This document shows, piece by piece, positions 1 to 64,000 of a stretch of 64,000 bases of DNA (positions are counted from its first letter, which is position 1; every line of letters begins with the position of its first letter). The notes beneath the pieces are model-generated. The model ran no database searches. It was not told where the DNA came from and saw only the letters and a program-made list of their open reading frames with translations. This stretch comes from Halopseudomonas xiamenensis (GTDB lineage Bacteria > Pseudomonadota > Gammaproteobacteria > Pseudomonadales > Pseudomonadaceae). The stretch spans positions 62,001 through 126,000 of the forward strand of contig NZ_JACLGO010000008.1 in the NCBI RefSeq assembly GCF_014219065.1, written 5' to 3'. Made by a program: the position numbers and the translations under genes.

Positions 1-1
1 G

Positions 2-319
2 GCCTTTACCCTGGTCTCGCTGTACCTGGTGGGCAGTGGCAGTACCGTGGCCGGGGTCGGGTTGTTCGTCTGGGGCTCGGTCGAACTGTTCATCGTCGAC
101 AAGACCATCCGCCCTTCGCTGGTGGGCGGCCCGATCAAGCTGCCGTTCCTGCTGACCTTCTTCGGGCTGATCGGCGGAGTGACCACCATGGGCCTGGTCG
201 GCCTGTTCGTTGGCCCGGTGCTGATGGCACTGCTGCTGGCCATCTGGCGCGAGTGGGTACACGAGGGCGACACCGCCACGGCATTGATCAGCAGCTATCA
301 GCAACAGCGATCCCGCTAG
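2..319 (+). CDS. AI-2E family transporter, C-terminal part (gene cut by window edge)
   Basis: The reading frame is open from the window edge and ends at a TAG. The roughly 105 visible residues contain glycine-rich hydrophobic helices, a VDKTIRPSLVGG stretch followed by LPFLLTFFGLIGGV, and GLVGLFVGPVLMALL. These are the signature of the C-terminal half of the AI-2E/PerM family of eight-helix inner-membrane permeases. The family includes an autoinducer-2 exporter and Na+/H+ antiporters, so the substrate cannot be told. The tail after the last helix is short and charged. Family assignment is firm; function is not. Confidence 0.85.
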   Translation, partial: AFTLVSLYLVGSGSTVAGVGLFVWGSVELFIVDKTIRPSLVGGPIKLPFLLTFFGLIGGVTTMGLVGLFVGPVLMALLLAIWREWVHEGDTATALISSYQQQRSR

Positions 320-343
320 ACCGGGGTCGCTGGCTGGCGAGGC

Positions 344-1408
344 TCAGGGCTTGGTGGGCGACAGCACCAGGCTCTCGGCCAGACTTCCCATGGATACCGG
401 GTAGCTTTCGTCCAGCGCCCGACGATGCAACAGGCCGAGCGAGGACAGGTCAGCCCTGGGCGCTGGCCACAGCTCGGTGACCTCGACCAGTTGGCTGGTC
501 TGTTGCTGTTGCTGCAACTGCGCCAGGGCGAAGCGGAACGGATGATAGCCGGTCATGCCCAGGCGCAGATCGGTCACCACCCAATGATCATCGATCAGGT
601 CATAGCGCAGCAGGTCACCACTGAACCAGCGCAGACGCTGGTGCTGGGGCGAGTCCTGCAAGGTGGCCTGCGCTTCGCTGGCGCGTCGCGGCAGGCGCTC
701 CAGAACGGGAGGCTGGCTATCGAACCAGCTCACCAGGCCTTCGTAATAATCGTCACCATCCACCGCCACCACCCGCCATAATACGGTGTTGAAGGGCGTC
801 GGCGAACTGAAGGTGGCTTGCGCCTGGATGCCGGTCTCGGCCAGTGCCTGCTCCAGACGCTGCTCGGCCATGTGCTTGCCGGCCAGGGTGCTGAGCAGAT
901 ACAGGCTGCTGATCGCCAGGGCGACATACTGCAGGCGCACGCCGGCATGCTTGCGCAGGCCGATCAGCAGTCCAGCGGCCACCGCCAGTAGCAGCGGCAG
1001 GGTGTACAGCGGGTCGATGATGAAAATACTGGAGATCGCCACCGGTGGCGTCGGCAGCGGCCACAGCAACTGGGTGCCATAGCTGGTGAAGGCATCCAGT
1101 ACGATATGGGTGGTCAGTACCAGCCAGATGCAAAACCACAGGCGCAGGGTGCTGTAGCCGGGATGCGGCCGCCAGCGTCGGATCAGCCAGGCCAGTACCA
1201 CGCTGAACAGGCTGGTCACCAGCAGCGAGTGACTGAAGCCACGATGGTAGGTCATGTTGGCCACTGCGTCGCCGTAGTCCAACACCACGTCCAGATCTGG
1301 CAGCGTGCCTAACATCGCTCCGTAGAGCAGAGCCTTGCGGCCCTGCCAGCGACCCAGCAAGGCGCCCTGGACCGAAGCGCCGAGTACCGCCTGGGTGAGC
1401 GAGTCCAT
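344..1408 (-). CDS. YdjM-type membrane-bound metal-dependent hydrolase (354 aa)
   Basis: The protein starts MDSLTQAVLGASVQGALLG and carries GTLPDLDVV, YHRGFSHSLL and THIVLDAFTSYGTQLLWP. This Asp/His pattern is that of the LexA-regulated, membrane-bound metal-dependent hydrolase family (PF04307, E. coli YdjM). Four to five hydrophobic helices lie in the first 190 residues, with a soluble C-terminal domain of about 150 residues. Its start ATG overlaps the stop of the crotonase gene by one base (TGATG), so the two are cotranscribed and probably translationally coupled. The substrate is unknown for the family. I see no SOS box directly upstream. Confidence 0.85.
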   Translation of the reverse strand: MDSLTQAVLGASVQGALLGRWQGRKALLYGAMLGTLPDLDVVLDYGDAVANMTYHRGFSHSLLVTSLFSVVLAWLIRRWRPHPGYSTLRLWFCIWLVLTTHIVLDAFTSYGTQLLWPLPTPPVAISSIFIIDPLYTLPLLLAVAAGLLIGLRKHAGVRLQYVALAISSLYLLSTLAGKHMAEQRLEQALAETGIQAQATFSSPTPFNTVLWRVVAVDGDDYYEGLVSWFDSQPPVLERLPRRASEAQATLQDSPQHQRLRWFSGDLLRYDLIDDHWVVTDLRLGMTGYHPFRFALAQLQQQQQTSQLVEVTELWPAPRADLSSLGLLHRRALDESYPVSMGSLAESLVLSPTKP

Positions 1409-2097
1409 CAGAGATCGTGTTGCTTGTCTTCGGCGATGGACTGATCAAGCAGTTCCAGCAGTGCGCGCCGGGTTTTCAGCTTGGTGTTGCGGTGCGCGGT
1501 CATGTTCAGCTTGGTCAGTAGCGTGGCCATGGCCATTGCCTCGGCTTCCAGTTCCTCGGCCGCTACCACCCGGTCCAGGAAGCCGGCGGCAACCGCATCG
1601 GCCGGCGAGAACAGCTCGGCATTGATCACCGAGCGGGTGAAGGCGCTATGGGTCAGTCGTGCCCGGGCCAGTTCGATACCCACGTGGTGCATGGTCATGC
1701 CGATGGCGACTTCGTTGAGGCCAATCTTGAACGGGCCTTCCACGCCGATGCGATAATCGGCGGACAGCAACAGGAAAGCCCCCTTGGCAATCGCGTGCCC
1801 GGTACATACCGCCACCACCGGGTAGGGGTGGGACAGCAGGCGGCGCGACAGGGTAGAGCCGGTGGCCACCAGTTCCCGGGCGGCAGCGGGGCTGGAGGTC
1901 ATCACCTGCAGGTCATAACCGCCGGAGAAGATGCCGGGCTTGCCGCTGATCACCACCACCGCCCGATCCTGCTCGGCCCGGTCCAGCGCCGCATCGAATG
2001 CCTCGAACAGCGCCGGCGAAAGGGCATTGACCTTGCCATTGTCCAGGCCCAGCCGGGCAATACCATCGGAAAAACTGTAGGAGACCAGCTCGCTCAT
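1408..2097 (-). CDS. Crotonase / enoyl-CoA hydratase-isomerase family protein
   Basis: This 229-aa protein starts at MSELVSYSF; a longer reading from 2160 is open, but the region upstream of 2097 has no crotonase similarity and a GAGGAC-type ribosome site sits just before this ATG. It shows the crotonase core: ALSPALFEAFDAALD, VVISGKPGIFSGGYDLQ (first oxyanion-hole segment) and AIAKGAFLLLSADYRIG (second). It is shorter than FadB-type hydratases and has Gly/Asn-type residues rather than the usual two glutamates at the active site, so activity as a classical hydratase is uncertain. It is first in a two-gene operon with the YdjM-type gene. Confidence 0.85.
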   Translation of the reverse strand: MSELVSYSFSDGIARLGLDNGKVNALSPALFEAFDAALDRAEQDRAVVVISGKPGIFSGGYDLQVMTSSPAAARELVATGSTLSRRLLSHPYPVVAVCTGHAIAKGAFLLLSADYRIGVEGPFKIGLNEVAIGMTMHHVGIELARARLTHSAFTRSVINAELFSPADAVAAGFLDRVVAAEELEAEAMAMATLLTKLNMTAHRNTKLKTRRALLELLDQSIAEDKQHDL

Positions 2098-2260
2098 CGA
2101 AGAGTCCTCATCGGTTGAAATCAGCCGGGCAGAAGCCGGCGCAGTCTGGCAGTGTATCAAGATAGCGATGACTGGCGAGTCTGCAAATAGGATTTGCCAA
2201 ACCGCTCTGGTTTGGGTACATTAGCGCGCCTCGGAACTGGCAAGCCAGCTGCCGAGATCC

Positions 2261-2351
2261 GGAGAGCTGTCCGAGTGGTTGAAGGAGCACGCCTGGAAAG
2301 TGTGTATACGTTAATAGCGTATCGAGGGTTCGAATCCCTCGCTCTCCGCCA
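2261..2351 (+). tRNA. tRNA-Ser (anticodon GGA)
   Basis: A complete class II tRNA. The acceptor stem GGAGAGC pairs with GCTCTCC and is followed by encoded GCCA. The anticodon loop CTGGAAA gives GGA. A long variable arm lies between the anticodon stem and the T arm, as in serine tRNAs, and the T loop GGTTCGAATCC is canonical. A strong terminator follows 11 bases downstream, so it appears to be a single-gene unit. Confidence 0.97.
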
Positions 2352-2361
2352 GATAGTGAGC

Positions 2362-2391
2362 AAAAAGCCCAGCTGAAAAGCTGGGCTTTTT
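2362..2391 (+). terminator. Rho-independent terminator after tRNA-Ser
   Basis: A perfect 13-bp stem (2362-2374 with 2379-2391) closes a GAAA loop and ends in five T. It is nearly symmetrical, with an A run on the other side, so it could also act on minus-strand transcripts. Confidence 0.92.
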
Positions 2392-2508
2392 GCGTTTCTG
2401 CAGTCGAGATTGGCAAGAACCCCCACTCCCACTCCCACTCCCCTCGCTCGCCCAGCCTCCGCTTCCCCGTTGCGTACTACCCGTCTTACCAGTCGTCACT
2501 TGTTGTTT

Positions 2509-2523
2509 TGTTATAGTATAACA
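2509..2523. promoter_or_regulatory. Zur-type operator (perfect palindrome)
   Basis: TGTTATAGTATAACA is a perfect 7-1-7 palindrome matching the core of the known Zur operator (TGTTATANTATAACA). It lies 46 bp upstream of the TonB-dependent receptor start, in the only intergenic space before the receptor/CobN operon. It is absent before the cobalamin and siderophore receptors in this window. The inference is zinc-dependent repression of the whole operon. Confidence 0.85.
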
Positions 2524-2568
2524 TGATAGTGTCTTGGCCCTTTCCTCACATGCCATCAGGACGGGCCC

Positions 2569-4518
2569 ATGACGCCATCTCACTCTCTTCGTTTTCTGCT
2601 GTTGCCCTTGGCCGGCACACTGGCTGTGCTGCCGGCCTCAGCCGGTGCCGATGTACTCGATCTGCAGTCCCAGGTGGTAACCGCCACCATTACCGAGCGT
2701 TCGCTGCAGGATGCGCCGGCGAGTATCACGGTGATTTCCCGTGAGGATCTGGCCAATCGGCCGGTGCAGGATCTGGAGGATGCCCTGCGTGGCACGCCCG
2801 GCCTGCAGTTCACCGGTATTGGTCTGACCCGGCGCGGGGTCAGCATTCGCGGCATGGACGGCGAGCACACCCTGGTGCTGGTCAACGGCCAGCGCATCAA
2901 TACCGCCGCCAGTGCCATTGCCCATGCCGACTTCGATCTGGGCTGGGTACCGGTGGAGGCCATCGAGCGCATCGAGGTGGTGCGTGGGCCGATGTCGGCG
3001 CTGTATGGCTCCGAGGCGCTGGGCGGGGTGGTCAATGTCATTACCCGCAAGGCCACCGATGAGTGGCGCGGCAGCCTGATGCTGAATGGCGGGATGCCGG
3101 ATCACAGCCATGGCGGCCAGACCCATCAGTTGGGTGTGTATGCCGGTGGCCCGCTGATCGAGAATGTGCTGGGCCTGAGCTTCACCGGTGAAAACCGTAA
3201 ACGTCAGGCCACTGCTGACCGGGACGATACGGCTCTGTCCGAGCTGGAAGGGCGCGAGTCGCAGAGTGCCAGCGCGACCCTGAGCTGGACGCCGGACTTG
3301 GCGCAGCAGATCGACCTGACCCTGGGCCGCGGCCGCGAGGATCGCTGGCGCAATGTGCGCAGTGCTGCGCCGACTGCGCCGGAGTACGAGTCCCGCGACG
3401 ATATCGAGCGTGAGCAGTTTTCGTTGAGCCACACCGGCAACTGGGACTGGGGCAGAACCAGCGTGCGCGCCTACCGCAACACCCTGGAACGCGAACAAAG
3501 CTATACCCGTGGCCAGATTCCGACCAATCCCTGGCAGAAGATGACCGATGATATTGTCGACGGCACGCTAAGCCTGCCGCTGGGCGAGCGTCATCTGCTC
3601 AGCCTGGGTGGTGAGTGGCGTCGCGAGGAGCTGAAGGATGACAGCCTGGCCAGTGGCAAGGGCAAGGCAGTGCACCGGGCGGTATTCCTGCAGGATGAAA
3701 TCCAGCTGCACGAGAACTGGTCGTTGCTGCTCGGCAGCCGCTTCGACAAGCATGAGGAATACGGCTGGCACAAGAGCCCGCGGGCCTATCTGGTGTACAA
3801 CCACAGCGACGCCCTGACCATCAAGGGTGGTGGCGGGCGCGGCTTCAAGGCGCCGACATTGAAGCAGCTGTCGCCGGGCTATTCGGCCATTGGTGGGGGC
3901 GGTCAGTTCACCATCGTGGGCAACCCCGACCTCGATCCGGAACTTAACACCACCTATGAGCTGGTGGCCGACTATGTGGGTGAGGGCTGGTCACTCAACG
4001 CCGGGATTTTCCAGAACAACCTGAAGGGGCTGATCCAGACCGTTTGCGTTGCCGATTGCGGGATTCGCGGGCGTGAACTGCGCAACTACGAGAACGTTGA
4101 CCGTGCCCGCATCCGCGGCCTGGAGCTGGGTGGAGAAATTGACCTGCCGGCCTCCCTGCACTGGGGTATCAACTACACCTATCTGGATGCCATCGATCGG
4201 GGTGCCGACCAGCGCCTGGCCGGACGCTCGCGGCATCTGGCCAATACCCACCTGAAGTGGGCACCGACACCGGCATTCAATGCACAGCTGCGTGGTGAGT
4301 ATGTCGGCAGCCAGATCGGCTACAGCCGCAACGTAGCCTACGGGCTGCCGGCCTACAGCCTCTGGCACCTGGAGTTGAGCCAGCAACTGACGCCCGAGCT
4401 GACCCTGCGCGGTGGCATCGAGAACCTCGGCGATGAGCGGCTGGCCGATGACAATGTGCTGTTCAACTACCCTGAGCCGGGCCGCACCTACCACGTCGGC
4501 CTGAGCCTGAGTTTCTGA
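2569..4518 (+). CDS. TonB-dependent outer-membrane receptor (zinc-regulated, PA1922/CirA-like)
   Basis: This 649-aa protein has a signal peptide (about residues 1-27), a TonB box region LQSQVVTATITERS, a plug domain with ASITVISREDLANRPVQDLEDALR and IERIEVVRGPMSALYGSEALGGVVNVITR, and a 22-strand barrel ending in LSLSF. It resembles the CirA/BtuB group. A Zur-type palindrome lies upstream and an exported CobN-like gene follows after two bases. This order matches P. aeruginosa PA1922-PA1925, which I recall as being induced on zinc starvation. The ligand is likely a zinc- or cobalt-bearing metallophore, but that is inference. Its extracellular part holds a CVADC cysteine pair near residue 490. 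Confidence 0.9.
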   Translation: MTPSHSLRFLLLPLAGTLAVLPASAGADVLDLQSQVVTATITERSLQDAPASITVISREDLANRPVQDLEDALRGTPGLQFTGIGLTRRGVSIRGMDGEHTLVLVNGQRINTAASAIAHADFDLGWVPVEAIERIEVVRGPMSALYGSEALGGVVNVITRKATDEWRGSLMLNGGMPDHSHGGQTHQLGVYAGGPLIENVLGLSFTGENRKRQATADRDDTALSELEGRESQSASATLSWTPDLAQQIDLTLGRGREDRWRNVRSAAPTAPEYESRDDIEREQFSLSHTGNWDWGRTSVRAYRNTLEREQSYTRGQIPTNPWQKMTDDIVDGTLSLPLGERHLLSLGGEWRREELKDDSLASGKGKAVHRAVFLQDEIQLHENWSLLLGSRFDKHEEYGWHKSPRAYLVYNHSDALTIKGGGGRGFKAPTLKQLSPGYSAIGGGGQFTIVGNPDLDPELNTTYELVADYVGEGWSLNAGIFQNNLKGLIQTVCVADCGIRGRELRNYENVDRARIRGLELGGEIDLPASLHWGINYTYLDAIDRGADQRLAGRSRHLANTHLKWAPTPAFNAQLRGEYVGSQIGYSRNVAYGLPAYSLWHLELSQQLTPELTLRGGIENLGDERLADDNVLFNYPEPGRTYHVGLSLSF

Positions 4519-4520
4519 GC

Positions 4521-7500
4521 ATGGCCAGGTTAGTGTTGATCCTGCTGGTGCTGCTGGGCGGTGCAGGCCTGGTACGGGCCGAGGCCGTGCCGGATGTCCG
4601 TGTGCTGAGCAATGACTTCGTGCTGCCGGGCAAGCTGGCGCGGTTGCAGCAATGGGCCGGGGAAGCCGGTCTGCGGCTGGAGAGCGGTTATATCGAAGGG
4701 CAGGCTGCGCCGGCAGACCTGCTGGCCGGCCTGCTGATTCTCGACACGCCCCGGCCCGGTGACCTGGCGCAGATGCAGGCGTTTCTCGGTGATCAGCTGG
4801 AGCACGGCAGCACCCCCTGGATTCGGGTAGGCGGTGGTGCCCCGGCGTTCGGCAATCTGCCAGCGCCGGCCGCCTGGCAACTAATTGGCTACTACGGCAA
4901 CGGCGGGCAAAGCAATCTGCGCCGGCTGTTCGAGTTCTGGCAACTGCAACGCTCGGGCGGGGATGCCGTCGGCGTGGCGCCGCCCCAGCAACTGCCGGCC
5001 GCCGGTGTCTATCATCCCGCCGCCCCGGCACCGTTCGACAATGTACAGGACTACCTGCGCTGGGGCAGCGAGCGCTGGCCGCAGCAGGCGCCGCGCATCG
5101 GCTTCATCACCCACGGCAGCAGCCTGGCCGATGCCGAGTTGCAGCTGCTGGATGACCTGATCGCTGCCAGCGAACGGCACGGCCAGACTCCGCTGGTGTT
5201 CTGGGTCGATGCGCAGAACCCGCAGGCGCTGACCGAGGTGGTCGAGCCCGCCGGGGTGCGCGTGTTGGTCAACCTGACCCATATGCAGAATGGCGCGGCG
5301 CGCCAGGCCGAATTCCTGCAACTGGGCATTCCGGTCATCCAGAGCTTTATCCAGCGCACCAGCCTGGCGGACTGGCGCGAGTCCCCATCGGGTATCGCTA
5401 CCCATTCCGTCGCGCCCCTGCTCGGCGTACCGGAAACCTGGGGCATGACCGACCCGCTGGTGATCGGCACACTGGAGCAGGGCGAGCCACAGTTGATCCC
5501 GGAACAGGCCGACGCCCTGCTGGGCAAGATCGACCGGCTGGTGCGTCTGCAGGATCTGCCGCCTGAAGACAAGCGGCTGGCCCTGCTGTTCTGGAATCAC
5601 CCGGATGGCGAGCGCAACCTGTCGGCCTCGCACCTCAACGTACCGCGCAGCTTGGCGGTGCTGAGTGGCGCACTGGCCGACGCGGGTTACCCGATCCCGG
5701 CTACCGATGAGGAAAAGTTCATCCAGCTCGGCCAGCGCCTGCTGGCCGGTTACTACCGGCCCGAGACCCTGGATGCGCTGCATGACGACGGCCTGGCGGC
5801 AGCCCTGCCGCTGGCCGACTATCAGCAATGGCTGCATGACCTGCCCGCTCCGGTGCAACAGGCGTTGCAGCAGCGCTGGGGCGATCCGGCCAGCCACTGG
5901 GCGCTGCGCCAGATCGACGGTCAACCGCACTTCATCATTCCCCGGGCGCAGCTCGGCAGCCTGCTGCTGATGCCGCAGCCGCCCCGGGCCGGGCGACCGG
6001 GCGAGGCCTATCACGACACCGCCGTGCCGCCGGACCATATCTACCTGGCTGCCTATATGCTGCTGCGCTGCCAAGCCGATGCGCTGATCCACTTCGGCAC
6101 CCATGGCACCCAGGAATGGCTGCCGGGCAAGGATCGTGGGCTGGCGGTGGATGATTATCCGTTTCTCGCACTGGGCGATCTGCCGGTGTTCTATCCCTAT
6201 ATCCAGGACAATATCGGCGAGGCCATGCAGGCTCGGCGCCGCGGGCGCGCGGTGGTGGTCAGTCACCAGACCCCACCGTTTGCCCCGGCCGGGCTGTATG
6301 ACGAGTTGCGCGAGCTGCATGACCTGATCCACCAGTACCAGCAACTGGAAGAGGGCGCGGTACGCCAGCAGACCGCCGACGCTATTCTTGGGCAGGTGGC
6401 TGAACAGGGCATGCTCGCCGATCTGGGCTGGGACCAGGCGGGGGCGCAGCAGGATTTTTCCGGCTTCTTTGCCGCCCTGCATGACTACCTGCACGCGCTG
6501 GCGGCGGACAGCCTGCCGCTTGGCTTGCATACCTTCGGCCAGCCCGCTGCTGTAGAGCACCAGTTGAGCACGGTGATACAGCAGCTTGGCACGCCCTATC
6601 TGCAGGCGGTCGCAGCCGCCAGCGGCGAGCCTTTCGACAGCGATGAGCCCGCCGCGTTGGACTTTGCCGAGCTGCAGAACACCCCGGCCTACCAGTTGAT
6701 CGAGCGCCATCTGCTGCACGGCGAGCCGGTCGAGCAACTGGCTGCTGGCGAGCTGCGTGACTGGCTGCACAAGGCCCGCGAGCAGCAGCATAACTTGGCC
6801 GAGACCGGCGAAATCGAGGCGCTGCTGGCCGGCCTGGCCGGTGGTTTTGTCGCGCCGGGGCCGGGCGGTGATCCGGTGCGCAATCCGCAGGTGCCCAGCG
6901 GTCGCAACCTGTATGCCTTCGAGGCTGACAAGCTGCCCACCGCCAACGCCTACGCCGCCGGTGAGCAGGCGCTGCAGCAATTGCTCGACGCCTACCGCGC
7001 CGAGCACGACGGGCAGATGCCGGAGAAGCTCGCCTTCAGCCTGTGGTCGTCCGAGGCCATGCGTCACCTGGGTATCCTGGAAAGCCAGGTGTTGCACGCT
7101 CTGGGTCTGCGTCCGGTATGGGACGCGGGTGGCAGAGTGCGGGCGCTGGAGATTATCCCGCGCAGCGAACTGGGGCGCCCGCGCATCGACGTGGTGCTGC
7201 AGGTCACCAGCGTCTACCGTGACCAGTTCGATGGCTTCATGCAACTGCTGGCCGAGGCCATCGAGAGGCTGGGCCAACTGGATGAGGAAGATAGCCCGCT
7301 GGTCGCCAACAACCGAGCACTGATCGAGCAATTGCAGGCGCAGGGGCTGGGTAGCGAGCAGGCCGCCAGTCTGGCCAATGTGCGCATCTTCAGCAATGCC
7401 CCCGGCGACTACGGCACGGGCGTCACCGCTCTGACGCTGGACTCAACCAGTTGGGAGGACGAGGCGGTACTGGCCGAGCAGTTCCTGCAACGCCTGCAGC

Positions 7501-8408
7501 ATGGCTATGGCAGCAGCGGGCTGGTTGCACCGCCGCCCTCCGGCAACCTGTTCGCCGAACAGCTCAAGGGGGTTCAGGCTGCGGTGCTGGCGCGCTCTTC
7601 CACGGTCAACGGCCTGCTGTCCACCGACCATCCATTCGAATACCTCGGTGGTCTGTCCCAGGCGGTACGCCAGATCAATGGCCAGGCGCCGGCGTTGTAT
7701 ATCAGCGACCTGCGCCAGAACACCCCGCGCACCAGTGGCGCTGCACAGTTCCTTGCCGGCGAGCTGCGCAGCCGCTACCTCAACCCCCAGTGGATCGGTG
7801 CCATGCAGCAGGAAGGCTATGCCGGCACGCTGGAGCTGCTGAATATCGTTAACAACCTGTGGGGCTGGCAGGCCACCGACAGCAGCATGGTGCGTGACGA
7901 CCAGTGGCAGGCGGTGCACGACAGCTATGTGATGGACAGCCGTGAACTGGGCCTGAGCCAGTGGTTCGAGCAGCACAACCCCACCGCCCAGGCGCAACTG
8001 ATCGAACGCATGGTCGAGGCGATCCGCAAGCAGCACTGGGATGCCGATGAGCAGACCCGCCGCGAACTGGTCGAGCGCTGGCAGGAACTGACCGGACAGC
8101 ATGGCGCCGATAGGGGGGCGGCGCTGACCGTCGAGTTCATCAGCGACATGGCCGCCGGTTTTGGCCTCGGCAGCGCCAGCGCCAGTCAGCCGCAGAGCCA
8201 GGACAACCCCGCTGAACCGAGCGGGCAGCAGGCCGCCGTGCGCGGTCAGGTCATGCAGGAGGTCACGCCGCAGGGCGAGCTGGAAACGCCCTGGCGCATC
8301 TGGGCCGGTCTGCTTGGCATGCTTGGCTGCATCCTCTTCGGTGTCTGGTGCCAGCAGCGGGCCAACCGCCATATCCCCATCAACACAACTGCAACGGAAA
8401 CACCATGA
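4521..8408 (+). CDS. Exported, membrane-anchored CobN/Mg-chelatase H-like protein
   Basis: This 1295-aa protein belongs to the CobN/BchH family of large metal-chelatase subunits; HFGTHGTQEWLPGKD (about residues 525-540) is the family signature, followed by PVFYPYIQDNIGEA. Unlike cytoplasmic CobN it begins with a clear signal peptide (hydrophobic LVLILLVLLGGAGLV, cleavage near residue 20) and ends with one transmembrane segment (IWAGLLGMLGCILFGVW, about 1263-1280) plus a short tail. It should therefore sit in the periplasm, anchored in the inner membrane. No CobS/CobT or ChlI/ChlD partners are nearby. It is placed between the Zur-linked receptor and an ExbB-like gene, whose start overlaps its stop by four bases. 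A role in periplasmic handling of a metal-tetrapyrrole or metallophore is inferred. Confidence 0.88.
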   Translation: MARLVLILLVLLGGAGLVRAEAVPDVRVLSNDFVLPGKLARLQQWAGEAGLRLESGYIEGQAAPADLLAGLLILDTPRPGDLAQMQAFLGDQLEHGSTPWIRVGGGAPAFGNLPAPAAWQLIGYYGNGGQSNLRRLFEFWQLQRSGGDAVGVAPPQQLPAAGVYHPAAPAPFDNVQDYLRWGSERWPQQAPRIGFITHGSSLADAELQLLDDLIAASERHGQTPLVFWVDAQNPQALTEVVEPAGVRVLVNLTHMQNGAARQAEFLQLGIPVIQSFIQRTSLADWRESPSGIATHSVAPLLGVPETWGMTDPLVIGTLEQGEPQLIPEQADALLGKIDRLVRLQDLPPEDKRLALLFWNHPDGERNLSASHLNVPRSLAVLSGALADAGYPIPATDEEKFIQLGQRLLAGYYRPETLDALHDDGLAAALPLADYQQWLHDLPAPVQQALQQRWGDPASHWALRQIDGQPHFIIPRAQLGSLLLMPQPPRAGRPGEAYHDTAVPPDHIYLAAYMLLRCQADALIHFGTHGTQEWLPGKDRGLAVDDYPFLALGDLPVFYPYIQDNIGEAMQARRRGRAVVVSHQTPPFAPAGLYDELRELHDLIHQYQQLEEGAVRQQTADAILGQVAEQGMLADLGWDQAGAQQDFSGFFAALHDYLHALAADSLPLGLHTFGQPAAVEHQLSTVIQQLGTPYLQAVAAASGEPFDSDEPAALDFAELQNTPAYQLIERHLLHGEPVEQLAAGELRDWLHKAREQQHNLAETGEIEALLAGLAGGFVAPGPGGDPVRNPQVPSGRNLYAFEADKLPTANAYAAGEQALQQLLDAYRAEHDGQMPEKLAFSLWSSEAMRHLGILESQVLHALGLRPVWDAGGRVRALEIIPRSELGRPRIDVVLQVTSVYRDQFDGFMQLLAEAIERLGQLDEEDSPLVANNRALIEQLQAQGLGSEQAASLANVRIFSNAPGDYGTGVTALTLDSTSWEDEAVLAEQFLQRLQHGYGSSGLVAPPPSGNLFAEQLKGVQAAVLARSSTVNGLLSTDHPFEYLGGLSQAVRQINGQAPALYISDLRQNTPRTSGAAQFLAGELRSRYLNPQWIGAMQQEGYAGTLELLNIVNNLWGWQATDSSMVRDDQWQAVHDSYVMDSRELGLSQWFEQHNPTAQAQLIERMVEAIRKQHWDADEQTRRELVERWQELTGQHGADRGAALTVEFISDMAAGFGLGSASASQPQSQDNPAEPSGQQAAVRGQVMQEVTPQGELETPWRIWAGLLGMLGCILFGVWCQQRANRHIPINTTATETP

Positions 8409-8881
8409 ACGCCCTGGAAGTCACCCTCTACGAACTCACCCGCTGGTTTCTCACCCCGGTGCTGCTGCTGATCGTTGCCGCGCTGATCTACTCGCTGATA
8501 GCCCTTGGCGGCTTTGCCATGGAGGCCTGGCAACGCCGCACCGGCCGCCATCGCTCGCCGTTGCTGGCCTGGCAGCAGCGCCATGGCGGCAGCAGCGATG
8601 ATCTGGAGCTGCATATCATGCAGCGTCTGGAATGGCTGCGCATCACCTCGCGCAGCACCCCCATGCTCGGGCTGGTCGCCACCATGATCCCCATGGGCCC
8701 GGCCTTGCTGGCGCTGACCCGCAGCGATGCCCAGGGCATCGGCGACAATCTGGTGGTGGCCTTCTCGGCGGTGATCCTGGCGCTGCTGGCTGCTAGCATC
8801 AGTTATTTCATCCTGACCGTTCGGCGCCGTTGGCTGTTGCAGGAGCTGCGGGTCATTGAACGGACCGGGGAGGGCAACTGA
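8405..8881 (+). CDS. MotA/TolQ/ExbB-like proton channel protein of the CobN operon
   Basis: This 158-aa protein starts at MNALEVTLYELTRW, overlapping the CobN stop by four bases (ATGA). It has three hydrophobic helices (about 14-36, 88-110, 118-140). PMLGLVATMIPMGPALLAL followed by LVVAFSAVILALLAASISYFI is the MotA/TolQ/ExbB channel signature. It is shorter than ExbB and TolQ. Together with the DUF2149 protein it probably forms an ExbBD-type energy unit for the exported CobN-like protein. In PAO1 the equivalent gene follows PA1923. Confidence 0.85.
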   Translation: MNALEVTLYELTRWFLTPVLLLIVAALIYSLIALGGFAMEAWQRRTGRHRSPLLAWQQRHGGSSDDLELHIMQRLEWLRITSRSTPMLGLVATMIPMGPALLALTRSDAQGIGDNLVVAFSAVILALLAASISYFILTVRRRWLLQELRVIERTGEGN

Positions 8882-9198
8882 TGCGTTTTCTCGAACAGGA
8901 CGAGGACGACCCGCTGCTATCGATGGTCAACCTGATCGATCTGTTTCTGGTGGTGATCGGTATCCTGCTGGTGATCATAGTGCAGAACCCGCTCAACCCC
9001 TTCACCCGGGACAACGTCATAGTGATCGAGAACCCCGGCCAGAGCGACATGCGCATGACCATCAAGGAGGGTGAGGAGCTGACCCGCTACGAGTCCAGTG
9101 GCGAGGTCGGTGAGGGGCAGGGCAGCCGCGCCGGTATCACCTACCGGCTGAATGACGGGCGCATGATCTATGTGCCGGAGGCGGCTTCGGACCAGTGA
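8881..9198 (+). CDS. DUF2149 family membrane protein (ExbD-like position)
   Basis: This 105-aa protein starts with a TGATG one-base overlap. It has a short cytoplasmic N-terminus with DDPLLSMVNLIDLFLVVIGILLVII. The Asp in the NLIDLFLV helix sits where ExbD/TolR carry their proton-conducting Asp. A periplasmic domain of about 65 residues follows, containing GSRAGITYRLNDGRMIYV, the most conserved part of DUF2149. It is the last gene of the zinc-linked operon. Function is inferred from context: the ExbD/TolR-like partner of the preceding channel protein. Confidence 0.85.
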   Translation: MRFLEQDEDDPLLSMVNLIDLFLVVIGILLVIIVQNPLNPFTRDNVIVIENPGQSDMRMTIKEGEELTRYESSGEVGEGQGSRAGITYRLNDGRMIYVPEAASDQ

Positions 9199-9228
9199 GC
9201 CGGAGCAGTCGGTCTCCCAGCCCAGGGT

Positions 9229-9543
9229 GTGGCGCCTTGCCACACCCTTGCAAATGATAAACAATATCATCTGTTCGCTATCTTCGTCCGGCCAAGGGAG
9301 AGCACGGCAATCGACCAGGCACATCAGTATTACCGGGCCTACGCCAGCAAGATCAACCGCTACATCCTGCTGAAAACCAACGATCCGGAGCTCAGTGCCG
9401 ACCTGACCCACGAGAGCTTTGCCCGATTGTTCACCCTGCTGCAGCAGAAAGAGAGCGTGGAAAAGCCGCTGGCCTACCTGTACACCGTGGCCAACCACCT
9501 GGTCATCGACCATCTGCGCAGCCATGCCACCAGCCGCACCGAC
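9229..9543 (+). pseudogene. FecI/HasI-type ECF sigma factor, 5' fragment
   Basis: The frame encodes QAHQYYRAYASKINRYILLKTNDPELSADLTHESFARLFTLLQ and PLAYLYTVANHLVIDHLR. This is region 2 of an extracytoplasmic-function sigma factor of the FecI group, which activates TonB-dependent receptor genes on cell-surface signalling. Similarity stops near 9540 and region 4 is missing. From there the DNA continues in another frame with a TolC-type protein. No convincing ATG exists; a GTG at 9229 is the first in-frame start but lies upstream of the possible Fur site, so the true start is unclear. The gene cannot make a working sigma factor. Confidence 0.75.
9251..9272. promoter_or_regulatory. Possible Fur-type site before the sigma-factor remnant
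   Basis: ATGATA (9254-9259) and TATCAT (9265-9270) form an inverted repeat 5 bp apart in an AT-rich patch of otherwise GC-rich DNA. This resembles Fur hexamers. An iron-regulated FecI-type sigma gene would be expected to have such a site. The match is partial. Confidence 0.4.
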
Positions 9544-10031
9544 AGGGGTACTTGCCCAAGCTCAGCCTGTACGCCAGCACTCGCAAGACCAAGTCCGATT
9601 CGGAAACCAGCTTCAACCAGACCTATGACACCGACAGTATCGGCATCCAGCTGACTGTGCCGCTGTTTGCCGGGGGCGGCGTCAGCGGGCTGTCGCGCCA
9701 GGCCAGTTACCGGCTGGAGCAGGCCAGTCACGAACTGGATGCGCAGACCAGTAGCTTGCTCAACGAGTTGCGCCGCCAGTACAACCTGTACCAGACCAGC
9801 GCCACCCGCACCCGCGCCTATGAAATGGCGGTGCAGTCGGTCGATACCCTGGTCGAGGCCACACGGCAAAGCGTATTGGGCGGCGAACGGGTCAACCTCG
9901 ACGTGCTCGACGCCCAACACCAACTCTACAGCGCCCGCCGCGACCTCGCCGATGCCCGGCATCAGGCGCGGTTGGCGCGGTTGCAACTGAAGTATCTGGC
10001 GGGGGTGGTGGAGCTGGCGGACCTGGAGTAG
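9543..10031 (+). pseudogene. TolC-family type I secretion outer-membrane protein, 3' fragment
   Basis: About 160 codons encode GYLPKLSLYAST, IGIQLTVPLFAGGGVSGLSRQASYRLEQASHELDAQ and VLGGERVNLDVLDAQHQLYSARRDLADARHQARLARLQLKYLAGV. This is the second half of a TolC/HasF/AprF-type channel (second coiled-coil repeat and equatorial segment). The N-terminal signal peptide and first repeat are gone. The frame differs from that of the sigma fragment before it, so no fusion is made. Together the two pieces look like the two ends of an operon whose middle was lost. Confidence 0.78.
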
Positions 10032-10040
10032 GAGTCTCTA

Positions 10041-10110
10041 CCTCGTCATCCTTCGCCTGCGCGAAGGATGACGAGGTGGGGGCAAAGGATTACGAGGTGG
10101 GGCGAAGGAT
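10041..10110. repeat. Perfect 16-bp inverted repeat with two degenerate direct copies
   Basis: Bases 10041-10056 pair perfectly with 10061-10076 around a CTGC loop. The right arm motif (GCGAAGGATGACGAGG-type) then recurs in diverged form twice, at about 10082-10100 and 10101-10111. There is no T run, so this looks like an interspersed hairpin repeat that may act as a Rho-aided or mRNA-end structure. The rest of the 10032-10326 gap holds the Fur-like site and no gene. Confidence 0.7.
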
Positions 10111-10182
10111 GATAGGAGTGCGGGGGGTGACGGGGTGACAAAAGCGGTCTTTCTCGCAGTTCATGAATTATTTTAAGAGGAA

Positions 10183-10200
10183 TTATCATTTCGATTACCG
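10183..10200 (+). promoter_or_regulatory. Possible Fur-type site before the haem oxygenase operon
   Basis: Three head-to-tail hexamers, ATTATC-ATTTCG-ATTACC, resemble the reverse form of the Fur hexamer GATAAT, the middle one poorly. They lie in an AT-rich patch about 130 bp before the haem oxygenase. Iron control fits the operon content; the site match itself is modest. Confidence 0.35.
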
Positions 10201-10326
10201 GATTCATGTCGCTCATCCGTCATATACATAGAGAGTGATGCATTCCGCCCGGACGCATCAGCCAATTCATCCCCATCAGCCAGTTCCGCCTATCACCCGG
10301 ATGGCTCGGATCAGCCAGGAGTCGAC

Positions 10327-10956
10327 ATGACCTCGGTAGTAGACAGCATTGCAGAACCGCTTTCCCTTCACCTCAAGAACGGCACCACCGCACTGCATGA
10401 GAGCCTTGACCAGCGGATCATGGCGCTGGCGCCTTTCTCCAGCCGGGAGCGGTTTGTCTGCTTTCTGCGCATGCAACTGCGCCTGCATCTGGTGACCTCG
10501 CCGCTGTACCAGAATGCCGAACTGCAGCAGCGCCTGCCGGGGTTGGGGGAGCGCAATCGGTTGGATGCGATCCTGCTGGACTGTGCTGATTTCGACGTGA
10601 CCGAGGAGCAACTGGCCGAGGACCGCAGTGCGGCCGCCACGGTGTGGATCGAGCCGGGTGAAGCGGCGCTGGGCTGGCTGTATACCCATGAGGGATCGAC
10701 CCTGGGCGCAGCCTTCCTGCTCAAGCATGCCCGCGACCAGCTGGGGCTGTCGGAAACCCATGGCGCTCGCCATCTGGCAGGTCATGCCGAGGGACGCGGC
10801 CTGCACTGGCGGCGTTTCAAGGAGGAGCTGGATGCCATCGAGCTGACCGCCGCACAGCGGGAGCAGGCACTGGTCGGTGCCCGCCAGGCATTCGCCTTCG
10901 TGCGTGCCTCGGTCGAGTCGCTGATGGCCGCTGAGCGAGCTGCGGACGCGGTCTGA
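10327..10956 (+). CDS. Haem oxygenase (PigA/HemO-like)
   Basis: This 209-aa protein of the bacterial haem oxygenase family (PF01126) opens haem to biliverdin, releasing iron and CO. NGTTALHESLDQRIM carries the likely proximal haem-ligand histidine (His24). The distal helix is seen as YTHEGSTLGAAFLLKHA. Length and sequence are closest to the Pseudomonas PigA/HemO type rather than the phytochrome-linked BphO, since no phytochrome gene is present. Its stop overlaps the start of the DUF454 gene by one base (TGATG). ExbB, ExbD and TonB genes follow, placing it in an iron/haem-uptake unit. Confidence 0.88.
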   Translation: MTSVVDSIAEPLSLHLKNGTTALHESLDQRIMALAPFSSRERFVCFLRMQLRLHLVTSPLYQNAELQQRLPGLGERNRLDAILLDCADFDVTEEQLAEDRSAAATVWIEPGEAALGWLYTHEGSTLGAAFLLKHARDQLGLSETHGARHLAGHAEGRGLHWRRFKEELDAIELTAAQREQALVGARQAFAFVRASVESLMAAERAADAV

Positions 10957-11327
10957 TGCGGGTGCTGGGCTGGCGTTTGCTGGCGCTGGTGTTCGTTGCC
11001 CTGGGATTGATCGGAGTGGTGCTGCCGGGCATGCCGACCACGGTGTTCATGCTGCTGGCCGCCTGGGCCTCGGGCAAGGGCTGGCCGGCGTTGAATGCCT
11101 GGTTGCTGGCCCATCCGCGTTTCGGCCCGCCGATCGACAACTGGTATCGGCATCGGGCGATTCCGCGCCGAGCCAAATGGCTGGCAGCGATCAGCATGCT
11201 GATAAGCATGCCGCTGGTGTGCATTACAGCCACTGCTCTGTGGGTGCAGTGGCTGGTGCCGTCGACCATGTGTGCGGTGTTGCTGTGGTTGTGTACCCGC
11301 CCCGAACTGGGCGTATCCCGCTCTTGA
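10956..11327 (+). CDS. YbaN/DUF454 family inner-membrane protein
   Basis: This 123-aa protein begins MRVLGWRLLALVFVALGLIGVVLPGMPTTVFMLLAAW and continues with HPRFGPPIDNWYRHRAIPRRAKW, the conserved DUF454 pattern. It has two long hydrophobic segments at the N-terminus and a further pair near residues 75-110. Function is unknown for the family, but in Pseudomonas and relatives the gene is often next to haem oxygenase and TonB-system genes. Coupling to haem oxygenase by a one-base overlap supports a shared role. Confidence 0.85.
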   Translation: MRVLGWRLLALVFVALGLIGVVLPGMPTTVFMLLAAWASGKGWPALNAWLLAHPRFGPPIDNWYRHRAIPRRAKWLAAISMLISMPLVCITATALWVQWLVPSTMCAVLLWLCTRPELGVSRS

Positions 11328-11389
11328 GGGCAACCGGTTGCACCGGCCGACAGTGCCCAGGTGTAGCTGAATCGAAGAGGTAAGCTGAG

Positions 11390-12349
11390 ATGAAAGTTCA
11401 AACATGCGCCCTTGGCCTGTTGCTGGCCGTGCTGGCGCTGCCGGTGTTCGCCCAGGATAGCGGCAGTGTACAGGCCGAGATGCCGGCAACCATCGAGGTG
11501 CCCACCGCTCTGGTCGAGGGTGAGCAGGCCGTACTGGATGAAGCTGCAGCAGCGCAGTTGACCAGTGGGGAGGAGGCTCTGGCTACCGACGGGGAGCCGA
11601 GCGCCGAGACTGCCATGCTGGCGCACGACCTGTCGCCCTGGGGCATGTATCTGGCCGCCGACTGGGTGGTCAAATCGGTGATGATCGGCCTGCTGCTGGC
11701 GTCGGTGCTGACCTGGGCGATCTGGATCTTCAAGGTGCTGCAACTGCATGTGGCGCGCCACCGCGCACGCAGCATCCTGCAGATACTGGTGAATGCGGAG
11801 AACTTTGCCGATGCGCGCCAGTATTGTGCGGAGCAGCGCGGGGTCGGCCTGGACCTGCTGGGGGCGACCGCCCATGAGTTGCAGCTGTCGGCGCAGGGTC
11901 CGGCATCCGATGACGGCATCAAGGAGCGGGTGGCGGCGCGCCTGGATCGGGTGCAGGTATCGGCTGGCTCGCACATGAGCCGGGGTACCGGGGTGCTCGC
12001 CACCATTGGCGCGGTATCCCCCTTCGTCGGTCTGTTCGGCACGGTGTGGGGCATCATGAATGCCTTTATCGGTATTGCCCACTCGCAGACCACCAACCTG
12101 GCGGTGGTGGCGCCGGGTATCGCCGAGGCGCTGCTGGCCACTGCCTTCGGTCTGGTTGCGGCAATCCCGGCGGTGGTGATCTACAACCACTTCGCCCGCT
12201 CCATCGGTGTGTATCGTGCGGTCCTGGGGGATATCGCCACGGCGTTGCTGATCCTGGTCAGCCGTGATCTGGACCGCAAGCGCCCCGGTGGTAGAAGCCT
12301 GGGGGACGATCGACATACCGTGGTGCCCATGGCGCGGAGTGCCGGCTGA
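11390..12349 (+). CDS. exbB: TonB-system energiser ExbB
   Basis: This 319-aa inner-membrane protein begins with a cleavable-looking signal (VQTCALGLLLAVLALPVFAQ) and a periplasmic acidic extension of about 60 residues, as in long ExbB variants. It has three helices, at about 94-116, 198-220 and 243-265. The channel signature is [28 protein letters not shown] and [30 protein letters not shown]. With ExbD and TonB it couples the proton gradient to outer-membrane transport. An AGAGGTAAG ribosome site precedes the ATG. Its stop overlaps the exbD start by one base. Confidence 0.95.
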   Translation: MKVQTCALGLLLAVLALPVFAQDSGSVQAEMPATIEVPTALVEGEQAVLDEAAAAQLTSGEEALATDGEPSAETAMLAHDLSPWGMYLAADWVVKSVMIGLLLASVLTWAIWIFKVLQLHVARHRARSILQILVNAENFADARQYCAEQRGVGLDLLGATAHELQLSAQGPASDDGIKERVAARLDRVQVSAGSHMSRGTGVLATIGAVSPFVGLFGTVWGIMNAFIGIAHSQTTNLAVVAPGIAEALLATAFGLVAAIPAVVIYNHFARSIGVYRAVLGDIATALLILVSRDLDRKRPGGRSLGDDRHTVVPMARSAG

Positions 12350-12783
12350 TGGCGTTTCGCATGCAGGACACCAGCGCCGCCGATCTACCGGACAATCACG
12401 AGATCAACGTTACCCCGTTCATCGACGTGATGCTGGTGCTGCTGATCATCTTCATGGTCGCCGCGCCACTGGCCACGGTCAGCGTGCCAGTGGACCTGCC
12501 GGCCTCCTCGGCGACACCGCAACCGGCTCCGGACGAGCCGCTGTACCTGACGATACAGACCGACCTGTCCCTCACCCTCGGTGATGACTTGCGGGTGGAG
12601 CGTGACAGTCTGGCAGACCACATGCGCCAGCTGGCGCCCGATGAGGAGCAGCGCATCTTCCTGCGGGCCGACCAGACGGTGCCCTATGGAGAACTGATGG
12701 AGGTCATGAACGTGCTGGGTAGCGCTGGTTACCTGAAGGTCGCCCTGGTGGGGCTGGAGCGGCCAGCGGGTGATGCGCTGTGA
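12349..12783 (+). CDS. exbD: TonB-system component ExbD
   Basis: This 144-aa protein has the ExbD/TolR layout: a short cytoplasmic N-terminus (MQDTSAADLPDNHEINVTPFIDVMLVLLIIFMVAAP) whose helix holds the essential Asp in PFIDVMLV, then a periplasmic domain ending VALVGLERPAGDAL. It forms the ExbB5-ExbD2 proton channel with its neighbour. The last codons overlap the GTG start of tonB by four bases, so exbB-exbD-tonB are translationally coupled. Confidence 0.95.
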   Translation: MAFRMQDTSAADLPDNHEINVTPFIDVMLVLLIIFMVAAPLATVSVPVDLPASSATPQPAPDEPLYLTIQTDLSLTLGDDLRVERDSLADHMRQLAPDEEQRIFLRADQTVPYGELMEVMNVLGSAGYLKVALVGLERPAGDAL

Positions 12784-13586
12784 CACCTCTGGCAGGGCCG
12801 GGGGGAATGGCGAGCAGGCGCGGGCCGCTGTATTGGTCGCTGGCCGGGTTGTTTGCACTGTCCCTGCATGCTGCGGTGGCGGCATTCTATCTGTGGCATC
12901 CTGCAAGTCCACCGCCGCCGGACATACCTGCCGCCGCACCCTTCGTGGTTGAAATGGCCATGTTCATGGCTGCGCCGGAGGATGCCGCGAAGGAGATGCC
13001 GCCGGGGCCGGAGCAGGTCGAGTCGGTGAAGGCGCCGGTAACGCCACCCGACGTGGTCGAGCAGAAACTGCCCGAGTTGCCCAGGGTGGAGCGCCCAGCC
13101 GAAGTACCGATACACAAGCCGGTGGTGGCGGAACGACCCAGGCCTGAGCCTGAGCCGGAGGTCGAACCGGAGCCGGAGCAGCCGCCGGAGGAGTACAGCG
13201 AGGTCTCCGCACCGGAAACCACGGCGCCGCCGAGCATGAATGTGGCTCAGGTCAGCGATCAGGTGACGGCACCCATGCAGGGCGCATTCAGTCAGCAGCA
13301 GGTCATCGATGCGCAGCAGCAATGGCAACAGATCCTGCATGCGCATCTGGAGCGCCACAAGCGCTCACCCCGCGAGACAAGGCGCAAGGGCGTGAGCCTG
13401 GTGAGCATTGTCATCGACCGGCAAGGGCAGGTGTTGTCGGTCAACCTGAAACAGGGCAGTGGTGTGAATCTGTTCGACCGCGAGGCCCTGGCCACCATCC
13501 GCCGGGCCGATCCGCTGCCGCCGCTGCCGGCCGAGATGCGTGGGGAGACCCTCGCCCTGACTCTGCCGGTCCAGTTCAATATGTGA
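12780..13586 (+). CDS. tonB: TonB family energy transducer
   Basis: This 268-aa protein has one N-terminal membrane anchor (LYWSLAGLFALSLHAAVAAFYLW, with the Ser/His face expected for ExbB/D contact), a proline-rich spacer with PEPEPEVEPEPEQPPEE, and a C-terminal TonB domain with RKGVSLVSIVIDRQGQVLSVNLKQGSGVNLFDREALATIRRADPLPPLP. Translation starts at GTG 12780 overlapping exbD or at ATG 12807. Because it sits with haem oxygenase, it may be a dedicated HasB-like TonB rather than the housekeeping one. No receptor gene is left beside it. Confidence 0.93.
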   Translation: MTPLAGPGGMASRRGPLYWSLAGLFALSLHAAVAAFYLWHPASPPPPDIPAAAPFVVEMAMFMAAPEDAAKEMPPGPEQVESVKAPVTPPDVVEQKLPELPRVERPAEVPIHKPVVAERPRPEPEPEVEPEPEQPPEEYSEVSAPETTAPPSMNVAQVSDQVTAPMQGAFSQQQVIDAQQQWQQILHAHLERHKRSPRETRRKGVSLVSIVIDRQGQVLSVNLKQGSGVNLFDREALATIRRADPLPPLPAEMRGETLALTLPVQFNM

Positions 13587-13661
13587 GCGCTAGCGATCCC
13601 AAGGGCGGGCATGTCCCGGTAGAAAAACCATACAGGCGGAGTAGCGCCCTTATTCCGATCG

Positions 13662-14090
13662 CTACAGATAATGCCCTACATAGGCGGCGGTAAAAGCCGC
13701 CTCCTGAAACTGCTTCAGGTCGGTATCGGCAAAGGGGATGGGCAGCGGATTGTCAGCCAGAATGGCCTTGCTCTGCGTCGCGGAGATCAGGCAGACCTCG
13801 ATAGCCGGTTCAGCCATCAACTGAATCGCCGCCTCCAGCTTGAAGCTGATCGCACCGCCGGCGAACTTGCCCTTCTGCAAACGCTCCTTGATGACCACCC
13901 GCTGCACTTTGTAATCTCGCAGGAACTGTACGAGATCCTTCTGAAACCGCTGCAGATCGGCGCGGGTATGATCCTTCTTCAGTGACAGCTTGCGAATACG
14001 GCTGTCCGGCAGGCTGAACAGTTCCTGATCCTTGTGCAGCAGGCACACTACGGCATCGCTGCCGGTCAACTCGATACCACAAATACGCAT
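13662..14090 (-). CDS. DUF3010 family protein
   Basis: This 142-aa soluble protein begins MRICGIELTGSDAVVCLL and has KKDHTRADLQRFQKDLVQFLRDYKVQRVVIKERLQKGKFAGGAISFKLEAAIQLM, the conserved core of DUF3010. The fold appears RNase H-like (a beta strand with GIELTGSDA, similar to RuvC-type starts), but this is only my impression. An excellent AAGGAGGAG ribosome site overlaps the end of the deaminase remnant. Function is unknown. Confidence 0.8.
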   Translation of the reverse strand: MRICGIELTGSDAVVCLLHKDQELFSLPDSRIRKLSLKKDHTRADLQRFQKDLVQFLRDYKVQRVVIKERLQKGKFAGGAISFKLEAAIQLMAEPAIEVCLISATQSKAILADNPLPIPFADTDLKQFQEAAFTAAYVGHYL

Positions 14091-14104
14091 ACTGATACTC
14101 CTCC

Positions 14105-14279
14105 TTAATGTTCTTTATGAAACTGGATATGCAACTGATGCACCTGTGCGGACGGTTCCTCGTCCGGCCCCGCCACCGGGGTATCGGTGATTACCTCACC
14201 AATACGCAACGCCCGCCACAGCCTCGGCTGCCAGCTCCATGCACCGTTTCAGATATACGCGATCCTGTTCGCGGATCAT
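14105..14279 (-). pseudogene. Nucleoside deaminase remnant with internal deletion
   Basis: From 14279 the minus strand reads MIREQDRVYLKRCMELAAEAVAG, the typical first helix of cytidine/guanine deaminases. Directly afterwards, in a shifted frame, comes ITDTPVAGPDEEPSAQVHQLHIQFHK, which resembles the family's C-terminal VIGP-x-E-x-H-x-x-FW pattern. The zinc-binding HAE and PCxxC motifs between them are absent. This fits a deletion of about 100 codons. The rest of the 14091-14526 gap holds only a tRNA-like fragment near 14421-14446. Confidence 0.5.
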
Positions 14280-14526
14280 GGGCGTTTCTCCAATCTGATT
14301 TTCTGTCCGACCTCCGGCAATCCGCAAGGCTGGCCCGGGAAGATGCGGCCAGCCATGTCCGAGGCAACGGCCGGGCTCGCGTAACGGGAAAGTGTGGGCA
14401 TTATGGGCTGAGTGTTCGCCGGGGGCTACCAATTGAGCGACCGGGCCATGCAAGGTTTTGCTGATCTCTCCGAAAAGAGGTAATGTCGGTCGTGGCACTT
14501 TGATGTTGTGGCAAGGGAGCTTAGGG

Positions 14527-15378
14527 ATGGGCCGCCGTAAACGTACTTCAGCCTTCGAAGATTTCATCACCATTCTGGCCCGATTGCCCTGGTGGGTGTG
14601 CCTGATCATCGGCTTGATCGCCTGGCTGATCCTTCACCCGATAGCCAGCAGTCTCACTGAAACTCCCCGGGTCGTCAGCCCCAGCGATCTGAGCGGCATA
14701 CTCGTAGGCCAGATTCTCCGCACGCTCGCCTTCGGTGGCCAGTTTCTGATTCCCTTCGCCTGTGTATTGGCCGCCATCGGCTCAATCGCCTCCCGCAGCC
14801 GCCGCAAGAAACTCGTAGCAGACGTGCAAGCCGCCACCCAACCCGGCAAAGCCATCGACGGCCTCAGCTGGCGCCAGTTTGAACAATTGGTCGGCGAAGC
14901 CTTTCGCCGCCAGGGCTACAGCATCACCGAAACAGGCGGCAACGGCCCCGACGGTGGTATCGATCTGATCCTGCGCAAGGATCGGGAGAAATACCTGGTG
15001 CAGTGCAAACACTGGCGCTCGCTAAAGGTGGGTGTCGCGGTTATCCGCGAGTTCTTCGGAGCCATGGCGGTAGAAGGAGCTGCCGGCGGCTTTGTCGTCA
15101 CCTCCGGCCAATTCACCAAAGAGGCCGAAGCCTTCGCATCCGGGCGCAATATCCAGTTGGTCGATGGCGCCGTGCTAAGACGGTGGATAGCGCAGCATCG
15201 GGATGCTGTCGTTCAGGCTGAACCTGTTATGGCAGCAGGTCAGCAGTCCCATGAGCCAAGCTGTCCCAAGTGCAATGCACCTATGGTTAAACGTGTCGCC
15301 AAGCGAGGTGCGAATGCGGGGAATGCTTTTTGGGGGTGTTCGGGGTATCCGGGATGTCGTGGGGTGGTGAGTTTGTGA
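14527..15378 (+). CDS. Mrr-type restriction endonuclease with membrane helices and topoisomerase-type zinc finger
   Basis: This 283-aa protein starts at MGRRKRTSAFEDF (GGAGCTTAGGG ribosome site; longer starts look unlikely). Two membrane helices (about 20-40 and 60-88) are followed by an Mrr_cat domain: LSWRQFEQLVGEAFRRQGYSITETGGNGPDGGIDLIL, then KYLVQCKHW, giving the D-x15-QxK catalytic pattern. GGFVVTSGQFTKEA follows, and a C-terminal CPKC-x14-CSGYPGC zinc finger of the topoisomerase I type. The family cuts foreign or modified DNA. The membrane anchor plus finger is a known but less common layout. It opens the accessory island. Confidence 0.88.
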   Translation: MGRRKRTSAFEDFITILARLPWWVCLIIGLIAWLILHPIASSLTETPRVVSPSDLSGILVGQILRTLAFGGQFLIPFACVLAAIGSIASRSRRKKLVADVQAATQPGKAIDGLSWRQFEQLVGEAFRRQGYSITETGGNGPDGGIDLILRKDREKYLVQCKHWRSLKVGVAVIREFFGAMAVEGAAGGFVVTSGQFTKEAEAFASGRNIQLVDGAVLRRWIAQHRDAVVQAEPVMAAGQQSHEPSCPKCNAPMVKRVAKRGANAGNAFWGCSGYPGCRGVVSL

Positions 15379-15611
15379 GCGGCAGATGCTTTCGCAAGTT
15401 GGGCGGGCTGGTTGGGAGTAGTTCGGGGAATGTGAGTTTGCAACTGGCGGCTTTCGGCCAGAAGCAGCCACTCATACCTTGTCGCTTTCGCCCCATTGCG
15501 GCTGTTCTGGCTTGCGGTCCAGCCTTCCTGCTGAAATGGCATCTCCTGGTGGCCGTCTTAAGAGGCCTCTAGGGAGTCCTGGGGCGATTAACTTGGCTGC
15601 TCGCAGGTGAT

Positions 15612-17837
15612 TTAGAATGGAGCGGGTTCACCACCCAGAAGCCGCGCCAAATCTGCGATCTGAGTTTCCAATGCTGCATTCAGGGAGGCTCTCAGTTTCT
15701 TGTCTACCTCCTTGTGCAGTCGGATTTTCTCGATGGCCAAGGCAATGATGAACTCCATCGCCGCTTCACCGCGCTCGTGTGAATAACCCATAGCCACGCG
15801 CAAGATGATATCTGCCATCGCAGCGCTGTACGTTTCGTGGGCGCTGTAATCCAGCTCTGTGGGCAGCGCAGCTCTCAGAAATGCTGCCTGGATGATCCCG
15901 TCGTCGTATCGCGAAAATACGTCCGGTGTCAGTAGCACCTGCTGCAACTCACCAGACTCCAACCGCTTCGCATCCTTGATTTTCGCGCCCTCCCGCGCGT
16001 TCTGCAAAATCCAGAGGATGGTCAGAAAAATGTCTACGGTCGACGCTTTTTTAACATCTTCCTTACCGTTTACGAAGGCGAAGCCATCGGTGAGTTTCAT
16101 CTCTTTTTGGGTAAAACTGCTGGGCCAAAAAGCTTGAACAGACAGGCCGGAGCCTTTCTCGTCGGCAAGCTGAGCGGCACGATCTTTGATCAGTGCTGAA
16201 CAGTCATCACCAAAGGCATCCAGCTTCATCAGCAAATCCTTTTCCCTTGTCCAATGATTGCTACACACAGCACTGCCGGCAGGAATCTCCATGTAGGCTT
16301 TAAAAACGTATCGGCGTTCACCTTTTGGTGGCTGCGTCAGATTGGAGATTAGGTCTTTCATCTGCTCATAGGTTCGACCGAAAAGTGCTCCTACGATGTA
16401 CAGGCGGGTGCCCGTTTTTTGTGCGCTACGAAGTCTTCTGCTGATTCTCTGCAGCACGGTTCCACGCTCTGCTGCGGCGGCAACCACGATGACCGAGCCA
16501 TGAAGCTCTTTATCTTGGTTGAAACTGTCTTCTCTGACTTTCGTGCAGCTCAGCCCTCGTTCAGTCAGGTAATTGAAGGCCTCAGTCGCGAGCTTCTCGC
16601 TTGCCGAGTCATTGTCATAGATGACTAGCTTTGTAGAGGCAGGCGACTCTTGGTCAAGGCACTTTGTGAACCAGTCTGTGAAACCCTTGGTTTCGACCAG
16701 TTTGTCCTTCTCGACATGCACAGTGCGGGGTCTTTCACGCTCTACGATGGGTTTAACACAGCTGAAGAGTCCCTTGCCTATGAAGGAGTCAAACTTCGTC
16801 TGAAGGCCATCCGGGAGATGATCCATGCTGATATTCAACAACCTGGTCTCCGTGTGCTCTGCGATGAAACGCTCGCCATGAATGCGGATAGTCTGTCTGA
16901 AATCCGCGGTTTCCGACTCAGCAGGTGCTTCGAAGTCTTGGGGGCGTTCCAGTGTATGCAAAATGGTGCAATTTTCAGACTTATCCAGGAAAGACAGAAC
17001 CGTGGCTACGCGAGAGGGTGGTGCCCTGTTGATACGGATCCACTGATCAGCCAACCCGCAGCTTGTCGATGCGGATATCAAGCAGAGGGCCGTACTACCG
17101 CCAGGCAATGGCCCATCTTTCAAACCATCATGGGAGTGGAAGGATCTGATGGTCTGGATTGTTGGCTTCCCAAATCGCAACTGGTAAAGCTGCATCGACA
17201 GGGCAACAGGTAAGAATGCCATTGTATCGAGATAGACAGTGTCAGGCTCCCCCAACGTGTTGGTTGCGGCTTGCTTGAGCATCCTCAGGGCTGCAAATGC
17301 AATAAAGTGTGCATGCAGGGTTTCTGAAAGGAGGTTCTCAGCACGGATAAAATAGTTCGCGGAACGGGAGGAGGGCTTTGAAAACAAGAAACCCGCTGGA
17401 GCTTTGGTCAACACCGACGTACCTCTAACCAACTTCTCCATACCTGCAGTGACGATTGCCGAGGTACCGTTTTGCAACAGCTTTAAAAGGCCTTTTTTTT
17501 TCGCCCCAGAGATGTGTCGATACTTGGTAATGCTGCCGTGGCTATCGTAATACACAAAGCCATAGCTCAGTGAGGAACCCGCGTCACGACGCTGCAAAGC
17601 ACTCGACAACGGGGAAGCTTTGTTTTGGTACTGCTTCTGAGTCTGATCTTCAAAGCATTGCGGTACGAGAAAAATGAGGTGATCAGGCAGAATGTAGCCA
17701 GGCAAACGCTTCTGCAGAGCGTCTGTCACTTGGATGGAGGTTATCGACTCAGGCCCTGTGAAAAAGACTACCACCTGTGCGGGCTCTGCTCCGGGAGCTG
17801 GTGTGAGGCATACCTCGAAATCGTAAAGATCAGACAT
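15612..17837 (-). CDS. Unknown 741-aa protein with two phosphoribosyltransferase-like segments
   Basis: I do not recognise this protein as a named family. Residues about 160-290 hold NYFIRAENLLSETLHAH, VYLDTMAFLPVALSMQLYQLRFGKP (201-225) and GGSTALCLISASTSCGLADQWI (247-267); this order of strand, helix and ISASTSCG loop resembles a type I phosphoribosyltransferase. Residues 402-488 repeat the pattern with KLVIYDNDSASEKLA and SVIVVAAAAERGTVLQRISRRLRSAQKTGTRLYIVGALF. The canonical PRPP-binding acidic pair is not seen, so it may bind rather than convert a nucleotide. The C-terminal 250 residues look helical. It starts one base after the GHKL ATPase gene ends, so the two form one operon. Codon use is more AT-rich than the flanks. 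Confidence 0.6.
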   Translation of the reverse strand: MSDLYDFEVCLTPAPGAEPAQVVVFFTGPESITSIQVTDALQKRLPGYILPDHLIFLVPQCFEDQTQKQYQNKASPLSSALQRRDAGSSLSYGFVYYDSHGSITKYRHISGAKKKGLLKLLQNGTSAIVTAGMEKLVRGTSVLTKAPAGFLFSKPSSRSANYFIRAENLLSETLHAHFIAFAALRMLKQAATNTLGEPDTVYLDTMAFLPVALSMQLYQLRFGKPTIQTIRSFHSHDGLKDGPLPGGSTALCLISASTSCGLADQWIRINRAPPSRVATVLSFLDKSENCTILHTLERPQDFEAPAESETADFRQTIRIHGERFIAEHTETRLLNISMDHLPDGLQTKFDSFIGKGLFSCVKPIVERERPRTVHVEKDKLVETKGFTDWFTKCLDQESPASTKLVIYDNDSASEKLATEAFNYLTERGLSCTKVREDSFNQDKELHGSVIVVAAAAERGTVLQRISRRLRSAQKTGTRLYIVGALFGRTYEQMKDLISNLTQPPKGERRYVFKAYMEIPAGSAVCSNHWTREKDLLMKLDAFGDDCSALIKDRAAQLADEKGSGLSVQAFWPSSFTQKEMKLTDGFAFVNGKEDVKKASTVDIFLTILWILQNAREGAKIKDAKRLESGELQQVLLTPDVFSRYDDGIIQAAFLRAALPTELDYSAHETYSAAMADIILRVAMGYSHERGEAAMEFIIALAIEKIRLHKEVDKKLRASLNAALETQIADLARLLGGEPAPF

Positions 17838-17838
17838 G

Positions 17839-19011
17839 TCAGTTCACCGGGATGCAGATGGTGAAAACAGTCCCTTCGGCTGTGGCAAGCTTACCATCCC
17901 CACTCCATTCTTTGGGGTGGTAATCCACCTCGCCAGCGTGTCCTTGGAATGTCTGGGAGAGGCAGAGTCTGCCAGTGCGCAGGCGTACATAGGCCTGGAG
18001 TTTGTTGAAAGCCTGAACGGCGTTGTGTAAACCCATACCCGATTCCTTCGACGGCTTGGTTGTTACATGTTTTTTAAAGCAGTCGAGAGTGGCTTGAAGC
18101 TCATCCTCAAGTGACAACCTTTCCAAGGTTTCAAGCGGTTTGCCCTCTTTGATCGAGAGCCAGCGCCGGGCGAGGCCCGGTCCGCTATCGATGATGGAAA
18201 TCTCCAAGAAGTCCAGAGCATCGATATTCTTGACCATATGTTTGATGACAAAACGAGCGAATTCAGGCTCCGTATGGGCATAATCCGATATGTCCGTTTT
18301 GTTGATGCGGCTCGCCTTGACCGTCATACCACGCAAACCCTTTTTGTATTTGTTGCCCTCTAGGTCGATTGATGCGTGTTCGTCGGCGTTTGCAAGTAGT
18401 TCCTCAAGAACCGTTCCTAGGGCGGGGAGTCCTCTTCGCATCAGGGCATCGCGCTCATGCCTGGTATGCATTAATAAGGACAAGTCTTCGATTAAGGTAG
18501 AAAAGGTCGGCCATTCATGCACTTTGGGCTCTTGCTCCCAGTGGTAGAATGGTTTGATGTATTCCCTTTGCGCATAGTTGATACAGAAGAGATTGATCAT
18601 TCTGGGGCGTGCCCCTTTGCCACTTGAGGTGTGCTTTAGATCACCCTCAAACATTGCATCAATCAGCGGTCTAATTTCGCCCAGCGCAGCACGTCGCCCA
18701 ATCGGATCATGAGTTTCTGACTCAATGTGAGAGCTCATCACGAGCGCCGCTAGACCTGCTGCTGTTCTGGCAAGTTGCGATACATGCTCGAGTGCGCCTG
18801 CGGTGTCAGAGTACAGATGCAGTGTGCTTTTTTCTTGGGTTTTTGCCCATGTAATCACAAGCTGAGCGAGAGAGGCATCGACTCCTAGAAGTCCTCCGTA
18901 GCTCATAGACACGGGTAACCTCAATTGCTGGTCGGTATGACACAAGGGGTACAGATCCTCAATGTCATACGTGTTCATGCTTCGGGTGATATTCATCAGC
19001 ACCTCTGACAT
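17839..19011 (-). CDS. GHKL (HSP90/histidine-kinase/MutL-type) ATPase, partner of the 741-aa protein
   Basis: This 390-aa protein has all the GHKL nucleotide-binding boxes: N box LEELLANADEHA (202-213; Asn208, Asp210), G1 box IIDSGPGLA (273-281; Asp275), G2 box SKESGMGLHNAV (321-332) and a final GTVFTICIPV strand. There is no dimerisation/phosphorylation H-box and no sensor helix, so it is not an ordinary histidine kinase. The first 190 residues form an unassigned domain. Nearby in-frame ATGs at codons 1, 6 and 12 leave the start uncertain. It is the first gene of a minus-strand pair, and an insertion sequence sits 188 bp upstream, in or near its promoter. Confidence 0.78.
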   Translation of the reverse strand: MSEVLMNITRSMNTYDIEDLYPLCHTDQQLRLPVSMSYGGLLGVDASLAQLVITWAKTQEKSTLHLYSDTAGALEHVSQLARTAAGLAALVMSSHIESETHDPIGRRAALGEIRPLIDAMFEGDLKHTSSGKGARPRMINLFCINYAQREYIKPFYHWEQEPKVHEWPTFSTLIEDLSLLMHTRHERDALMRRGLPALGTVLEELLANADEHASIDLEGNKYKKGLRGMTVKASRINKTDISDYAHTEPEFARFVIKHMVKNIDALDFLEISIIDSGPGLARRWLSIKEGKPLETLERLSLEDELQATLDCFKKHVTTKPSKESGMGLHNAVQAFNKLQAYVRLRTGRLCLSQTFQGHAGEVDYHPKEWSGDGKLATAEGTVFTICIPVN

Positions 19012-19267
19012 CCATCGATTGAGTGCTGGGCCGAGCTAAAAGCAAGGAGCACCGAAAACTGAAACCTGCCGAAGATTCCGGACTCATGATCGAGCAGGGA
19101 ACACTGCGAGTACGGCGGCTCAGAGCTAAGCGAGTTTACGTAACCAAGCTCCCGCTTGGAAGGCTGCTTCTCGCTACAGCAACTGAATTGCCCTAGGAGT
19201 GACCTGCCCCCCGATTTCAGTACCACGCCGAACTTAGTAGAGTCCGTTTTCCGAGCAGGAGACGGTA

Positions 19268-19531
19268 GTGAAAAAGCGTTTTACAGAAGAACAGATTCTC
19301 GACTTTCTTAAGCAGGCAGAGGCCGGCGTGCCGGTGAAGGAGCTGTGCCGGCGGCATGGCTTCAGTGATGCATCCTTCTACACCTGGCGTGCCAAGTTCG
19401 GTGGCATGACCGTGCCGGACGCCAAGCGGCTCAAGGATCTCGAGCTGGAGAACAGCCGGCTAAAGAAGCTGCTAGCCGAAGCCCATCTGGATATCGAGGC
19501 ACTTAAGGTGGTCGCCCGGGGAAAAGGGTAA
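19268..19531 (+). CDS. IS407-type transposase OrfA (helix-turn-helix subunit)
   Basis: This 87-aa protein starts at a GTG with [46 protein letters not shown], the HTH_Tnp_1 fold that binds the terminal repeats. It is followed by the leucine-zipper-like [26 protein letters not shown]. An AAAAG run near 19522-19526, just before its stop, is the likely -1 frameshift site producing the OrfAB transposase. Confidence 0.94.
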
Positions 19532-19554
19532 GCCCGACAGCACGGCGGGAGGCG

Positions 19555-20406
19555 GTGCAGGAGATGCAGGCCAGAACCGGTATCTCCGAGCGCCGTGCCT
19601 GTCAGCTGATCGGGCTGTCTCGCTCGGTGCTGTGCTATCAACCCCGTTCCAGCGAGCAAAACACCAGGCTGCAATCCCAACTTGTGGAGCTGGCACAGGA
19701 GCGTCGGCGCTTTGGCTATCGGCGCCTGCATATCCTGCTGCGGCGGGCTGGCATGCAGGTCAACCATAAACGGATCTATCGCCTGTACCGGGCTGCCGGG
19801 TTGATGGTGAAGCGCCGGAGGCGCCGCCACGGTGTCGCCGTAGAGCGCGAGCGGCTGAGTCTGCCGAGCGCGCCGAATCAGGTATGGTCGATGGACTTCG
19901 TCTTCGATGCACTCAGTACGGGACGTAGGATCAAATGTCTGACGGTGGTCGATGATTTCACCAAGGAGGTGGTGGGTATCCTTGTGGATCACGGCATCAG
20001 CGGCTTCCGTGTTACTCGCGCATTAGATGAAATGGCCCGATTCCGCGGTTACCCCAAGGCAATCCGCACCGACCAGGGCCCCGAATTCACCGGCAAGGCT
20101 CTTGATCAATGGGCCTATCAGCGCGGCATCAAGCTGAAGCTGATTCAGCCTGGCAAGCCGACACAGAATGCGTTCATCGAATCATTCAATGGCAAGTTTC
20201 GGGATGAATGCCTGAATGAGCACTGGTTCTGCTCACTGGCCGAGGCCAGAATCCGCATCGCGGCCTGGCGAAGGGACTACAACGAACACCGACCGCACAG
20301 CGCTATCGGGAATCACACCCCGGCAGAATTCGCTGCGCATTGGAGGGCAAGCCAACAGCAACCCCGACATGAAAAACTAACATCAACCCCAGGGCCTACT
20401 AACTAG
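19555..20406 (+). CDS. IS407-type transposase OrfB (DDE catalytic subunit)
   Basis: The 283-aa frame lies in the -1 register to OrfA; the open frame extends further upstream so that an OrfAB fusion can form. It has an HTH_21 segment ([51 protein letters not shown]) and an rve integrase core with the DDE triad at [19 protein letters not shown] and [21 protein letters not shown]. All three acidic residues are present, so the element appears able to move. Confidence 0.95.
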
Positions 20407-20755
20407 GAAACGGTACTAAAACTGGGGGCAGGTCAGGAGTTGTAGACACATCCCGTGTGGCTGATATTGGCCGAGCGCACGCCGGTACAGCCTGCTATCG
20501 ACCGAGGGCGGAGAGGGAAATCAAGTCAACCTCCAAGATTACTTAGCGGGTAATCTATGATGCTTGCGCTCTTCCCATCGGGCGCCAGTCGTATAGGCCA
20601 GGGCTACGACCTGCGCTGACGTTGCCCTACCCGTGAATAGTGAAGCGAACCGCTGTGCCTGCAGCGAATGGGCGAGCGCCCAAGCAAATTGCTTGACTCC
20701 TGACTTACGAGCAATTCAAGAAGCAATCGCCAGCCAAAACTCAAAGACGAGACCC

Positions 20756-20806
20756 TTTACACGAAATTATTTTGATGTAAAATCGCGTTTAACGAAACTA
20801 TATTGA
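20756..20806 (+). promoter_or_regulatory. Promoter with two direct-repeat operator candidates for the ImmA/IrrE operon
   Basis: A -35 like TTTACA (20756-20761), 16-bp spacer and TAAAAT (20778-20783) make a good sigma-70 promoter. ACGAAATTATTTTGA (20761-20775) is repeated 31 bp on as ACGAAACTATATTGA (20792-20806), 13 of 15 bases identical and three helical turns apart, on one DNA face. The first copy covers the spacer and the second the likely transcription start. Autorepression by the XRE domain protein is inferred. The rest of the 20440-20815 gap shows no gene. Confidence 0.6.
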
Positions 20807-20815
20807 GTGCGTACT

Positions 20816-21463
20816 ATGCCGCAGTCTAGTCGTAAGGCCATTGCTGAACTGATCATGCAAAACCTCCCTCGTGATCTCCTGTTGGGCATTGAGGAAGGCT
20901 TGAACGTGGGTGCTGCTCGGGCTTTGTCAGCAGCCAAAGGCATGCACACTGGCCATGTCAAACATGCAGTTGGCCAAATGCGCAGCTTCCATATGAACGA
21001 GACGTTCAATGATGCACTGATCGCTGGCGGAGCGAACCCTACCCCGATCAAGGGTAACAGCCTCGTTATCGGGCGTTCCGGCATGCTGACATTGAGCCGT
21101 TTCAATGTATCCGCTCGCACTTGGAACAACGGTCGTCGTAGCGCAATGCGCCGTCAACTTGCCCAAGCAAATCAAGCCATTGAACAGCTGGTTCAGCCTG
21201 GCCTTTTCTCGCCGATGCCGATTACTGAGGCGACCGTTTTCTTTGTGGCATCGTTTAGTGGCTCTATGTCGTTTGAACCCGAAGCCCCACAAACGATCTA
21301 CATTGCCGTGCCTGATAAGAACATGAAGTCCTGGATTTTCCAAGAGCCGCTTGACAGCTTCTGCTCTCGCTACTTTGAGGGCGAGAGCACTGTTCAACCA
21401 GACATGGCTCAACCCAAGCTCAAGCCAGCCGTCGCAGCGGAAACGCGGAAAAATCAATCATGA
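20816..21463 (+). CDS. Unknown 215-aa protein, first gene of an XRE/ImmA-IrrE pair
   Basis: I do not recognise this family. The start MPQSSRKAIAELIM is chosen over a GTG three codons earlier because it lies just past the second operator repeat. It is soluble, with a basic middle (WNNGRRSAMRRQLAQANQAIEQL) and a beta-rich C-terminal half (ATVFFVASFSGSMSFEPEAPQTIYIAVPDKNMKSWIF). Its last four bases overlap the start of the XRE-ImmA gene (ATGA), so both are translated together. Such pairing is typical of toxin-antitoxin or phage-response units in which the ImmA/IrrE protease controls its partner. Which one is toxic cannot be told. Confidence 0.6.
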   Translation: MPQSSRKAIAELIMQNLPRDLLLGIEEGLNVGAARALSAAKGMHTGHVKHAVGQMRSFHMNETFNDALIAGGANPTPIKGNSLVIGRSGMLTLSRFNVSARTWNNGRRSAMRRQLAQANQAIEQLVQPGLFSPMPITEATVFFVASFSGSMSFEPEAPQTIYIAVPDKNMKSWIFQEPLDSFCSRYFEGESTVQPDMAQPKLKPAVAAETRKNQS

Positions 21464-22662
21464 GTCGAGGAGTCAATGGGTTCCAACCGGGCCGCCTGAG
21501 TCAAGCTCTTGCGGCCCGTCGTCTTCCTCAAGTTCAGCTCGCTGCGATGATTGGCGTTTCGCCAGCGACTGTTAGCAAATGGCGCGGGGGACATCAGGAT
21601 CCGGAAGCTGACGCGCTTGAGCGCCTTGCTGCCGTTATCAACGTAAGCCCCGAGTGGTTTACCCGCCCCCTTCCGGCCAAGTCATCTCTTCCCCTATTCC
21701 GAAGCAATGCTTCGGCGCATGTCGCTGCTCGGCAGATGTTGGAGGCGCGGCTGGAGTGGGCCCAAGACATCTCAATTGCCTTGGAAGAGTTCGTTGACTT
21801 CCCTGAGCTCAGCCTGCCAGTACGAAGTTTCGAGTCGCCTGAACAGATCAGCGCTTCGGATATCGAAGAGGCCGCTTGTGAATGCCGAGATTTGTGGGGC
21901 CTAGGTAGGCGAGCGATCCCTGATCTTGCACTAGCTGTTGAGGGAGCAGGGGTAATCGTCGTCCGCGAAGAGACAGGTATCGCGCCTATAGAAGGGCTAT
22001 CAGCGTGGAGTGAAGCGTTGAAGAGGCCGATAGTTTTGCTATCTGCAGATAAGGCAAATGGATTCCGCAGCCGGTTCGACCTGGCTCATGAGCTCGGCCA
22101 CTTGGTACTCCATAAGGGCATAGAGCGCTCCACCGATCCAGTTCGTTACAAGCAGATGGAAGATCAGGCGCATCGCTTTGCTGGGGCTTTCCTACTGCCT
22201 GCTGAGACATTTGCTGCTGAGGTGAAAACACCTGTCACCTTGGATAGCTTGCTGCTGCTCAAACAGCGCTGGGGAGTCTCGGTCGCTGCCATCATGATGC
22301 GCCTTCATGCTTTGGGAATCATCGACCAGGAAGAAAAGTCTCTCCTCTTCAAGCGCCGCTCTGCACGTTGGGGAGTGAAGTCTGAACCAGGTGACGAGGC
22401 TCGCGTTCCTGAGCAACCTCGGCTTCTCAAGAGAACCATCGAACTTCTCGCTTCGTCTGGTGTTATGCCTATCGAATCAGTCCCGAGTTACATCGGCTTG
22501 GCTGCATTTGATATCGAGCGTCTGACAGGCCTCCCTGAAGGTTACCTGTCTCAAAGTGGTGTTGTGTTGTCTCTGACAAAACTGAAGGCCAGCGTTGCCC
22601 GCGATGCATCCCCTGTTACGACTGACGGCAGCGCTACCATTTTGCCCTTCCATCGACACTGA
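21460..22662 (+). CDS. XRE helix-turn-helix protein with ImmA/IrrE zinc metallopeptidase domain
   Basis: This 400-aa protein has an XRE DNA-binding domain (residues about 11-70: LSQALAARRLPQVQLAAMIGVSPATVSKWRGG), then an ImmA/IrrE (COG2856) domain with the zinc motif AHELGHLVLHKG (HELGH at 210-214) and the third-ligand region MEDQAHRFAGAFLLP (Glu234 likely). A C-terminal extension of about 100 residues may be a sensor domain. Relatives cleave repressors (ImmA, IrrE/DdrO) or act in Xre-COG2856 toxin-antitoxin modules. It is coupled to the upstream unknown protein. Confidence 0.85.
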   Translation: MSRGVNGFQPGRLSQALAARRLPQVQLAAMIGVSPATVSKWRGGHQDPEADALERLAAVINVSPEWFTRPLPAKSSLPLFRSNASAHVAARQMLEARLEWAQDISIALEEFVDFPELSLPVRSFESPEQISASDIEEAACECRDLWGLGRRAIPDLALAVEGAGVIVVREETGIAPIEGLSAWSEALKRPIVLLSADKANGFRSRFDLAHELGHLVLHKGIERSTDPVRYKQMEDQAHRFAGAFLLPAETFAAEVKTPVTLDSLLLLKQRWGVSVAAIMMRLHALGIIDQEEKSLLFKRRSARWGVKSEPGDEARVPEQPRLLKRTIELLASSGVMPIESVPSYIGLAAFDIERLTGLPEGYLSQSGVVLSLTKLKASVARDASPVTTDGSATILPFHRH

Positions 22663-22894
22663 TGCATAGATAGGCATCTGACGTCATGTGGATGCCTTCT
22701 GTGTCATGCAGCAATGTACTGAATAGCCTCGTCGGCCAAGAACCGTTTCTCAGTTACCTTCGCGTCGTCGAGTCTGGCCACAAACCTTACAGTTGTACGT
22801 TCGGCACCAGTGCCCGCGAATACCAGGGAAGCGCATCTTCAGCGTCCGCTTTTGGCCGAAAGCAGTCTATCGACCTACTGCATTCAGCCTAAGC

Positions 22895-23548
22895 TCATGA
22901 CGGGGCATTCTGGCTCTTCAACCTCACCACCCCTAACGCAATCAACGCCTGCCCCGCAAAGTAAATCGTCACAATCACCGGTACCGCATACGCAAACGGC
23001 ATCGCAAACTTGTTCACTCCAATCAGCGAATCCGCGATCACAAACAGCATCGCGCCCAGCCACAGCAGCCCCGGTTTGTCTTCCACCCGGCAGGCCATGA
23101 AGGCCATGGCATACAGGCACAGCAGATAGATGGCGACGGGCACCTGATAGGCACCGGCGGCGGGCACCAGCCATACGGCGAGCAGCAGGCTGTAGAGGGT
23201 GACGGGGAGCATGCGCCAGCGTAGCCAGGGTTTGCCTTTGGCCATGAGGGCGAAGGCGGCGACGAAGGCGAGTTGGTTGACCAGAAAGGAGCACAGCGCC
23301 TGGATGAACAGGCCGTCGCGATCGCCGTAGTCGAGGAAGAAGTCGCCAGCTGCGGCGCCGATAAATCCCACGCCCAGCAGGACGCCGGTGATGCCAGGCC
23401 AGGCGCGCCAGGCGAGCAGGGCGAAGATCAGCATGGGGATGGGTTTGAGCAGCCAGCTCAGTGGGTAGGGTTTGAACGGTATCAGAGCAAGGTAGATCAG
23501 CCCCAGTACGACGGCCACAGCAAAATAACGGCGCTCGAAGGTGGACAT
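22895..23548 (-). CDS. Lysoplasmalogenase, YhhN/TMEM86 family
   Basis: This 217-aa integral membrane protein has seven to eight hydrophobic helices. Family marks are KPIPMLIFALLAW, GVGFIGAAAGDFFLDY (acidic Asp pair of the active site), FIQALCSFLVNQLAFVAAF, LWLGAMLFVIADSLIGVNKF and YFAGQALIALGVV. Members hydrolyse the vinyl-ether bond of lysoplasmalogens or have related lipid roles. It stands alone on the minus strand at the right edge of the accessory island, where the high-GC core resumes. Confidence 0.88.
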   Translation of the reverse strand: MSTFERRYFAVAVVLGLIYLALIPFKPYPLSWLLKPIPMLIFALLAWRAWPGITGVLLGVGFIGAAAGDFFLDYGDRDGLFIQALCSFLVNQLAFVAAFALMAKGKPWLRWRMLPVTLYSLLLAVWLVPAAGAYQVPVAIYLLCLYAMAFMACRVEDKPGLLWLGAMLFVIADSLIGVNKFAMPFAYAVPVIVTIYFAGQALIALGVVRLKSQNAPS

Positions 23549-23667
23549 GCGTTACTCCTGAACATTGTTATTGTTTTGCCGGCATGCTCGCGCGTCCCGT
23601 GCCGAGGGTCACGTCGAGGGAATGATAAAGGTCTCGCGCCTCAATACCGTACTGAAGGTACGTCTAG

Positions 23668-24201
23668 CTACTTCCCATAACTCCGACTGACAAACTCTGG
23701 CTCCTTCACCCCACGCCGCTGGTTGATCACCAGTGTCAGTACAAAGAAGAAGTTGCACAGCATGTTGCACATGCGTGGCAGCAGCATGGGTACTTCCTTG
23801 CCTTCCTGATCGACCTTGACCATCACGCGGATGGCTTTCTTGCAGGCGGAGCGGGCCAGGTGCAGTTGCGGGATCGGTGGGGTGCCGCGGGGGAGGACGA
23901 AGCCGCCCAAGCGGTCGGCGACTTCTTCCTTGTAGTGGTTCAGGCGCGCTTGCAGCCAGGCCTGATCCTCTTCGCTGACGGCCAGCCGGCCGCGGATCGA
24001 GCCGTTGATGTGGAAGGCCAGCGGCTGGATGTGTTCCAGGTCGGCGGTGATGTCCGGCATATCATCCGGCATATGGGAAATGATGGCGCCGATATGGCCG
24101 CACAGCTCATCGGTGATGACCTCGAAGTCGCACAGCGATGCGCTTTCGTACATGAAGGGATAGCACATTTCGTCAAAATTCTTGCCGAACTTGAAGGCCA
24201 T
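23668..24201 (-). CDS. Corrinoid adenosyltransferase-like (PduO-fold) protein
   Basis: This 177-aa protein resembles ATP:cob(I)alamin adenosyltransferases of the PduO type: FEVITDELCGHIGAIIS, a helical core, and RSACKKAIRVMVKVDQEGKEVPMLLPRMCNMLCNFFFVLTLVIN, which matches the C-terminal R-x-x-C-x-x-A-E / YLNRLSDFLFVLAR helices. It differs at several catalytic positions (for example MCNML where NRLSD is usual), so activity needs care. Lying downstream of btuD and rlpA-like genes on the same strand, it could convert imported cobalamin to the coenzyme form. Confidence 0.7.
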   Translation of the reverse strand: MAFKFGKNFDEMCYPFMYESASLCDFEVITDELCGHIGAIISHMPDDMPDITADLEHIQPLAFHINGSIRGRLAVSEEDQAWLQARLNHYKEEVADRLGGFVLPRGTPPIPQLHLARSACKKAIRVMVKVDQEGKEVPMLLPRMCNMLCNFFFVLTLVINQRRGVKEPEFVSRSYGK

Positions 24202-24225
24202 GACACTTACCTCGGGATGATGGGA

Positions 24226-24618
24226 TTATCTGACAACTTCGATACGTACCTTCAGCAAGCCGGCGGAGGTGTCACCGATACTGGCGAAGGAAGAACGGGA
24301 CAGATCGATAACCCGGCCGCGCACAAAGGGGCCACGGTCGTTGATGCGCACCACCACGCTTTTACCATTGCGCACGTTGGTCACCCTTACCTTCGAGCCG
24401 AAGGGTAGCGTGCGGTGTGCTGCGGTATTCCGGCCGGCTTTATAGAGCTCGCCGCTGGCGGTTTTTCTATTCTGGAATTTGTCTGCGTAGTACGACGCCT
24501 GTCCTGCTTCCGTGTGCCCCACCCATTGGCCGCCGGCGCCGGGTTTGAAAGGGGTGCTGCAGGCGGATAGGGCTGTCAGGCACAGCAGCAGGATGAATGC
24601 CTTGATCGTGTGGTGCAT
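24226..24618 (-). CDS. RlpA-like double-psi beta-barrel lipoprotein
   Basis: This 130-aa protein has a lipoprotein signal (FILLLCLTALSAC, lipid-modified Cys20) and a DPBB_1 domain: GQASYYADKFQNRKTASGELYKAGRNTAAHRTLPFGSKVRVTN, VVRINDRGPFVRGRVIDLSRSSF. The RlpA catalytic pair is visible as the Asp in RINDRGPF and the His in AAHRTLPF. It lacks the SPOR domain of full RlpA, so it is not the septal version in its standard form. Its place between btuD and the adenosyltransferase-like gene is probably incidental. Confidence 0.88.
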   Translation of the reverse strand: MHHTIKAFILLLCLTALSACSTPFKPGAGGQWVGHTEAGQASYYADKFQNRKTASGELYKAGRNTAAHRTLPFGSKVRVTNVRNGKSVVVRINDRGPFVRGRVIDLSRSSFASIGDTSAGLLKVRIEVVR

Positions 24619-24702
24619 TGATTACCTTCATGTTCATCTGGTTGCCCGCCACAGGTTCCGGTGCCCGCCTCTAACGGACGGCAAGGGACCTCTGCGGTTC
24701 GG

Positions 24703-25431
24703 CTACTTGGGCACTATGATCGGCGGATGGTTCTCCAGGTCGATATGCACGTCGATATGAAAGGCTTCTTGCAGGTGCTCCTTGGTCAGTACATCCTTCG
24801 GTGGGCCGACGGCAATCACGCGGCCCTGGTGCAGCAGGCACAGGCGGTCGCAATAACGTGCCGCCAGCGACAGATCGTGGATCGACAGCATCACGCCACG
24901 TCCGCTCTGGGCATAGCGGCGCAGCAGGCGCAGCACATTCTGCTGCTGGTACAGATCGAGGCTGGCGACCGGCTCGTCGGCCAGCAGTACTCGGGGTTGG
25001 CCGGCCAGTACCCGGGCCAGCCAGACGCGGGCCTGCTGGCCACCCGAGAGCTGGTCCACCTGGCGCTCCAGCCAGTCCTCGACCTGGGCCGCCGCGGCCG
25101 CCTGGGCAATGGCCTTGGCATCGCTATCGCCCCAGGGCAGCCGGCCGAGCGCAATCACATCGCGCACCGACAGGGCCCAGGCACTCTGGCTGCTCTGCGG
25201 CAGGAAGCCGAGCTGCTGCGCCCGTTGCCGCTCGGGGATGGCGGCCAGTGCGCTGCCGGCCAGGCGGATGCTGCCCTGATACGCCTGGATGCCGGCCAGG
25301 CAGTGCAGCAGGGTGGACTTGCCGGCGCCATTGGCACCGATGACGCCGAGCATTTCACCGGGAGCCAGATTCAGGCTGACATTCACCAGACGCTGGCCGA
25401 CGTTCAACTCATGGATGTCGATCAGATCCAC
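24703..25431 (-). CDS. btuD: Vitamin B12 ABC transporter ATP-binding protein BtuD
   Basis: A GTG at 25431 with a GGAG eight bases before it is preferred to the longer GTG at 25449; it overlaps btuC by ten bases. The 242-aa protein has Walker A GANGAGKSTLLH, Q-loop LPQSSQ, signature LSGGQQARVWLARVLAG, Walker B VLLADEP and the H-loop MLSIHDLSLAARY. This is the FecE/BtuD branch of importer ATPases. Order btuB-btuF-btuC-btuD behind a cobalamin riboswitch fixes the substrate as cobalamin. Confidence 0.92.
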   Translation of the reverse strand: MDLIDIHELNVGQRLVNVSLNLAPGEMLGVIGANGAGKSTLLHCLAGIQAYQGSIRLAGSALAAIPERQRAQQLGFLPQSSQSAWALSVRDVIALGRLPWGDSDAKAIAQAAAAAQVEDWLERQVDQLSGGQQARVWLARVLAGQPRVLLADEPVASLDLYQQQNVLRLLRRYAQSGRGVMLSIHDLSLAARYCDRLCLLHQGRVIAVGPPKDVLTKEHLQEAFHIDVHIDLENHPPIIVPK

Positions 25432-26408
25432 CGTTTGCGCTCCTTCCACACCAGCCAGATGAACAGCGGCGCGCCGAGCAGCGAGGTCAGCACGCCGAGC
25501 TTGAGTTCACGCCCCGGCGGCAGCAGGCGCACGCCGATATCCGCCAGGCAGACCAGCATGGCACCGGCCAGCGCCGCCGGGATCAGCAGCCGCTCCGGGC
25601 GGTGGCGGACCAGCGGGCGCAGCAGGTGCGGCACCAGCAGGCCGACGAAGCCGATGCTGCCGGCCACCGCCACCGAGCTGCCGACCAGTATGGCCGCGCC
25701 CAGTACGATCATGATGCTGCCATTGCGATAATTCAGGCCCATGCTGCGCGCCACCTGGTCGCCCAGGCTCAGGCCGCTGAGCAGGCGGCGCTGACTGAGG
25801 ATCAGCGCGCTGCCCAGCAGCAGTGCCGGTAGCAGCAGCCACAGATGCTCCAGGCCGCGCTCGGCGACCGAGCCGAGCAACCAGAACACCAGCTCCTGCA
25901 TGGCATAGGGGTTGGGTGCGAAATTCAGCACGGTGGCCAGCGCCGCGCCGCACAGGGTGGAGATGGCCAGGCCGGCCATGATCACCATATGCGAGCGGGC
26001 CGAGCCGGCCAGGGCCAGCATCAGCATCAGCGCGATGGCCGCGCCGATCAGCCCGGCCACGCCCGGTGCTGCGGCACCGAGACTGGGGAACAGGCCGAAA
26101 TAGAACACACTGGCCGCCCCCAACGCCGCGCCCTGGCTGGCTCCGGTCAGGCTGGGCTCGGCCAGCGGGTTGCGCAGCAGGCCCTGCAACGCAGCCCCGC
26201 TCAGCCCCAACGCCGCACCGACGGCCAGGGCGATCAGCGTACGAGGCAGGCGGATTTCGCCGATGACGATGGCGTCCAGGCTGCTCTGGCCGCCGAGAAA
26301 GTCGAGCAGGCCGGGCAGTACCGCCACCGAGGTCGAGCCGACTGCCAGCGAGGCCAGGGTCGTGGCCAGCAGCAGGACCAGCAGGGCGGGGGTTATCAGT
26401 CTAGCCAT
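25422..26408 (-). CDS. btuC: Vitamin B12 ABC transporter permease BtuC
   Basis: The start MARLITPALLVLLLATTLAS at 26408 overlaps the end of btuF by 13 bases; an upstream start would overlap more. The 328-aa FecCD-family permease has about ten helices, with IGEIRLPRTLIALAVGAALGLSGAALQGLLRNPLAEPSLTGASQGAALGA, LGLSLGDQVARSMG and GFVGLLVPHLLRPLVRHRPERLLIPAALAGA as family marks. It is the channel subunit for periplasm-to-cytoplasm cobalamin transport. Confidence 0.92.
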   Translation of the reverse strand: MARLITPALLVLLLATTLASLAVGSTSVAVLPGLLDFLGGQSSLDAIVIGEIRLPRTLIALAVGAALGLSGAALQGLLRNPLAEPSLTGASQGAALGAASVFYFGLFPSLGAAAPGVAGLIGAAIALMLMLALAGSARSHMVIMAGLAISTLCGAALATVLNFAPNPYAMQELVFWLLGSVAERGLEHLWLLLPALLLGSALILSQRRLLSGLSLGDQVARSMGLNYRNGSIMIVLGAAILVGSSVAVAGSIGFVGLLVPHLLRPLVRHRPERLLIPAALAGAMLVCLADIGVRLLPPGRELKLGVLTSLLGAPLFIWLVWKERKRWI

Positions 26409-27256
26409 TGGTTGAGTTGCCTTATCAGATCCCAGGTCCAGGGGCCGGGACATTGCCAGCGCCAGTAGTCGGTACTCAGCCAGCCGCCTTCCGGGATACT
26501 GCGACGCAGCACCGGATGCTCGGCAAAGCGGTTGGCCAGGGCCTGGTGCTCGGGCGCGGCAAACAGGATGGCATCCGGAGGATCGCTGGCGATGCGTTCC
26601 AGATCAAGCTGCACATGCCCCGAATCGGTCAGGTAGTTGCGCCAGCCGGCCTGTTCGATGATCTGGTGCTCGAAGGTATCGCGGCCGGTGCCGATGGCAT
26701 TGGAGCCGAGCAGCAGCAGGCGCTTGGCGTCGGGTTGTGGCGTACGGGGTACCGGCGCTGGCTGGGCCAGCTGCGGGTCACGTCCCATCAATTCGAGCAG
26801 GCGTCGCTCGTAGGATTCCACCTGCGCCAGGGTGCTGGGCAGGGGCAGCACCTCGACCCTGTGGCCCAGGCTGCGCAGGCGTTCGCGCAGCATCAGGGCG
26901 CTGTACTGGCCGGTCAGTACCAGGTCGGGTTGCAGGCCTACCACCTGTTCCAGCGAGCCGTCGTGGGACGGCCAGTGATCGTCGATCCAGTGGATCGGAT
27001 AGCGCAGATGCAAGGGGGAAAGGGCGGCCACGCGGGCCGGATCGGCATGCTGGGCCAGTGCCCAGTCCATGCACAGGTCGAGGGAGACGATGCGTTGCGG
27101 TGGTTCGGCGGCCGCGGTTGATGCTGCAGGACCGCCGAGCAGCAAGGCTACAGTCAGGCAAGACACCCCCCAGCGCAGCCGACCCCGCGCCCCGGCACGA
27201 ACCGGGGTAGGGAGGTTGGGTTCAGCTGGTGGCTGATGACGGAGGTGTTTGCTCAT
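26396..27256 (-). CDS. btuF: Cobalamin-binding periplasmic protein BtuF
   Basis: This 286-aa protein has a long basic N-terminus before the signal helix (VSCLTVALLLGGPAASTAAA), then the TroA/BtuF fold: RIVSLDLCMDWALAQHADPARVAALSP, HDGSLEQVVGLQPDLVLTGQYSA and the long connecting helix near LAQVESYERRLLELMGRD. It delivers cobalamin from BtuB to BtuC. It starts five bases after btuB ends. Confidence 0.87.
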   Translation of the reverse strand: MSKHLRHQPPAEPNLPTPVRAGARGRLRWGVSCLTVALLLGGPAASTAAAEPPQRIVSLDLCMDWALAQHADPARVAALSPLHLRYPIHWIDDHWPSHDGSLEQVVGLQPDLVLTGQYSALMLRERLRSLGHRVEVLPLPSTLAQVESYERRLLELMGRDPQLAQPAPVPRTPQPDAKRLLLLGSNAIGTGRDTFEHQIIEQAGWRNYLTDSGHVQLDLERIASDPPDAILFAAPEHQALANRFAEHPVLRRSIPEGGWLSTDYWRWQCPGPWTWDLIRQLNQWLD

Positions 27257-27261
27257 TCCAT

Positions 27262-29184
27262 TCAGAGGTTGGGGGTCCAGGTTACGCCAAGCATGGCGGT
27301 GAAGGGCGTTTCGCGGTACCCGTACTCCTGCCAGTCTTGGCTGTAGCTGTACACCAGACGACTGTAGTCCTTGTCCAAAACGTTGGCCAGCTTCACATCG
27401 AAAGCCAGTTCACTGCTGGCCTGCCAGCTGGCGCGCAGATCCAGAACGCCGTAGCCGGGCAGCTCGGAGGTGTTTGCGGCGTTGGCATAGCTGCTGCTGA
27501 CTGCGGTAAAGGTCGCCCCCAGACCGATATCACCAAACTGACGATCAAGATTCAGATTCAGAGTGCGTCTGGCGCGGTTGGGCAGTGTGCGGCCGGTGCC
27601 ACGATCACGGGGATCAATCACGCTGATACCGAGATCACTATGCCAACCGAACAACTCCTGTTGAAGAGTGGCCTCGAAACCGTTGACCCGGGCGCGGTTG
27701 ACGTTTGCCGTAGTGCCTTCCCAAGGAAAGTCATTAGTCGTTACGGTAGTAATCAGGTCGCGGAAATCGGTTCGATACAGCGAGGCCTCCAGTCGGGTAC
27801 TCGGTGCCAGTTGGCTGCGCCATTGCAATTCATAGCTACGAGACTTTTCCGGCTTCAGGTCCGGGTTGCCTTGGTAGCCATCATACAGCGGCCAATAGAG
27901 GTCGGCGAAAGTAGGTACGCGAAAACCTTCCGAATAGGACAGGATCAGTTGGTTGGCCGAGTCTAGCTGGTAGCTCAGTGCACCATTGAAGGTGTTTTCG
28001 CTGCCGAACTGCTGGTTGTCATCGTGACGCATGCCCAGCTCGGTGCCAAAGCGTTCGCCCTGAAAACTGTGCTGAATAAAAGCGGCCTTGTTGTCGCGGT
28101 TGCTGACGGCAAAATCGTTGCTGCTGCGCACCTTGTCATTCAGATAGTCGAGGCCCAGACGCAGGCTGTGTCCGTTGCCCAGTGCCAGGGTATTGAGCCA
28201 GTTGGCCGAGTCACGGTAGGTATTGTTCACACTGCTGCCGGGGAACAGCTTGTCGAAGTTTTCCTGTTTGTCTTCGCTATGGCCCAGTTCGATACGACTG
28301 TGCCACATCTCATTGATGCGGCCGTCCAGCCACAGGGTGCTGGTGCTGATGCTGTATTCGTCATAAGGCTTGGTCGGATTATAGATCCACGACCCGGGTG
28401 GATCTTCGCGACCAAAGGGGTTGTCGGTTTCCGTTTTGCCGCGCTGATCTAGTATGGTGAACCCACCCTCTAAAGTATCGTTGAAGCTGTGGCTCAGACT
28501 CAGTGCGAGGGAACGGTTGCGGTAGGCATCATGGTCAGCGTCGCTGGCAAAGGAGGTGTGGGTGCGGTCGATACCGGCGGTTTCTTCCAGCCCGGCGGAC
28601 AGATTGAAGCGCGTGCGTTCGTTGCCGCCGGACAGGCCCAGGTTACGCTCCCAGGTGCTGTCGCTACCGCCGGCGATGCGCACATAGGGGCGCAGACCTT
28701 CACCATCGCCACGGCGGGTGAAAATCTGGATTACCCCACCCATGGCGTCGGCGCCGTGGATCGCCGAACGCGAGCCACGCAGCACTTCGATGCGTTCGAT
28801 CTGATCGACGCTGAGAAATTGCAGGGCGGCACTGCCGGCGGTGGCCGAGCCGGCACGCACACCGTCGATCAGCACCAGGGTCTGGGCGGTGCTGGTACCG
28901 CGTACATTCAGACCAAACAGCGCGCCCCGGCCACCATAGTTTGAAACCTGCACGCCCGGCACCTGGGTCAGCAGCGCTGGCACGCTGGCCGGGCGCAGAC
29001 GCTCGATATCGGCACGGGTAAACACCGTGCTGGCGGCGCTGCTGTCACTGCGCTGCTCGACAGCGCGGTTGGCAGTAATCAGGGTATCGGACAACTTCAG
29101 TGCCTGTTCATGGGACGCAGGCTGGGCGGCCAGCGCCAGGCTCGGGGCCAGGGCGATGCTCAGGGCAAGACGGGACAGTTTCAT
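27262..29184 (-). CDS. btuB: TonB-dependent vitamin B12 receptor BtuB
   Basis: This 640-aa outer-membrane protein starts MKLSRLALSIALAPSLALAAQ (a second ATG one codon upstream is possible). It has the plug signature LRPASVPALLTQVPGVQVSNYGGRGALFGLNVRGTSTAQTLVLIDGVRAGSATAG and IERIEVLRGSRSAIHGADAMGGVIQIFTRR. The barrel ends ...AMLGVTWTPNL, so the usual terminal Phe is replaced by Leu. The TonB box is LKLSDTLITANR. A cobalamin riboswitch in its leader marks it as BtuB. Confidence 0.93.
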   Translation of the reverse strand: MKLSRLALSIALAPSLALAAQPASHEQALKLSDTLITANRAVEQRSDSSAASTVFTRADIERLRPASVPALLTQVPGVQVSNYGGRGALFGLNVRGTSTAQTLVLIDGVRAGSATAGSAALQFLSVDQIERIEVLRGSRSAIHGADAMGGVIQIFTRRGDGEGLRPYVRIAGGSDSTWERNLGLSGGNERTRFNLSAGLEETAGIDRTHTSFASDADHDAYRNRSLALSLSHSFNDTLEGGFTILDQRGKTETDNPFGREDPPGSWIYNPTKPYDEYSISTSTLWLDGRINEMWHSRIELGHSEDKQENFDKLFPGSSVNNTYRDSANWLNTLALGNGHSLRLGLDYLNDKVRSSNDFAVSNRDNKAAFIQHSFQGERFGTELGMRHDDNQQFGSENTFNGALSYQLDSANQLILSYSEGFRVPTFADLYWPLYDGYQGNPDLKPEKSRSYELQWRSQLAPSTRLEASLYRTDFRDLITTVTTNDFPWEGTTANVNRARVNGFEATLQQELFGWHSDLGISVIDPRDRGTGRTLPNRARRTLNLNLDRQFGDIGLGATFTAVSSSYANAANTSELPGYGVLDLRASWQASSELAFDVKLANVLDKDYSRLVYSYSQDWQEYGYRETPFTAMLGVTWTPNL

Positions 29185-29310
29185 CATGAATCCTCAAAAG
29201 GTCGGAGTGACTTTCGAGGAGGGCAGGTAAGCAAGTGCGCACGGGGCGGATGGGCAGACGGACCAGCACGGCACTTGACGGTGATGCCCTCCGCAACACC
29301 AGTCGAGATT

Positions 29311-29505
29311 GCATGCGGGCCGGTCTCCGGACTCTCGACGCCCATCCGCTCACCTTCCCATGCCATGGCACAGTGGTTATTGAGCGAACGCCGATCCGTG
29401 ATCGGGGTCGATTACCGTTGCGGGGGCAGTGCCGGGATTGTTCTCTGTATCGATGGGGAACGCACCGGCTTTCCGTTTCATGCCTGCTGGTCAGGCACAC
29501 CTGCA
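29311..29505 (-). ncRNA. Cobalamin riboswitch (btuB leader)
   Basis: On the minus strand, in order: a P3-region start (GGTGTGCCTGACCAGCAGG), CCCGCAACGGTAA (conserved core near 29420), GCCATGGCATGGGAAGGTGAGCGG (B12-box equivalent) and AGTCCGGAGACCGGCCCGC at the 3' end. These are the conserved blocks of the cobalamin riboswitch. It ends about 125 bases before btuB; that interval contains GC-rich complementary segments that could form the expression platform. It should reduce btuBFCD expression when cobalamin is plentiful. Confidence 0.93.
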
Positions 29506-29650
29506 TGAATAACGCGGCGAATGGTATGCCGACGGCAGGGCAAACACAAGCGCGGTCATGGCACGGAGCCGCCATGCGCTGGAGCATTGGCGTTGATCGC
29601 GGCATACTCGACGCACCCTGTTCACGTGTGTGTCCTCATGTTGCCGCTCG

Positions 29651-30307
29651 ATGTTACTGTCTGATCCCGATCTGCCCTTTGCCGAGACCACGGCCACGCA
29701 GCTGCGCGATTATCCCGAATGGCACCGTGGTCGCGACCGCTATGCCATCTGGATGATCCCCATCAACTGTCCACGGGTGCTGGCGCATATCGAGCATATG
29801 ACAAGGCAATTGGCGGACCTGCTGCACCCGACCCGCCGCCAACCGCATATCACACTGTTCGTCTGTGGTTTCGAGCAGGATCGCCGGATTCACGATGATG
29901 ACTTCACTGCCGGGCAATTGCGGCAGCAACTGCTCGATCTGGAGCAACTGAGCCTGCCGCCGTGCACCCTGCAGATCGGCCCGCCGGACAGTTTTGCCAG
30001 TGCCGCCATCCTGTCGGTGGGCGATCCGCAGGGGCAGCTGCAGAACTGGCGCGAGGTGCTGGGCAGACAGTGTAGCGAGGTCCGCCAGGCGGCTTACGTG
30101 CCGCATATCACCCTGGGGTTGTATCGGCGCAGTATCGACGTCCGGCTGCTGCGCCAGCGCCTGGCTCAACTGTCGGTGGCGGACGATCTCTATCTGCCAG
30201 TTGAACAGCTGCAGTACGCCACCTACAGTAGTAATGATATGTTTGGGCCGCTTGAGTGTCGGCAGTGGGTGATATACGGATCAGCACATAAAAGGAGCAT
30301 CAGATGA
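29651..30307 (+). CDS. 2'-5' RNA ligase / 2H phosphoesterase family protein
   Basis: This 218-aa protein starts at MLLSDPDLPF (a GTG seven codons earlier is possible). Two HxT motifs define the 2H phosphoesterase fold: QPHITLFVCGF and VPHITLGLYRR. DRYAIWMIPINCPRVLAHI forms the first strand. Members hydrolyse or ligate 2',3'-cyclic or 2'-5' phosphodiester ends of RNA. The stop overlaps the CBS protein start by four bases, so they are coupled. Confidence 0.82.
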   Translation: MLLSDPDLPFAETTATQLRDYPEWHRGRDRYAIWMIPINCPRVLAHIEHMTRQLADLLHPTRRQPHITLFVCGFEQDRRIHDDDFTAGQLRQQLLDLEQLSLPPCTLQIGPPDSFASAAILSVGDPQGQLQNWREVLGRQCSEVRQAAYVPHITLGLYRRSIDVRLLRQRLAQLSVADDLYLPVEQLQYATYSSNDMFGPLECRQWVIYGSAHKRSIR

Positions 30308-30741
30308 AAACCGTGGCACAGGTTATCCAGACCAAGAAGATCCAGCAGGTACATACCATCGATGCGGAAAGTACTGTGTTGAAGGCGCTGCAGGTGATGG
30401 CCGATAACAATATCGGTGCACTGCCGGTGACCGAGAATGGCAAGGTCGTCGGTGTCATCAGCGAGCGTGACTACGCGCGCAAGTGTGTACTGAGAGGGCG
30501 AGCCTCGGTTGGCACCATGGTACGTGAAATCATGAGCAGTCCGGTGATTACCGTGACACCGCAGCAGAGCGTGCAGGAGTGCCTGTCACTGATCACTGCC
30601 CGCCACCTGCGTCACCTGCCGGTGGTCGATAATGATCAACTGGTGGGCCTGGTATCGATCGGTGACCTGGTCAAGGAAACCATTGCTGAGCAGGAACAGC
30701 TGATCCAGCAACTGGAGCAATATATTCGCGGCGAAGTGTGA
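30304..30741 (+). CDS. Two-CBS-domain protein
   Basis: This 145-aa protein is made of two CBS motifs: VHTIDAESTVLKALQVMADNNIGALPVTENGKVVGVISERDYARKCVLRG and MSSPVITVTPQQSVQECLSLITARHLRHLPVVDNDQLVGLVSIGDLVKETI. It ends in a short helix. Stand-alone CBS pairs bind adenosine nucleotides and act as energy sensors, but the partner here is unknown. A ribosome site AAAGGAG precedes the ATG. Confidence 0.9.
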   Translation: MKTVAQVIQTKKIQQVHTIDAESTVLKALQVMADNNIGALPVTENGKVVGVISERDYARKCVLRGRASVGTMVREIMSSPVITVTPQQSVQECLSLITARHLRHLPVVDNDQLVGLVSIGDLVKETIAEQEQLIQQLEQYIRGEV

Positions 30742-30795
30742 ATCACGGAGGGGTATACTCGCGTGCTTCAGGCTTTCGAACGCAGGGTAGATAGT

Positions 30796-31767
30796 ATGCC
30801 AATGAAAAAGAATGTAGTGGTTCTGAATCGCCTGGCGCCGGATCTGGTGGAGCGCCTGGCCGAACATTTCAATGTCGTCCAGTTCGAGTCAGGGCAGGAT
30901 CTGCAGAGCGTGCTGACCTCGGTTCCGGTGCATGGGGTGATCGGCGCGGGCCGTCAGCTTGGCCGCCGGGAGTTGGAGAATGTCAGCGAGCTTGAGGTGA
31001 TCTCGACCATCTCGGTGGGCTATGACAACTACGACCTCGATTATCTGAATGAGCGTAGCATCCTGCTGACCAATACCCCCGATGTGCTGACCGAAACCAC
31101 TGCCGACCTGGCCTTCACCCTGATGCTGGCCACGGCGCGGCGCATCGTCGAGCTGGACAACTGGTTGCGTGCCGGCAACTGGCGTGCCGGGCTTGGCTCG
31201 AAGTATTTCGGTTGCGATGTGCACGGCAAGACCCTGGGCATTCTCGGGCTGGGCAATATCGGCGCGGCGATCGCCCGGCGTGGGCGGCTCGGTTTCGGCA
31301 TGCGGGTGCTGTACACCGCCAACAGCCGCAAGCCGGCACTGGAACAGGAATTGGATGCCGAGTTCCGCGAACTCGATGGGCTATTGGCCGAGGCGGACTT
31401 TCTCTGCGTGGTGGTGCCGCTCAGTGAGCAGACCCGCAAGCTGATCGGCCAGCGCGAGCTGGAGCGGATGAAGTCCAGTGCGATCCTGGTGAATATCGCC
31501 CGCGGCCCGGTGGTCGACGAGGCGGCGCTGGTCGAGGCGCTACGCAGTGGCCAGATTCGGGGCGCGGGGCTGGATGTGTTCGAGCGCGAGCCGCTGACCG
31601 AGTCGCCGCTGTTCGCATTGGACAATGTGGTTGCCGTGCCGCACATAGGTTCGGCCACCCACGAGACGCGCCGGGCCATGGCCGAGCTGGCGGTGCGTAA
31701 TCTGGAGCTGGCACTGCTTGGCGGCACCCCGTTGCATATGGTCAACCCGCAGGTGAGAGCCGGCTGA
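30796..31767 (+). CDS. D-2-hydroxyacid dehydrogenase (glyoxylate/hydroxypyruvate reductase B-like)
   Basis: This 323-aa protein starts at MPMKKNVVVLNRLAPD. The Rossmann motif is LGILGLGNIGAAIARRG; the catalytic Arg is in VNIARGPVVDEAALVEALRSG, Glu in FEREPLTESPLF and His in VVAVPHIGSATHETRRAM. The residues resemble GhrB/TkrA-type NAD(P)H reductases of glyoxylate, hydroxypyruvate or 2-ketogluconate. The exact substrate is open. It follows the CBS gene by 54 bases on the same strand. Confidence 0.88.
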   Translation: MPMKKNVVVLNRLAPDLVERLAEHFNVVQFESGQDLQSVLTSVPVHGVIGAGRQLGRRELENVSELEVISTISVGYDNYDLDYLNERSILLTNTPDVLTETTADLAFTLMLATARRIVELDNWLRAGNWRAGLGSKYFGCDVHGKTLGILGLGNIGAAIARRGRLGFGMRVLYTANSRKPALEQELDAEFRELDGLLAEADFLCVVVPLSEQTRKLIGQRELERMKSSAILVNIARGPVVDEAALVEALRSGQIRGAGLDVFEREPLTESPLFALDNVVAVPHIGSATHETRRAMAELAVRNLELALLGGTPLHMVNPQVRAG

Positions 31768-31808
31768 CAGTGCCGGGCGGCACCCTGCGGTGCCGCTCAG
31801 GACCGCCC

Positions 31809-33968
31809 TCAGAAGTCCAGGGTGGTGGACAGGATGAAGGTGCGCGGCGCACCGATCATCAGTGAACCGTCACCGGGATAGCCGCCCGCCGTCGCCCAGT
31901 ACTCCTTGTCCGCCAGGTTCTCGACCCTGGCCCGTAGCGTCAGTTGCTGGTCGCCATCGAGCAGCATGTTGTAGCGCAGGCCGGCGTCGAAGCGGGTCCA
32001 GGATGGCAGTTTCTGCTGGTTCTCGGCATCGGCGTACTGGCTGCCGGTGTGAATGGCGCGGGCATCCAGCGACAACCCGCTGAGCGCCGGCACCATCCAG
32101 TCGAAGCCGACATTGGCCTGCAGCCTTGGCGCGCCGATGGCATCGTTGCCTTCGACATCACTGTCCAGCAGGCTGACGCCGCCCAGCACCGCCAGGCCTG
32201 GGGTGGCCTGGCCGAACAGCGACAGCTCCAGACCACGGTTGCGCTGGTGGCCGATCACGCCATAGATGCCATCTTCCACCCCGGCGATCTGCTTGCGGCT
32301 CTGGTACAGACCGAGGCTGGCGCCGAGGCGTCCGCCGTCATACTTCATGCCCACTTCATTCTGCCGGGTCTTGTATGGCGCCAGTATCTCGCCGACATTG
32401 ATGACCGGATTGCCGCCGGCGTTGGCCGGCGCCACATCACCCTTGACCAGACCTTCGATATGGTTGGCGTAGACCGACACCTGAGGTGTCAGTTGGTAGA
32501 GCACGCCCGCTACCGGCGTGATCGCACTTTCCGAATAGGCCCCGTTGCGCGCACCGTTATTGTAGTCGTAGCTGTAACTGCGGATCTTCTGGTAACGCGC
32601 GCCGAGGGTGATCAGCAGCCGCTCGTCCATGAACGACAGCACATCGGCCAGGGCCAGGCTGGAGGTGCGGGTTTCATCGGTGACCAGGGGGTGATCGAAA
32701 CTGCCGCCAACCAAGGCGGTTGGGGGCGAGGGCACATCGATCGGCTGATAGATATTCCCGGCAAAGGAATCGGAGAACTGGTAGGCATTACGTGAATCCA
32801 TGCGGTAGACCGAGCCGGACAGCGTCACATTATGGCCGATGCTGCCGGTATCGAAACGGCTGCGCAGGCCTGCTTCACCGGTCTTGACCCGGTCTTCGCG
32901 CACGCCGCTGAAGCGTGTGCCAGTGGTATTGCCGGCCAGGTCCTGCACTGTGGGGGTGGTCAAGGCGCTGGACTCGTCGCCGCTGCGCATGCCAGCGGCC
33001 AGCCAGCCGGTCAGTTGATCATTGAAGTCGTACTCGGTGCGCAAGGTACCGAAGGTGTCACGCGCATTGGAGAAGGTCCAGGGCTGGGCGATGCTCTTGT
33101 CCGGGCGCGGTACAGAAGGGATATCCACCCCCGGTGCGATTCTGATGCTCGGCTGGATATCATCGAGCTGATGATCCTGGTGCCCCAGGTCGGCGGAGAG
33201 ACGCAGGCGCTCGCCACGGTAATCCAGGCCCAGGGTGAACAGGCTCAGCTCGGTGGACTCCCCATCGATGGCAGTACCACCATCGCGGCGAGCAACATTC
33301 AGCCGTATACCGATGCGGTCATCGGCCAGGCGCCGGGCGAAATCGCCGGCCATATAGGTTTGGTCACCCGAGCGTACCCCGGCGCTGATCTGGTTCAGCG
33401 GTTGATTGGGTGCGCGCTTGGGCACGATATTGATAGCACCTCCCAGTCCGCTGCCGCCCGGTGCGGCGCCGTTGAGGAAGGCATTGGCGCCACGCAGCAC
33501 TTCGACCCGCTCGATCAGCTCGGCGCCCAGGTACTGCCTGGGCAGCAGGCCGTACAGTCCGTTGTAGGACATGTCATCGGAATAGATCGGCAGGCCACGC
33601 ACCATGTACACCTGCTGGAAGTTGCCGAAGCCCCGGGCGCTGCGTACCGCCGGGTCGTTCTCGACGATATCGGCGACACTGGCAGCCTGCTGGTCCTGGA
33701 TCAACATCTGGGTGTAGCTGGTGATCTGGAATGGCGTCTGCATGTTGTCCTGGTTACCCAGCAGACCGACCCGGCCGCCCTTGGCCACCTGGCCTCCGGC
33801 ATAGGCGGGCGGCAGCCCCTCGGCGGAAGCATCGGCACTGGCACGGACTTCCATTGCGGGCAGGGCCAGGGGATCATCCGGGTTGTCGGTATCCTGGGCG
33901 GTTGCCAGGTGAGGATGGAGTGCGAAGGAGAGTGACAGGACGGTCAAGGTCAGCCGGGATGGATGCAT
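31809..33968 (-). CDS. TonB-dependent siderophore receptor (FhuE/FpvA-type)
   Basis: This 719-aa outer-membrane protein has a signal peptide (VLSLSFALHPHLATAQ), TonB-box region ALPAMEVRASADAS, a plug with YTQMLIQDQQAASVADIVENDPAVRSARGFGNFQQVYMVRGLPIYSDD and LIERVEVLRGANAFLNGAAPGGSGLGGAINIVPKRA, and a barrel ending ILSTTLDF. The absence of an N-terminal signalling domain means no FecI/FecR-type control. The plug pattern is that of ferric-siderophore receptors. A Fur-type site precedes it. A hairpin without T run (31777-31796) separates it from the convergent dehydrogenase gene. Confidence 0.9.
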   Translation of the reverse strand: MHPSRLTLTVLSLSFALHPHLATAQDTDNPDDPLALPAMEVRASADASAEGLPPAYAGGQVAKGGRVGLLGNQDNMQTPFQITSYTQMLIQDQQAASVADIVENDPAVRSARGFGNFQQVYMVRGLPIYSDDMSYNGLYGLLPRQYLGAELIERVEVLRGANAFLNGAAPGGSGLGGAINIVPKRAPNQPLNQISAGVRSGDQTYMAGDFARRLADDRIGIRLNVARRDGGTAIDGESTELSLFTLGLDYRGERLRLSADLGHQDHQLDDIQPSIRIAPGVDIPSVPRPDKSIAQPWTFSNARDTFGTLRTEYDFNDQLTGWLAAGMRSGDESSALTTPTVQDLAGNTTGTRFSGVREDRVKTGEAGLRSRFDTGSIGHNVTLSGSVYRMDSRNAYQFSDSFAGNIYQPIDVPSPPTALVGGSFDHPLVTDETRTSSLALADVLSFMDERLLITLGARYQKIRSYSYDYNNGARNGAYSESAITPVAGVLYQLTPQVSVYANHIEGLVKGDVAPANAGGNPVINVGEILAPYKTRQNEVGMKYDGGRLGASLGLYQSRKQIAGVEDGIYGVIGHQRNRGLELSLFGQATPGLAVLGGVSLLDSDVEGNDAIGAPRLQANVGFDWMVPALSGLSLDARAIHTGSQYADAENQQKLPSWTRFDAGLRYNMLLDGDQQLTLRARVENLADKEYWATAGGYPGDGSLMIGAPRTFILSTTLDF

Positions 33969-33988
33969 GGAGGAGAACTCTAGTAAAT

Positions 33989-34010
33989 GAAAATCCTTAT
34001 CATTATATTT
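33989..34010 (-). promoter_or_regulatory. Fur-type operator before the siderophore receptor
   Basis: On the minus strand AAAATATAATGATAAGGATTTT contains ATAATGATAAG, close to the core of the Fur consensus GATAATGATAATCATTATC. It lies about 20-40 bp upstream of the receptor ATG, where it would overlap the promoter, in a short AT-rich island. Confidence 0.7.
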
Positions 34011-34136
34011 TCATTCGGTAATAAATTGCTACATTTGTAAAGGCGTCGGCCGACGAACCCGCATGACAAGGTTCTGCAAACTTTTAGCCGGTACGGTCGT
34101 CCCAGATAAGGGACGGATGATCAACGGGGAGAGAAG

Positions 34137-35012
34137 ATGTCTTTTCTGAAACTGCGCAACGCCGGGGCGCTGACCATAGTGAAGCGGACCGCCAAGGCCT
34201 TCAGCGAGGACGACATGTCCACCTATGCCGCAGCACTGGCGTATCGGGCGCTGTTTTCGATCTTTCCCTTCGTGCTGTTTCTCATGGCCATGCTGGGCTT
34301 TCTGCATCTACCCGATTTCTTCGACTGGCTGCGCGAGCAGGCAGCATTGGTGCTGCCGCCGATCGCGCTGGACCAGGTCAACCCGGTGATCGATCAGTTG
34401 CAGCAGAGCCAGGGCGGGCTGCTGTCGTTCGGCATACTGCTGGCGCTGTGGACCGCCTCGATTGGCGTACGCTCGCTGATGAACGCGATGAACAAGGCTT
34501 ACCGCGTGGAGGAGGGGCGCCCCAGCTGGAAGCTGTTCCTGCTGTCGGTGCTGTATACCATCGGTATCGCTGTCATGCTGTTGCTGGCGGCCGGCTTCAT
34601 GACCCTGGGGCCGCAGGTGATGACATGGCTGGCGGCGCAGATCGGCCTGGAGCAGGTGCTGGTGGTCATCTGGGCCTGGCTGCGCTGGCCGGTGGCGATC
34701 CTGCTGCTGATGCTGGCGGTGGCGCTGATCTATTACGCCACACCGGATGTGAAGCAGGAGTTCCGCTTCATCACCCCGGGCTCGGTAATAGCGGTGATCG
34801 TCTGGCTTGCCGCTTCGATAGGCTTTGGCATCTATGTGCAGAACTTCGCCAACTACAACGCGACCTACGGCAGCATTGGCGCCATCATCGTCCTGCTGCT
34901 GTATTTCTATATCAGTGCTGCCGTGCTGCTATTGGGCGCCGAGCTGAATGCGGCCATCGAGCATGCCTCGGTCGAAGGCAAGGATGTGGGGGAGAAGGTG
35001 GCGGATGAGTAG
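34137..35012 (+). CDS. YihY/BrkB family inner-membrane protein (short form)
   Basis: This 291-aa protein has six hydrophobic helices and the family marks DDMSTYAAALAYRALFSIFPFVLFLMAMLGFL, LWTASIGVRSLMNAMNKAYRVEEGRPSWKLFLLS and NYNATYGSIGAIIVLLLYFYISAAVLLLGAELNAAIEHA. The family is of unknown function; it was once misnamed ribonuclease BN. A GGGGAGAG ribosome site supports the start. A second, longer member is encoded at 43943-45199. Confidence 0.9.
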   Translation: MSFLKLRNAGALTIVKRTAKAFSEDDMSTYAAALAYRALFSIFPFVLFLMAMLGFLHLPDFFDWLREQAALVLPPIALDQVNPVIDQLQQSQGGLLSFGILLALWTASIGVRSLMNAMNKAYRVEEGRPSWKLFLLSVLYTIGIAVMLLLAAGFMTLGPQVMTWLAAQIGLEQVLVVIWAWLRWPVAILLLMLAVALIYYATPDVKQEFRFITPGSVIAVIVWLAASIGFGIYVQNFANYNATYGSIGAIIVLLLYFYISAAVLLLGAELNAAIEHASVEGKDVGEKVADE

Positions 35013-35033
35013 CTTGCAGCCCTTCTCCCTGCC

Positions 35034-35999
35034 TCACCGGCAGTTGCCCGCCTTGCGATAACCACTGGCCTGGGCCTCGGTCTCGCTGTCGAACCAGACG
35101 ATATTCCTCTGCGCTACCTGGGCGTAACCGGGGCAACCGGCTGGCAGGTGATAGAGCTTGCTGTTGCGGTTGCCGATGATACGCGTGGCGGTTGCCTGCG
35201 GGATGTCGCTGCTGCGCGGTGCGCTGGCGGCCGGTCTGGCGGTGCTGACCAGGCCATCGCCGCTGTTGCGGTGATTCAGCGTCCACTGCCGCTCGCCACT
35301 GACGAAGGGGTTGCCGTGCCCCATCAACCGGCTGATGCGTCGATCCCGCTCGTGTTCCCAGCTCGTGGGCGGGTGCTGGTTGTGCCAGGCCATCAACAGC
35401 CGCTGCTGCTGGCTGGACATGTTCAGATCATAGCGGTCATGCATGTAGAACCAGACCCTGGCGATCTGACCCTTGACCTGGTCGCGGGGCTCGACCACCC
35501 GCTCGGAGAACTCCACCTTGAAGTCGCACTGGCCATGCCGATAGGGCGTACCCGGCAGCATGCCGAAGCGGAAGTTGCTGCGGTCGGCATTGGTTTCGCC
35601 GATGGCCGGAGTCAGGTTATGCAGGTCGGCTTCCATGATATTGAACGCCGGATCGCTGTTCTTGCAGTTGCTGCGTCCGCCCTGTTGCCAGCATTGGCGC
35701 TGCTGGCCGAACAGCGATGCCGGCACTATGTGTTCCCACTCAATGCGGCTGGCGCGGTTGGGCTGGGCACGGGTCTGGTAGCCGCAACTGGCGTGATCCA
35801 CCACGCCGCCGGAGCGCCCGGCCCATTCCCAGGTGCAGCCACAGTAGAAGCTGCCATGCTCGTTGCGGTCATGGTAGACCTGCTGGCGGGCCTGCACCTT
35901 GGCGGCTTCGAAGGTGGCCGGCGCGGCGGCCAGAGAGGGTGGAAGACAGAACAGGCAGGCAAGAACAACCAGTAGGGTACGGCGACAGGATCTGAACAT
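35034..35999 (-). CDS. Periplasmic endonuclease I (EndA/NucM) with C-terminal Ada-type metal-binding motif
   Basis: This 321-aa protein has a signal peptide (LLVVLACLFCLPPSLAA) and the endonuclease I core: FYCGCTWEWAGRSGGVVDHASCGYQ, RIEWEHIVPASLFG (His-Me-finger WEHIVPAS), NIMEADLHNLTPAIGETNADRSNFRFG and CDFKVEFSERVVEPRDQVKGQIARVWFYMHDRY. Four Cys before the catalytic region suggest disulfides. A C-terminal domain IIGNRNSKLYHLPAGCPGYAQ...VWFDSETEAQASGYRKAGNC is a small Ada-like metal-binding motif. It cuts DNA outside the cytoplasm. Confidence 0.92.
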   Translation of the reverse strand: MFRSCRRTLLVVLACLFCLPPSLAAAPATFEAAKVQARQQVYHDRNEHGSFYCGCTWEWAGRSGGVVDHASCGYQTRAQPNRASRIEWEHIVPASLFGQQRQCWQQGGRSNCKNSDPAFNIMEADLHNLTPAIGETNADRSNFRFGMLPGTPYRHGQCDFKVEFSERVVEPRDQVKGQIARVWFYMHDRYDLNMSSQQQRLLMAWHNQHPPTSWEHERDRRISRLMGHGNPFVSGERQWTLNHRNSGDGLVSTARPAASAPRSSDIPQATATRIIGNRNSKLYHLPAGCPGYAQVAQRNIVWFDSETEAQASGYRKAGNCR

Positions 36000-36117
36000 T
36001 GAACGACTTATAGCAATGGAGAACCGGGATATCCGATACTGCGGGCTGGTATTGTAAGCGACTGAAACGATTAGGGAAAACCGTATCCATCATAGCGCGG
36101 TCTGGTCCAACTCCGTC

Positions 36118-36229
36118 CGTCATTGCGAGCCCGTAGGGCGTGGCAATCCATCGGGGCAGGCCATGCAGTGCTGGCCGGGGGACATCGTGCTTGTGGATTG
36201 CTTCACCGCTTTGCGGTTCGCAATGACGA
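36118..36229. repeat. Interspersed palindromic repeat (REP-like)
   Basis: CGTCATTGCGAG (36118-36129) and CGTGGCAATCC (36139-36149) are mirrored by GGATTGCTTC (36195-36204) and CGCAATGACG (36219-36228), giving an imperfect hairpin. The same arms recur at 54692-54725 and 54785-54821. The remainder of the 36000-36381 gap shows a ribosome site for the dehydrogenase and nothing else. Confidence 0.8.
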
Positions 36230-36381
36230 AATAGGAGAATTCTCGCTGAAGGGGGGAGTGGGGAATATTCATACTGTGAATGCCCATCATCAGCGGGTTT
36301 CGTTTTTATTCGGCGCGGCTTTTTCGTACTGTATTGCTCCATTCGATTTCCGATAAATACACACTGTGGAGAAGGGCTGCT

Positions 36382-37602
36382 ATGGCTTCGTTCGAGGACA
36401 TCAAAAAGGTAGGTGTGATTGGTGCTGGCACCATGGGTCGAGGCATCGTCATGAATTTCGTCAACGCCGGTTATCCGGTGGTCTGGCTGGACGTGAATGC
36501 CGAGATGCTGGACAAGGGGCTGGTCGAGATCGCCAACGTCTACAAGCGCTCGGTGGCCCAACAGCGCTTCGACGAGGCCGAAGCCCAGGCGCGTGTGCAG
36601 CGGATTTCCACCACGCAGCAGTACGCCGACCTGGCGGACATGGATCTGGTAGTCGAAGCCGTCTACGAGAACATGGACCTGAAGAAAACCATCTTTGCCG
36701 AGCTGGACAAAGCGGTGAAGCCATCGGCCATCCTGGCCACCAACACTTCCTATCTGGATATCGACGAGATTGCTTCGGCGACCCAGCGTCCGGCCCAGGT
36801 GCTGGGCCTGCACTTCTTCAGCCCCGCGCATATCATGAAGCTGCTCGAAGTGGTGCGTGGCAAGGCCACTGCCCAGGACGTGCTGGATGCCTGCCTGGCG
36901 GTCGGCAAGAAGATCGGCAAGGAAGCGGTACTGGCCGGCAACTGCCACGGCTTTATCGGCAACCGCATGCTGTCCATGTATTCACGTCAGTCCCGCGAGG
37001 TGGTGCTCGAAGGCGCTACGCCGTGGCAGGTGGACCAGGCGCTGCAGGGCTTCGGCATGGCCATGGGCCCGTACCGCATGTATGACGTGGTGGGTGTGGA
37101 CCTGGGCTGGCGCTCCCGCCAGCTGGCCGGCCTCGGTCGTGGTGAGCCGATCGTGTGGCTGGACAACCGACTGTGCGAGATGGAGCGTTTCGGCCAGAAG
37201 AGTGGTCATGGCTTCTACCGTTACGAGCCGGGTAGCCGCCAGGCCATCCATGATCCGGAAACCGACATGATGGCCCGTGAAGTAGCTGAAGAAGCGGGCT
37301 ATACCCAGCGCGATGTGGCTGACGAGGAAATCGTGCAGCGCTGCATCCTGGCGCTGGTCAATGAGGGCGCGCGGATTCTCGACGAGGGTTTTGCCGAGAG
37401 TGCCGAGGATATCGACCGCGTTTACCGTTTCGGCTACGGCTTCCCCGCCGAGCGTGGCGGACCCATGGCTTATGCCGATAGCCTGGGGCTGGATGTGGTA
37501 CTGCAACAGATCCGTGAGCTGGAAGAGCGCCAGGGTGAGTTCTGGAAGCCCGCGGCTGGCCTGGTCAAGCGTGCTGAGGCAGGTGGGAAGTTCATCGGCT
37601 GA
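36382..37602 (+). CDS. 3-hydroxyacyl-CoA dehydrogenase (FadB-type, stand-alone)
   Basis: The 406-aa protein starts at MASFEDIKKVGVIGAGTMGRGIV; in-frame sequence upstream is low-quality and a GAGAAGGGC ribosome site supports 36382. The NAD-binding GAGTMG motif, ILATNTSYLDIDEIASATQRPAQVLGLHFFSPAHIMKLLEVVRG (catalytic His region) and a duplicated C-terminal domain ending FGYGFPAERGGPMAYADSLGL match the dehydrogenase half of the multifunctional beta-oxidation enzyme. No hydratase domain is attached. It oxidises L-3-hydroxyacyl-CoA to 3-ketoacyl-CoA. It is a single-gene unit followed by a terminator. Confidence 0.9.
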   Translation: MASFEDIKKVGVIGAGTMGRGIVMNFVNAGYPVVWLDVNAEMLDKGLVEIANVYKRSVAQQRFDEAEAQARVQRISTTQQYADLADMDLVVEAVYENMDLKKTIFAELDKAVKPSAILATNTSYLDIDEIASATQRPAQVLGLHFFSPAHIMKLLEVVRGKATAQDVLDACLAVGKKIGKEAVLAGNCHGFIGNRMLSMYSRQSREVVLEGATPWQVDQALQGFGMAMGPYRMYDVVGVDLGWRSRQLAGLGRGEPIVWLDNRLCEMERFGQKSGHGFYRYEPGSRQAIHDPETDMMAREVAEEAGYTQRDVADEEIVQRCILALVNEGARILDEGFAESAEDIDRVYRFGYGFPAERGGPMAYADSLGLDVVLQQIRELEERQGEFWKPAAGLVKRAEAGGKFIG

Positions 37603-37621
37603 GAGCATGGCTGATATGAAG

Positions 37622-37646
37622 AAGGCGCCGATCGTGGCGCCTTTTT
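37622..37646 (+). terminator. Rho-independent terminator
   Basis: An 8-bp stem (37622-37629 with 37636-37643) with GATCGT loop ends in TTTTT, 20 bases after the dehydrogenase stop. Confidence 0.85.
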
Positions 37647-37780
37647 CGTTTGCCTGCAGTATCCGTGCTGGCCCGTCGTCGCGCAGGGACGCGACAACCC
37701 GAACCGGGGGTGTAGCGCCCCTGCGCTACGCCAGCGAACTGGCAGCCACCGGAACCGCCGGTGCCTGGCTGCAGGCCTGC

Positions 37781-38539
37781 TCAGTTACTCCTGACTGGCT
37801 TGCCCACCACCGGCTCGCCATTCAGAGTCGCTTCCTTGAGTACGATCTGGTAATGCTGGCCGTCGGTCTCCACCTGGCTCAGGCGCACCAGCAGGTAGTG
37901 CCAGTCCTTGGCGAACCACAGGGTGGTTTCGCGCTTGGCGCCGGGTTCGCGCACGCGTTCGACCTCAACCGCATCGAACTGGCCATTACGGGTGGTGACG
38001 CGCTGTTCGCCGACCACGCGGAACTGGTACTGCTCGACCTCATCGCCATCCACTACGCGGTAGGTCATTTCCTTCTTGCCGGCGACCAGATCACGTTGCA
38101 GAGCCAGTTGATAGGTGGTCTTGTCCAGCAGACCGGGCTCGGTTGGCAGGCTGAAGGCATCCTTCTTGTGTTCGCCGCTGACCAACCCTGCGTCCCAGTC
38201 GAAGCTCTGGGTCGTCACTCGACCGCGCCCAAGGCCCTTGCGCTCGTAGCGGTAGTTGAGGGGGACCAACTGGTCGTTCTCCAGCTTCAGTACGCTCTCT
38301 TCGGTCAGCCTAGCGACGAACATGCTGGCATGGAATGCCAACTGCCAGGTGCCATCGGCATTGGCCTGCAAGCTATGGGTGGCTTCGCCGTTGACCGGGA
38401 TATTCTTCATGTCGGCGGCGTAGCTGGCGGTAAAGGGCACCAGTTCCTGGGCCATGGTCAGGCTGCTGGCCAGGCTCAGCGCGGCGACGGCCAACCAGCG
38501 GCCAGGACGGCGGAACAAGAGCGAACTGCTGTCAGTCAT
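37781..38539 (-). CDS. DUF3108 domain protein (secreted)
   Basis: The 252-aa protein starts MTDSSSLLFRRPGRWLAVAALSLASSLTMAQ with a signal peptide. LVPFTASYAADMKNIPVNGEATHSL and LVPLNYRYERKGLGRGRVTTQSFDWDAGLVSGEHKKDAFSLPTEPGLLDKTTYQLALQRDLVAGKKEMTYRVVDG are the DUF3108 pattern. Its start overlaps purN by eight bases, the order seen in Pseudomonas (PA0943-PA0944). It probably acts in the periplasm or outer-membrane face; function unknown. Confidence 0.88.
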   Translation of the reverse strand: MTDSSSLLFRRPGRWLAVAALSLASSLTMAQELVPFTASYAADMKNIPVNGEATHSLQANADGTWQLAFHASMFVARLTEESVLKLENDQLVPLNYRYERKGLGRGRVTTQSFDWDAGLVSGEHKKDAFSLPTEPGLLDKTTYQLALQRDLVAGKKEMTYRVVDGDEVEQYQFRVVGEQRVTTRNGQFDAVEVERVREPGAKRETTLWFAKDWHYLLVRLSQVETDGQHYQIVLKEATLNGEPVVGKPVRSN

Positions 38540-39203
38540 TGCGGTGACCTCGCATGTCTGTTTCGAATTGATCCAGCCTGAGGCCACAGGGTGCGATGGC
38601 GTTGCCATCCAGGCAGGCGTGACCATCCACCAGCCGCAGGCGGCCACTGATGTACAGCATAGCAGCCTGCGGGTAGAGTCTGTGCTCGGTCTCGCGCACG
38701 CGCTCGGCCAGGCTGTCGGCGGTGTCATCGACCAGTACCGGCACGTGCGATTGCATGATCGCCGGGCCGCCGTCCAGCTCCTCGGTGACGAAGTGCACGG
38801 TGGCGCCGTGCTCGCAGTCGCCCGCCTCCAGCGCCCGCCGGTGGGTATGCAGGCCGGTGTACTTGGGCAACAGCGAAGGGTGGATATTCAGCAGCCGCCC
38901 ATGATAGCGGGCGACGAAGCCGGGGGTGAGGATGCGCATGAAGCCGGCCAGGATCACCAGTTCGGGGGTGTGGGCGTCGATCAACGCGGCCAGCGCCTGG
39001 TCATAGCTGGCCCGGTCCGGGAAGTCGCGATGATCCAGTACCTCGGTGGCAATGCCGGCCCGCGCGGCCCGCTCCAGCCCATAGGCATCGGCGCGGTTGG
39101 AGATCACCGCGACGATATTGGCCTGCTGCGGATGCAGGCTGTCGATGAAGGCCTGCAGGTTGCTGCCTGACCCGGAAATCAGTATGACGGTGCGGCAACT
39201 CAC
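38532..39203 (-). CDS. purN: Phosphoribosylglycinamide formyltransferase PurN
   Basis: This 223-aa protein transfers the formyl group of 10-formyltetrahydrofolate to GAR in purine synthesis. VILISGSGSNLQAFIDSL binds the phosphate; NIHPSLLPKYTGLHTHRRALEAGDCEHGATVHFVTEELDGGPAI holds the catalytic Asn-His-Asp set (Asn in NIHPSLLP, His in HGATVH, Asp in EELDGG). It starts four bases after the purM stop. Confidence 0.97.
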   Translation of the reverse strand: MSCRTVILISGSGSNLQAFIDSLHPQQANIVAVISNRADAYGLERAARAGIATEVLDHRDFPDRASYDQALAALIDAHTPELVILAGFMRILTPGFVARYHGRLLNIHPSLLPKYTGLHTHRRALEAGDCEHGATVHFVTEELDGGPAIMQSHVPVLVDDTADSLAERVRETEHRLYPQAAMLYISGRLRLVDGHACLDGNAIAPCGLRLDQFETDMRGHRND

Positions 39204-39206
39204 GTA

Positions 39207-40271
39207 TCAGCGGCCGTTACGCAGTACGACAGCCTCGCCGCTGGTATCGGCCTGCTCGATGCTGCCGATGATCCAGGGTTGTTCGCCGGCCTGTTGCAGT
39301 ACCTGCAGGGCCTGGTCAGCCTGATCGGCAGCGACGCAGATGACCATGCCGACGCCGCAGTTGAGCACGCGGTGCATTTCGGTTTCATCCACGTTGCCCT
39401 GTTGTTGCAGCCAGTCGAACACGGCTGGGCGTTGCCAGCTGCTCAGGTCGATGCTGGCGCTGGCGTTGTCGGGCAGCACGCGCGGAATGTTCTCCAGCAG
39501 GCCGCCGCCGGTGATGTGAGCCATGGCCTTGACCGCGCCGGTCTGCTTGATCAGTTGCAGCAGTGCCTTGACGTAGATGCGGGTCGGCGCCATCAGCAGG
39601 TCGGTCAGCGGCTGGCCGTCCAGTTGCACGGTATTGATATCGACACCGGCGACCTCGATGATCTTGCGGATCAGCGAATAGCCGTTGGAATGCGGGCCGG
39701 AGGACGGCAGGGCCAGCAGCACGTCGCCGGGCTGCACCTTGCTGCCATCGATGATCTCGGACTTCTCCACCACGCCGACGCAGAAACCGGCCAGGTCGTA
39801 GTCGTCACCTTCGTACATGCCGGGCATCTCGGCGGTCTCGCCACCGACCAGGGCGCAGCCGGCCAGCTCGCAGCCAGCACCGATGCCGGTCACCACCTGG
39901 GCGGCGACGTCGACATTCAGCTTGCCGGTGGCGTAGTAGTCGAGGAAGAACAGCGGCTCGGCGCCACACACCACCAGGTCATTGACGCACATGGCCACCA
40001 GGTCGATACCGATCTGGTCATGCCTGGCCAGGTCCATCGCCAGGCGCAGCTTGGTGCCGACGCCATCGGTGCCGGATACCAGCACCGGCTGCCGGTAGCC
40101 CGCCGGGATCTCGCACAGCGCGCCGAAGCCGCCCAGGCCGCCCATGACTTCCGGGCGGGCGGTGCGTTTGGCGACGTGCTTGATGCGATCGACCAGCGCG
40201 TTGCCTGCGTCGATATCGACACCGGCGTCCTTGTAACTGATGGAAGGCTTGGAGGGCGTTTGGCTGCTCAT
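39207..40271 (-). CDS. purM: Phosphoribosylformylglycinamidine cyclo-ligase PurM (AIR synthetase)
   Basis: This 354-aa protein closes the imidazole ring of AIR with [90 protein letters not shown] and [19 protein letters not shown] are all family signatures. First gene of purM-purN-DUF3108. Confidence 0.97.
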
Positions 40272-40495
40272 GCGTGGGTCTCGAGTGATCAGAAGAGGAG
40301 GCGATTGGCCTGGCTTGAGGCTGTCGCGATATAGCGCGCTAGTGTAGCAAATTCATGGCCGCCGCGACCATGCCCGGGCGACTTTGGCCGGCCGCGGTTG
40401 CCGGCGCTGCGGCGCTTGTTTAATGTATGCGCTTTATGACGCTGTTTCATGGCCGCTTCGGGGCAGGCAGCAGACACCAGATGGTGGAATTACCC

Positions 40496-41713
40496 ATGCG
40501 TTTCAAGCAAAGAGTCCGCGCGCTCCTGTTGTGCACTGCCGCCCTGGCGTCGCTACCCGTTGCGGCGGCGGTGCTGGATGATCTCTACCAGGTGCGCCTG
40601 GTCCAGGAAGAGGGCCAGAGCCGCGACGAGGCCATGCGTGAGGCCGCTACCGTGATGTTGCAGCGCCTGGCCGGTAACAAGGTGGACCTGCAGCGTCCGG
40701 CTATCGCCACTGCATTGCAGACGCCGCAGGAGTTGATGCGGCGGATAGGCTCGGCCGAGGGCGGCCAACTGCGTATCGAGTTCGAGCCTGACGCGGTGGG
40801 CAGGGTGCTCAGGGACGCCGATCAGCCTGCGCTGGGTCGCAATCGGCCGGGAATAGTGCTGTGGGCGGTGGAAACCGGCGAGCTGGGTGATCGGACGCTG
40901 AATCCGGTGGCGCCCTGGGCGCTGCGTCTCAAGCAGGCGGCACAGCATCGGGCGGTGGCGCTGAGTTTTCCGCTGGGTGACCTGCAGGACATGGCGCTGG
41001 TCAGCGAAGAGCTGATTCGCCAGGCCAGCCAGCAGGAGCTGCTCGAGGCCAGTGAACGCTATCCGGCGGAGGGCACCCTGGCCCTGACCATTGCCGGAGA
41101 GGATGAGCAGACCACCCTGAACTGGACATTGTGGCTCAACGACCAGCGTGACTCCGGGCGCATCAGCGGGACCGCTGAACAGGCCGCCGACGAGCTGATG
41201 CGGCGCCTGGCCGATGCGGTATTCGAGCAGTATGCGATTCCCGCCGGGACGGCTGCCGGTGGCGAGCTGTCCGGCTGGCAACTGCAGGTCGAAGGTATCG
41301 ACAGCGTCGCAGCCTACTCCGGTCTGCTGCGCATGCTGCGGCAACTGGGCACCCAGCAGCAGCCCAGGCTGCTGGCGATCGATGGCGATACCGTGCTGCT
41401 GCAGGTCAGCTTCCCCGGCAGCGAGGCGCAGCTGGAGCGCATGCTCAACCTGGACATGCGCTTGCAGCGCATTCCCGAGCCGCCGCCGGAGCCTGAGCCG
41501 GTTGTCGAGCCGGAGCCCGCACTCGATATGACGCCGACAGTCCCGGCTGACGATGGATTTGCCGATATCGAGGGGGAACTGGCCATCGACCATCTGCCAG
41601 CCGACGCTGCCGGCAGTGCCGACGAGCCGGAGGCAGCGCTGCCGGAGCAGGTGCAGCCGGTGCAGCCGCCGACTCCGGCCTTGCCGACACTCTACTTTCG
41701 CTGGCGCGGGTAA
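40496..41713 (+). CDS. DUF2066 family exported protein
   Basis: The start MRFKQRVRALLLCTAALASLPVAAA (40496) gives a clean signal peptide; earlier in-frame starts do not. The 405-aa protein shows the DUF2066 core: LYQVRLVQEEGQSRDEAMREAATVMLQRLAGN and AWALRLKQAAQHRAVALSFPLGDLQDM. A Pro/Glu-rich tail (EPPPEPEPVVEPEPAL) runs to the end. It stands before hda, as in Pseudomonas (PA0946-PA0947). Function unknown; likely periplasmic. Confidence 0.87.
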   Translation: MRFKQRVRALLLCTAALASLPVAAAVLDDLYQVRLVQEEGQSRDEAMREAATVMLQRLAGNKVDLQRPAIATALQTPQELMRRIGSAEGGQLRIEFEPDAVGRVLRDADQPALGRNRPGIVLWAVETGELGDRTLNPVAPWALRLKQAAQHRAVALSFPLGDLQDMALVSEELIRQASQQELLEASERYPAEGTLALTIAGEDEQTTLNWTLWLNDQRDSGRISGTAEQAADELMRRLADAVFEQYAIPAGTAAGGELSGWQLQVEGIDSVAAYSGLLRMLRQLGTQQQPRLLAIDGDTVLLQVSFPGSEAQLERMLNLDMRLQRIPEPPPEPEPVVEPEPALDMTPTVPADDGFADIEGELAIDHLPADAAGSADEPEAALPEQVQPVQPPTPALPTLYFRWRG

Positions 41714-41760
41714 GGACGGTCGATGCGCGGCAGTGCAGATGACAAGGCGGAGCGCAACTG

Positions 41761-42451
41761 ATGTCCGCAGGCCAACCTATTCAGCTTCCCCTGGGTATCA
41801 AGCTCAGGGATGAAGCCACCTTCGATAATTATTTCGCCGGTGCCAACGCCACTGTGCTGGCTGCCTTGCAGGAGCTGGCCGATCCGTCGCACATCCCGGC
41901 CGAGCGCTGCATCTATCTGTGGGGCGCCCCGGGCAGCGGGCGCTCGCACCTGCTGCAGGCGGCCTGTCACCGCATGGCCGAGGCGGGCGCGGTGGCCATG
42001 TACCTGCCGCTGCGCGAGGTACTGGAGCATGGTCCGCTGCTGCTGGATGGCATGGAAGAACTCGACCTGTTATGTCTGGACGATCTGGAACTGCTGGCTG
42101 GCCAGGCCGACTGGGAAGAGGCAGTATTTCATCTGTACAACCGCATCCAGCAGCGCCAGGGGCGAATGCTGATGTCGGCCAGCGCAGCGCCCCGGGGCCT
42201 CGGCCTGCAGCTGCCGGACCTGGCGTCACGCCTGGGTTGGGGGCTGGTGTTCCAGCTGCAGGCACTGGATGACGAGGGCAAACAGCAGATGCTCAAGATG
42301 CGCGCGGAACGCCGTGGCCTGCAACTGCCCGATGAGGTGGCACGCTATATTCTCAGCCGCGGTGCCCGTGGCATGAACGAACTGTTCGCCGCGCTCGAAC
42401 AGCTGGACCAGGCATCGCTGCAGGCCCAGCATCGACTGACCATTCCCTTTG

Positions 42452-42474
<23 letters not shown>
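41761..42474 (+). CDS. hda: DnaA regulatory inactivator Hda
   Basis: This 237-aa AAA+ protein begins with the sliding-clamp-binding peptide QPIQLPLGI, then FDNYFAGANATVLAAL, Walker A WGAPGSGRSHLLQA, a Walker B-type LLCLDDLELL, and sensor 2 in ARYILSRGARGMNELFAALEQLDQ. Clamp-bound Hda stimulates ATP hydrolysis by DnaA and so limits re-initiation of replication. Its 3' end overlaps the end of the convergent DUF2069 gene by 23 bases. Confidence 0.94.
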
Positions 42475-43862
<1,388 letters not shown>

Positions 43863-43942
43863 TCAAGCCGGTGGCTTGGGCGGGGCATGACCGCTATTCT
43901 AAGCATTAAAGCACTGGCTGTCAGGGAACCAAGGGAGCCTTA

Positions 43943-45199
43943 ATGCCGCGTCGAATCCAACAGTTGGTGTATTTCTGTCGTTATCTGCTGCGCCGCTTCG
44001 GCGAGGATAATTGCCCGAAGAATGCCGCTGCACTGACCTATACCACGCTGTTCGCGGTGGTGCCGGTGATGACCGTCACCTATGCGATGCTGGCGGCGAT
44101 ACCGGCGTTCAACCAGGTGGGAGGGCAGATCGAGGCGTTCATCTTCGACAACTTCGTGCCCTCGACCGGAGCGGCATTGCGCGAATATCTCAGTGAGTTT
44201 TCCCAGCAGGCCCGGCAACTGACCGGTATCGGCGTGGCGGTGTTGATGGTGACTGCGTTCATGATGCTGCTGAATATCGAGAAATCCTTCAACGCCATAT
44301 GGCGCATCCGCCGGCCCCGGCGTGGGCTGTCCAGTTTCCTGTTGTACTGGGCGGTGCTGAGCCTGGGGCCGCTGCTGCTGGGTGCCGGGTTCGTGGTCAG
44401 TACCTACCTGGCTTCCCTGTCCTTCCTGTCCGGTGACGCGGTGCTGGCCTCGGCGTGGAAGCAACTGCTGGGCTGGCTGCCGCTGCTGCTGAGCATCGCG
44501 GCCTTTACCCTGATCTTCGTCGCGGTACCCAACACCCGGGTGCGGTTCAAGCATGGCTTCGCCGGCGGAGTGCTGGTGGCGTTGCTGTTCGAGGGCGCCA
44601 AGGCCTGCTTCGCGCTGTATGTCGCATTGTTTCCCAGCTTCCAGCTGATCTACGGTGCTTTTGCCACCTTCCCGTTGTTCCTGCTGTGGATCTATGTCGC
44701 CTGGATGATCATCCTGTTCGGCGCCGAACTGGTGTGCAACCTGGGCAGCAGTGCCGCCTGGCAGCGGGTGGCCTATCCGTGGCTGGTCAGCCTGTTGGCA
44801 TTGCTGCGGGTGTTTCTGCAGGCGCAGAAGAATGGCCATACTGTCGACCTGGCCAGGGTTAACACCGCAGGCTGGGCCATGCCCGAGGATCTCTGGCTGC
44901 AGTTGACCGAATGGCTGGAAAGCCGGCAGATCATCACCCGCGCCCAGCAGGGTGGCTATGTACTGAGCCGTGACCTTGATTTGCTGGAACTCTCCACGCT
45001 GCTGGAGGAACTGCCGGAGTCGCTACCGGCGGTAGCCTCGCTACCCCTGTCGCTGCAGGGCGGAGACAGCTGGTACCCGCCGCTGCGCGAGGCGCTGACC
45101 GAGTTGGAAGGCTGCCGTCAGCGGATCATGGCCGGCAGTGTGAAAAGCTGGCTGAGCGAGGATGGCAAGGCCGGGCTCAAGACCGAGGAGGCATCATGA
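43943..45199 (+). CDS. YihY family inner-membrane protein with C-terminal soluble domain
   Basis: This 418-aa protein is the longer YihY form: six helices with NCPKNAAALTYTTLFAVVPVMTVTYAMLAAIPAF, MMLLNIEKSFNAIWRIRRPRRGLSSFLLYW and LIYGAFATFPLFLLWIYVAWMIILFGAELVCNLG, then about 130 soluble residues resembling a winged-helix (MPEDLWLQLTEWLESRQIITRAQQGGYVLSRDLDLLELSTLLEELPESL). In P. aeruginosa the equivalent is PA0951. The stop overlaps the thioredoxin-like gene by four bases. Confidence 0.9.
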   Translation: MPRRIQQLVYFCRYLLRRFGEDNCPKNAAALTYTTLFAVVPVMTVTYAMLAAIPAFNQVGGQIEAFIFDNFVPSTGAALREYLSEFSQQARQLTGIGVAVLMVTAFMMLLNIEKSFNAIWRIRRPRRGLSSFLLYWAVLSLGPLLLGAGFVVSTYLASLSFLSGDAVLASAWKQLLGWLPLLLSIAAFTLIFVAVPNTRVRFKHGFAGGVLVALLFEGAKACFALYVALFPSFQLIYGAFATFPLFLLWIYVAWMIILFGAELVCNLGSSAAWQRVAYPWLVSLLALLRVFLQAQKNGHTVDLARVNTAGWAMPEDLWLQLTEWLESRQIITRAQQGGYVLSRDLDLLELSTLLEELPESLPAVASLPLSLQGGDSWYPPLREALTELEGCRQRIMAGSVKSWLSEDGKAGLKTEEAS

Positions 45200-45633
45200 A
45201 GGCGTGGTTCTGCGGTGGTATGTTGGCTGTCATTCTGGCCCTGGGTGGCTGTAGCGAGCAACAGTGGTTGGATCATCAGGGCAATTCGTTGAGCCATGCG
45301 GATCTGCAGGATCAGTGGGTGGTGGTGAACTACTGGGCTGAATGGTGCGCGCCCTGCCTGCATGAGCTGCCGGAGTTCAACCGCCTGGCGGAGCGCCCTG
45401 AGGTCACTGTGCTGGGGGTCAACTACGATGGGGTCAGCGGTGATGCGTTGCTTGCGCTGGCACAGAAGATGGACATCCAATTCGCGGTGATGGGTCAGGA
45501 CTTTGCCGACAGCCTTGGCCTGGAGCGTCCGCAGGTACTGCCGACCACCTATGTATTCAACCCGCAGGGTGAGTTGCAGCATAGTTTGCCGGGGCCGCAG
45601 ACCGAGCGGAGTTTGTTGGTGTTGTTGGAGTGA
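45196..45633 (+). CDS. TlpA/DsbE-like thioredoxin lipoprotein
   Basis: This 145-aa protein has a lipoprotein signal (GGMLAVILALGGC, Cys19) and a redoxin domain with VVNYWAEWCAPCLHELPEFNRLA. The WCAPC active site and the cis-Pro region LPTTYVFNPQGE are intact. It is likely a membrane-tethered periplasmic thiol reductant. It is coupled to the yihY gene by an ATGA overlap. Confidence 0.9.
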   Translation: MKAWFCGGMLAVILALGGCSEQQWLDHQGNSLSHADLQDQWVVVNYWAEWCAPCLHELPEFNRLAERPEVTVLGVNYDGVSGDALLALAQKMDIQFAVMGQDFADSLGLERPQVLPTTYVFNPQGELQHSLPGPQTERSLLVLLE

Positions 45634-45646
45634 GTGGGGCTGCTTT

Positions 45647-45971
45647 CCCCCTCTCCCCCGGCCCCCGCTCCGCGCCCCGGCCCTTCGCAGAGCTCAGGGC
45701 GCTCAAGCGGGCGAAGCAGTGCTTCGCTTTTCCCGCTTTCGCCCCGCAAGGGGCGAGGGGTGACTCGCGCCGGATATGTTGTGCATCTCCTGCTTGAACC
45801 GTTGGTGAAAAACCCCTGGTTTATGACTCACTCCATTTAACGACTCCGTGCTTGGTGCGATGTGCCCCGCAGCGTGTTCAGCAGCGCCACGGAATGCTCA
45901 GGATAAACACGCACGCCCCAGCGCGAGTCACCCCTCGCCCCTTGCGGGAGAGGGGCCGGGGGAGAGGGGGG
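45647..45971. repeat. Long interrupted inverted repeat in intergenic DNA
   Basis: Left segments CCCCCTCTCCCCCGGCCCC (45647-45665) and CCGCAAGGGGCGAGGGGTGA (45744-45763) are mirrored at the right end by TCACCCCTCGCCCCTTGCGG (45928-45947) and GGGGCCGGGGGAGAGGGGG (45952-45970). The left arm holds extra internal DNA of about 78 bases with its own small hairpin. About 150 bp of lower-GC DNA without an ORF separates the arms. The gap otherwise holds no gene. Confidence 0.75.
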
Positions 45972-45973
45972 AG

Positions 45974-46552
45974 CTACTCCCTCACATACCAATACCGATA
46001 CCAGTAATCCTGCACCTTGTCCGGATAACGGTGACTGCCCAGGCTGCCGTTGTAGCGGGCCAGGGCGCGGCGCAGGTCGCCTTTTTCCAGGTCGAGGTAG
46101 TATTTGAGGATGGTGCAGCCATAGCGCAGGTTGGTCGCCAGGTCGATGAGATTGTCTTCCGGTCGGCCCAGCTCGGCTTTCCAGAACGGCATCACCTGCA
46201 TGATGCCCTGGGCGCCGACGCGGGACAGGGCGTAGCGGTCGAACAGGCTTTCCACATGGATTACCGCCAGCACCAGGTCGGGTTTCAGACCGGCGTGGCG
46301 GGCCTCGCGGTGTACCAGGCGCAGGAAGCGCAGGCGCTCCTGCTCATCGGGGATATAGCGTCGCAGCCGGGTGGACATGTCCAGTAGCCAGACCTGGGCA
46401 TCGAAGGCGTCGGCAAAGCTGTCGGCCTGGGACACTGCCTGCATCAGCAGTGCCCGCAGCTCGGGATCGACCGGCTGGCTCTGATTGATTGCCACCGCCG
46501 CAGGCGCAAGGCTCAGGGTGAGGCAGAACACCATCCATGTGTTGCGCGGCAT
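45974..46552 (-). CDS. Lytic transglycosylase SLT-domain protein
   Basis: This 192-aa protein has a signal peptide (TWMVFCLTLSLAPAAVA) and an SLT domain: LKPDLVLAVIHVESLFDRYALSRVGAQGIMQVMPFWKAELG, with the catalytic Glu in HVESLFD and the GAQGIMQVMP motif; NLRYGCTILKYYLDLEKGDLRRALARYNGSLG completes it. It cleaves peptidoglycan between MurNAc and GlcNAc. It follows the lipoprotein gene by one base on the minus strand. Confidence 0.92.
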   Translation of the reverse strand: MPRNTWMVFCLTLSLAPAAVAINQSQPVDPELRALLMQAVSQADSFADAFDAQVWLLDMSTRLRRYIPDEQERLRFLRLVHREARHAGLKPDLVLAVIHVESLFDRYALSRVGAQGIMQVMPFWKAELGRPEDNLIDLATNLRYGCTILKYYLDLEKGDLRRALARYNGSLGSHRYPDKVQDYWYRYWYVRE

Positions 46553-46553
46553 G

Positions 46554-47258
46554 TCAGGGTCGTTCGCTGTGTTCCAGGGCGTGGGTGAATTCGGCCTGCA
46601 GTTCGGGGTCGCCCACCGTCAGCAGGATCAGCATGTTTTCCAACTGTGTGGACTCCTCGTTCAGGCCCAGCTCGTTCAGGCGCCGGACCCGGTAGACCCA
46701 CTGTTCGACATCGCTTTCCTCGAGGCTGTCATGCACCAGCGTGACCGCTTCCTGCAGTACCGCCCGCAGCTCGCGGCTGACCAGCAGGTTCTGTTCGGCG
46801 ACCACCGTGGGCGTGGCCCGGGCCACCAGCTGGACTACCCGCAGGCTCTCGAAGTCCAGCTCGATGAACTGCTCGTCCAGCAGGTTCAGACGCAGCATGC
46901 CGTCATGATCGGTCAGCAGGGAGAAGCGTTTGCCTTCGGCGATCAGGGTGACTGGCTGGGTATCCCATGGTACGGCCTGATAACTCTCATGACTGTTGAC
47001 CGGCCGGTCCGCGGCATCGAACTCGGTGACCTGGTGCAGCTGCTGCTCGGTGATCCGGACAGTGCGCTGGGGCGAGGTCAGCACCAGTTGCTCGCCGGCA
47101 TCGATGCGCAGGTTGTGGCTGACCAGGGTGCGTTCGACCCGCACCGTCACCGCCCCGGGAGGCTGTGGCTGCTGGTTGCTGCAGGCGCTCAAGGTGAGGC
47201 CGGCACACAGCCAGAGCAGCCACGGCAGCACAGGCTGCCGCATGCTATTGGTGGTCAT
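46554..47258 (-). CDS. Putative lipoprotein of unknown function
   Basis: This 234-aa protein has a lipoprotein signal ([18 protein letters not shown], Cys26). The rest is beta-rich with [34 protein letters not shown], then helical from about residue 140. I do not recognise a family. It overlaps the proS stop by four bases and precedes the SLT gene, the PA0957 position in P. aeruginosa. An envelope role beside the transglycosylase is inference. Confidence 0.75.
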
Positions 47259-48988
47259 TGGCGACCCGTGCGCTGGAGCAGGAAGTCGAGCATGTCGGCC
47301 GCCGGCACATTGCTGGCCTCCTGGTCCCGACGGTATTTGTACTCCAGTTGGCCTTCGGCGAGGCCGCGGTCGCTGATGACCACGCGGTGGGGGATGCCGA
47401 TCAGGTCCATGTCGGCGAACTTGACGCCGGGGCTGACCTTCTTGTCGCGGTCGTCCAGCAGCACTTCGACGCCGGCCTGCTGCAATTGCTGATACAGCTG
47501 TTCGGTAGCGTTGCGCACCGCTTCGGAGCTTTCCATCTTCATCGGCACCAGGGCCACCTGGAAGGGCGCCAGGGCGTCCGGCCAGAGAATGCCGCGCTGG
47601 TCATGGTTCTGCTCGATGGCAGCAGCGACCACGCGGGACACACCGATACCGTAGCAACCCATCAGCAGGGTGGAGGTCTTGCCCTGCTCGTTGAGGACGG
47701 TGCACTGCATGGCTTCGCTGTACTTGCGGCCGAGCTGGAAGATATGCCCCACCTCGATACCGCGCTTGATCACCAGGGTGCCGTTGCCATCCGGGCTGAT
47801 ATCGCCTTCCACCACGTTGCGCAGGTCGGCCACTTCGTCAAAACGCGCATCGCGTTCCCAGTTCACCCCAACGAAGTGCTTGCCGTCCTGGTTGGCGCCA
47901 CAGACGAAATCCGCCAGATGGGCAGCGCTGTGATCGGCGATGACCTTGATGTTCATGCCCACCGGACCGATGGAGCCGGGCTTGCAACCGAGTGCCTGTT
48001 CGATCTGTGCTTCGCTGGCGAAGGTCAGCGGCGCCTGGATCGCCGGATGGTTCTCGGCCTTAATCTCGTTCAGTTCATGATCGCCACGCAGTATCAGGGC
48101 CACCAGCGGCTGCGGCTTGCCCTCTTCGGCGGCGCCGAGCACGATCAGCGACTTGACGGTGCGCTCTGCGGGCAGGCCCAGCAGTTCACACACCGCCTCG
48201 ATGGTGCGCTGGTCCGGGGTGTCGACCAGTGTCTTGTCCTGGGCGGGAGCGGGGCGCTCGCCTTGGGGCGGCTGGGCGCTGGCCTTTTCGATATTGGCGG
48301 CATAGCTGCCCGAGTCGGAAAATACGATAGCGTCCTCACCGGATTCGGCGAGCACATGGAACTCATGGGAGCCTTCGCCACCAATGGAGCCGTTGTCGGC
48401 CACGACCGGGCGGTATTCCAGGCCCAGCCGGCTGAAGACGTTGCAATAGGCCTGGTACATGGTGTCGTAGGTCTGTTGCATGGACGGTTGGTCCAGATGG
48501 AAGGAGTAGGCATCCTTCATCAGGAACTCGCGTGCGCGCATCAGGCCGAAACGCGGCCGGATCTCGTCACGGAACTTGGTCTGGATCTGGTACAGGTTCA
48601 GCGGCAACTGCTTGTAACTGGTGATTTCGTTGCGTGCCAGCTCGGTAACCACTTCCTCATGGGTCGGTCCCACGCAGAACTCGCGATCATGACGATCCTT
48701 CAGGCGCAGCAGTTCGGGGCCGTATTCTTCCCAGCGGCCCGACTCCTGCCACAACTCTGCAGGCTGGATGGCTGGCATCAGCACTTCAAGTGCGCCGGCC
48801 TTGTTCATTTCATCGCGGACCACAGCCTCGGCCTTGCGCAGTACACGCAGCCCCATCGGCAGCCAGGTATACAGGCCGGAGGCGATCCGGCGGATCATGC
48901 CGGCGCGCAGCATCAACTGGTGGCTGACCACGGCCGCATCGGCGGGGGTTTCCTTGAGGGTGGAAATAAGATACTGGCTGGTACGCAT
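47255..48988 (-). CDS. proS: Prolyl-tRNA synthetase ProS
   Basis: The start [46 protein letters not shown] is typical; the open frame upstream is noise. At 577 aa it is the bacterial type with the INS editing domain between motifs 2 and 3. Motif 2 is seen around [33 protein letters not shown] and motif 3 as [19 protein letters not shown]-terminal anticodon-binding domain ends in [12 protein letters not shown]. First gene of proS-lipoprotein-SLT. Confidence 0.97.
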
Positions 48989-49135
48989 GGGTGCAGAACG
49001 TCCTGGAATCGATGATCGGAGAATGGGGCTTATTGTACGTTCGTCCCCATGCGGCGTATAGCCTGGCAAGGTGGTCGTCGACGGCGGCAACCGCTGGCCT
49101 CGTGGGTGGGTATGGTGCAGGTGCGTCCAGACATG

Positions 49136-49161
49136 AAAAACCCGGCCGGAGCCGGGTTTTT
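49136..49161 (-). terminator. Rho-independent terminator between oprD-type gene and proS
   Basis: CCCGGC/GCCGGG (49141-49146 with 49151-49156) around CGGA, with A5 and T5 tails on the two sides, about 25 bases beyond the porin stop. It works on either strand and separates porin from proS transcription. Confidence 0.9.
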
Positions 49162-49184
49162 CTGCATCGCTGCGCTGGAGCCGC

Positions 49185-50474
49185 TTAGAGCAGGTTCCAG
49201 GTGTAGGATGCGTACAGGCGGTTCTCGTCGATGTCGCCACCGTCCAGCAGGCTGTCCTGGCGTACGGTCGCGTTGCGCCATACCAGGTCGATACCCTGGA
49301 AGAAGCCGCTCTGCAGGGTGTAGCGGATCTCGGTGTCGCGCTCCCAGCGCGAATCGCTGACGCCAGCCGGCGCATCGATGTTGTTGCCCTTGATATAGCG
49401 GGTCATGAAGGTCAGCCCAGGGATGCCCACGCCTTCGAGGTCGTAGTCATAGCGAGCCTGCCAGGAACGCTCGTCCTTGGCGTTGAAGTCGACGACCTGC
49501 ACCGAGTTGGCCAGATAGATGCTGTAGTCGTCATAGGCGAAGCCGGCATCGCCGCCCATGCGCTGATAGGCCACAGTGAAATCGTGGAAGCCAGCACCAA
49601 GAGTGAAGGCCAGGGAGGTAGCCTTGTTGTCATAGTCGGCTGGTAGCCCGGTGTCGGCGTTGACTGCCGCTGCAGGTGAATCATCGGAGGTCTGATAGTG
49701 GGACAGGTCGGTAGTCAGGTCCAGACCATTGCCGAAGTCCCAGACATGAGTGAGGCCGGCATAATGACGCTTCCACAGGTCTTCCGACTTAGAAGTATAC
49801 AGCGAGGCGCTGAGGTTGTCGGTGAACGCATAGGTACCACCCAGGTAGGTCACCTTGTCGTGGTCGATGTTAAGGCTGGAATGACGATAGGGGCCATCAA
49901 ATTGGGAAGAGCCGTCCATATCGCCACGGTCGGTCATGCGGCCTGCTTCGAGCATCAGGCCATCGATGGAAGTATTGGTGATGCTGTAGCCGAAGTAGTG
50001 GCTGGGCAGCAGGCGCGAGTCCTCGTAATTGAGGATCGGGTTTTCCAGCATGTGGAAGCCGTAGCGCAGCACGGTATCACCGGCGATGTTAGCCTTTACT
50101 GCACCGCGGATCTCGGAGTACTCGTCCGGCACGGAACCGTCATTGTCGATCGGCAGCAGGCCAGTGCCGGCGCGACCGCGACCGCTGTCCAGCTTGATGC
50201 CGGCCAGTGCCATGACGTCGGCGCCCAGGCCGATGTTGCCCTGGGTATAGCCGGAGCGGAAGTCGAGGACGAAACCGGTGGCCGTTTCTTCGGCCTTGCT
50301 CTGGCCGGCGGCATTGTTCCTGAAGTCGCGGTTGAAGTAGCCGGTGCGGTTGCTCAGAGTGGCGGAGGCACCTTCGACGAAGCCTTCACCCTGCGCGACA
50401 GCTTGAGTGGCGATGAGACCGTTCGCCATGGCCACAGCCAGGGCAACAGAACTCCATTTGACAGCATTTTTCAT
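49185..50474 (-). CDS. OprD family outer-membrane porin
   Basis: This 429-aa protein has a signal peptide ([28 protein letters not shown]) and OprD marks: [123 protein letters not shown] and a last strand [11 protein letters not shown]. It lies exactly where oprD (PA0958) lies in PAO1, yet the substrate of OprD paralogues varies, so I leave the symbol empty. A terminator follows. Confidence 0.9.
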
Positions 50475-50762
50475 ATTATTTGCTCCTTCCAGTAAAAGAA
50501 CGTGCGCTCTGGTCTATTCACTATCGTCAAGCGGATTCTTTGAATTGCGTATCGCATTGAGTAAAGCATCAAAGTCGCAAACGCGAAAGCCGCCAGTTGA
50601 ATGCGGGTGTTCATGCGCATTCATGTCATAGCGTCTTCTTCGAACGCTTGATGTATTATTATTGCTCACAAGCGTAGCACAGCCAGTCGCTGTTTCCCTT
50701 GATATGCATCATGCTCTTGCCCTGTCTTTATAACCAAACAGCTATCTTCCAAGGATCTGCAT

Positions 50763-51197
50763 ATGTTCAATCTTCATTCACAGCTCGTCAATGATGGCAT
50801 TTGGATAGGAGACTTCGAGTTAAGCACTCTCCTGCTGATGAATGACCGTCAATTCCCTTGGTTCATCCTGGTGCCGCGCAGGGAGGATGTCACTGAAATA
50901 TTCCAATTGGATCAAGAGGATAGAGTTCAGTTGTTGAATGAGTCCTGCTGGCTGGCCGAGGCCCTGAAAGATGGTTTTGCTGCGCACAAGATCAATGTCG
51001 CCGCATTAGGCAATATGGTCAGTCAGTTGCATATTCATCATATTGTTCGTTATCGGGAGGACCCGGCATGGCCTGCACCAGTGTGGGGCAAGTTGCCGCC
51101 AGTAGCCTATGGCGAAGAACAATTGAATGAGTGTGTCAGCCGTTTGCAGGCAGTGTTGACAGCCAACTTCACCTATGCGGAGCGGTTCAGTCGATGA
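50763..51197 (+). CDS. HIT family (histidine triad) hydrolase
   Basis: This 144-aa protein has DRQFPWFILVPRREDVTEIFQLDQEDRVQLLNESCWLAEALKDGF and the nucleotide-binding LHIHHIVRYREDPAWPAPVWG. The triad motif is H-I-H-H, with the third His differing from the standard HxHxH, as in the Pseudomonas PA0959 group. Likely a dinucleotide or nucleotide phosphoramidate hydrolase. It overlaps slyX by four bases. The 50475-50762 stretch before it is AT-rich promoter DNA with no gene. Confidence 0.88.
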   Translation: MFNLHSQLVNDGIWIGDFELSTLLLMNDRQFPWFILVPRREDVTEIFQLDQEDRVQLLNESCWLAEALKDGFAAHKINVAALGNMVSQLHIHHIVRYREDPAWPAPVWGKLPPVAYGEEQLNECVSRLQAVLTANFTYAERFSR

Positions 51198-51409
51198 GTG
51201 ACGAGCTGGTAAACAGGATGGACGAGTTGGAAACCCGGCTGGCTTTCCAGGATGACACCATACAGGCGTTGAACGATGTGGTGAGTCGTCAGGAGTTGGA
51301 GCTGGAGAGATTGCAGCGGGCGCTGGAGTTGTTGGCGCGTCGGCAGGCCGACCTGGCGGCATCCATGCCGGGGGAAGCGGAGGACGATCAGCCCCCGCCC
51401 CATTATTGA
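51194..51409 (+). CDS. slyX: SlyX family protein
   Basis: The 71-aa protein starts MSDELVNRMDELETRLAFQDDTIQALNDVVSRQELELERLQRALELL, a continuous coiled coil typical of SlyX, and ends DDQPPPHY, the family's usual tail. Function is unknown. It follows the HIT gene by ATGA overlap, as in PA0959-PA0960. Confidence 0.93.
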   Translation: MSDELVNRMDELETRLAFQDDTIQALNDVVSRQELELERLQRALELLARRQADLAASMPGEAEDDQPPPHY

Positions 51410-51425
51410 TCCATCGGCTCGCTGT

Positions 51426-52019
51426 TCAGTCGAGGGGTTCGACGTCCTCGGCCTGCAGGCCTTTCTCGCGGCGCGCGACGACGAACTCCACGCGCTGGCC
51501 TTCTTCCAGCACACGATGGCCCTCGCCACGGATGGCGCGAAAGTGCACGAATACATCTTCACCCTGATCCCGGGAGATGAAGCCGAAGCCCTTGCTGGTG
51601 TTGAACCACTTGACCGTGCCCGTTTCCCGCGGGCTGCTGCCGAGGTGGCGACTGCCGCCCGGGCGGGACAGCATGCTGGTGAGGGTAAGTACGGCAAACA
51701 GGCAAACGCCGGCGATGCTGATACCAACCGCTACTGTCAGCAACGGGCCGGCCATGGGGCTGACCAGCAGGACGGCCAGGGGTGTCAGGGCGCCTACCAG
51801 TAGGAGCAGCGAGCCGAGCATGGCCAGGGCGCTGCGTACTCCGGAGCGGCTGGCGAAGTTGTTGCTGAACTGCTGGATGTTGACCAATCCCAACAGCATG
51901 GCGGTGATTGCCGATAGATCGAGGAGGCCGTTCTGGGTGAAGAAGGGGATGCTGAAATACAGGCCGCACAGCAAGGCTGCAAGACCAATGACCAAATGAA
52001 GATAACGGATACTATTCAA
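51426..52019 (-). CDS. Membrane-anchored cold-shock domain protein
   Basis: This 197-aa protein joins four N-terminal membrane helices (residues about 5-115) to a C-terminal cold-shock domain: [63 protein letters not shown], with RNP1 KGFGFI and RNP2 VFVHF complete. It would hold a nucleic-acid-binding domain at the inner membrane. The same layout is at PA0961 in P. aeruginosa. Convergent with slyX. Confidence 0.92.
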
Positions 52020-52167
52020 AGCGATTCATCCTGTTGCAACGGTATCTTTGACGTGATTCCGGCGTGCTTGTGCGACGACCGGGAGCGCACTCTAACCCGA
52101 AATCGTTGCCGTCACAAAGAGGATGGCAGAAAGGGAGGGGGCGGATGATCATCCGCCCCGCAGGGTC

Positions 52168-52638
52168 TTACTTTTCCAGCAGGCTGCGCAGCATCCAGGC
52201 GGTCTTTTCATGGGCCTGCATGCGCTGGGTCAGCAAGTCGGCGCTGGGCTCGTCACTGGCTTTCTCGCAGGCCGGGAAGGCTTCGCGAGCGGTGCGGGCA
52301 CAGGCTTCCTGGCCCTCGACCAGCAGGCGGATCATGTCGGTAGCATCCGGCACGCCTTCCTCTTCCTTGATCGAGCTCAGCTCGGCGAAGGCCTTGTAGG
52401 TGCCCGGAGCGGGGAAACCCAGGGTGCGGATGCGCTCGGCAATATCGTCGACGGCCAGTGCCAGCTCGTTGTACTGGGTCTCGAACATGGTATGCAGGGT
52501 CTGGAACATCGGGCCCTTGACGTTCCAGTGGAAGTTGTGGGTCTTCAGGTACAGGGTATAGGTATCCGCCAGCAGCAGGGACAGGCCCTTGGCAATTTGT
52601 TCGCGATCCTTCTGGCTGATACCGATATCAATCTTCAT
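52168..52638 (-). CDS. dps: Dps family DNA-protection/ferritin-like protein
   Basis: The start [74 protein letters not shown] at 52638 fits Dps. The inter-subunit ferroxidase residues are present: HNFHWNVKG (His), and D/E in [17 protein letters not shown]. At 156 aa it lacks a long lysine-rich DNA-binding tail. It stores iron and shields DNA from peroxide. Confidence 0.93.
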
Positions 52639-52896
52639 GTCTGTCTCCACGATCGAAGCGAAAATGTCCATCCAGTATATGCCGTGCCCGGCCGGGCTCA
52701 AGCCCTGTTTGCCAATCACCGGCATTGTGGTTGTCTATGGGCGTCTTTGCGCTGGGCGTGGCATTGCGCTGGCAATGCTCGCCTGCCGGTGGTCACTTCG
52801 GGTATATTATGGCGCTTTTATCTATCCGCGCTGACGGATGGGCCAAGGCGATTGGCCAGGACGCAGCTGCTCTGTCGACAACAGGATTCCACACTC

Positions 52897-54672
52897 ATGA
52901 TGCGTACCCACTATTGCGGCCAGTTGAACGAAACACTGGCGGACCAGGAAGTTACACTCTGCGGCTGGGTCCACCGCCGCCGCGACCATGGTGGGGTGAT
53001 CTTCCTCGATATTCGTGACCGTGAGGGTCTGGCCCAGGTGGTGTTCGACCCGGATCGCGAAGAGACCTTCGCCCTGGCCGACCGGGTGCGCAGCGAGTAC
53101 GTGGTCAAGGTGCGTGGCAAGGTGCGCCTGCGCCCGGCTGGTGCGGTCAACCCGAACATGGCCTCCGGTGCGATCGAGGTGCTGGGTTACGAGCTGGAAG
53201 TGCTGAACCAGGCCGAGACCCCGCCGTTCCCGCTGGACGAGTATTCCGATGTCGGCGAGGAAACCCGCCTGCGCTATCGCTTCATCGACCTGCGTCGCCC
53301 GGAGATGGCCGCCAAACTGAAGCTGCGTTCGCGGATCACCAGCAGCATCCGCCGCTACCTGGACGACAATGGCTTCCTCGACGTGGAAACGCCGATCCTG
53401 ACCCGTGCCACCCCCGAGGGTGCCCGTGACTACCTGGTACCCAGCCGCACCCATCCCGGCAGCTTCTTCGCCCTGCCGCAGTCGCCGCAGCTGTTCAAGC
53501 AGTTGCTGATGGTCTCCGGCTTCGACCGCTACTACCAGATCGCCAAGTGCTTCCGTGACGAAGACCTGCGTGCCGACCGCCAGCCGGAATTCACCCAGAT
53601 CGATATCGAGACCAGTTTCCTCGATGAGCAGGACATCATGGGGCTGACCGAAGGCATGATCCGCGGTCTGTTCAAGGAAGTGCTGGATGTGGAGCTGGGC
53701 GACTTCCCGCACATGAGTTTCGAAGAGGCCATGCGCCGCTATGGCTCGGACAAGCCGGACCTGCGCAACCCGCTGGAACTGGTGGATGTCGCCGATCAAC
53801 TGACTGAGGTCGACTTCAAGGTGTTCAGTGGCCCGGCCAGCGATCCCAAGGGCCGCGTGGCCGCACTGCGGGTACCCGGTGGCGCCGCCATGCCGCGCAA
53901 GCAGATCGACGACTACACCAAGTTCGTCGGTATCTATGGTGCCAAGGGCCTGGCCTATATCAAGGTCAACGAGCGCGCCAAGGGTGTCGAAGGCCTGCAG
54001 TCGCCGATCGTCAAGTTCATTCCCGAGGCCAACCTCGAGATCATCCTCGACCGCGTCGGCGCGGTGGATGGCGATATCGTGTTCTTCGGTGCGGACAAGG
54101 CGAAGATCGTCTCCGAGGCGCTGGGTGCCCTGCGCATCAGGCTGGGCCATGACCTGGAGTTGCTGACCTGTGAATGGGCGCCGCTGTGGGTGGTCGACTT
54201 CCCGATGTTCGAGGAAAACGACGACGGTAGTCTCAGTGCGCTACACCATCCGTTCACCGCGCCCAAGTGCACCCCGGAAGAGCTGCAGGCCAACCCCGGT
54301 GCCGCGCTGTCGCGCGCCTACGACATGGTGCTCAATGGTACCGAGCTGGGTGGCGGCTCGATCCGTATCCACCGCAAGGAAATGCAGCAGACGGTATTCG
54401 ATATCCTCGGCATCAGCGCCGAGGAGCAGCAGGAGAAGTTCGGCTTCCTGCTCGATGCGCTGAAGTACGGTGCGCCGCCGCACGGTGGCCTGGCCTTTGG
54501 TCTGGATCGCCTGGTGATGCTGGTGACCGGCGCGCAGTCCATCCGTGAAGTCATCGCCTTCCCGAAAACCCAGAGCGCGGCCTGCGTCATGACCCAGGCG
54601 CCGGGTGCGGTGGATGCCAAGGCGTTGCGTGAGCTGAACATTCGCCTGCGTGAGCAGCCGAAGGTCGAATAA
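52897..54672 (+). CDS. aspS: Aspartyl-tRNA synthetase AspS
   Basis: The start is [52 protein letters not shown] (52897 or the next codon); a long open frame upstream is antisense to dps. At 591 aa it is the bacterial type with the GAD insertion. Motif 2 is [30 protein letters not shown]; motif 3 is [28 protein letters not shown]. Followed by a repeat that may aid termination. Confidence 0.97.
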
Positions 54673-54691
54673 GGCGCTGCCGGCAGGCCCA

Positions 54692-54821
54692 TGGATTGCC
54701 GCGGGCCTGCGGCCCTCGCAATGACGAGAGGTGGGGCTATGGAGAGTGAGGTTGGGCGGGCAGCGACGGGGCCTTATCACTCACCGTCATTGCGAGTCGG
54801 CATCGCCGACGTGGCAATCCA
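54692..54821. repeat. Two halves of the REP-like repeat, in outward order
   Basis: The right-half form (GGATTGCC...CTCGCAATGACG, 54692-54725) and the left-half form (CGTCATTGCGAG...CGTGGCAATCC, 54785-54820) occur in reverse order to the element at 36118-36229, 60 bp apart. They can pair with each other over CGTCATTGCGAG. They fill most of the aspS-yebC gap. Confidence 0.8.
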
Positions 54822-54872
54822 GGCCAGGGCGCAGATGTTGCAGTAGAAGATGATTGTTGTCAGGAGGTTTCT

Positions 54873-55619
54873 ATGGCTGGTCATTCCAAATGGGCCAATA
54901 TCAAGCATCGCAAGGCGGCCCAGGACGCCAAGCGGGGCAAGATCTTCACCAAGCTGATCCGTGAACTGACGGTCGCTGCCAAGCTCGGCGGCCCGGTGCC
55001 GGCGGACAATCCGCGGCTGCGTGCAGCGGTGGACAAGGCGCTGACCGCCAACATGACCCGCGATACCATCGACCGGGCCATCGCCCGCGGTGCCGGCAGC
55101 AACGATGCCGACAACATGGAAGAGCTGACCTACGAGGGTTACGGCTCCGGTGGTGTGGCGGTACTGGTCGAGGTGATGACCGACAACCGCAATCGCACCG
55201 TCAGCGAAGTGCGCCATGCCTTCAGCAAATGTGGTGGCAATCTGGGTACCGATGGCTCGGTGGCCTATCTGTTCACCCGTCGGGGGCAGATCAGCTATGC
55301 GCCGGGCGTTGATGAGGATGCCCTGATGGAAGCCGCGTTGGAAGCAGGCGCCGAGGATGTGGTCGGTAACGAAGACGGCTCTTTCGATGTGTTTACCGCC
55401 TTCGAGGATTTCGGCACGGTCAAGGACGCCCTGGAAGCGGCCGGTTTTCCCAGCGAGGCGGCGGAAATCAGCATGATTCCCTCGACCACCACGGCCCTGG
55501 ACCTGGAGACCGCCCAGAAGGTGATACGCTTGGTCGACATGCTGGAAGATCTGGATGACGTGCAGAACGTCTATTCCAATGCCGATATCCCGGATGACGT
55601 GCTGGCACAGATGGAGTGA
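54873..55619 (+). CDS. yebC: YebC/PmpR family protein
   Basis: This 248-aa protein begins [40 protein letters not shown], the invariant family start, with [64 protein letters not shown] and [17 protein letters not shown]. In P. aeruginosa PmpR (PA0964) represses quinolone signalling; YebC2-type proteins help ribosomes at proline runs. An AGGAGG ribosome site precedes it. Confidence 0.96.
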
Positions 55620-55642
55620 CCGGCCCTTTCGACGCACTCGGT

Positions 55643-55667
55643 AAAAGGGAGGCGGTGCCTCCCTTTT
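55643..55667 (+). terminator. Rho-independent terminator between yebC and ruvC
   Basis: An 11-bp stem (55643-55653 with 55657-55667) around GGT ends in TTTT, 24 bases after yebC. It also could act as an attenuator just before ruvC. Confidence 0.85.
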
Positions 55668-55695
55668 GCATGTCAGGCACAGGACAATTGAAACT

Positions 55696-56226
55696 ATGGC
55701 GCTGATTCTCGGTATAGATCCAGGCTCACGTATCACCGGCTTCGGCATTGTCCGGGAGGGCCGCCATGGCTGTGAGTACGTCACCTCCGGTTGCATCCGG
55801 CTGGGCGATGGGCCGTTTCCGGAGCGGCTGAAGCAGATCTTCGACAATCTCAGTGAGCTGATCGGCAACTACCAGCCGCAGGTGCTGAGCATCGAGCAGG
55901 TATTCATGGCGCGCAACCCCGACTCTGCCCTCAAGCTGGGTCAGGCCCGCGGCGCGGCGATTGTCGCTGCCGTGCACGCGGGGCTGCAGGTGCATGAATA
56001 TACCGCTCGTCAGGTAAAGCAGGCGGTGGTGGGCACCGGGGCGGCGGACAAGGTCCAGGTACAACACATGGTCACCCAACTGCTGGGATTGTCCGGCACG
56101 CCCCAGGCCGATGCCGCCGATGCCCTGGCCATCGCCTTGTGCCATACCCATTCCAGCGGGCTCAAGGAGCAGGTGGGTGCAGGGGCATTGATCGGGTTGC
56201 GCAGCGGCCGCATGCGGCGACGTTAG
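55696..56226 (+). CDS. ruvC: Holliday junction resolvase RuvC
   Basis: The start [22 protein letters not shown] is standard. The RNase H-fold acidic residues are visible: Asp in GIDPGS, Glu in [23 protein letters not shown], and Asp pair in [15 protein letters not shown]. At 176 aa it has normal length. It cuts Holliday junctions after RuvAB branch migration. First gene of ruvC-ruvA-ruvB and the tol cluster. Confidence 0.97.
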
Positions 56227-56238
56227 GGAGCGAACGAG

Positions 56239-56844
56239 ATGATAGGTCGACTCAGCGGAATTCTGCTGGAAAAACAACCGCCGCACATCCTGCTGGATGT
56301 GAATGGCGTGGGCTACGAGGTGGACGCGCCCATGAGCACCTTCTACCGCTTGCCGGCAGTGGGGGAGAAAACCACCCTGCATACCCATCTGGTGGTGCGT
56401 GAGGATGCCCAACTGCTGTATGGCTTCGCTGAGAAGCGTGATCGCGAGCTGTTCCGCGAACTGATCCGGCTCAATGGTGTGGGGCCGAAGCTGGCCCTGG
56501 CGTTGATGTCCGGGCTGGAAGTGGACGAGCTTATCAGTGCCGTGCACGCCGAGGATACCAGTGCGCTGACGCGCGTGCCGGGGGTCGGCAAAAAAACCGC
56601 CGAGCGGTTGCTGGTCGAACTCAAGGGCAAGTTCAAGGCCTGGGAAACGCTGCCCGGGGTGACTGTGCCGATAGCTGCGGGCAGTGCCGCACCGGCCGCC
56701 AGCTCCGCTACAGCCGATGCGGTCAGCGCGCTGATCGCCCTGGGCTACAAGCCGCAGGAGGCCAGTCGCGCCGTGGCCGCGATCAAGGAAGACGGGCTCG
56801 GCAGTGAAGAGTTGATTCGCCGTGCCCTCAAGGGCATGGTTTAA
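56239..56844 (+). CDS. ruvA: Holliday junction DNA helicase subunit RuvA
   Basis: This 201-aa protein starts [34 protein letters not shown]. Two helix-hairpin-helix motifs are seen ([18 protein letters not shown] and [21 protein letters not shown]), and the C-terminal RuvB-contacting domain [24 protein letters not shown]. It binds the junction and loads RuvB. Thirteen bases after ruvC. Confidence 0.97.
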
Positions 56845-56888
56845 TTCCCCCATTGGTCACCCATCAACCGAAGCACCACGGAAGCCCC

Positions 56889-57929
56889 ATGCTGGAAGAA
56901 GATCGTTTGATTGCCGCCGCGCCCCGGCAGCAGGAAGAAATCATTGATCGGGCCATTCGCCCGTATCGTCTGGCCGACTATATCGGCCAGCCTGCAGTGC
57001 GCGAGCAGATGGAGCTGTTCATGGCGGCGGCCAGGGGGCGCAGCGAGGCGCTGGACCATGTGCTGATCTTCGGCCCGCCCGGCCTGGGCAAGACCACATT
57101 GGCCAACATCATCGCCCAGGAAATGGGCGTGAAGATCAAGAGCACCTCGGGGCCGGTGCTGGAGCGGGCAGGGGACCTGGCGGCGATGCTGACCAGCCTG
57201 GAAGCCGGCGATGTGCTGTTTGTCGATGAGATTCACCGACTGTCGCCGGTGGTGGAGGAAATTCTCTACCCGGCGATGGAGGACTACCAGCTCGATATCA
57301 TGATCGGCGAAGGCCCGGCCGCGCGTTCGATCAAGCTCGACCTGCCCCCGTTTACCCTGGTCGGTGCCACCACCCGTGCCGGCATGCTGACCAACCCGCT
57401 GCGTGATCGTTTCGGTATCGTCCAGCGCCTGGAGTTCTACGGTACCGAGGACCTGGCCACCATCGTCTCCCGCTCCGCCGGTATCCTCGGGCTGAAAATC
57501 CAGCCTGAGGGCGCCTTCGAGATCGCCCGCCGCTCCCGTGGTACGCCACGGATCGCCAACCGCCTGCTGCGCCGGGTGCGTGACTATGCCGAGGTGCGCG
57601 GGCAGGGCAGTATCAGCCAGGAGATCGCCGACAAGGCGCTGGACCTGCTGGATGTGGATGCCCAGGGCTTCGATCATATGGACCGCCGCCTGCTGCTGGC
57701 GATGATCGACAAGTTCGATGGTGGCCCGGTGGGTGTCGACAGCCTGGCTGCGGCGATCAGCGAGGAGCGCCATACCATCGAGGATGTGTTGGAGCCGTTC
57801 CTGATCCAGCAGGGCTTCATCATGCGCACGCCGCGTGGCCGCGTGGTCACCCGGCATGCTTATCTGCATTTTGGCCTGAATCTGCCGGCGAACATGGCGC
57901 AGCAGGCCGGCGATCTGTTCAGCCCGTGA
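56889..57929 (+). CDS. ruvB: Holliday junction DNA helicase RuvB
   Basis: The start [44 protein letters not shown] (56889) is chosen over an upstream GTG-type start. At 346 aa it has Walker [16 protein letters not shown], Walker [39 protein letters not shown] (sensor 1 and Arg finger) and a winged-helix end [20 protein letters not shown]. It drives branch migration. Confidence 0.97.
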
Positions 57930-58019
57930 CCCGGGCCGCTGGCAGCGTCGCCTCAGTCAAAAATATTTTCAATTTGGAGGCTACTCCCGCTATGCAAACC
58001 ACCAACTTGGCTCTACATT

Positions 58020-58487
58020 ATGCCGGCTGACATTCCAGGGCAGCCATTCGCGCTGAAGGCCCGAGTCTACTTCGAGGATACCGATGCCGGCGGCATTGTC
58101 TATTACGTCAATTATCTGAAGTTCATGGAGCGTGCCCGCACCGAGCTGGTTCGTTCCCTGGGGTTTGATCAGAGCGCGCTGCAACGCGAAAACATCATCT
58201 TTGTCGTCCATTCGGTAAGCGCTCGTTACCACGCGCCGGCGCGCCTGGACGATGAACTTGTGGTGAGTGCCGCTGTCTTGGAACTCAAGCGCGCGAGTGT
58301 CCGCTTCGCTCAGCAGGTGCGACGGGCAGACGGTGTGTTGTTGTGTGAGGGGGAAGTACTGGTGGCCTGTGTCAGTGCCGATCGTTACAAGCCCAGAATT
58401 ATTCCAGCGGACCTGAGCAGCGCCTTCGCGCTGATGCAGGGTCGCCAAGAGAAGCAAGAGCAAGGAGTGGCAAAGAGTGCAAGCTGA
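58020..58487 (+). CDS. ybgC: Tol-Pal-associated acyl-CoA thioesterase YbgC
   Basis: This 155-aa hotdog-fold protein has [28 protein letters not shown], with the catalytic Asp in DTDAGG, and [36 protein letters not shown]. It is the usual first gene of the tol-pal cluster and is thought to act on acyl-CoA or acyl-ACP in phospholipid metabolism. Its end overlaps tolQ by 11 bases. Confidence 0.95.
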
Positions 58488-59166
58488 TCAAATGTCGATG
58501 TGGCACCTGATAAGCGGTGCCAGTGTTCTGGTGCAGCTGGTCATGCTGACGCTGCTGGCGGCGTCCGTCGCCTCCTGGGTGCTGATTTTCCAGCGCAGCG
58601 CGGTTATCCGTGCGGCGAAGAAAACCCTGGATGATTTCGAGGATCGCTTCTGGTCCGGTATCGACCTGTCCAAACTGTACCGCCAGGTGACTGGCAACCC
58701 CGACCCGGATTCCGGCCTGGAGCAGATATTCCGCGCCGGCTTCAAGGAATTCTCGCGTATGCGCCAGCAACCGGGAATGGAACCGGAGGCAGTGATGGAG
58801 GCGGTACAGCGTGCCATGCGGGTGGCGATCTCGCGGGAAGAGGAAAAGCTCGATCAGCATTTGCCGTTCCTCGCTACCGTCGGCTCCACCAGCCCCTATA
58901 TCGGCCTGTTCGGTACCGTTTGGGGGATCATGAACTCCTTCCGCGGGCTGGCTACCGTGCAACAGGCCACCCTGGCCACCGTCGCACCGGGGATTGCCGA
59001 GGCGCTGATCGCCACCGCGATCGGTCTGTTCGCTGCGATTCCCGCCGTTATCGCCTATAACCGCTTCTCGGCCCGCTCGGAGACGCTGATCGGTCATTAC
59101 TATACCTTCGCCGACGAATTCTCCAGCATCCTGCATCGCCGCGTGCACGCCAGCGAAGGGGAGTGA
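58477..59166 (+). CDS. tolQ: Tol-Pal system proton channel protein TolQ
   Basis: A GTG at 58477 with AGGAG nine bases before it is chosen because Pseudomonas TolQ has residues before SMWHLIS; an ATG at 58492 is the alternative. The 229-aa protein has three helices and [68 protein letters not shown]. With TolR it uses proton flow to drive TolA during outer-membrane constriction. Confidence 0.95.
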
Positions 59167-59168
59167 GC

Positions 59169-59615
59169 ATGCAAGCCAGAGGCAGACGTCCGAAGCGCAA
59201 GCCAGTAGCGGAGATGAACGTCGTCCCCTATATCGACGTGATGCTGGTGTTGCTGGTGATTTTCATGGTGACCGCGCCGATGCTCAACCAGGGCGTGAAG
59301 GTCGACCTGCCGCAGGTTGCCAGCGAGGTACTGCCGTCGGATTCTAACCAGCAGGTGCTGACACTGTCGGTGCTGGCCGACGGCACCTATTACTGGAACC
59401 TGGGCGAAACGGTGGATACCGAGAACCAGAGCGATACCGCCGTGTCCCTGGAGCAGATGACCGACGGCGTGACCAAGATCATGCGTGCCCGCCCGGATAC
59501 CCTGGTGTACATCCGTGGTGACCGCGATGTGAACTATGGCGTCGTGGTTACCGCCATGGCCTCTCTGCAGCAGGCGGGCGTGCCCAACGTCGGCCTGATC
59601 ACCGAGGCCCCGTGA
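59169..59615 (+). CDS. tolR: Tol-Pal system protein TolR
   Basis: This 148-aa protein starts MQARGRRPKRKPVAEMNVVPYIDVMLVLLVIFMVTAPML, with the channel Asp in PYIDVMLV, and a periplasmic domain ending VGLITEAP. It is the ExbD-like partner of TolQ. Start two bases after the tolQ stop; its end overlaps tolA by four bases. Confidence 0.96.
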   Translation: MQARGRRPKRKPVAEMNVVPYIDVMLVLLVIFMVTAPMLNQGVKVDLPQVASEVLPSDSNQQVLTLSVLADGTYYWNLGETVDTENQSDTAVSLEQMTDGVTKIMRARPDTLVYIRGDRDVNYGVVVTAMASLQQAGVPNVGLITEAP

Positions 59616-60646
59616 AGAACAAGCCTATGCCGGAATCGCGCCAGGATCGTCTCACCGCGCCGGTGATCAAAGCGCTGGGGCTGCACCTGCTGGTGCTGCT
59701 CCTGCTGTTCGTGTCATTCAGCACGGCGCCGCAGTTCGAGCCGGCCAAGCCGATCGTGCAAGCCACTCTGGTACAGCTGAACTCGAAGAGCCCGGCAACC
59801 ACCCAGACCGATCAGAAGATCGCCGGCGAAGCCGAGCGTACCGCGGCCCAGCGGCATGAGGCCGAGGAGTTGCAGCGCCAGCAGGAGAAGCAGCAACAGG
59901 AGCAGGAGGCGGCGCGCCGTGCTGCCGCCGAGCAGGAGCGCCAGGCCGCCGCAGCCACAGCCGCGGCCAAGGCAGCGGAAGACAAGGCAGCTGAGGAACG
60001 TCGGCAGGCTGAGCAGGTCGAAAGGCAGAAGGCGGAGGAGGCCAAGCGCAAGGCTGACGCAGCGAAGAAGCTGGCTGAAGAAGAGGCGGCGAAGAAGGCC
60101 GCCGAGGAAGCAGCCAAGCGCAAGGCGGCCGAGGAAGAGGCTAAACGCAAGGAAGAGGAAGCCAGGCGCCGCGCAGCGGAAGAGAAGCGCAAGGCCGATG
60201 AGGCGGCCAAGAAGGCGGAGGCCGATCGTGTGGCCCGGCTCAAGCGCGAGCAGGAGGAAGCCAAGGCCAAGGCGCTGGCCGACCTGCTGGCCAGCGAGAC
60301 ACAGTACCAGCGGGCACAGGCCGACCAGGTGGGTGATGAAGTGGCCGCCAGCTATGATGACGTTATCCGCCGTTACGTCAGCGAGCAATGGCGACGTCCG
60401 CCTACCGCGCGTAATGGCATGGTCGTCGAAGTACGCATCAGCATGCTGCCATCGGGTGATATCACCGATGCGGTCATCCTGCGCTCCAGTGGTGACGCCG
60501 GTTTTGACCAGTCGGCACTGCAGGCGGTACGGAATGTGGGTCGCATTCCGGAAATGCAACAGCTGTCCAGGGAAAGTCCGGCAACCTTCGATCGTTTGTA
60601 CAGACAGCGTACCTTGCGCTTCAAACCAGAGGATTTGGCATTTTGA
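59612..60646 (+). CDS. tolA: Tol-Pal system protein TolA
   Basis: This 344-aa protein starts at GTG. It has one membrane anchor ([20 protein letters not shown]), a long alanine/lysine/glutamate-rich helix (about residues 70-225, repeats such as [26 protein letters not shown]) and a C-terminal domain III with [40 protein letters not shown]. It spans the periplasm to TolB/Pal. Confidence 0.95.
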
Positions 60647-61944
60647 TGAACACAATGAAGTACTGGCTGACATGTGCTGCCATGCTGCTGCTGGCTCAGG
60701 TCGCCCTGGCCCAGGAGGCCATCGAAATCACCCGGGGCAGCGACCGGGCCACGCCTATTGCGGTAGTCCCCTTCGGCTGGCAGGGCAGTACCCCGCTGGC
60801 CGAGGACCTGGCTGAAATCACCGGCAATGATCTGCGCAACTCCGGCATGTTCCAGCCCTTTGCCCGGGAAAACATGCTCAGCCATCCCACCCGCGCCGAG
60901 GAGATATTCCCGCGGGACTGGAAGATGCTGGGTGTGGAGTATGTGCTGGCCGGGCAGGTAACCGGCAGCGCCGAGGGCTATCAGGTGCAATACCACCTGT
61001 ACAATGTGGCGCGGGAACAGGTTCTGCTGTCACGCACTGTCAGCGGCACCCAGAACCAATTGCGCGATATGGCCCACCGGGTCAGCGACGAGGTGTTCGA
61101 GCATATCACCGGTATCAAGGGCGCCTTCAGCACCAAGCTGCTGTATGTGGCTGCCGAGCGTTTCTCCGCTGACAATATCCGCTATACTCTGCAGCGTGCG
61201 GATTACGATGGTGCGCGTACGGTTACCCTGTTGCAATCGCGGGAGCCGATCTTGACGCCGTCCTACGCCCCGGATGGGCAGCGTATCGCCTATGTTTCGT
61301 TCGAATCGCGACGCCCGGAAATCTTCGTGCATTACATCCAGACCGGTCGGCGTGAGCGTATCACCAGTTTTGAGGGTCTGAACGGTGCCCCGGCCTGGTC
61401 ACCGGATGGAAAGCGCCTGGCATTTGTCCTGTCACGTGACGGCAACCCGGAAATTTACGTCATGGATATGGATAGCAAGCAGATGCGCCGGGTAACCAAC
61501 CACTATGCGATTGATACCGAGCCGACCTGGCTGGACAACAATACGCTGGTGTTCACCTCCGATCGCGGGGGGCGGCCACAGATATACAAGCAGAACTTGA
61601 ATAGCGGCACTACAGAACGCCTGACCTTTGTCGGCAACTATAATGCCAATGCCAAACTGTCAGTTGATGGGCGGACCATGGTCATGGTCCATCGCCAGGA
61701 TGGCTACCGGAATTTTCATATTGCAACTCAGGATCTGGAAAGGGGCAATCTGAAAGTTTTAACAGAAACGTCGTTGGATGAGTCGCCTACTGTCGCACCT
61801 AACGGCACTATGTTAATTTACGCTACCCGTCAACAGGGACGGGGTGTACTTATGCTGGTTTCGACCAATGGTCGTGCACGGTCGGAGATTCCGACGAAGT
61901 TCACAGACCTGCGCGTACCATCATGGTCCCCATACCTGCCATAG
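60646..61944 (+). CDS. tolB: Tol-Pal system beta-propeller protein TolB
   Basis: The ATG at 60646 overlaps the tolA stop by one base; an in-frame TTG before it is less likely. The 432-aa periplasmic protein has a signal peptide ([19 protein letters not shown]), an N-terminal TolB domain ([31 protein letters not shown]) and a six-bladed propeller with repeated P-x-W-SPDG and SDRGG-PQIY motifs. It binds Pal. Confidence 0.96.
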
Positions 61945-61988
61945 GGTATACCAATACTAAACCATACGGGGTTTATCAGGAGTCTATG

Positions 61989-62492
61989 ATGGAAGTTATC
62001 AAGTTCGGCAAGTTTGCAGCACTGGTTGTCGCTTTCGGCGTTGTGGTTGGTTGTTCTTCCAAGGGCGGTGATGCAGCTGGCACAGGTGCAGTCGACCCGA
62101 ACGCTGGCTATGGCAGCTCCACTTCTTCCACTTCTGGCAGCAGTGTCAGCAGCGAAGAAGCGGCCCTGCGCGCCATCACCACTTTCTACTTCGAGTTCGA
62201 CAGCTCCGAGCTGAAGCCTGAAGCCATGCGCGCCCTGGATGTACATTCCAAGGACCTCAAGGCCCAAGGCAACCGCGTAGCGCTGGAAGGCCACACCGAC
62301 GAGCGTGGTACTCGCGAGTACAACATGGCTCTGGGTGAGCGTCGTGCCGCTGCCGTTCAGCGTTACCTGGTTCTGCAGGGCGTGTCTCCTGCTCAACTGG
62401 AGCTGATCTCCTACGGTGAGGAAAAGCCGGCCGCCACTGGTTCCAGCGAAGAAGCCTGGGCCCAGAACCGTCGCGTAGAACTGCGTAAGTAA
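61989..62492 (+). CDS. pal: Peptidoglycan-associated lipoprotein Pal/OprL
   Basis: The second of two adjacent ATGs is chosen because [14 protein letters not shown] matches Pseudomonas OprL and the AGGAG is six bases before it. The 167-aa protein has a lipobox VVVGC (Cys about 19) and an OmpA-type domain: [63 protein letters not shown]. It links the outer membrane to peptidoglycan. Confidence 0.97.
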
Positions 62493-62500
62493 GAGGTCGC

Positions 62501-63316
62501 ATGAAAGGGTATCAGGGATTCGTACTGGGTTGTCTGCTATTGCCGGCTGCGGCACTGGCTCAGGTTCCGGTAATGGAAGGCAGTTCGGGCAACAATGCCC
62601 GCAACTACCCGCAGGCGCAGGCCCAGTCGCTGCCTGATACCCGATCTTCCTCGGCTGGCCTTTCAATGGAAGGCCAGCTCATGCAACAGCTGTATCAGAT
62701 GCAGCAGGAAGTCTCCATGCTGCGCGGCCTGCTGGAAGAGCAGGAGCATCGACTGAAGAAGTTGGAAAAGGATCAGCTTGATCGCTATCAGGATCTTGAT
62801 CGCCGACTTTCCATGATTTCCACAGGTTCGTCTGCGCCGACCAGGCCGAACGGATCTGCCGGCGAGCACAGCCTGCCGCCGATAACGCCAGCGCCCAATG
62901 GCGAGCGTGCCGATCAGGCTGGCGAGCAGCCCGCCGACCCGGCGCGGGAAAAACTGCTGTATGAAGCTGCCTTCGACCAGGTCAAGGCGAGGGACTTCGA
63001 AAAGGCGGAAATGGCTTTCAATGCCTTTCTGCGGCGTTACCCCAACAGCGAGTACGCCGGCAATGCCCAGTACTGGCTGGGCGAGGTGTATCTGGTACAG
63101 GCGGACCTGGATTCCGCCGGGCAGGCTTTTGCCAAGGTCATCAGCCAGTATGCCGGACACCGCAAGGAGGCTGACGCACTGTACAAGCTCGCGGAAGTGG
63201 AGCGGCGGCTGGGCAACCGGGACAAGGCTGTACAGCTTTATCAGGAAGTCCTCAGCAAGCACCCCGATGCGTCCGCAGCCCAGCTGGCGCGGCGTGAGCT
63301 GAATGCCTTGCAGTAA
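62501..63316 (+). CDS. cpoB: Cell division coordinator CpoB (YbgF)
   Basis: This 271-aa periplasmic protein has a signal peptide (GFVLGCLLLPAAALAQ), a coiled coil (QLMQQLYQMQQEVSMLRGLLEEQEHRLKKLEKDQLDRYQDLDRRL) and TPR repeats (LLYEAAFDQVKARDFEKAEMAFNAFLRRYPNSEYAGNAQYWLGEVYLVQADLDSAGQAF). It couples peptidoglycan synthesis by PBP1B to Tol-driven constriction. Eight bases after pal. Confidence 0.95.
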   Translation: MKGYQGFVLGCLLLPAAALAQVPVMEGSSGNNARNYPQAQAQSLPDTRSSSAGLSMEGQLMQQLYQMQQEVSMLRGLLEEQEHRLKKLEKDQLDRYQDLDRRLSMISTGSSAPTRPNGSAGEHSLPPITPAPNGERADQAGEQPADPAREKLLYEAAFDQVKARDFEKAEMAFNAFLRRYPNSEYAGNAQYWLGEVYLVQADLDSAGQAFAKVISQYAGHRKEADALYKLAEVERRLGNRDKAVQLYQEVLSKHPDASAAQLARRELNALQ

Positions 63317-63391
63317 CGGCACCGGCCTGCAAAAAAATAAAAAAATTTCTTGAGTTTCTTATTCAAATCAGTAAGATATCGCGCATCCAAC

Positions 63392-63467
63392 GGGTCGTTA
63401 GCTCAGTTGGTAGAGCAGTTGGCTTTTAACCAATTGGTCGTAGGTTCGAATCCTACACGACCCACCA
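63392..63467 (+). tRNA. tRNA-Lys (anticodon TTT)
   Basis: A 76-base tRNA with acceptor stem GGGTCGT/ACGACCC, D arm GCTCAGTTGGTAGAGC, anticodon loop CTTTTAA (TTT), T loop GGTTCGAATCC and encoded CCA. It follows cpoB by 75 bases. GCCGC-AAAT-GCGGC (63475-63488) just after could be a processing or weak termination hairpin. The 63468-63744 gap shows no other gene. Confidence 0.97.
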
Positions 63468-63744
63468 TCTCTTGCCGCAAATGCGGCATTCTGGCCGGCA
63501 GGCCGCCCTGTTCACAAGCTTAAGCACACCCCGGTATTTTCCTGTCGAATCGTTGCAGCTTCTGTTCGGCTGCTCGTTTTTGGTTTGATACCTCCCGCTC
63601 CCGTCATGACCTTTGCGCCCCGATGCGTTCGATGCCGGCCGGCCCGGTGTGCAGTGTGCTGCTGGTGAAATTAGGTTGAACCACCGTTCCGGCGCTACGG
63701 TCCCTTGTTTACCACTCACTTGCAATACCCGTAGGAGCTACTTC

Positions 63745-64000
63745 ATGAGCACCGATTCGAAAGAAGTGATTTCCACCCTGAACGACCTGATCGAAACCTG
63801 CAAGGATGGTGAGGAAGGCTTTCGCGTTTGCGCCGAGGACATCAAGCGGCCGGAATTGAAAACCCTGTTTACCCAGCGTTCCACCGAGTGCGCGCAGGCG
63901 GCTCAGGAGCTGCAGGCGATCGTCATTCGCCTGGGCGGCGACCCCGAGGACAGCACCAGTGTGGCCGGAGACCTGCATCGCCGCTGGGTAGACCTCAAGT
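63745..64000 (+). CDS. PA2169/DUF2383 family four-helix-bundle protein, N-terminal part
   Basis: From MSTDSKEVISTLNDLIETCKDGEEGFRVCAEDIKRPELKTLFTQRSTECAQAAQELQAIVIRLGGDPEDSTSVAGDLHRRWVDLK the frame runs off the window. This is the DUF2383 pattern (PA2169 family), a ferritin-like helical bundle probably binding a di-metal site, often stress-induced. A TAGGAGC ribosome site supports the start. Confidence 0.88.
   Translation, partial: MSTDSKEVISTLNDLIETCKDGEEGFRVCAEDIKRPELKTLFTQRSTECAQAAQELQAIVIRLGGDPEDSTSVAGDLHRRWVDLK

Follow-up and report, generated by a model that had tools for sequence, protein, structure and literature searches.

A listed candidate defence pair, PDC-M65, in Halopseudomonas xiamenensis couples a GHKL ATPase to a protein with two pseudo-phosphoribosyltransferase domains

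What could a GHKL ATPase and a large phosphoribosyltransferase (PRTase)-like protein, encoded by adjoining genes among mobile and defence-type neighbours, do together? The question was raised by a window (the whole stretch of DNA analysed, 64,000 nucleotides) of Halopseudomonas xiamenensis contig NZ_JACLGO010000008.1. The upstream gene (17839..19011, minus strand) encodes protein A (PDC-M65A), a GHKL ATPase of 390 aa in which an N-terminal part of ~180 aa is followed by a C-terminal Bergerat-fold ATPase. The downstream gene (15612..17837, minus strand) encodes protein B (PDC-M65B), a tandem pseudo-PRTase of 741 aa as defined by its ORF, PADLOC profile, structural model and alignment. A single base (17838) separates the stop codon of A from the ATG of B, so the two-gene arrangement described in the sequence-only reading was correct. 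In PADLOC-DB 2, the PDC-M65B profile matched B (2.1e-81, profile positions 15-748 of 763) and the PDC-M65A profile matched the adjacent A (3.8e-22, positions 4-343 of 398). The spacing between A and B ranged from -41 to +6 nt in the 22 loci measured, based on longest-ORF starts (annotated starts would give +90 in L034 and +1 in L037). Because of these long matches and the close spacing, the pairing is not due to chance. The pair is thus PADLOC candidate family PDC-M65, with both proteins matching over most of their length, adjacent and without any difference found, and the earlier claim of an undescribed pair belonging to no named system falls since the database already lists it. PDC-M65 itself is a listed candidate only. 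A literature search, which did not extend to bioRxiv where the PDC preprint is posted, found no paper naming PDC-M65 or dealing with the A-B pair. Among the systems named in the figure legends of DefensePredictor are a PRTase system that was validated and a HATPase system that is a prediction, neither of them identified as the A-B pair (PMC13092281). Promoter and terminator scans at the pair gave scores no better than shuffles. What is new here is the identification of B as a double pseudo-PRTase, the first domain of which is of PyrE ancestry.

The GHKL domain of A comprises residues ~190-390 (17842..18444, minus strand) and contains an N-box (E204-N208-H212), DSGPG at 275-279 and SGMGL at 324-328. 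Pfam HATPase_c fell below threshold (6.5e-4), yet the N-box residues E204/N208 and the DxGxG and GxG[L/Y] motifs are conserved in 20/20 homologues. By its complete ATP-binding motifs A is a GHKL ATPase, as had been recognized from the sequence. The predicted model has a Bergerat fold with structural matches to GHKL proteins, none of which reached E < 0.001 in a Foldseek search, and a search of PDB sequences with the A profile returned a single, chance-level match (1.2). The ATPase had also been described as lacking kinase features. This holds in so far as Pfam matched neither a DHp phospho-acceptor domain nor any histidine-kinase domain other than HATPase_c, and the structural matches gave no fold for the N-terminal region; A may still have a serine-kinase role like that of CapK/VapK or SpoIIAB. 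A comparison of the N-terminal region with 13 STAS_2 segments gave no STAS signal (hhalign score 10.9 against a shuffle mean of 10.9).

The ancestry of B was reached through weak matches of the B profile in 14 genomes, which turned out to be ordinary pyrE genes. Domain 1 of B (residues ~125-335; 16833..17465, minus strand) aligned in register with a PyrE (orotate phosphoribosyltransferase, OPRTase) profile over 136 columns, which begin at the N-terminal motif and extend as far as the PRPP loop (hhalign, probability 70%). None of 100 shuffles reached the score; the PyrE profile is narrow, consisting of 14 relatives of one group. Instead of the acidic PRPP pair, 23/23 B proteins have an invariant Ser-Ala (S255-A256), and therefore domain 1 is by sequence not a functional OPRTase. 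D204 and S235 are likewise invariant, and the pocket loops, the boundaries of which were chosen after the alignment had been seen, contain 5 of the 14 invariant residues of B. This pattern suggests that domain 1 has given up Mg-PRPP catalysis and kept a conserved pocket. The structural model of B is of moderate quality (pLDDT 70, pTM 0.47), and domain 1 was missing from its list of structural matches.

Domain 2 (residues ~350-525; 16263..16790, minus strand) has a type I PRTase fold, placed at residues 356-521 by a structure search with the model, and a degenerate PRPP loop. The motif with its two acids is absent from 23/23 proteins, with a single D retained in L041; a distant cousin (L048) retains the acids (LDDVFITG). 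By sequence alone the similarity of domain 2 to PyrE was not significant (21.8 versus a shuffle maximum of 26.0). The two PRTase-like segments suspected earlier, and the loss of the usual PRPP site from both, were thus borne out, the first by profile and the second by the structure search that had been suggested as a check; sequence searches gave no solved relative. The C-terminal helical region (residues ~526-741; 15615..16262, minus strand), in which R615, R643, Q650, R655 and E661 are invariant, has no identified relative. Searches of B against Pfam, NCBIfam and PDB sequences yielded no family, and the best Pfam matches of single homologues were to UPRTase (0.035) and PRTase_2 (0.29). PRTase-CE (PF24390) did not match B above the curated cut-off and scored 13.4 bits (cut-off 27, E 0.074) with cousin L048; in a viral structure library a PRTase-CE protein matched weakly, among mixed rows (1.9e-4, rmsd 22.5). 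Compared to PyrE and other type I PRTases, B consists of two fused copies with extra N- and C-terminal regions, lacks the acidic pair in both domains and has a new invariant D/S/SA pocket. Outside the Pseudomonas group the invariant residues are still fixed at a sequence identity of 22-27%.

In the window, the pair belongs to an accessory block of ~7.5 kb (15379..22894) with lower GC, containing B, A, an IS3 element and a RosmerTA unit. The block is missing from relatives G035, G025 and G004, where the Mrr gene adjoins a YhhN-like gene. GC content in 1-kb windows is 0.50-0.54 over the pair and 0.60-0.70 at 9000-13499 and 24500-26999. The Mrr-type restriction endonuclease (14458..15378, plus strand; 1.6e-34) lies at this site in relatives too. 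The IS3-family element between A and RosmerTA (19200..20435, plus strand) has 18-nt inverted ends that are 89% complementary. RosmerTA consists of an RmrT-like toxin gene (20807..21463, plus strand; PADLOC RmrT 4.8e-22) and an RmrA antitoxin gene with HTH and ImmA/IrrE protease domains (21460..22662, plus strand; PADLOC RmrA 7.7e-130). The deviating base composition and the Mrr, ImmA/IrrE and insertion-sequence neighbours were therefore as first reported. RosmerTA, Mrr and the IS were rejected as parts of the unit because they were seen beside A-B in this window alone. Ten cargo ORFs found at the same site in relatives matched no PADLOC model.

A adjoins B in 24/24 loci with a near-complete B, and A was not seen without B in 398 genomes. 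Two B fragments (L047, L095) occur without A, and degraded copies are found at L043, L047, L094 and L095. Distribution is patchy, with the pair present in 1/96 relatives. Neither a tblastn search of phage records for the pair nor a viral-contig scan with a single protein found anything; alignment-based viral-contig scans gave a few matches, among them contigs found before (L054, L055 and L056), and in one scan none. E. coli genomes had no DNA match to two cassettes of the window's class. Related pairs adjoin, or are embedded in, loci for Qat, Lamassu, HerA–DUF4297, type I restriction and SIR2–Argonaute. Defence or candidate-defence genes lie within the fetched flanks of the pair in 16/24 loci, a count in which the scanned neighbours were chosen rather than random, part of the PADLOC matches are to helicases or methyltransferases of a generic kind, and the neighbourhood control is small and made of ORFs unconfirmed as genes. 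In the other eight no defence gene was found in the scanned ORFs or the record, which covers one ORF each in L004 and L034, four ORFs in L044 (two weak matches discounted) and record annotation only in L032, L033, L037 and L038, with L051 neither scanned nor annotated. Some pairs also lie beside metabolic genes. The defence setting proposed for the pair is in line with these flanks, and judged from such sequence evidence a defence function is likely. Intact ThyX is present in 3/24 loci, every one in Rhizobiaceae, where thyX–A–B forms one transferable cassette; no thyX was present in the flanks fetched for the remaining 21.

Several known systems resemble parts of the pair. Excerpts of PMC9122126 call PRTases probable effectors in retrons and describe a PRTase with DprA in a phage-protective pair, and those of PMC12548924 describe PRTase effectors in retron type III. 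With these and PRTase-CE, B has in common a PRTase fold in anti-phage systems; the A-B pair differs in having a GHKL partner and no reverse transcriptase or DprA, and in B domains that are tandem, degenerate and without a Pfam PRTase match above cut-off. In CapKS and VapKSC, a small GHKL kinase is coupled to a Ser-phosphorylated partner in immune loci, sometimes beside restriction-modification genes (excerpts of PMC13373217); the partner described there is a STAS protein, whereas that of A is a pseudo-PRTase. VcSduA / paraMORC3 Shedu combines a GHKL ATPase, thought to control the phage-defence effector much as proposed here for A, with a PD-(D/E)XK nuclease in the same chain (excerpts of PMC12137116), whereas no nuclease domain was matched by Pfam in A or B.

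We propose that the pair is an abortive-type defence that responds to pyrimidine nucleotides, with the GHKL protein as its switch. The pocket of domain 1 would respond to, or act on, a pyrimidine nucleotide or base whose level is altered by phage infection. A would keep the complex inactive and free it on infection, either by binding or hydrolysing ATP or through phosphorylation of B. Once freed, B would use the pocket or the conserved C-terminal domain to halt growth or phage replication. ThyX in Rhizobiaceae would be part of a thyX–A–B unit, an arrangement in keeping with a thymidylate/pyrimidine target or with self-protection. As a whole, the explanation of the pair as a horizontally transferred anti-phage module with this mechanism has slightly less than an even chance of being right, and the ligand and the direction of signalling between A and B are put forward tentatively. 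A more specific version, which we regard as unlikely, is that B guards the pyrimidine-nucleotide supply: its invariant Asp/Ser/Ser-Ala pocket would read a phage-shifted nucleotide, A would convert the reading into ATP- or phosphorylation-driven growth arrest, and the Rhizobiaceae ThyX would secure host dTMP or be the monitored step.

B could instead be an active enzyme whose pocket carries out new chemistry on a base or nucleotide, such as the depletion or modification of a pyrimidine nucleotide, with A as its regulator and ThyX replenishing dTMP or protecting the host. The conserved remodelled residues (D204, S235, S255, A256), the thyX cassette and the PRTases in retrons and beside DprA (excerpts of PMC9122126) are consistent with this, yet the acidic pair for Mg-PRPP is lost from both domains in 23/23 proteins, one D in domain 2 of L041 aside, and a conserved pocket fits binding equally well; we consider an active enzyme rather improbable. 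There is a comparably small chance that A acts on B as a serine kinase, after the pattern of GHKL-STAS partner switching (CapKS, VapKSC, SpoIIAB-SpoIIAA): infection would activate A, which would phosphorylate B, and B would then release or become the toxic activity. A retains a full ATP site, and S255, at the former catalytic-acid position and invariant with A256 in 23/23 proteins, is a candidate phosphorylation site. However, Pfam found no STAS match in B, the N-terminal region of A scored no higher than the shuffle mean, and contact with a ligand is the simpler explanation for a serine in the loop of a PRTase pocket.

The pair might also be a regulator or stress module of its host islands rather than a defence effector itself, as CapKS regulates neighbouring immune operons. 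It does lie inside or beside other defence operons in L041, L042 and L002, and GHKL regulators of immune operons are known (excerpts of PMC13373217), but none of the DNA-binding families reached its cut-off with B and the pair, found beside metabolic genes as well, moves as an independent cassette, which makes this quite unlikely. That the islands simply carry metabolic or decaying genes which play no part in defence might be read from the degraded copies. Some decayed copies are usual for defence genes, and the residues fixed at such low identity, the constant A-B pairing, the patchy distribution and the recurrent defence context make a passenger role very improbable.

The PDC lists of PADLOC contain many candidates without a mechanism. 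For one such unnamed candidate, a PyrE-built B with a kept but re-tooled pocket, its GHKL ATPase partner and the ThyX carried in one group point to specific and cheap experiments, and the ancestry of B together with the occasional thymidylate enzyme offers a testable idea of what the pair senses. If B does act as a guard, the pair would represent a defence class in which an enzyme of de novo pyrimidine synthesis is reused as a sensor. Under the proposed mechanism, the pair would add a pyrimidine-nucleotide-responsive branch to the defences that watch or attack nucleotide pools.

The pair consists of two ORFs on the reverse strand, a 390-aa GHKL ATPase (A; 17839-19011) and a 741-aa tandem pseudo-phosphoribosyltransferase (B; 15612-17837), and an ORF check found both where the sequence-only reading had placed them, with 1 base between them. 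That reading also knew of no named system with this pair, a statement that is outdated. Both proteins match PADLOC-DB profiles of the candidate system PDC-M65 [B, PDC-M65B (2.1e-81); A, PDC-M65A (3.8e-22)], and the pair is therefore a listed, uncharacterised candidate. A full-text literature search found no papers naming PDC-M65. PDCs are described as products of a "guilt-by-embedding" approach, the majority still unvalidated (PMC12988326). The sister entry PDC-M66 is described as HipA with DUF3037 (PMC12548924) and, as a HipA-like/DUF3037 pair, DS-6, is reported as validated (PMC13092281), the PDC class seems to contain real systems.

Near-complete B was found at 24 loci (the window, 10 plasmid loci, three Pseudomonas genomes, six further genomes and four viral-collection contigs), and A adjoins B at all of them, with A broken at L053 and B split at L043 and L039. 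The A-B spacing is -41 to +6 nt by longest-ORF starts (n = 22, including the distant cousin L048 and omitting L039, L043 and L053); by annotated starts that of L034 would be +90. No A was present within the fetched stretches around the B fragments L047 and L095, and a Caballeronia B fragment was matched outside the fetched loci. An A profile matched 6 of 398 phylum genomes, the same six that match B strongly; because these six were among the rows used to build it, the result that counts is that A never turned up without B in the 398. Fourteen of the other 15 weak B-profile matches overlap PyrE genes and the fifteenth is L048. This two-gene cousin (2040-5281) encodes a B-like protein whose domain 2 retains a canonical PRPP motif, LDDVFITG, and may represent an active ancestor form. 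The pair is rare, occurring in 1 of 96 relatives (the source genome itself) and 3 of 369 genomes of the class, including the source genome and one fragment. L051, which begins at a contig end, carries the same cassette as L033 (99.7% over 3.9 kb), and the two diverge beyond it, which points to recent transfer. Rhizobial plasmids also carry decayed copies. L094 (3829-5222) has A and a B shortened to 74 aa, with three integrase genes alongside; at L095 (5992-6324) B is represented solely by a C-terminal fragment, close to transposition genes.

In A. tumefaciens Q15/94, R. brockwellii and Rhizobium NZLR1, thyX directly precedes A (L035 5686-10087, L038 5436-9841, L040 5439-9838). At E 1e-10 the three loci resemble one another in DNA (69–74%) only across the thyX-A-B block of 4.3–4.4 kb, which thus forms a self-contained, transferable cassette in this family. 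In R. leguminosarum L094 a thyX remnant (6.7e-20), absent from the annotation, lies just before A (~3616-5222 with the cut B), so the association holds in all four Rhizobiaceae loci examined, once as a remnant. The flanks fetched for the remaining 21 loci yielded no thyX. At L040 several TIR genes also lie upstream, and dgt follows downstream in the opposite orientation.

Defence or candidate-defence genes were found in the fetched flanks of 16 of the 24 loci. Named systems, by profile or record annotation, flank eight: the window (Mrr, RosmerTA), L002 (QatC, QatD), L005 (HerA–DUF4297), L006 (LmuA/LmuB), L041 (hsdM–hsdS overlapping A; AbiEii), L042 (hsdR), L043 (SIR2, Argonaute, type IIG) and L057 (LmuB). 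L035, L039 and L040 have annotated TIR or ThiF/ubiquitin-like genes, which we take to be defence genes, and L036, L045, L046, L052 and L053 have candidate or weaker matches only. No defence gene was seen in the scanned part of L004 and L034 (one ORF each) and L044 (four ORFs), or in the record annotation of L032, L033, L037 and L038; L051 was counted with these, with neither ORF scan nor annotation behind it. PADLOC profiles matched 27 of 40 neighbour ORFs (≤1e-5), hand-picked and mostly large and near the pair; some of these matches are to generic helicases or methyltransferases, and that of L044:784 is weak. Two of the 27, L043:9799 and L044:12891, are better explained as the conjugation genes MobA/MobL and TraG/D. 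As a control, none of 10 long ORFs, unconfirmed as genes, at 27–62 kb of the window matched. At two loci the pair lies within or adjoins type I restriction genes: at L041 (4852-11315) the order is hsdM-hsdS-A-B, and at L042 (344-9498) hsdR-A-B followed by a NERD/UvrD gene, resembling the pattern of other embedded defences. Lamassu-type genes lie near the pair at L057 (10689-12506) and L006 (3814-7447), LmuB in both and LmuA seen in L006 only.

The difference in base composition noted from the sequence was confirmed, GC being 0.50–0.54 over the pair and 0.60–0.70 in both flanks. Stretches were fetched from seven relatives, and in the three where both genes were found (G035, G025, G004) Mrr adjoins the YhhN-like gene; judged by this gene order, the window carries an inserted block at ~15379-22894 (B, A, IS3, RosmerTA) that these three lack. 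The IS3 element (19200–20435), resembling an annotated ISPa32-like element (86%), ends ~190 bp from the A start. Beyond it lies RosmerTA (20807-22662; PADLOC: RmrT 4.8e-22, RmrA 7.7e-130), a type of toxin-antitoxin unit described as phage defence (PMC10440598). The interval from DUF3010 to the YhhN-like gene (window 13662-23548) measures about 1.1, 4.7, 6.8 and 8.8 kb in the four same-genus genomes where these genes were found near each other. As a second control, PADLOC matched none of 10 cargo ORFs at this site in relatives, so the site is variable, with no support for a defence hotspot in those relatives.

The analysis supports the partnership of A and B, their fold, the conserved pocket, mobility and context. 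Domain 1 of B very probably descends from OPRTase. Precedents are described for GHKL Ser-kinases in immune loci (CapKS/VapKSC; PMC13373217), GHKL-gated effectors (VcSduA; PMC12137116) and PRTase effectors (retrons, PMC12548924; DprA–PRTase, PMC9122126). A would act as an ATP-driven switch, B would have a pyrimidine ligand, and the outcome would be abortive. We regard the pyrimidine assignment as tentative and somewhat doubtful, and the full model of switching, ligand and abortive outcome as falling just short of an even chance. That the pair serves in defence is, in our judgement, highly likely.
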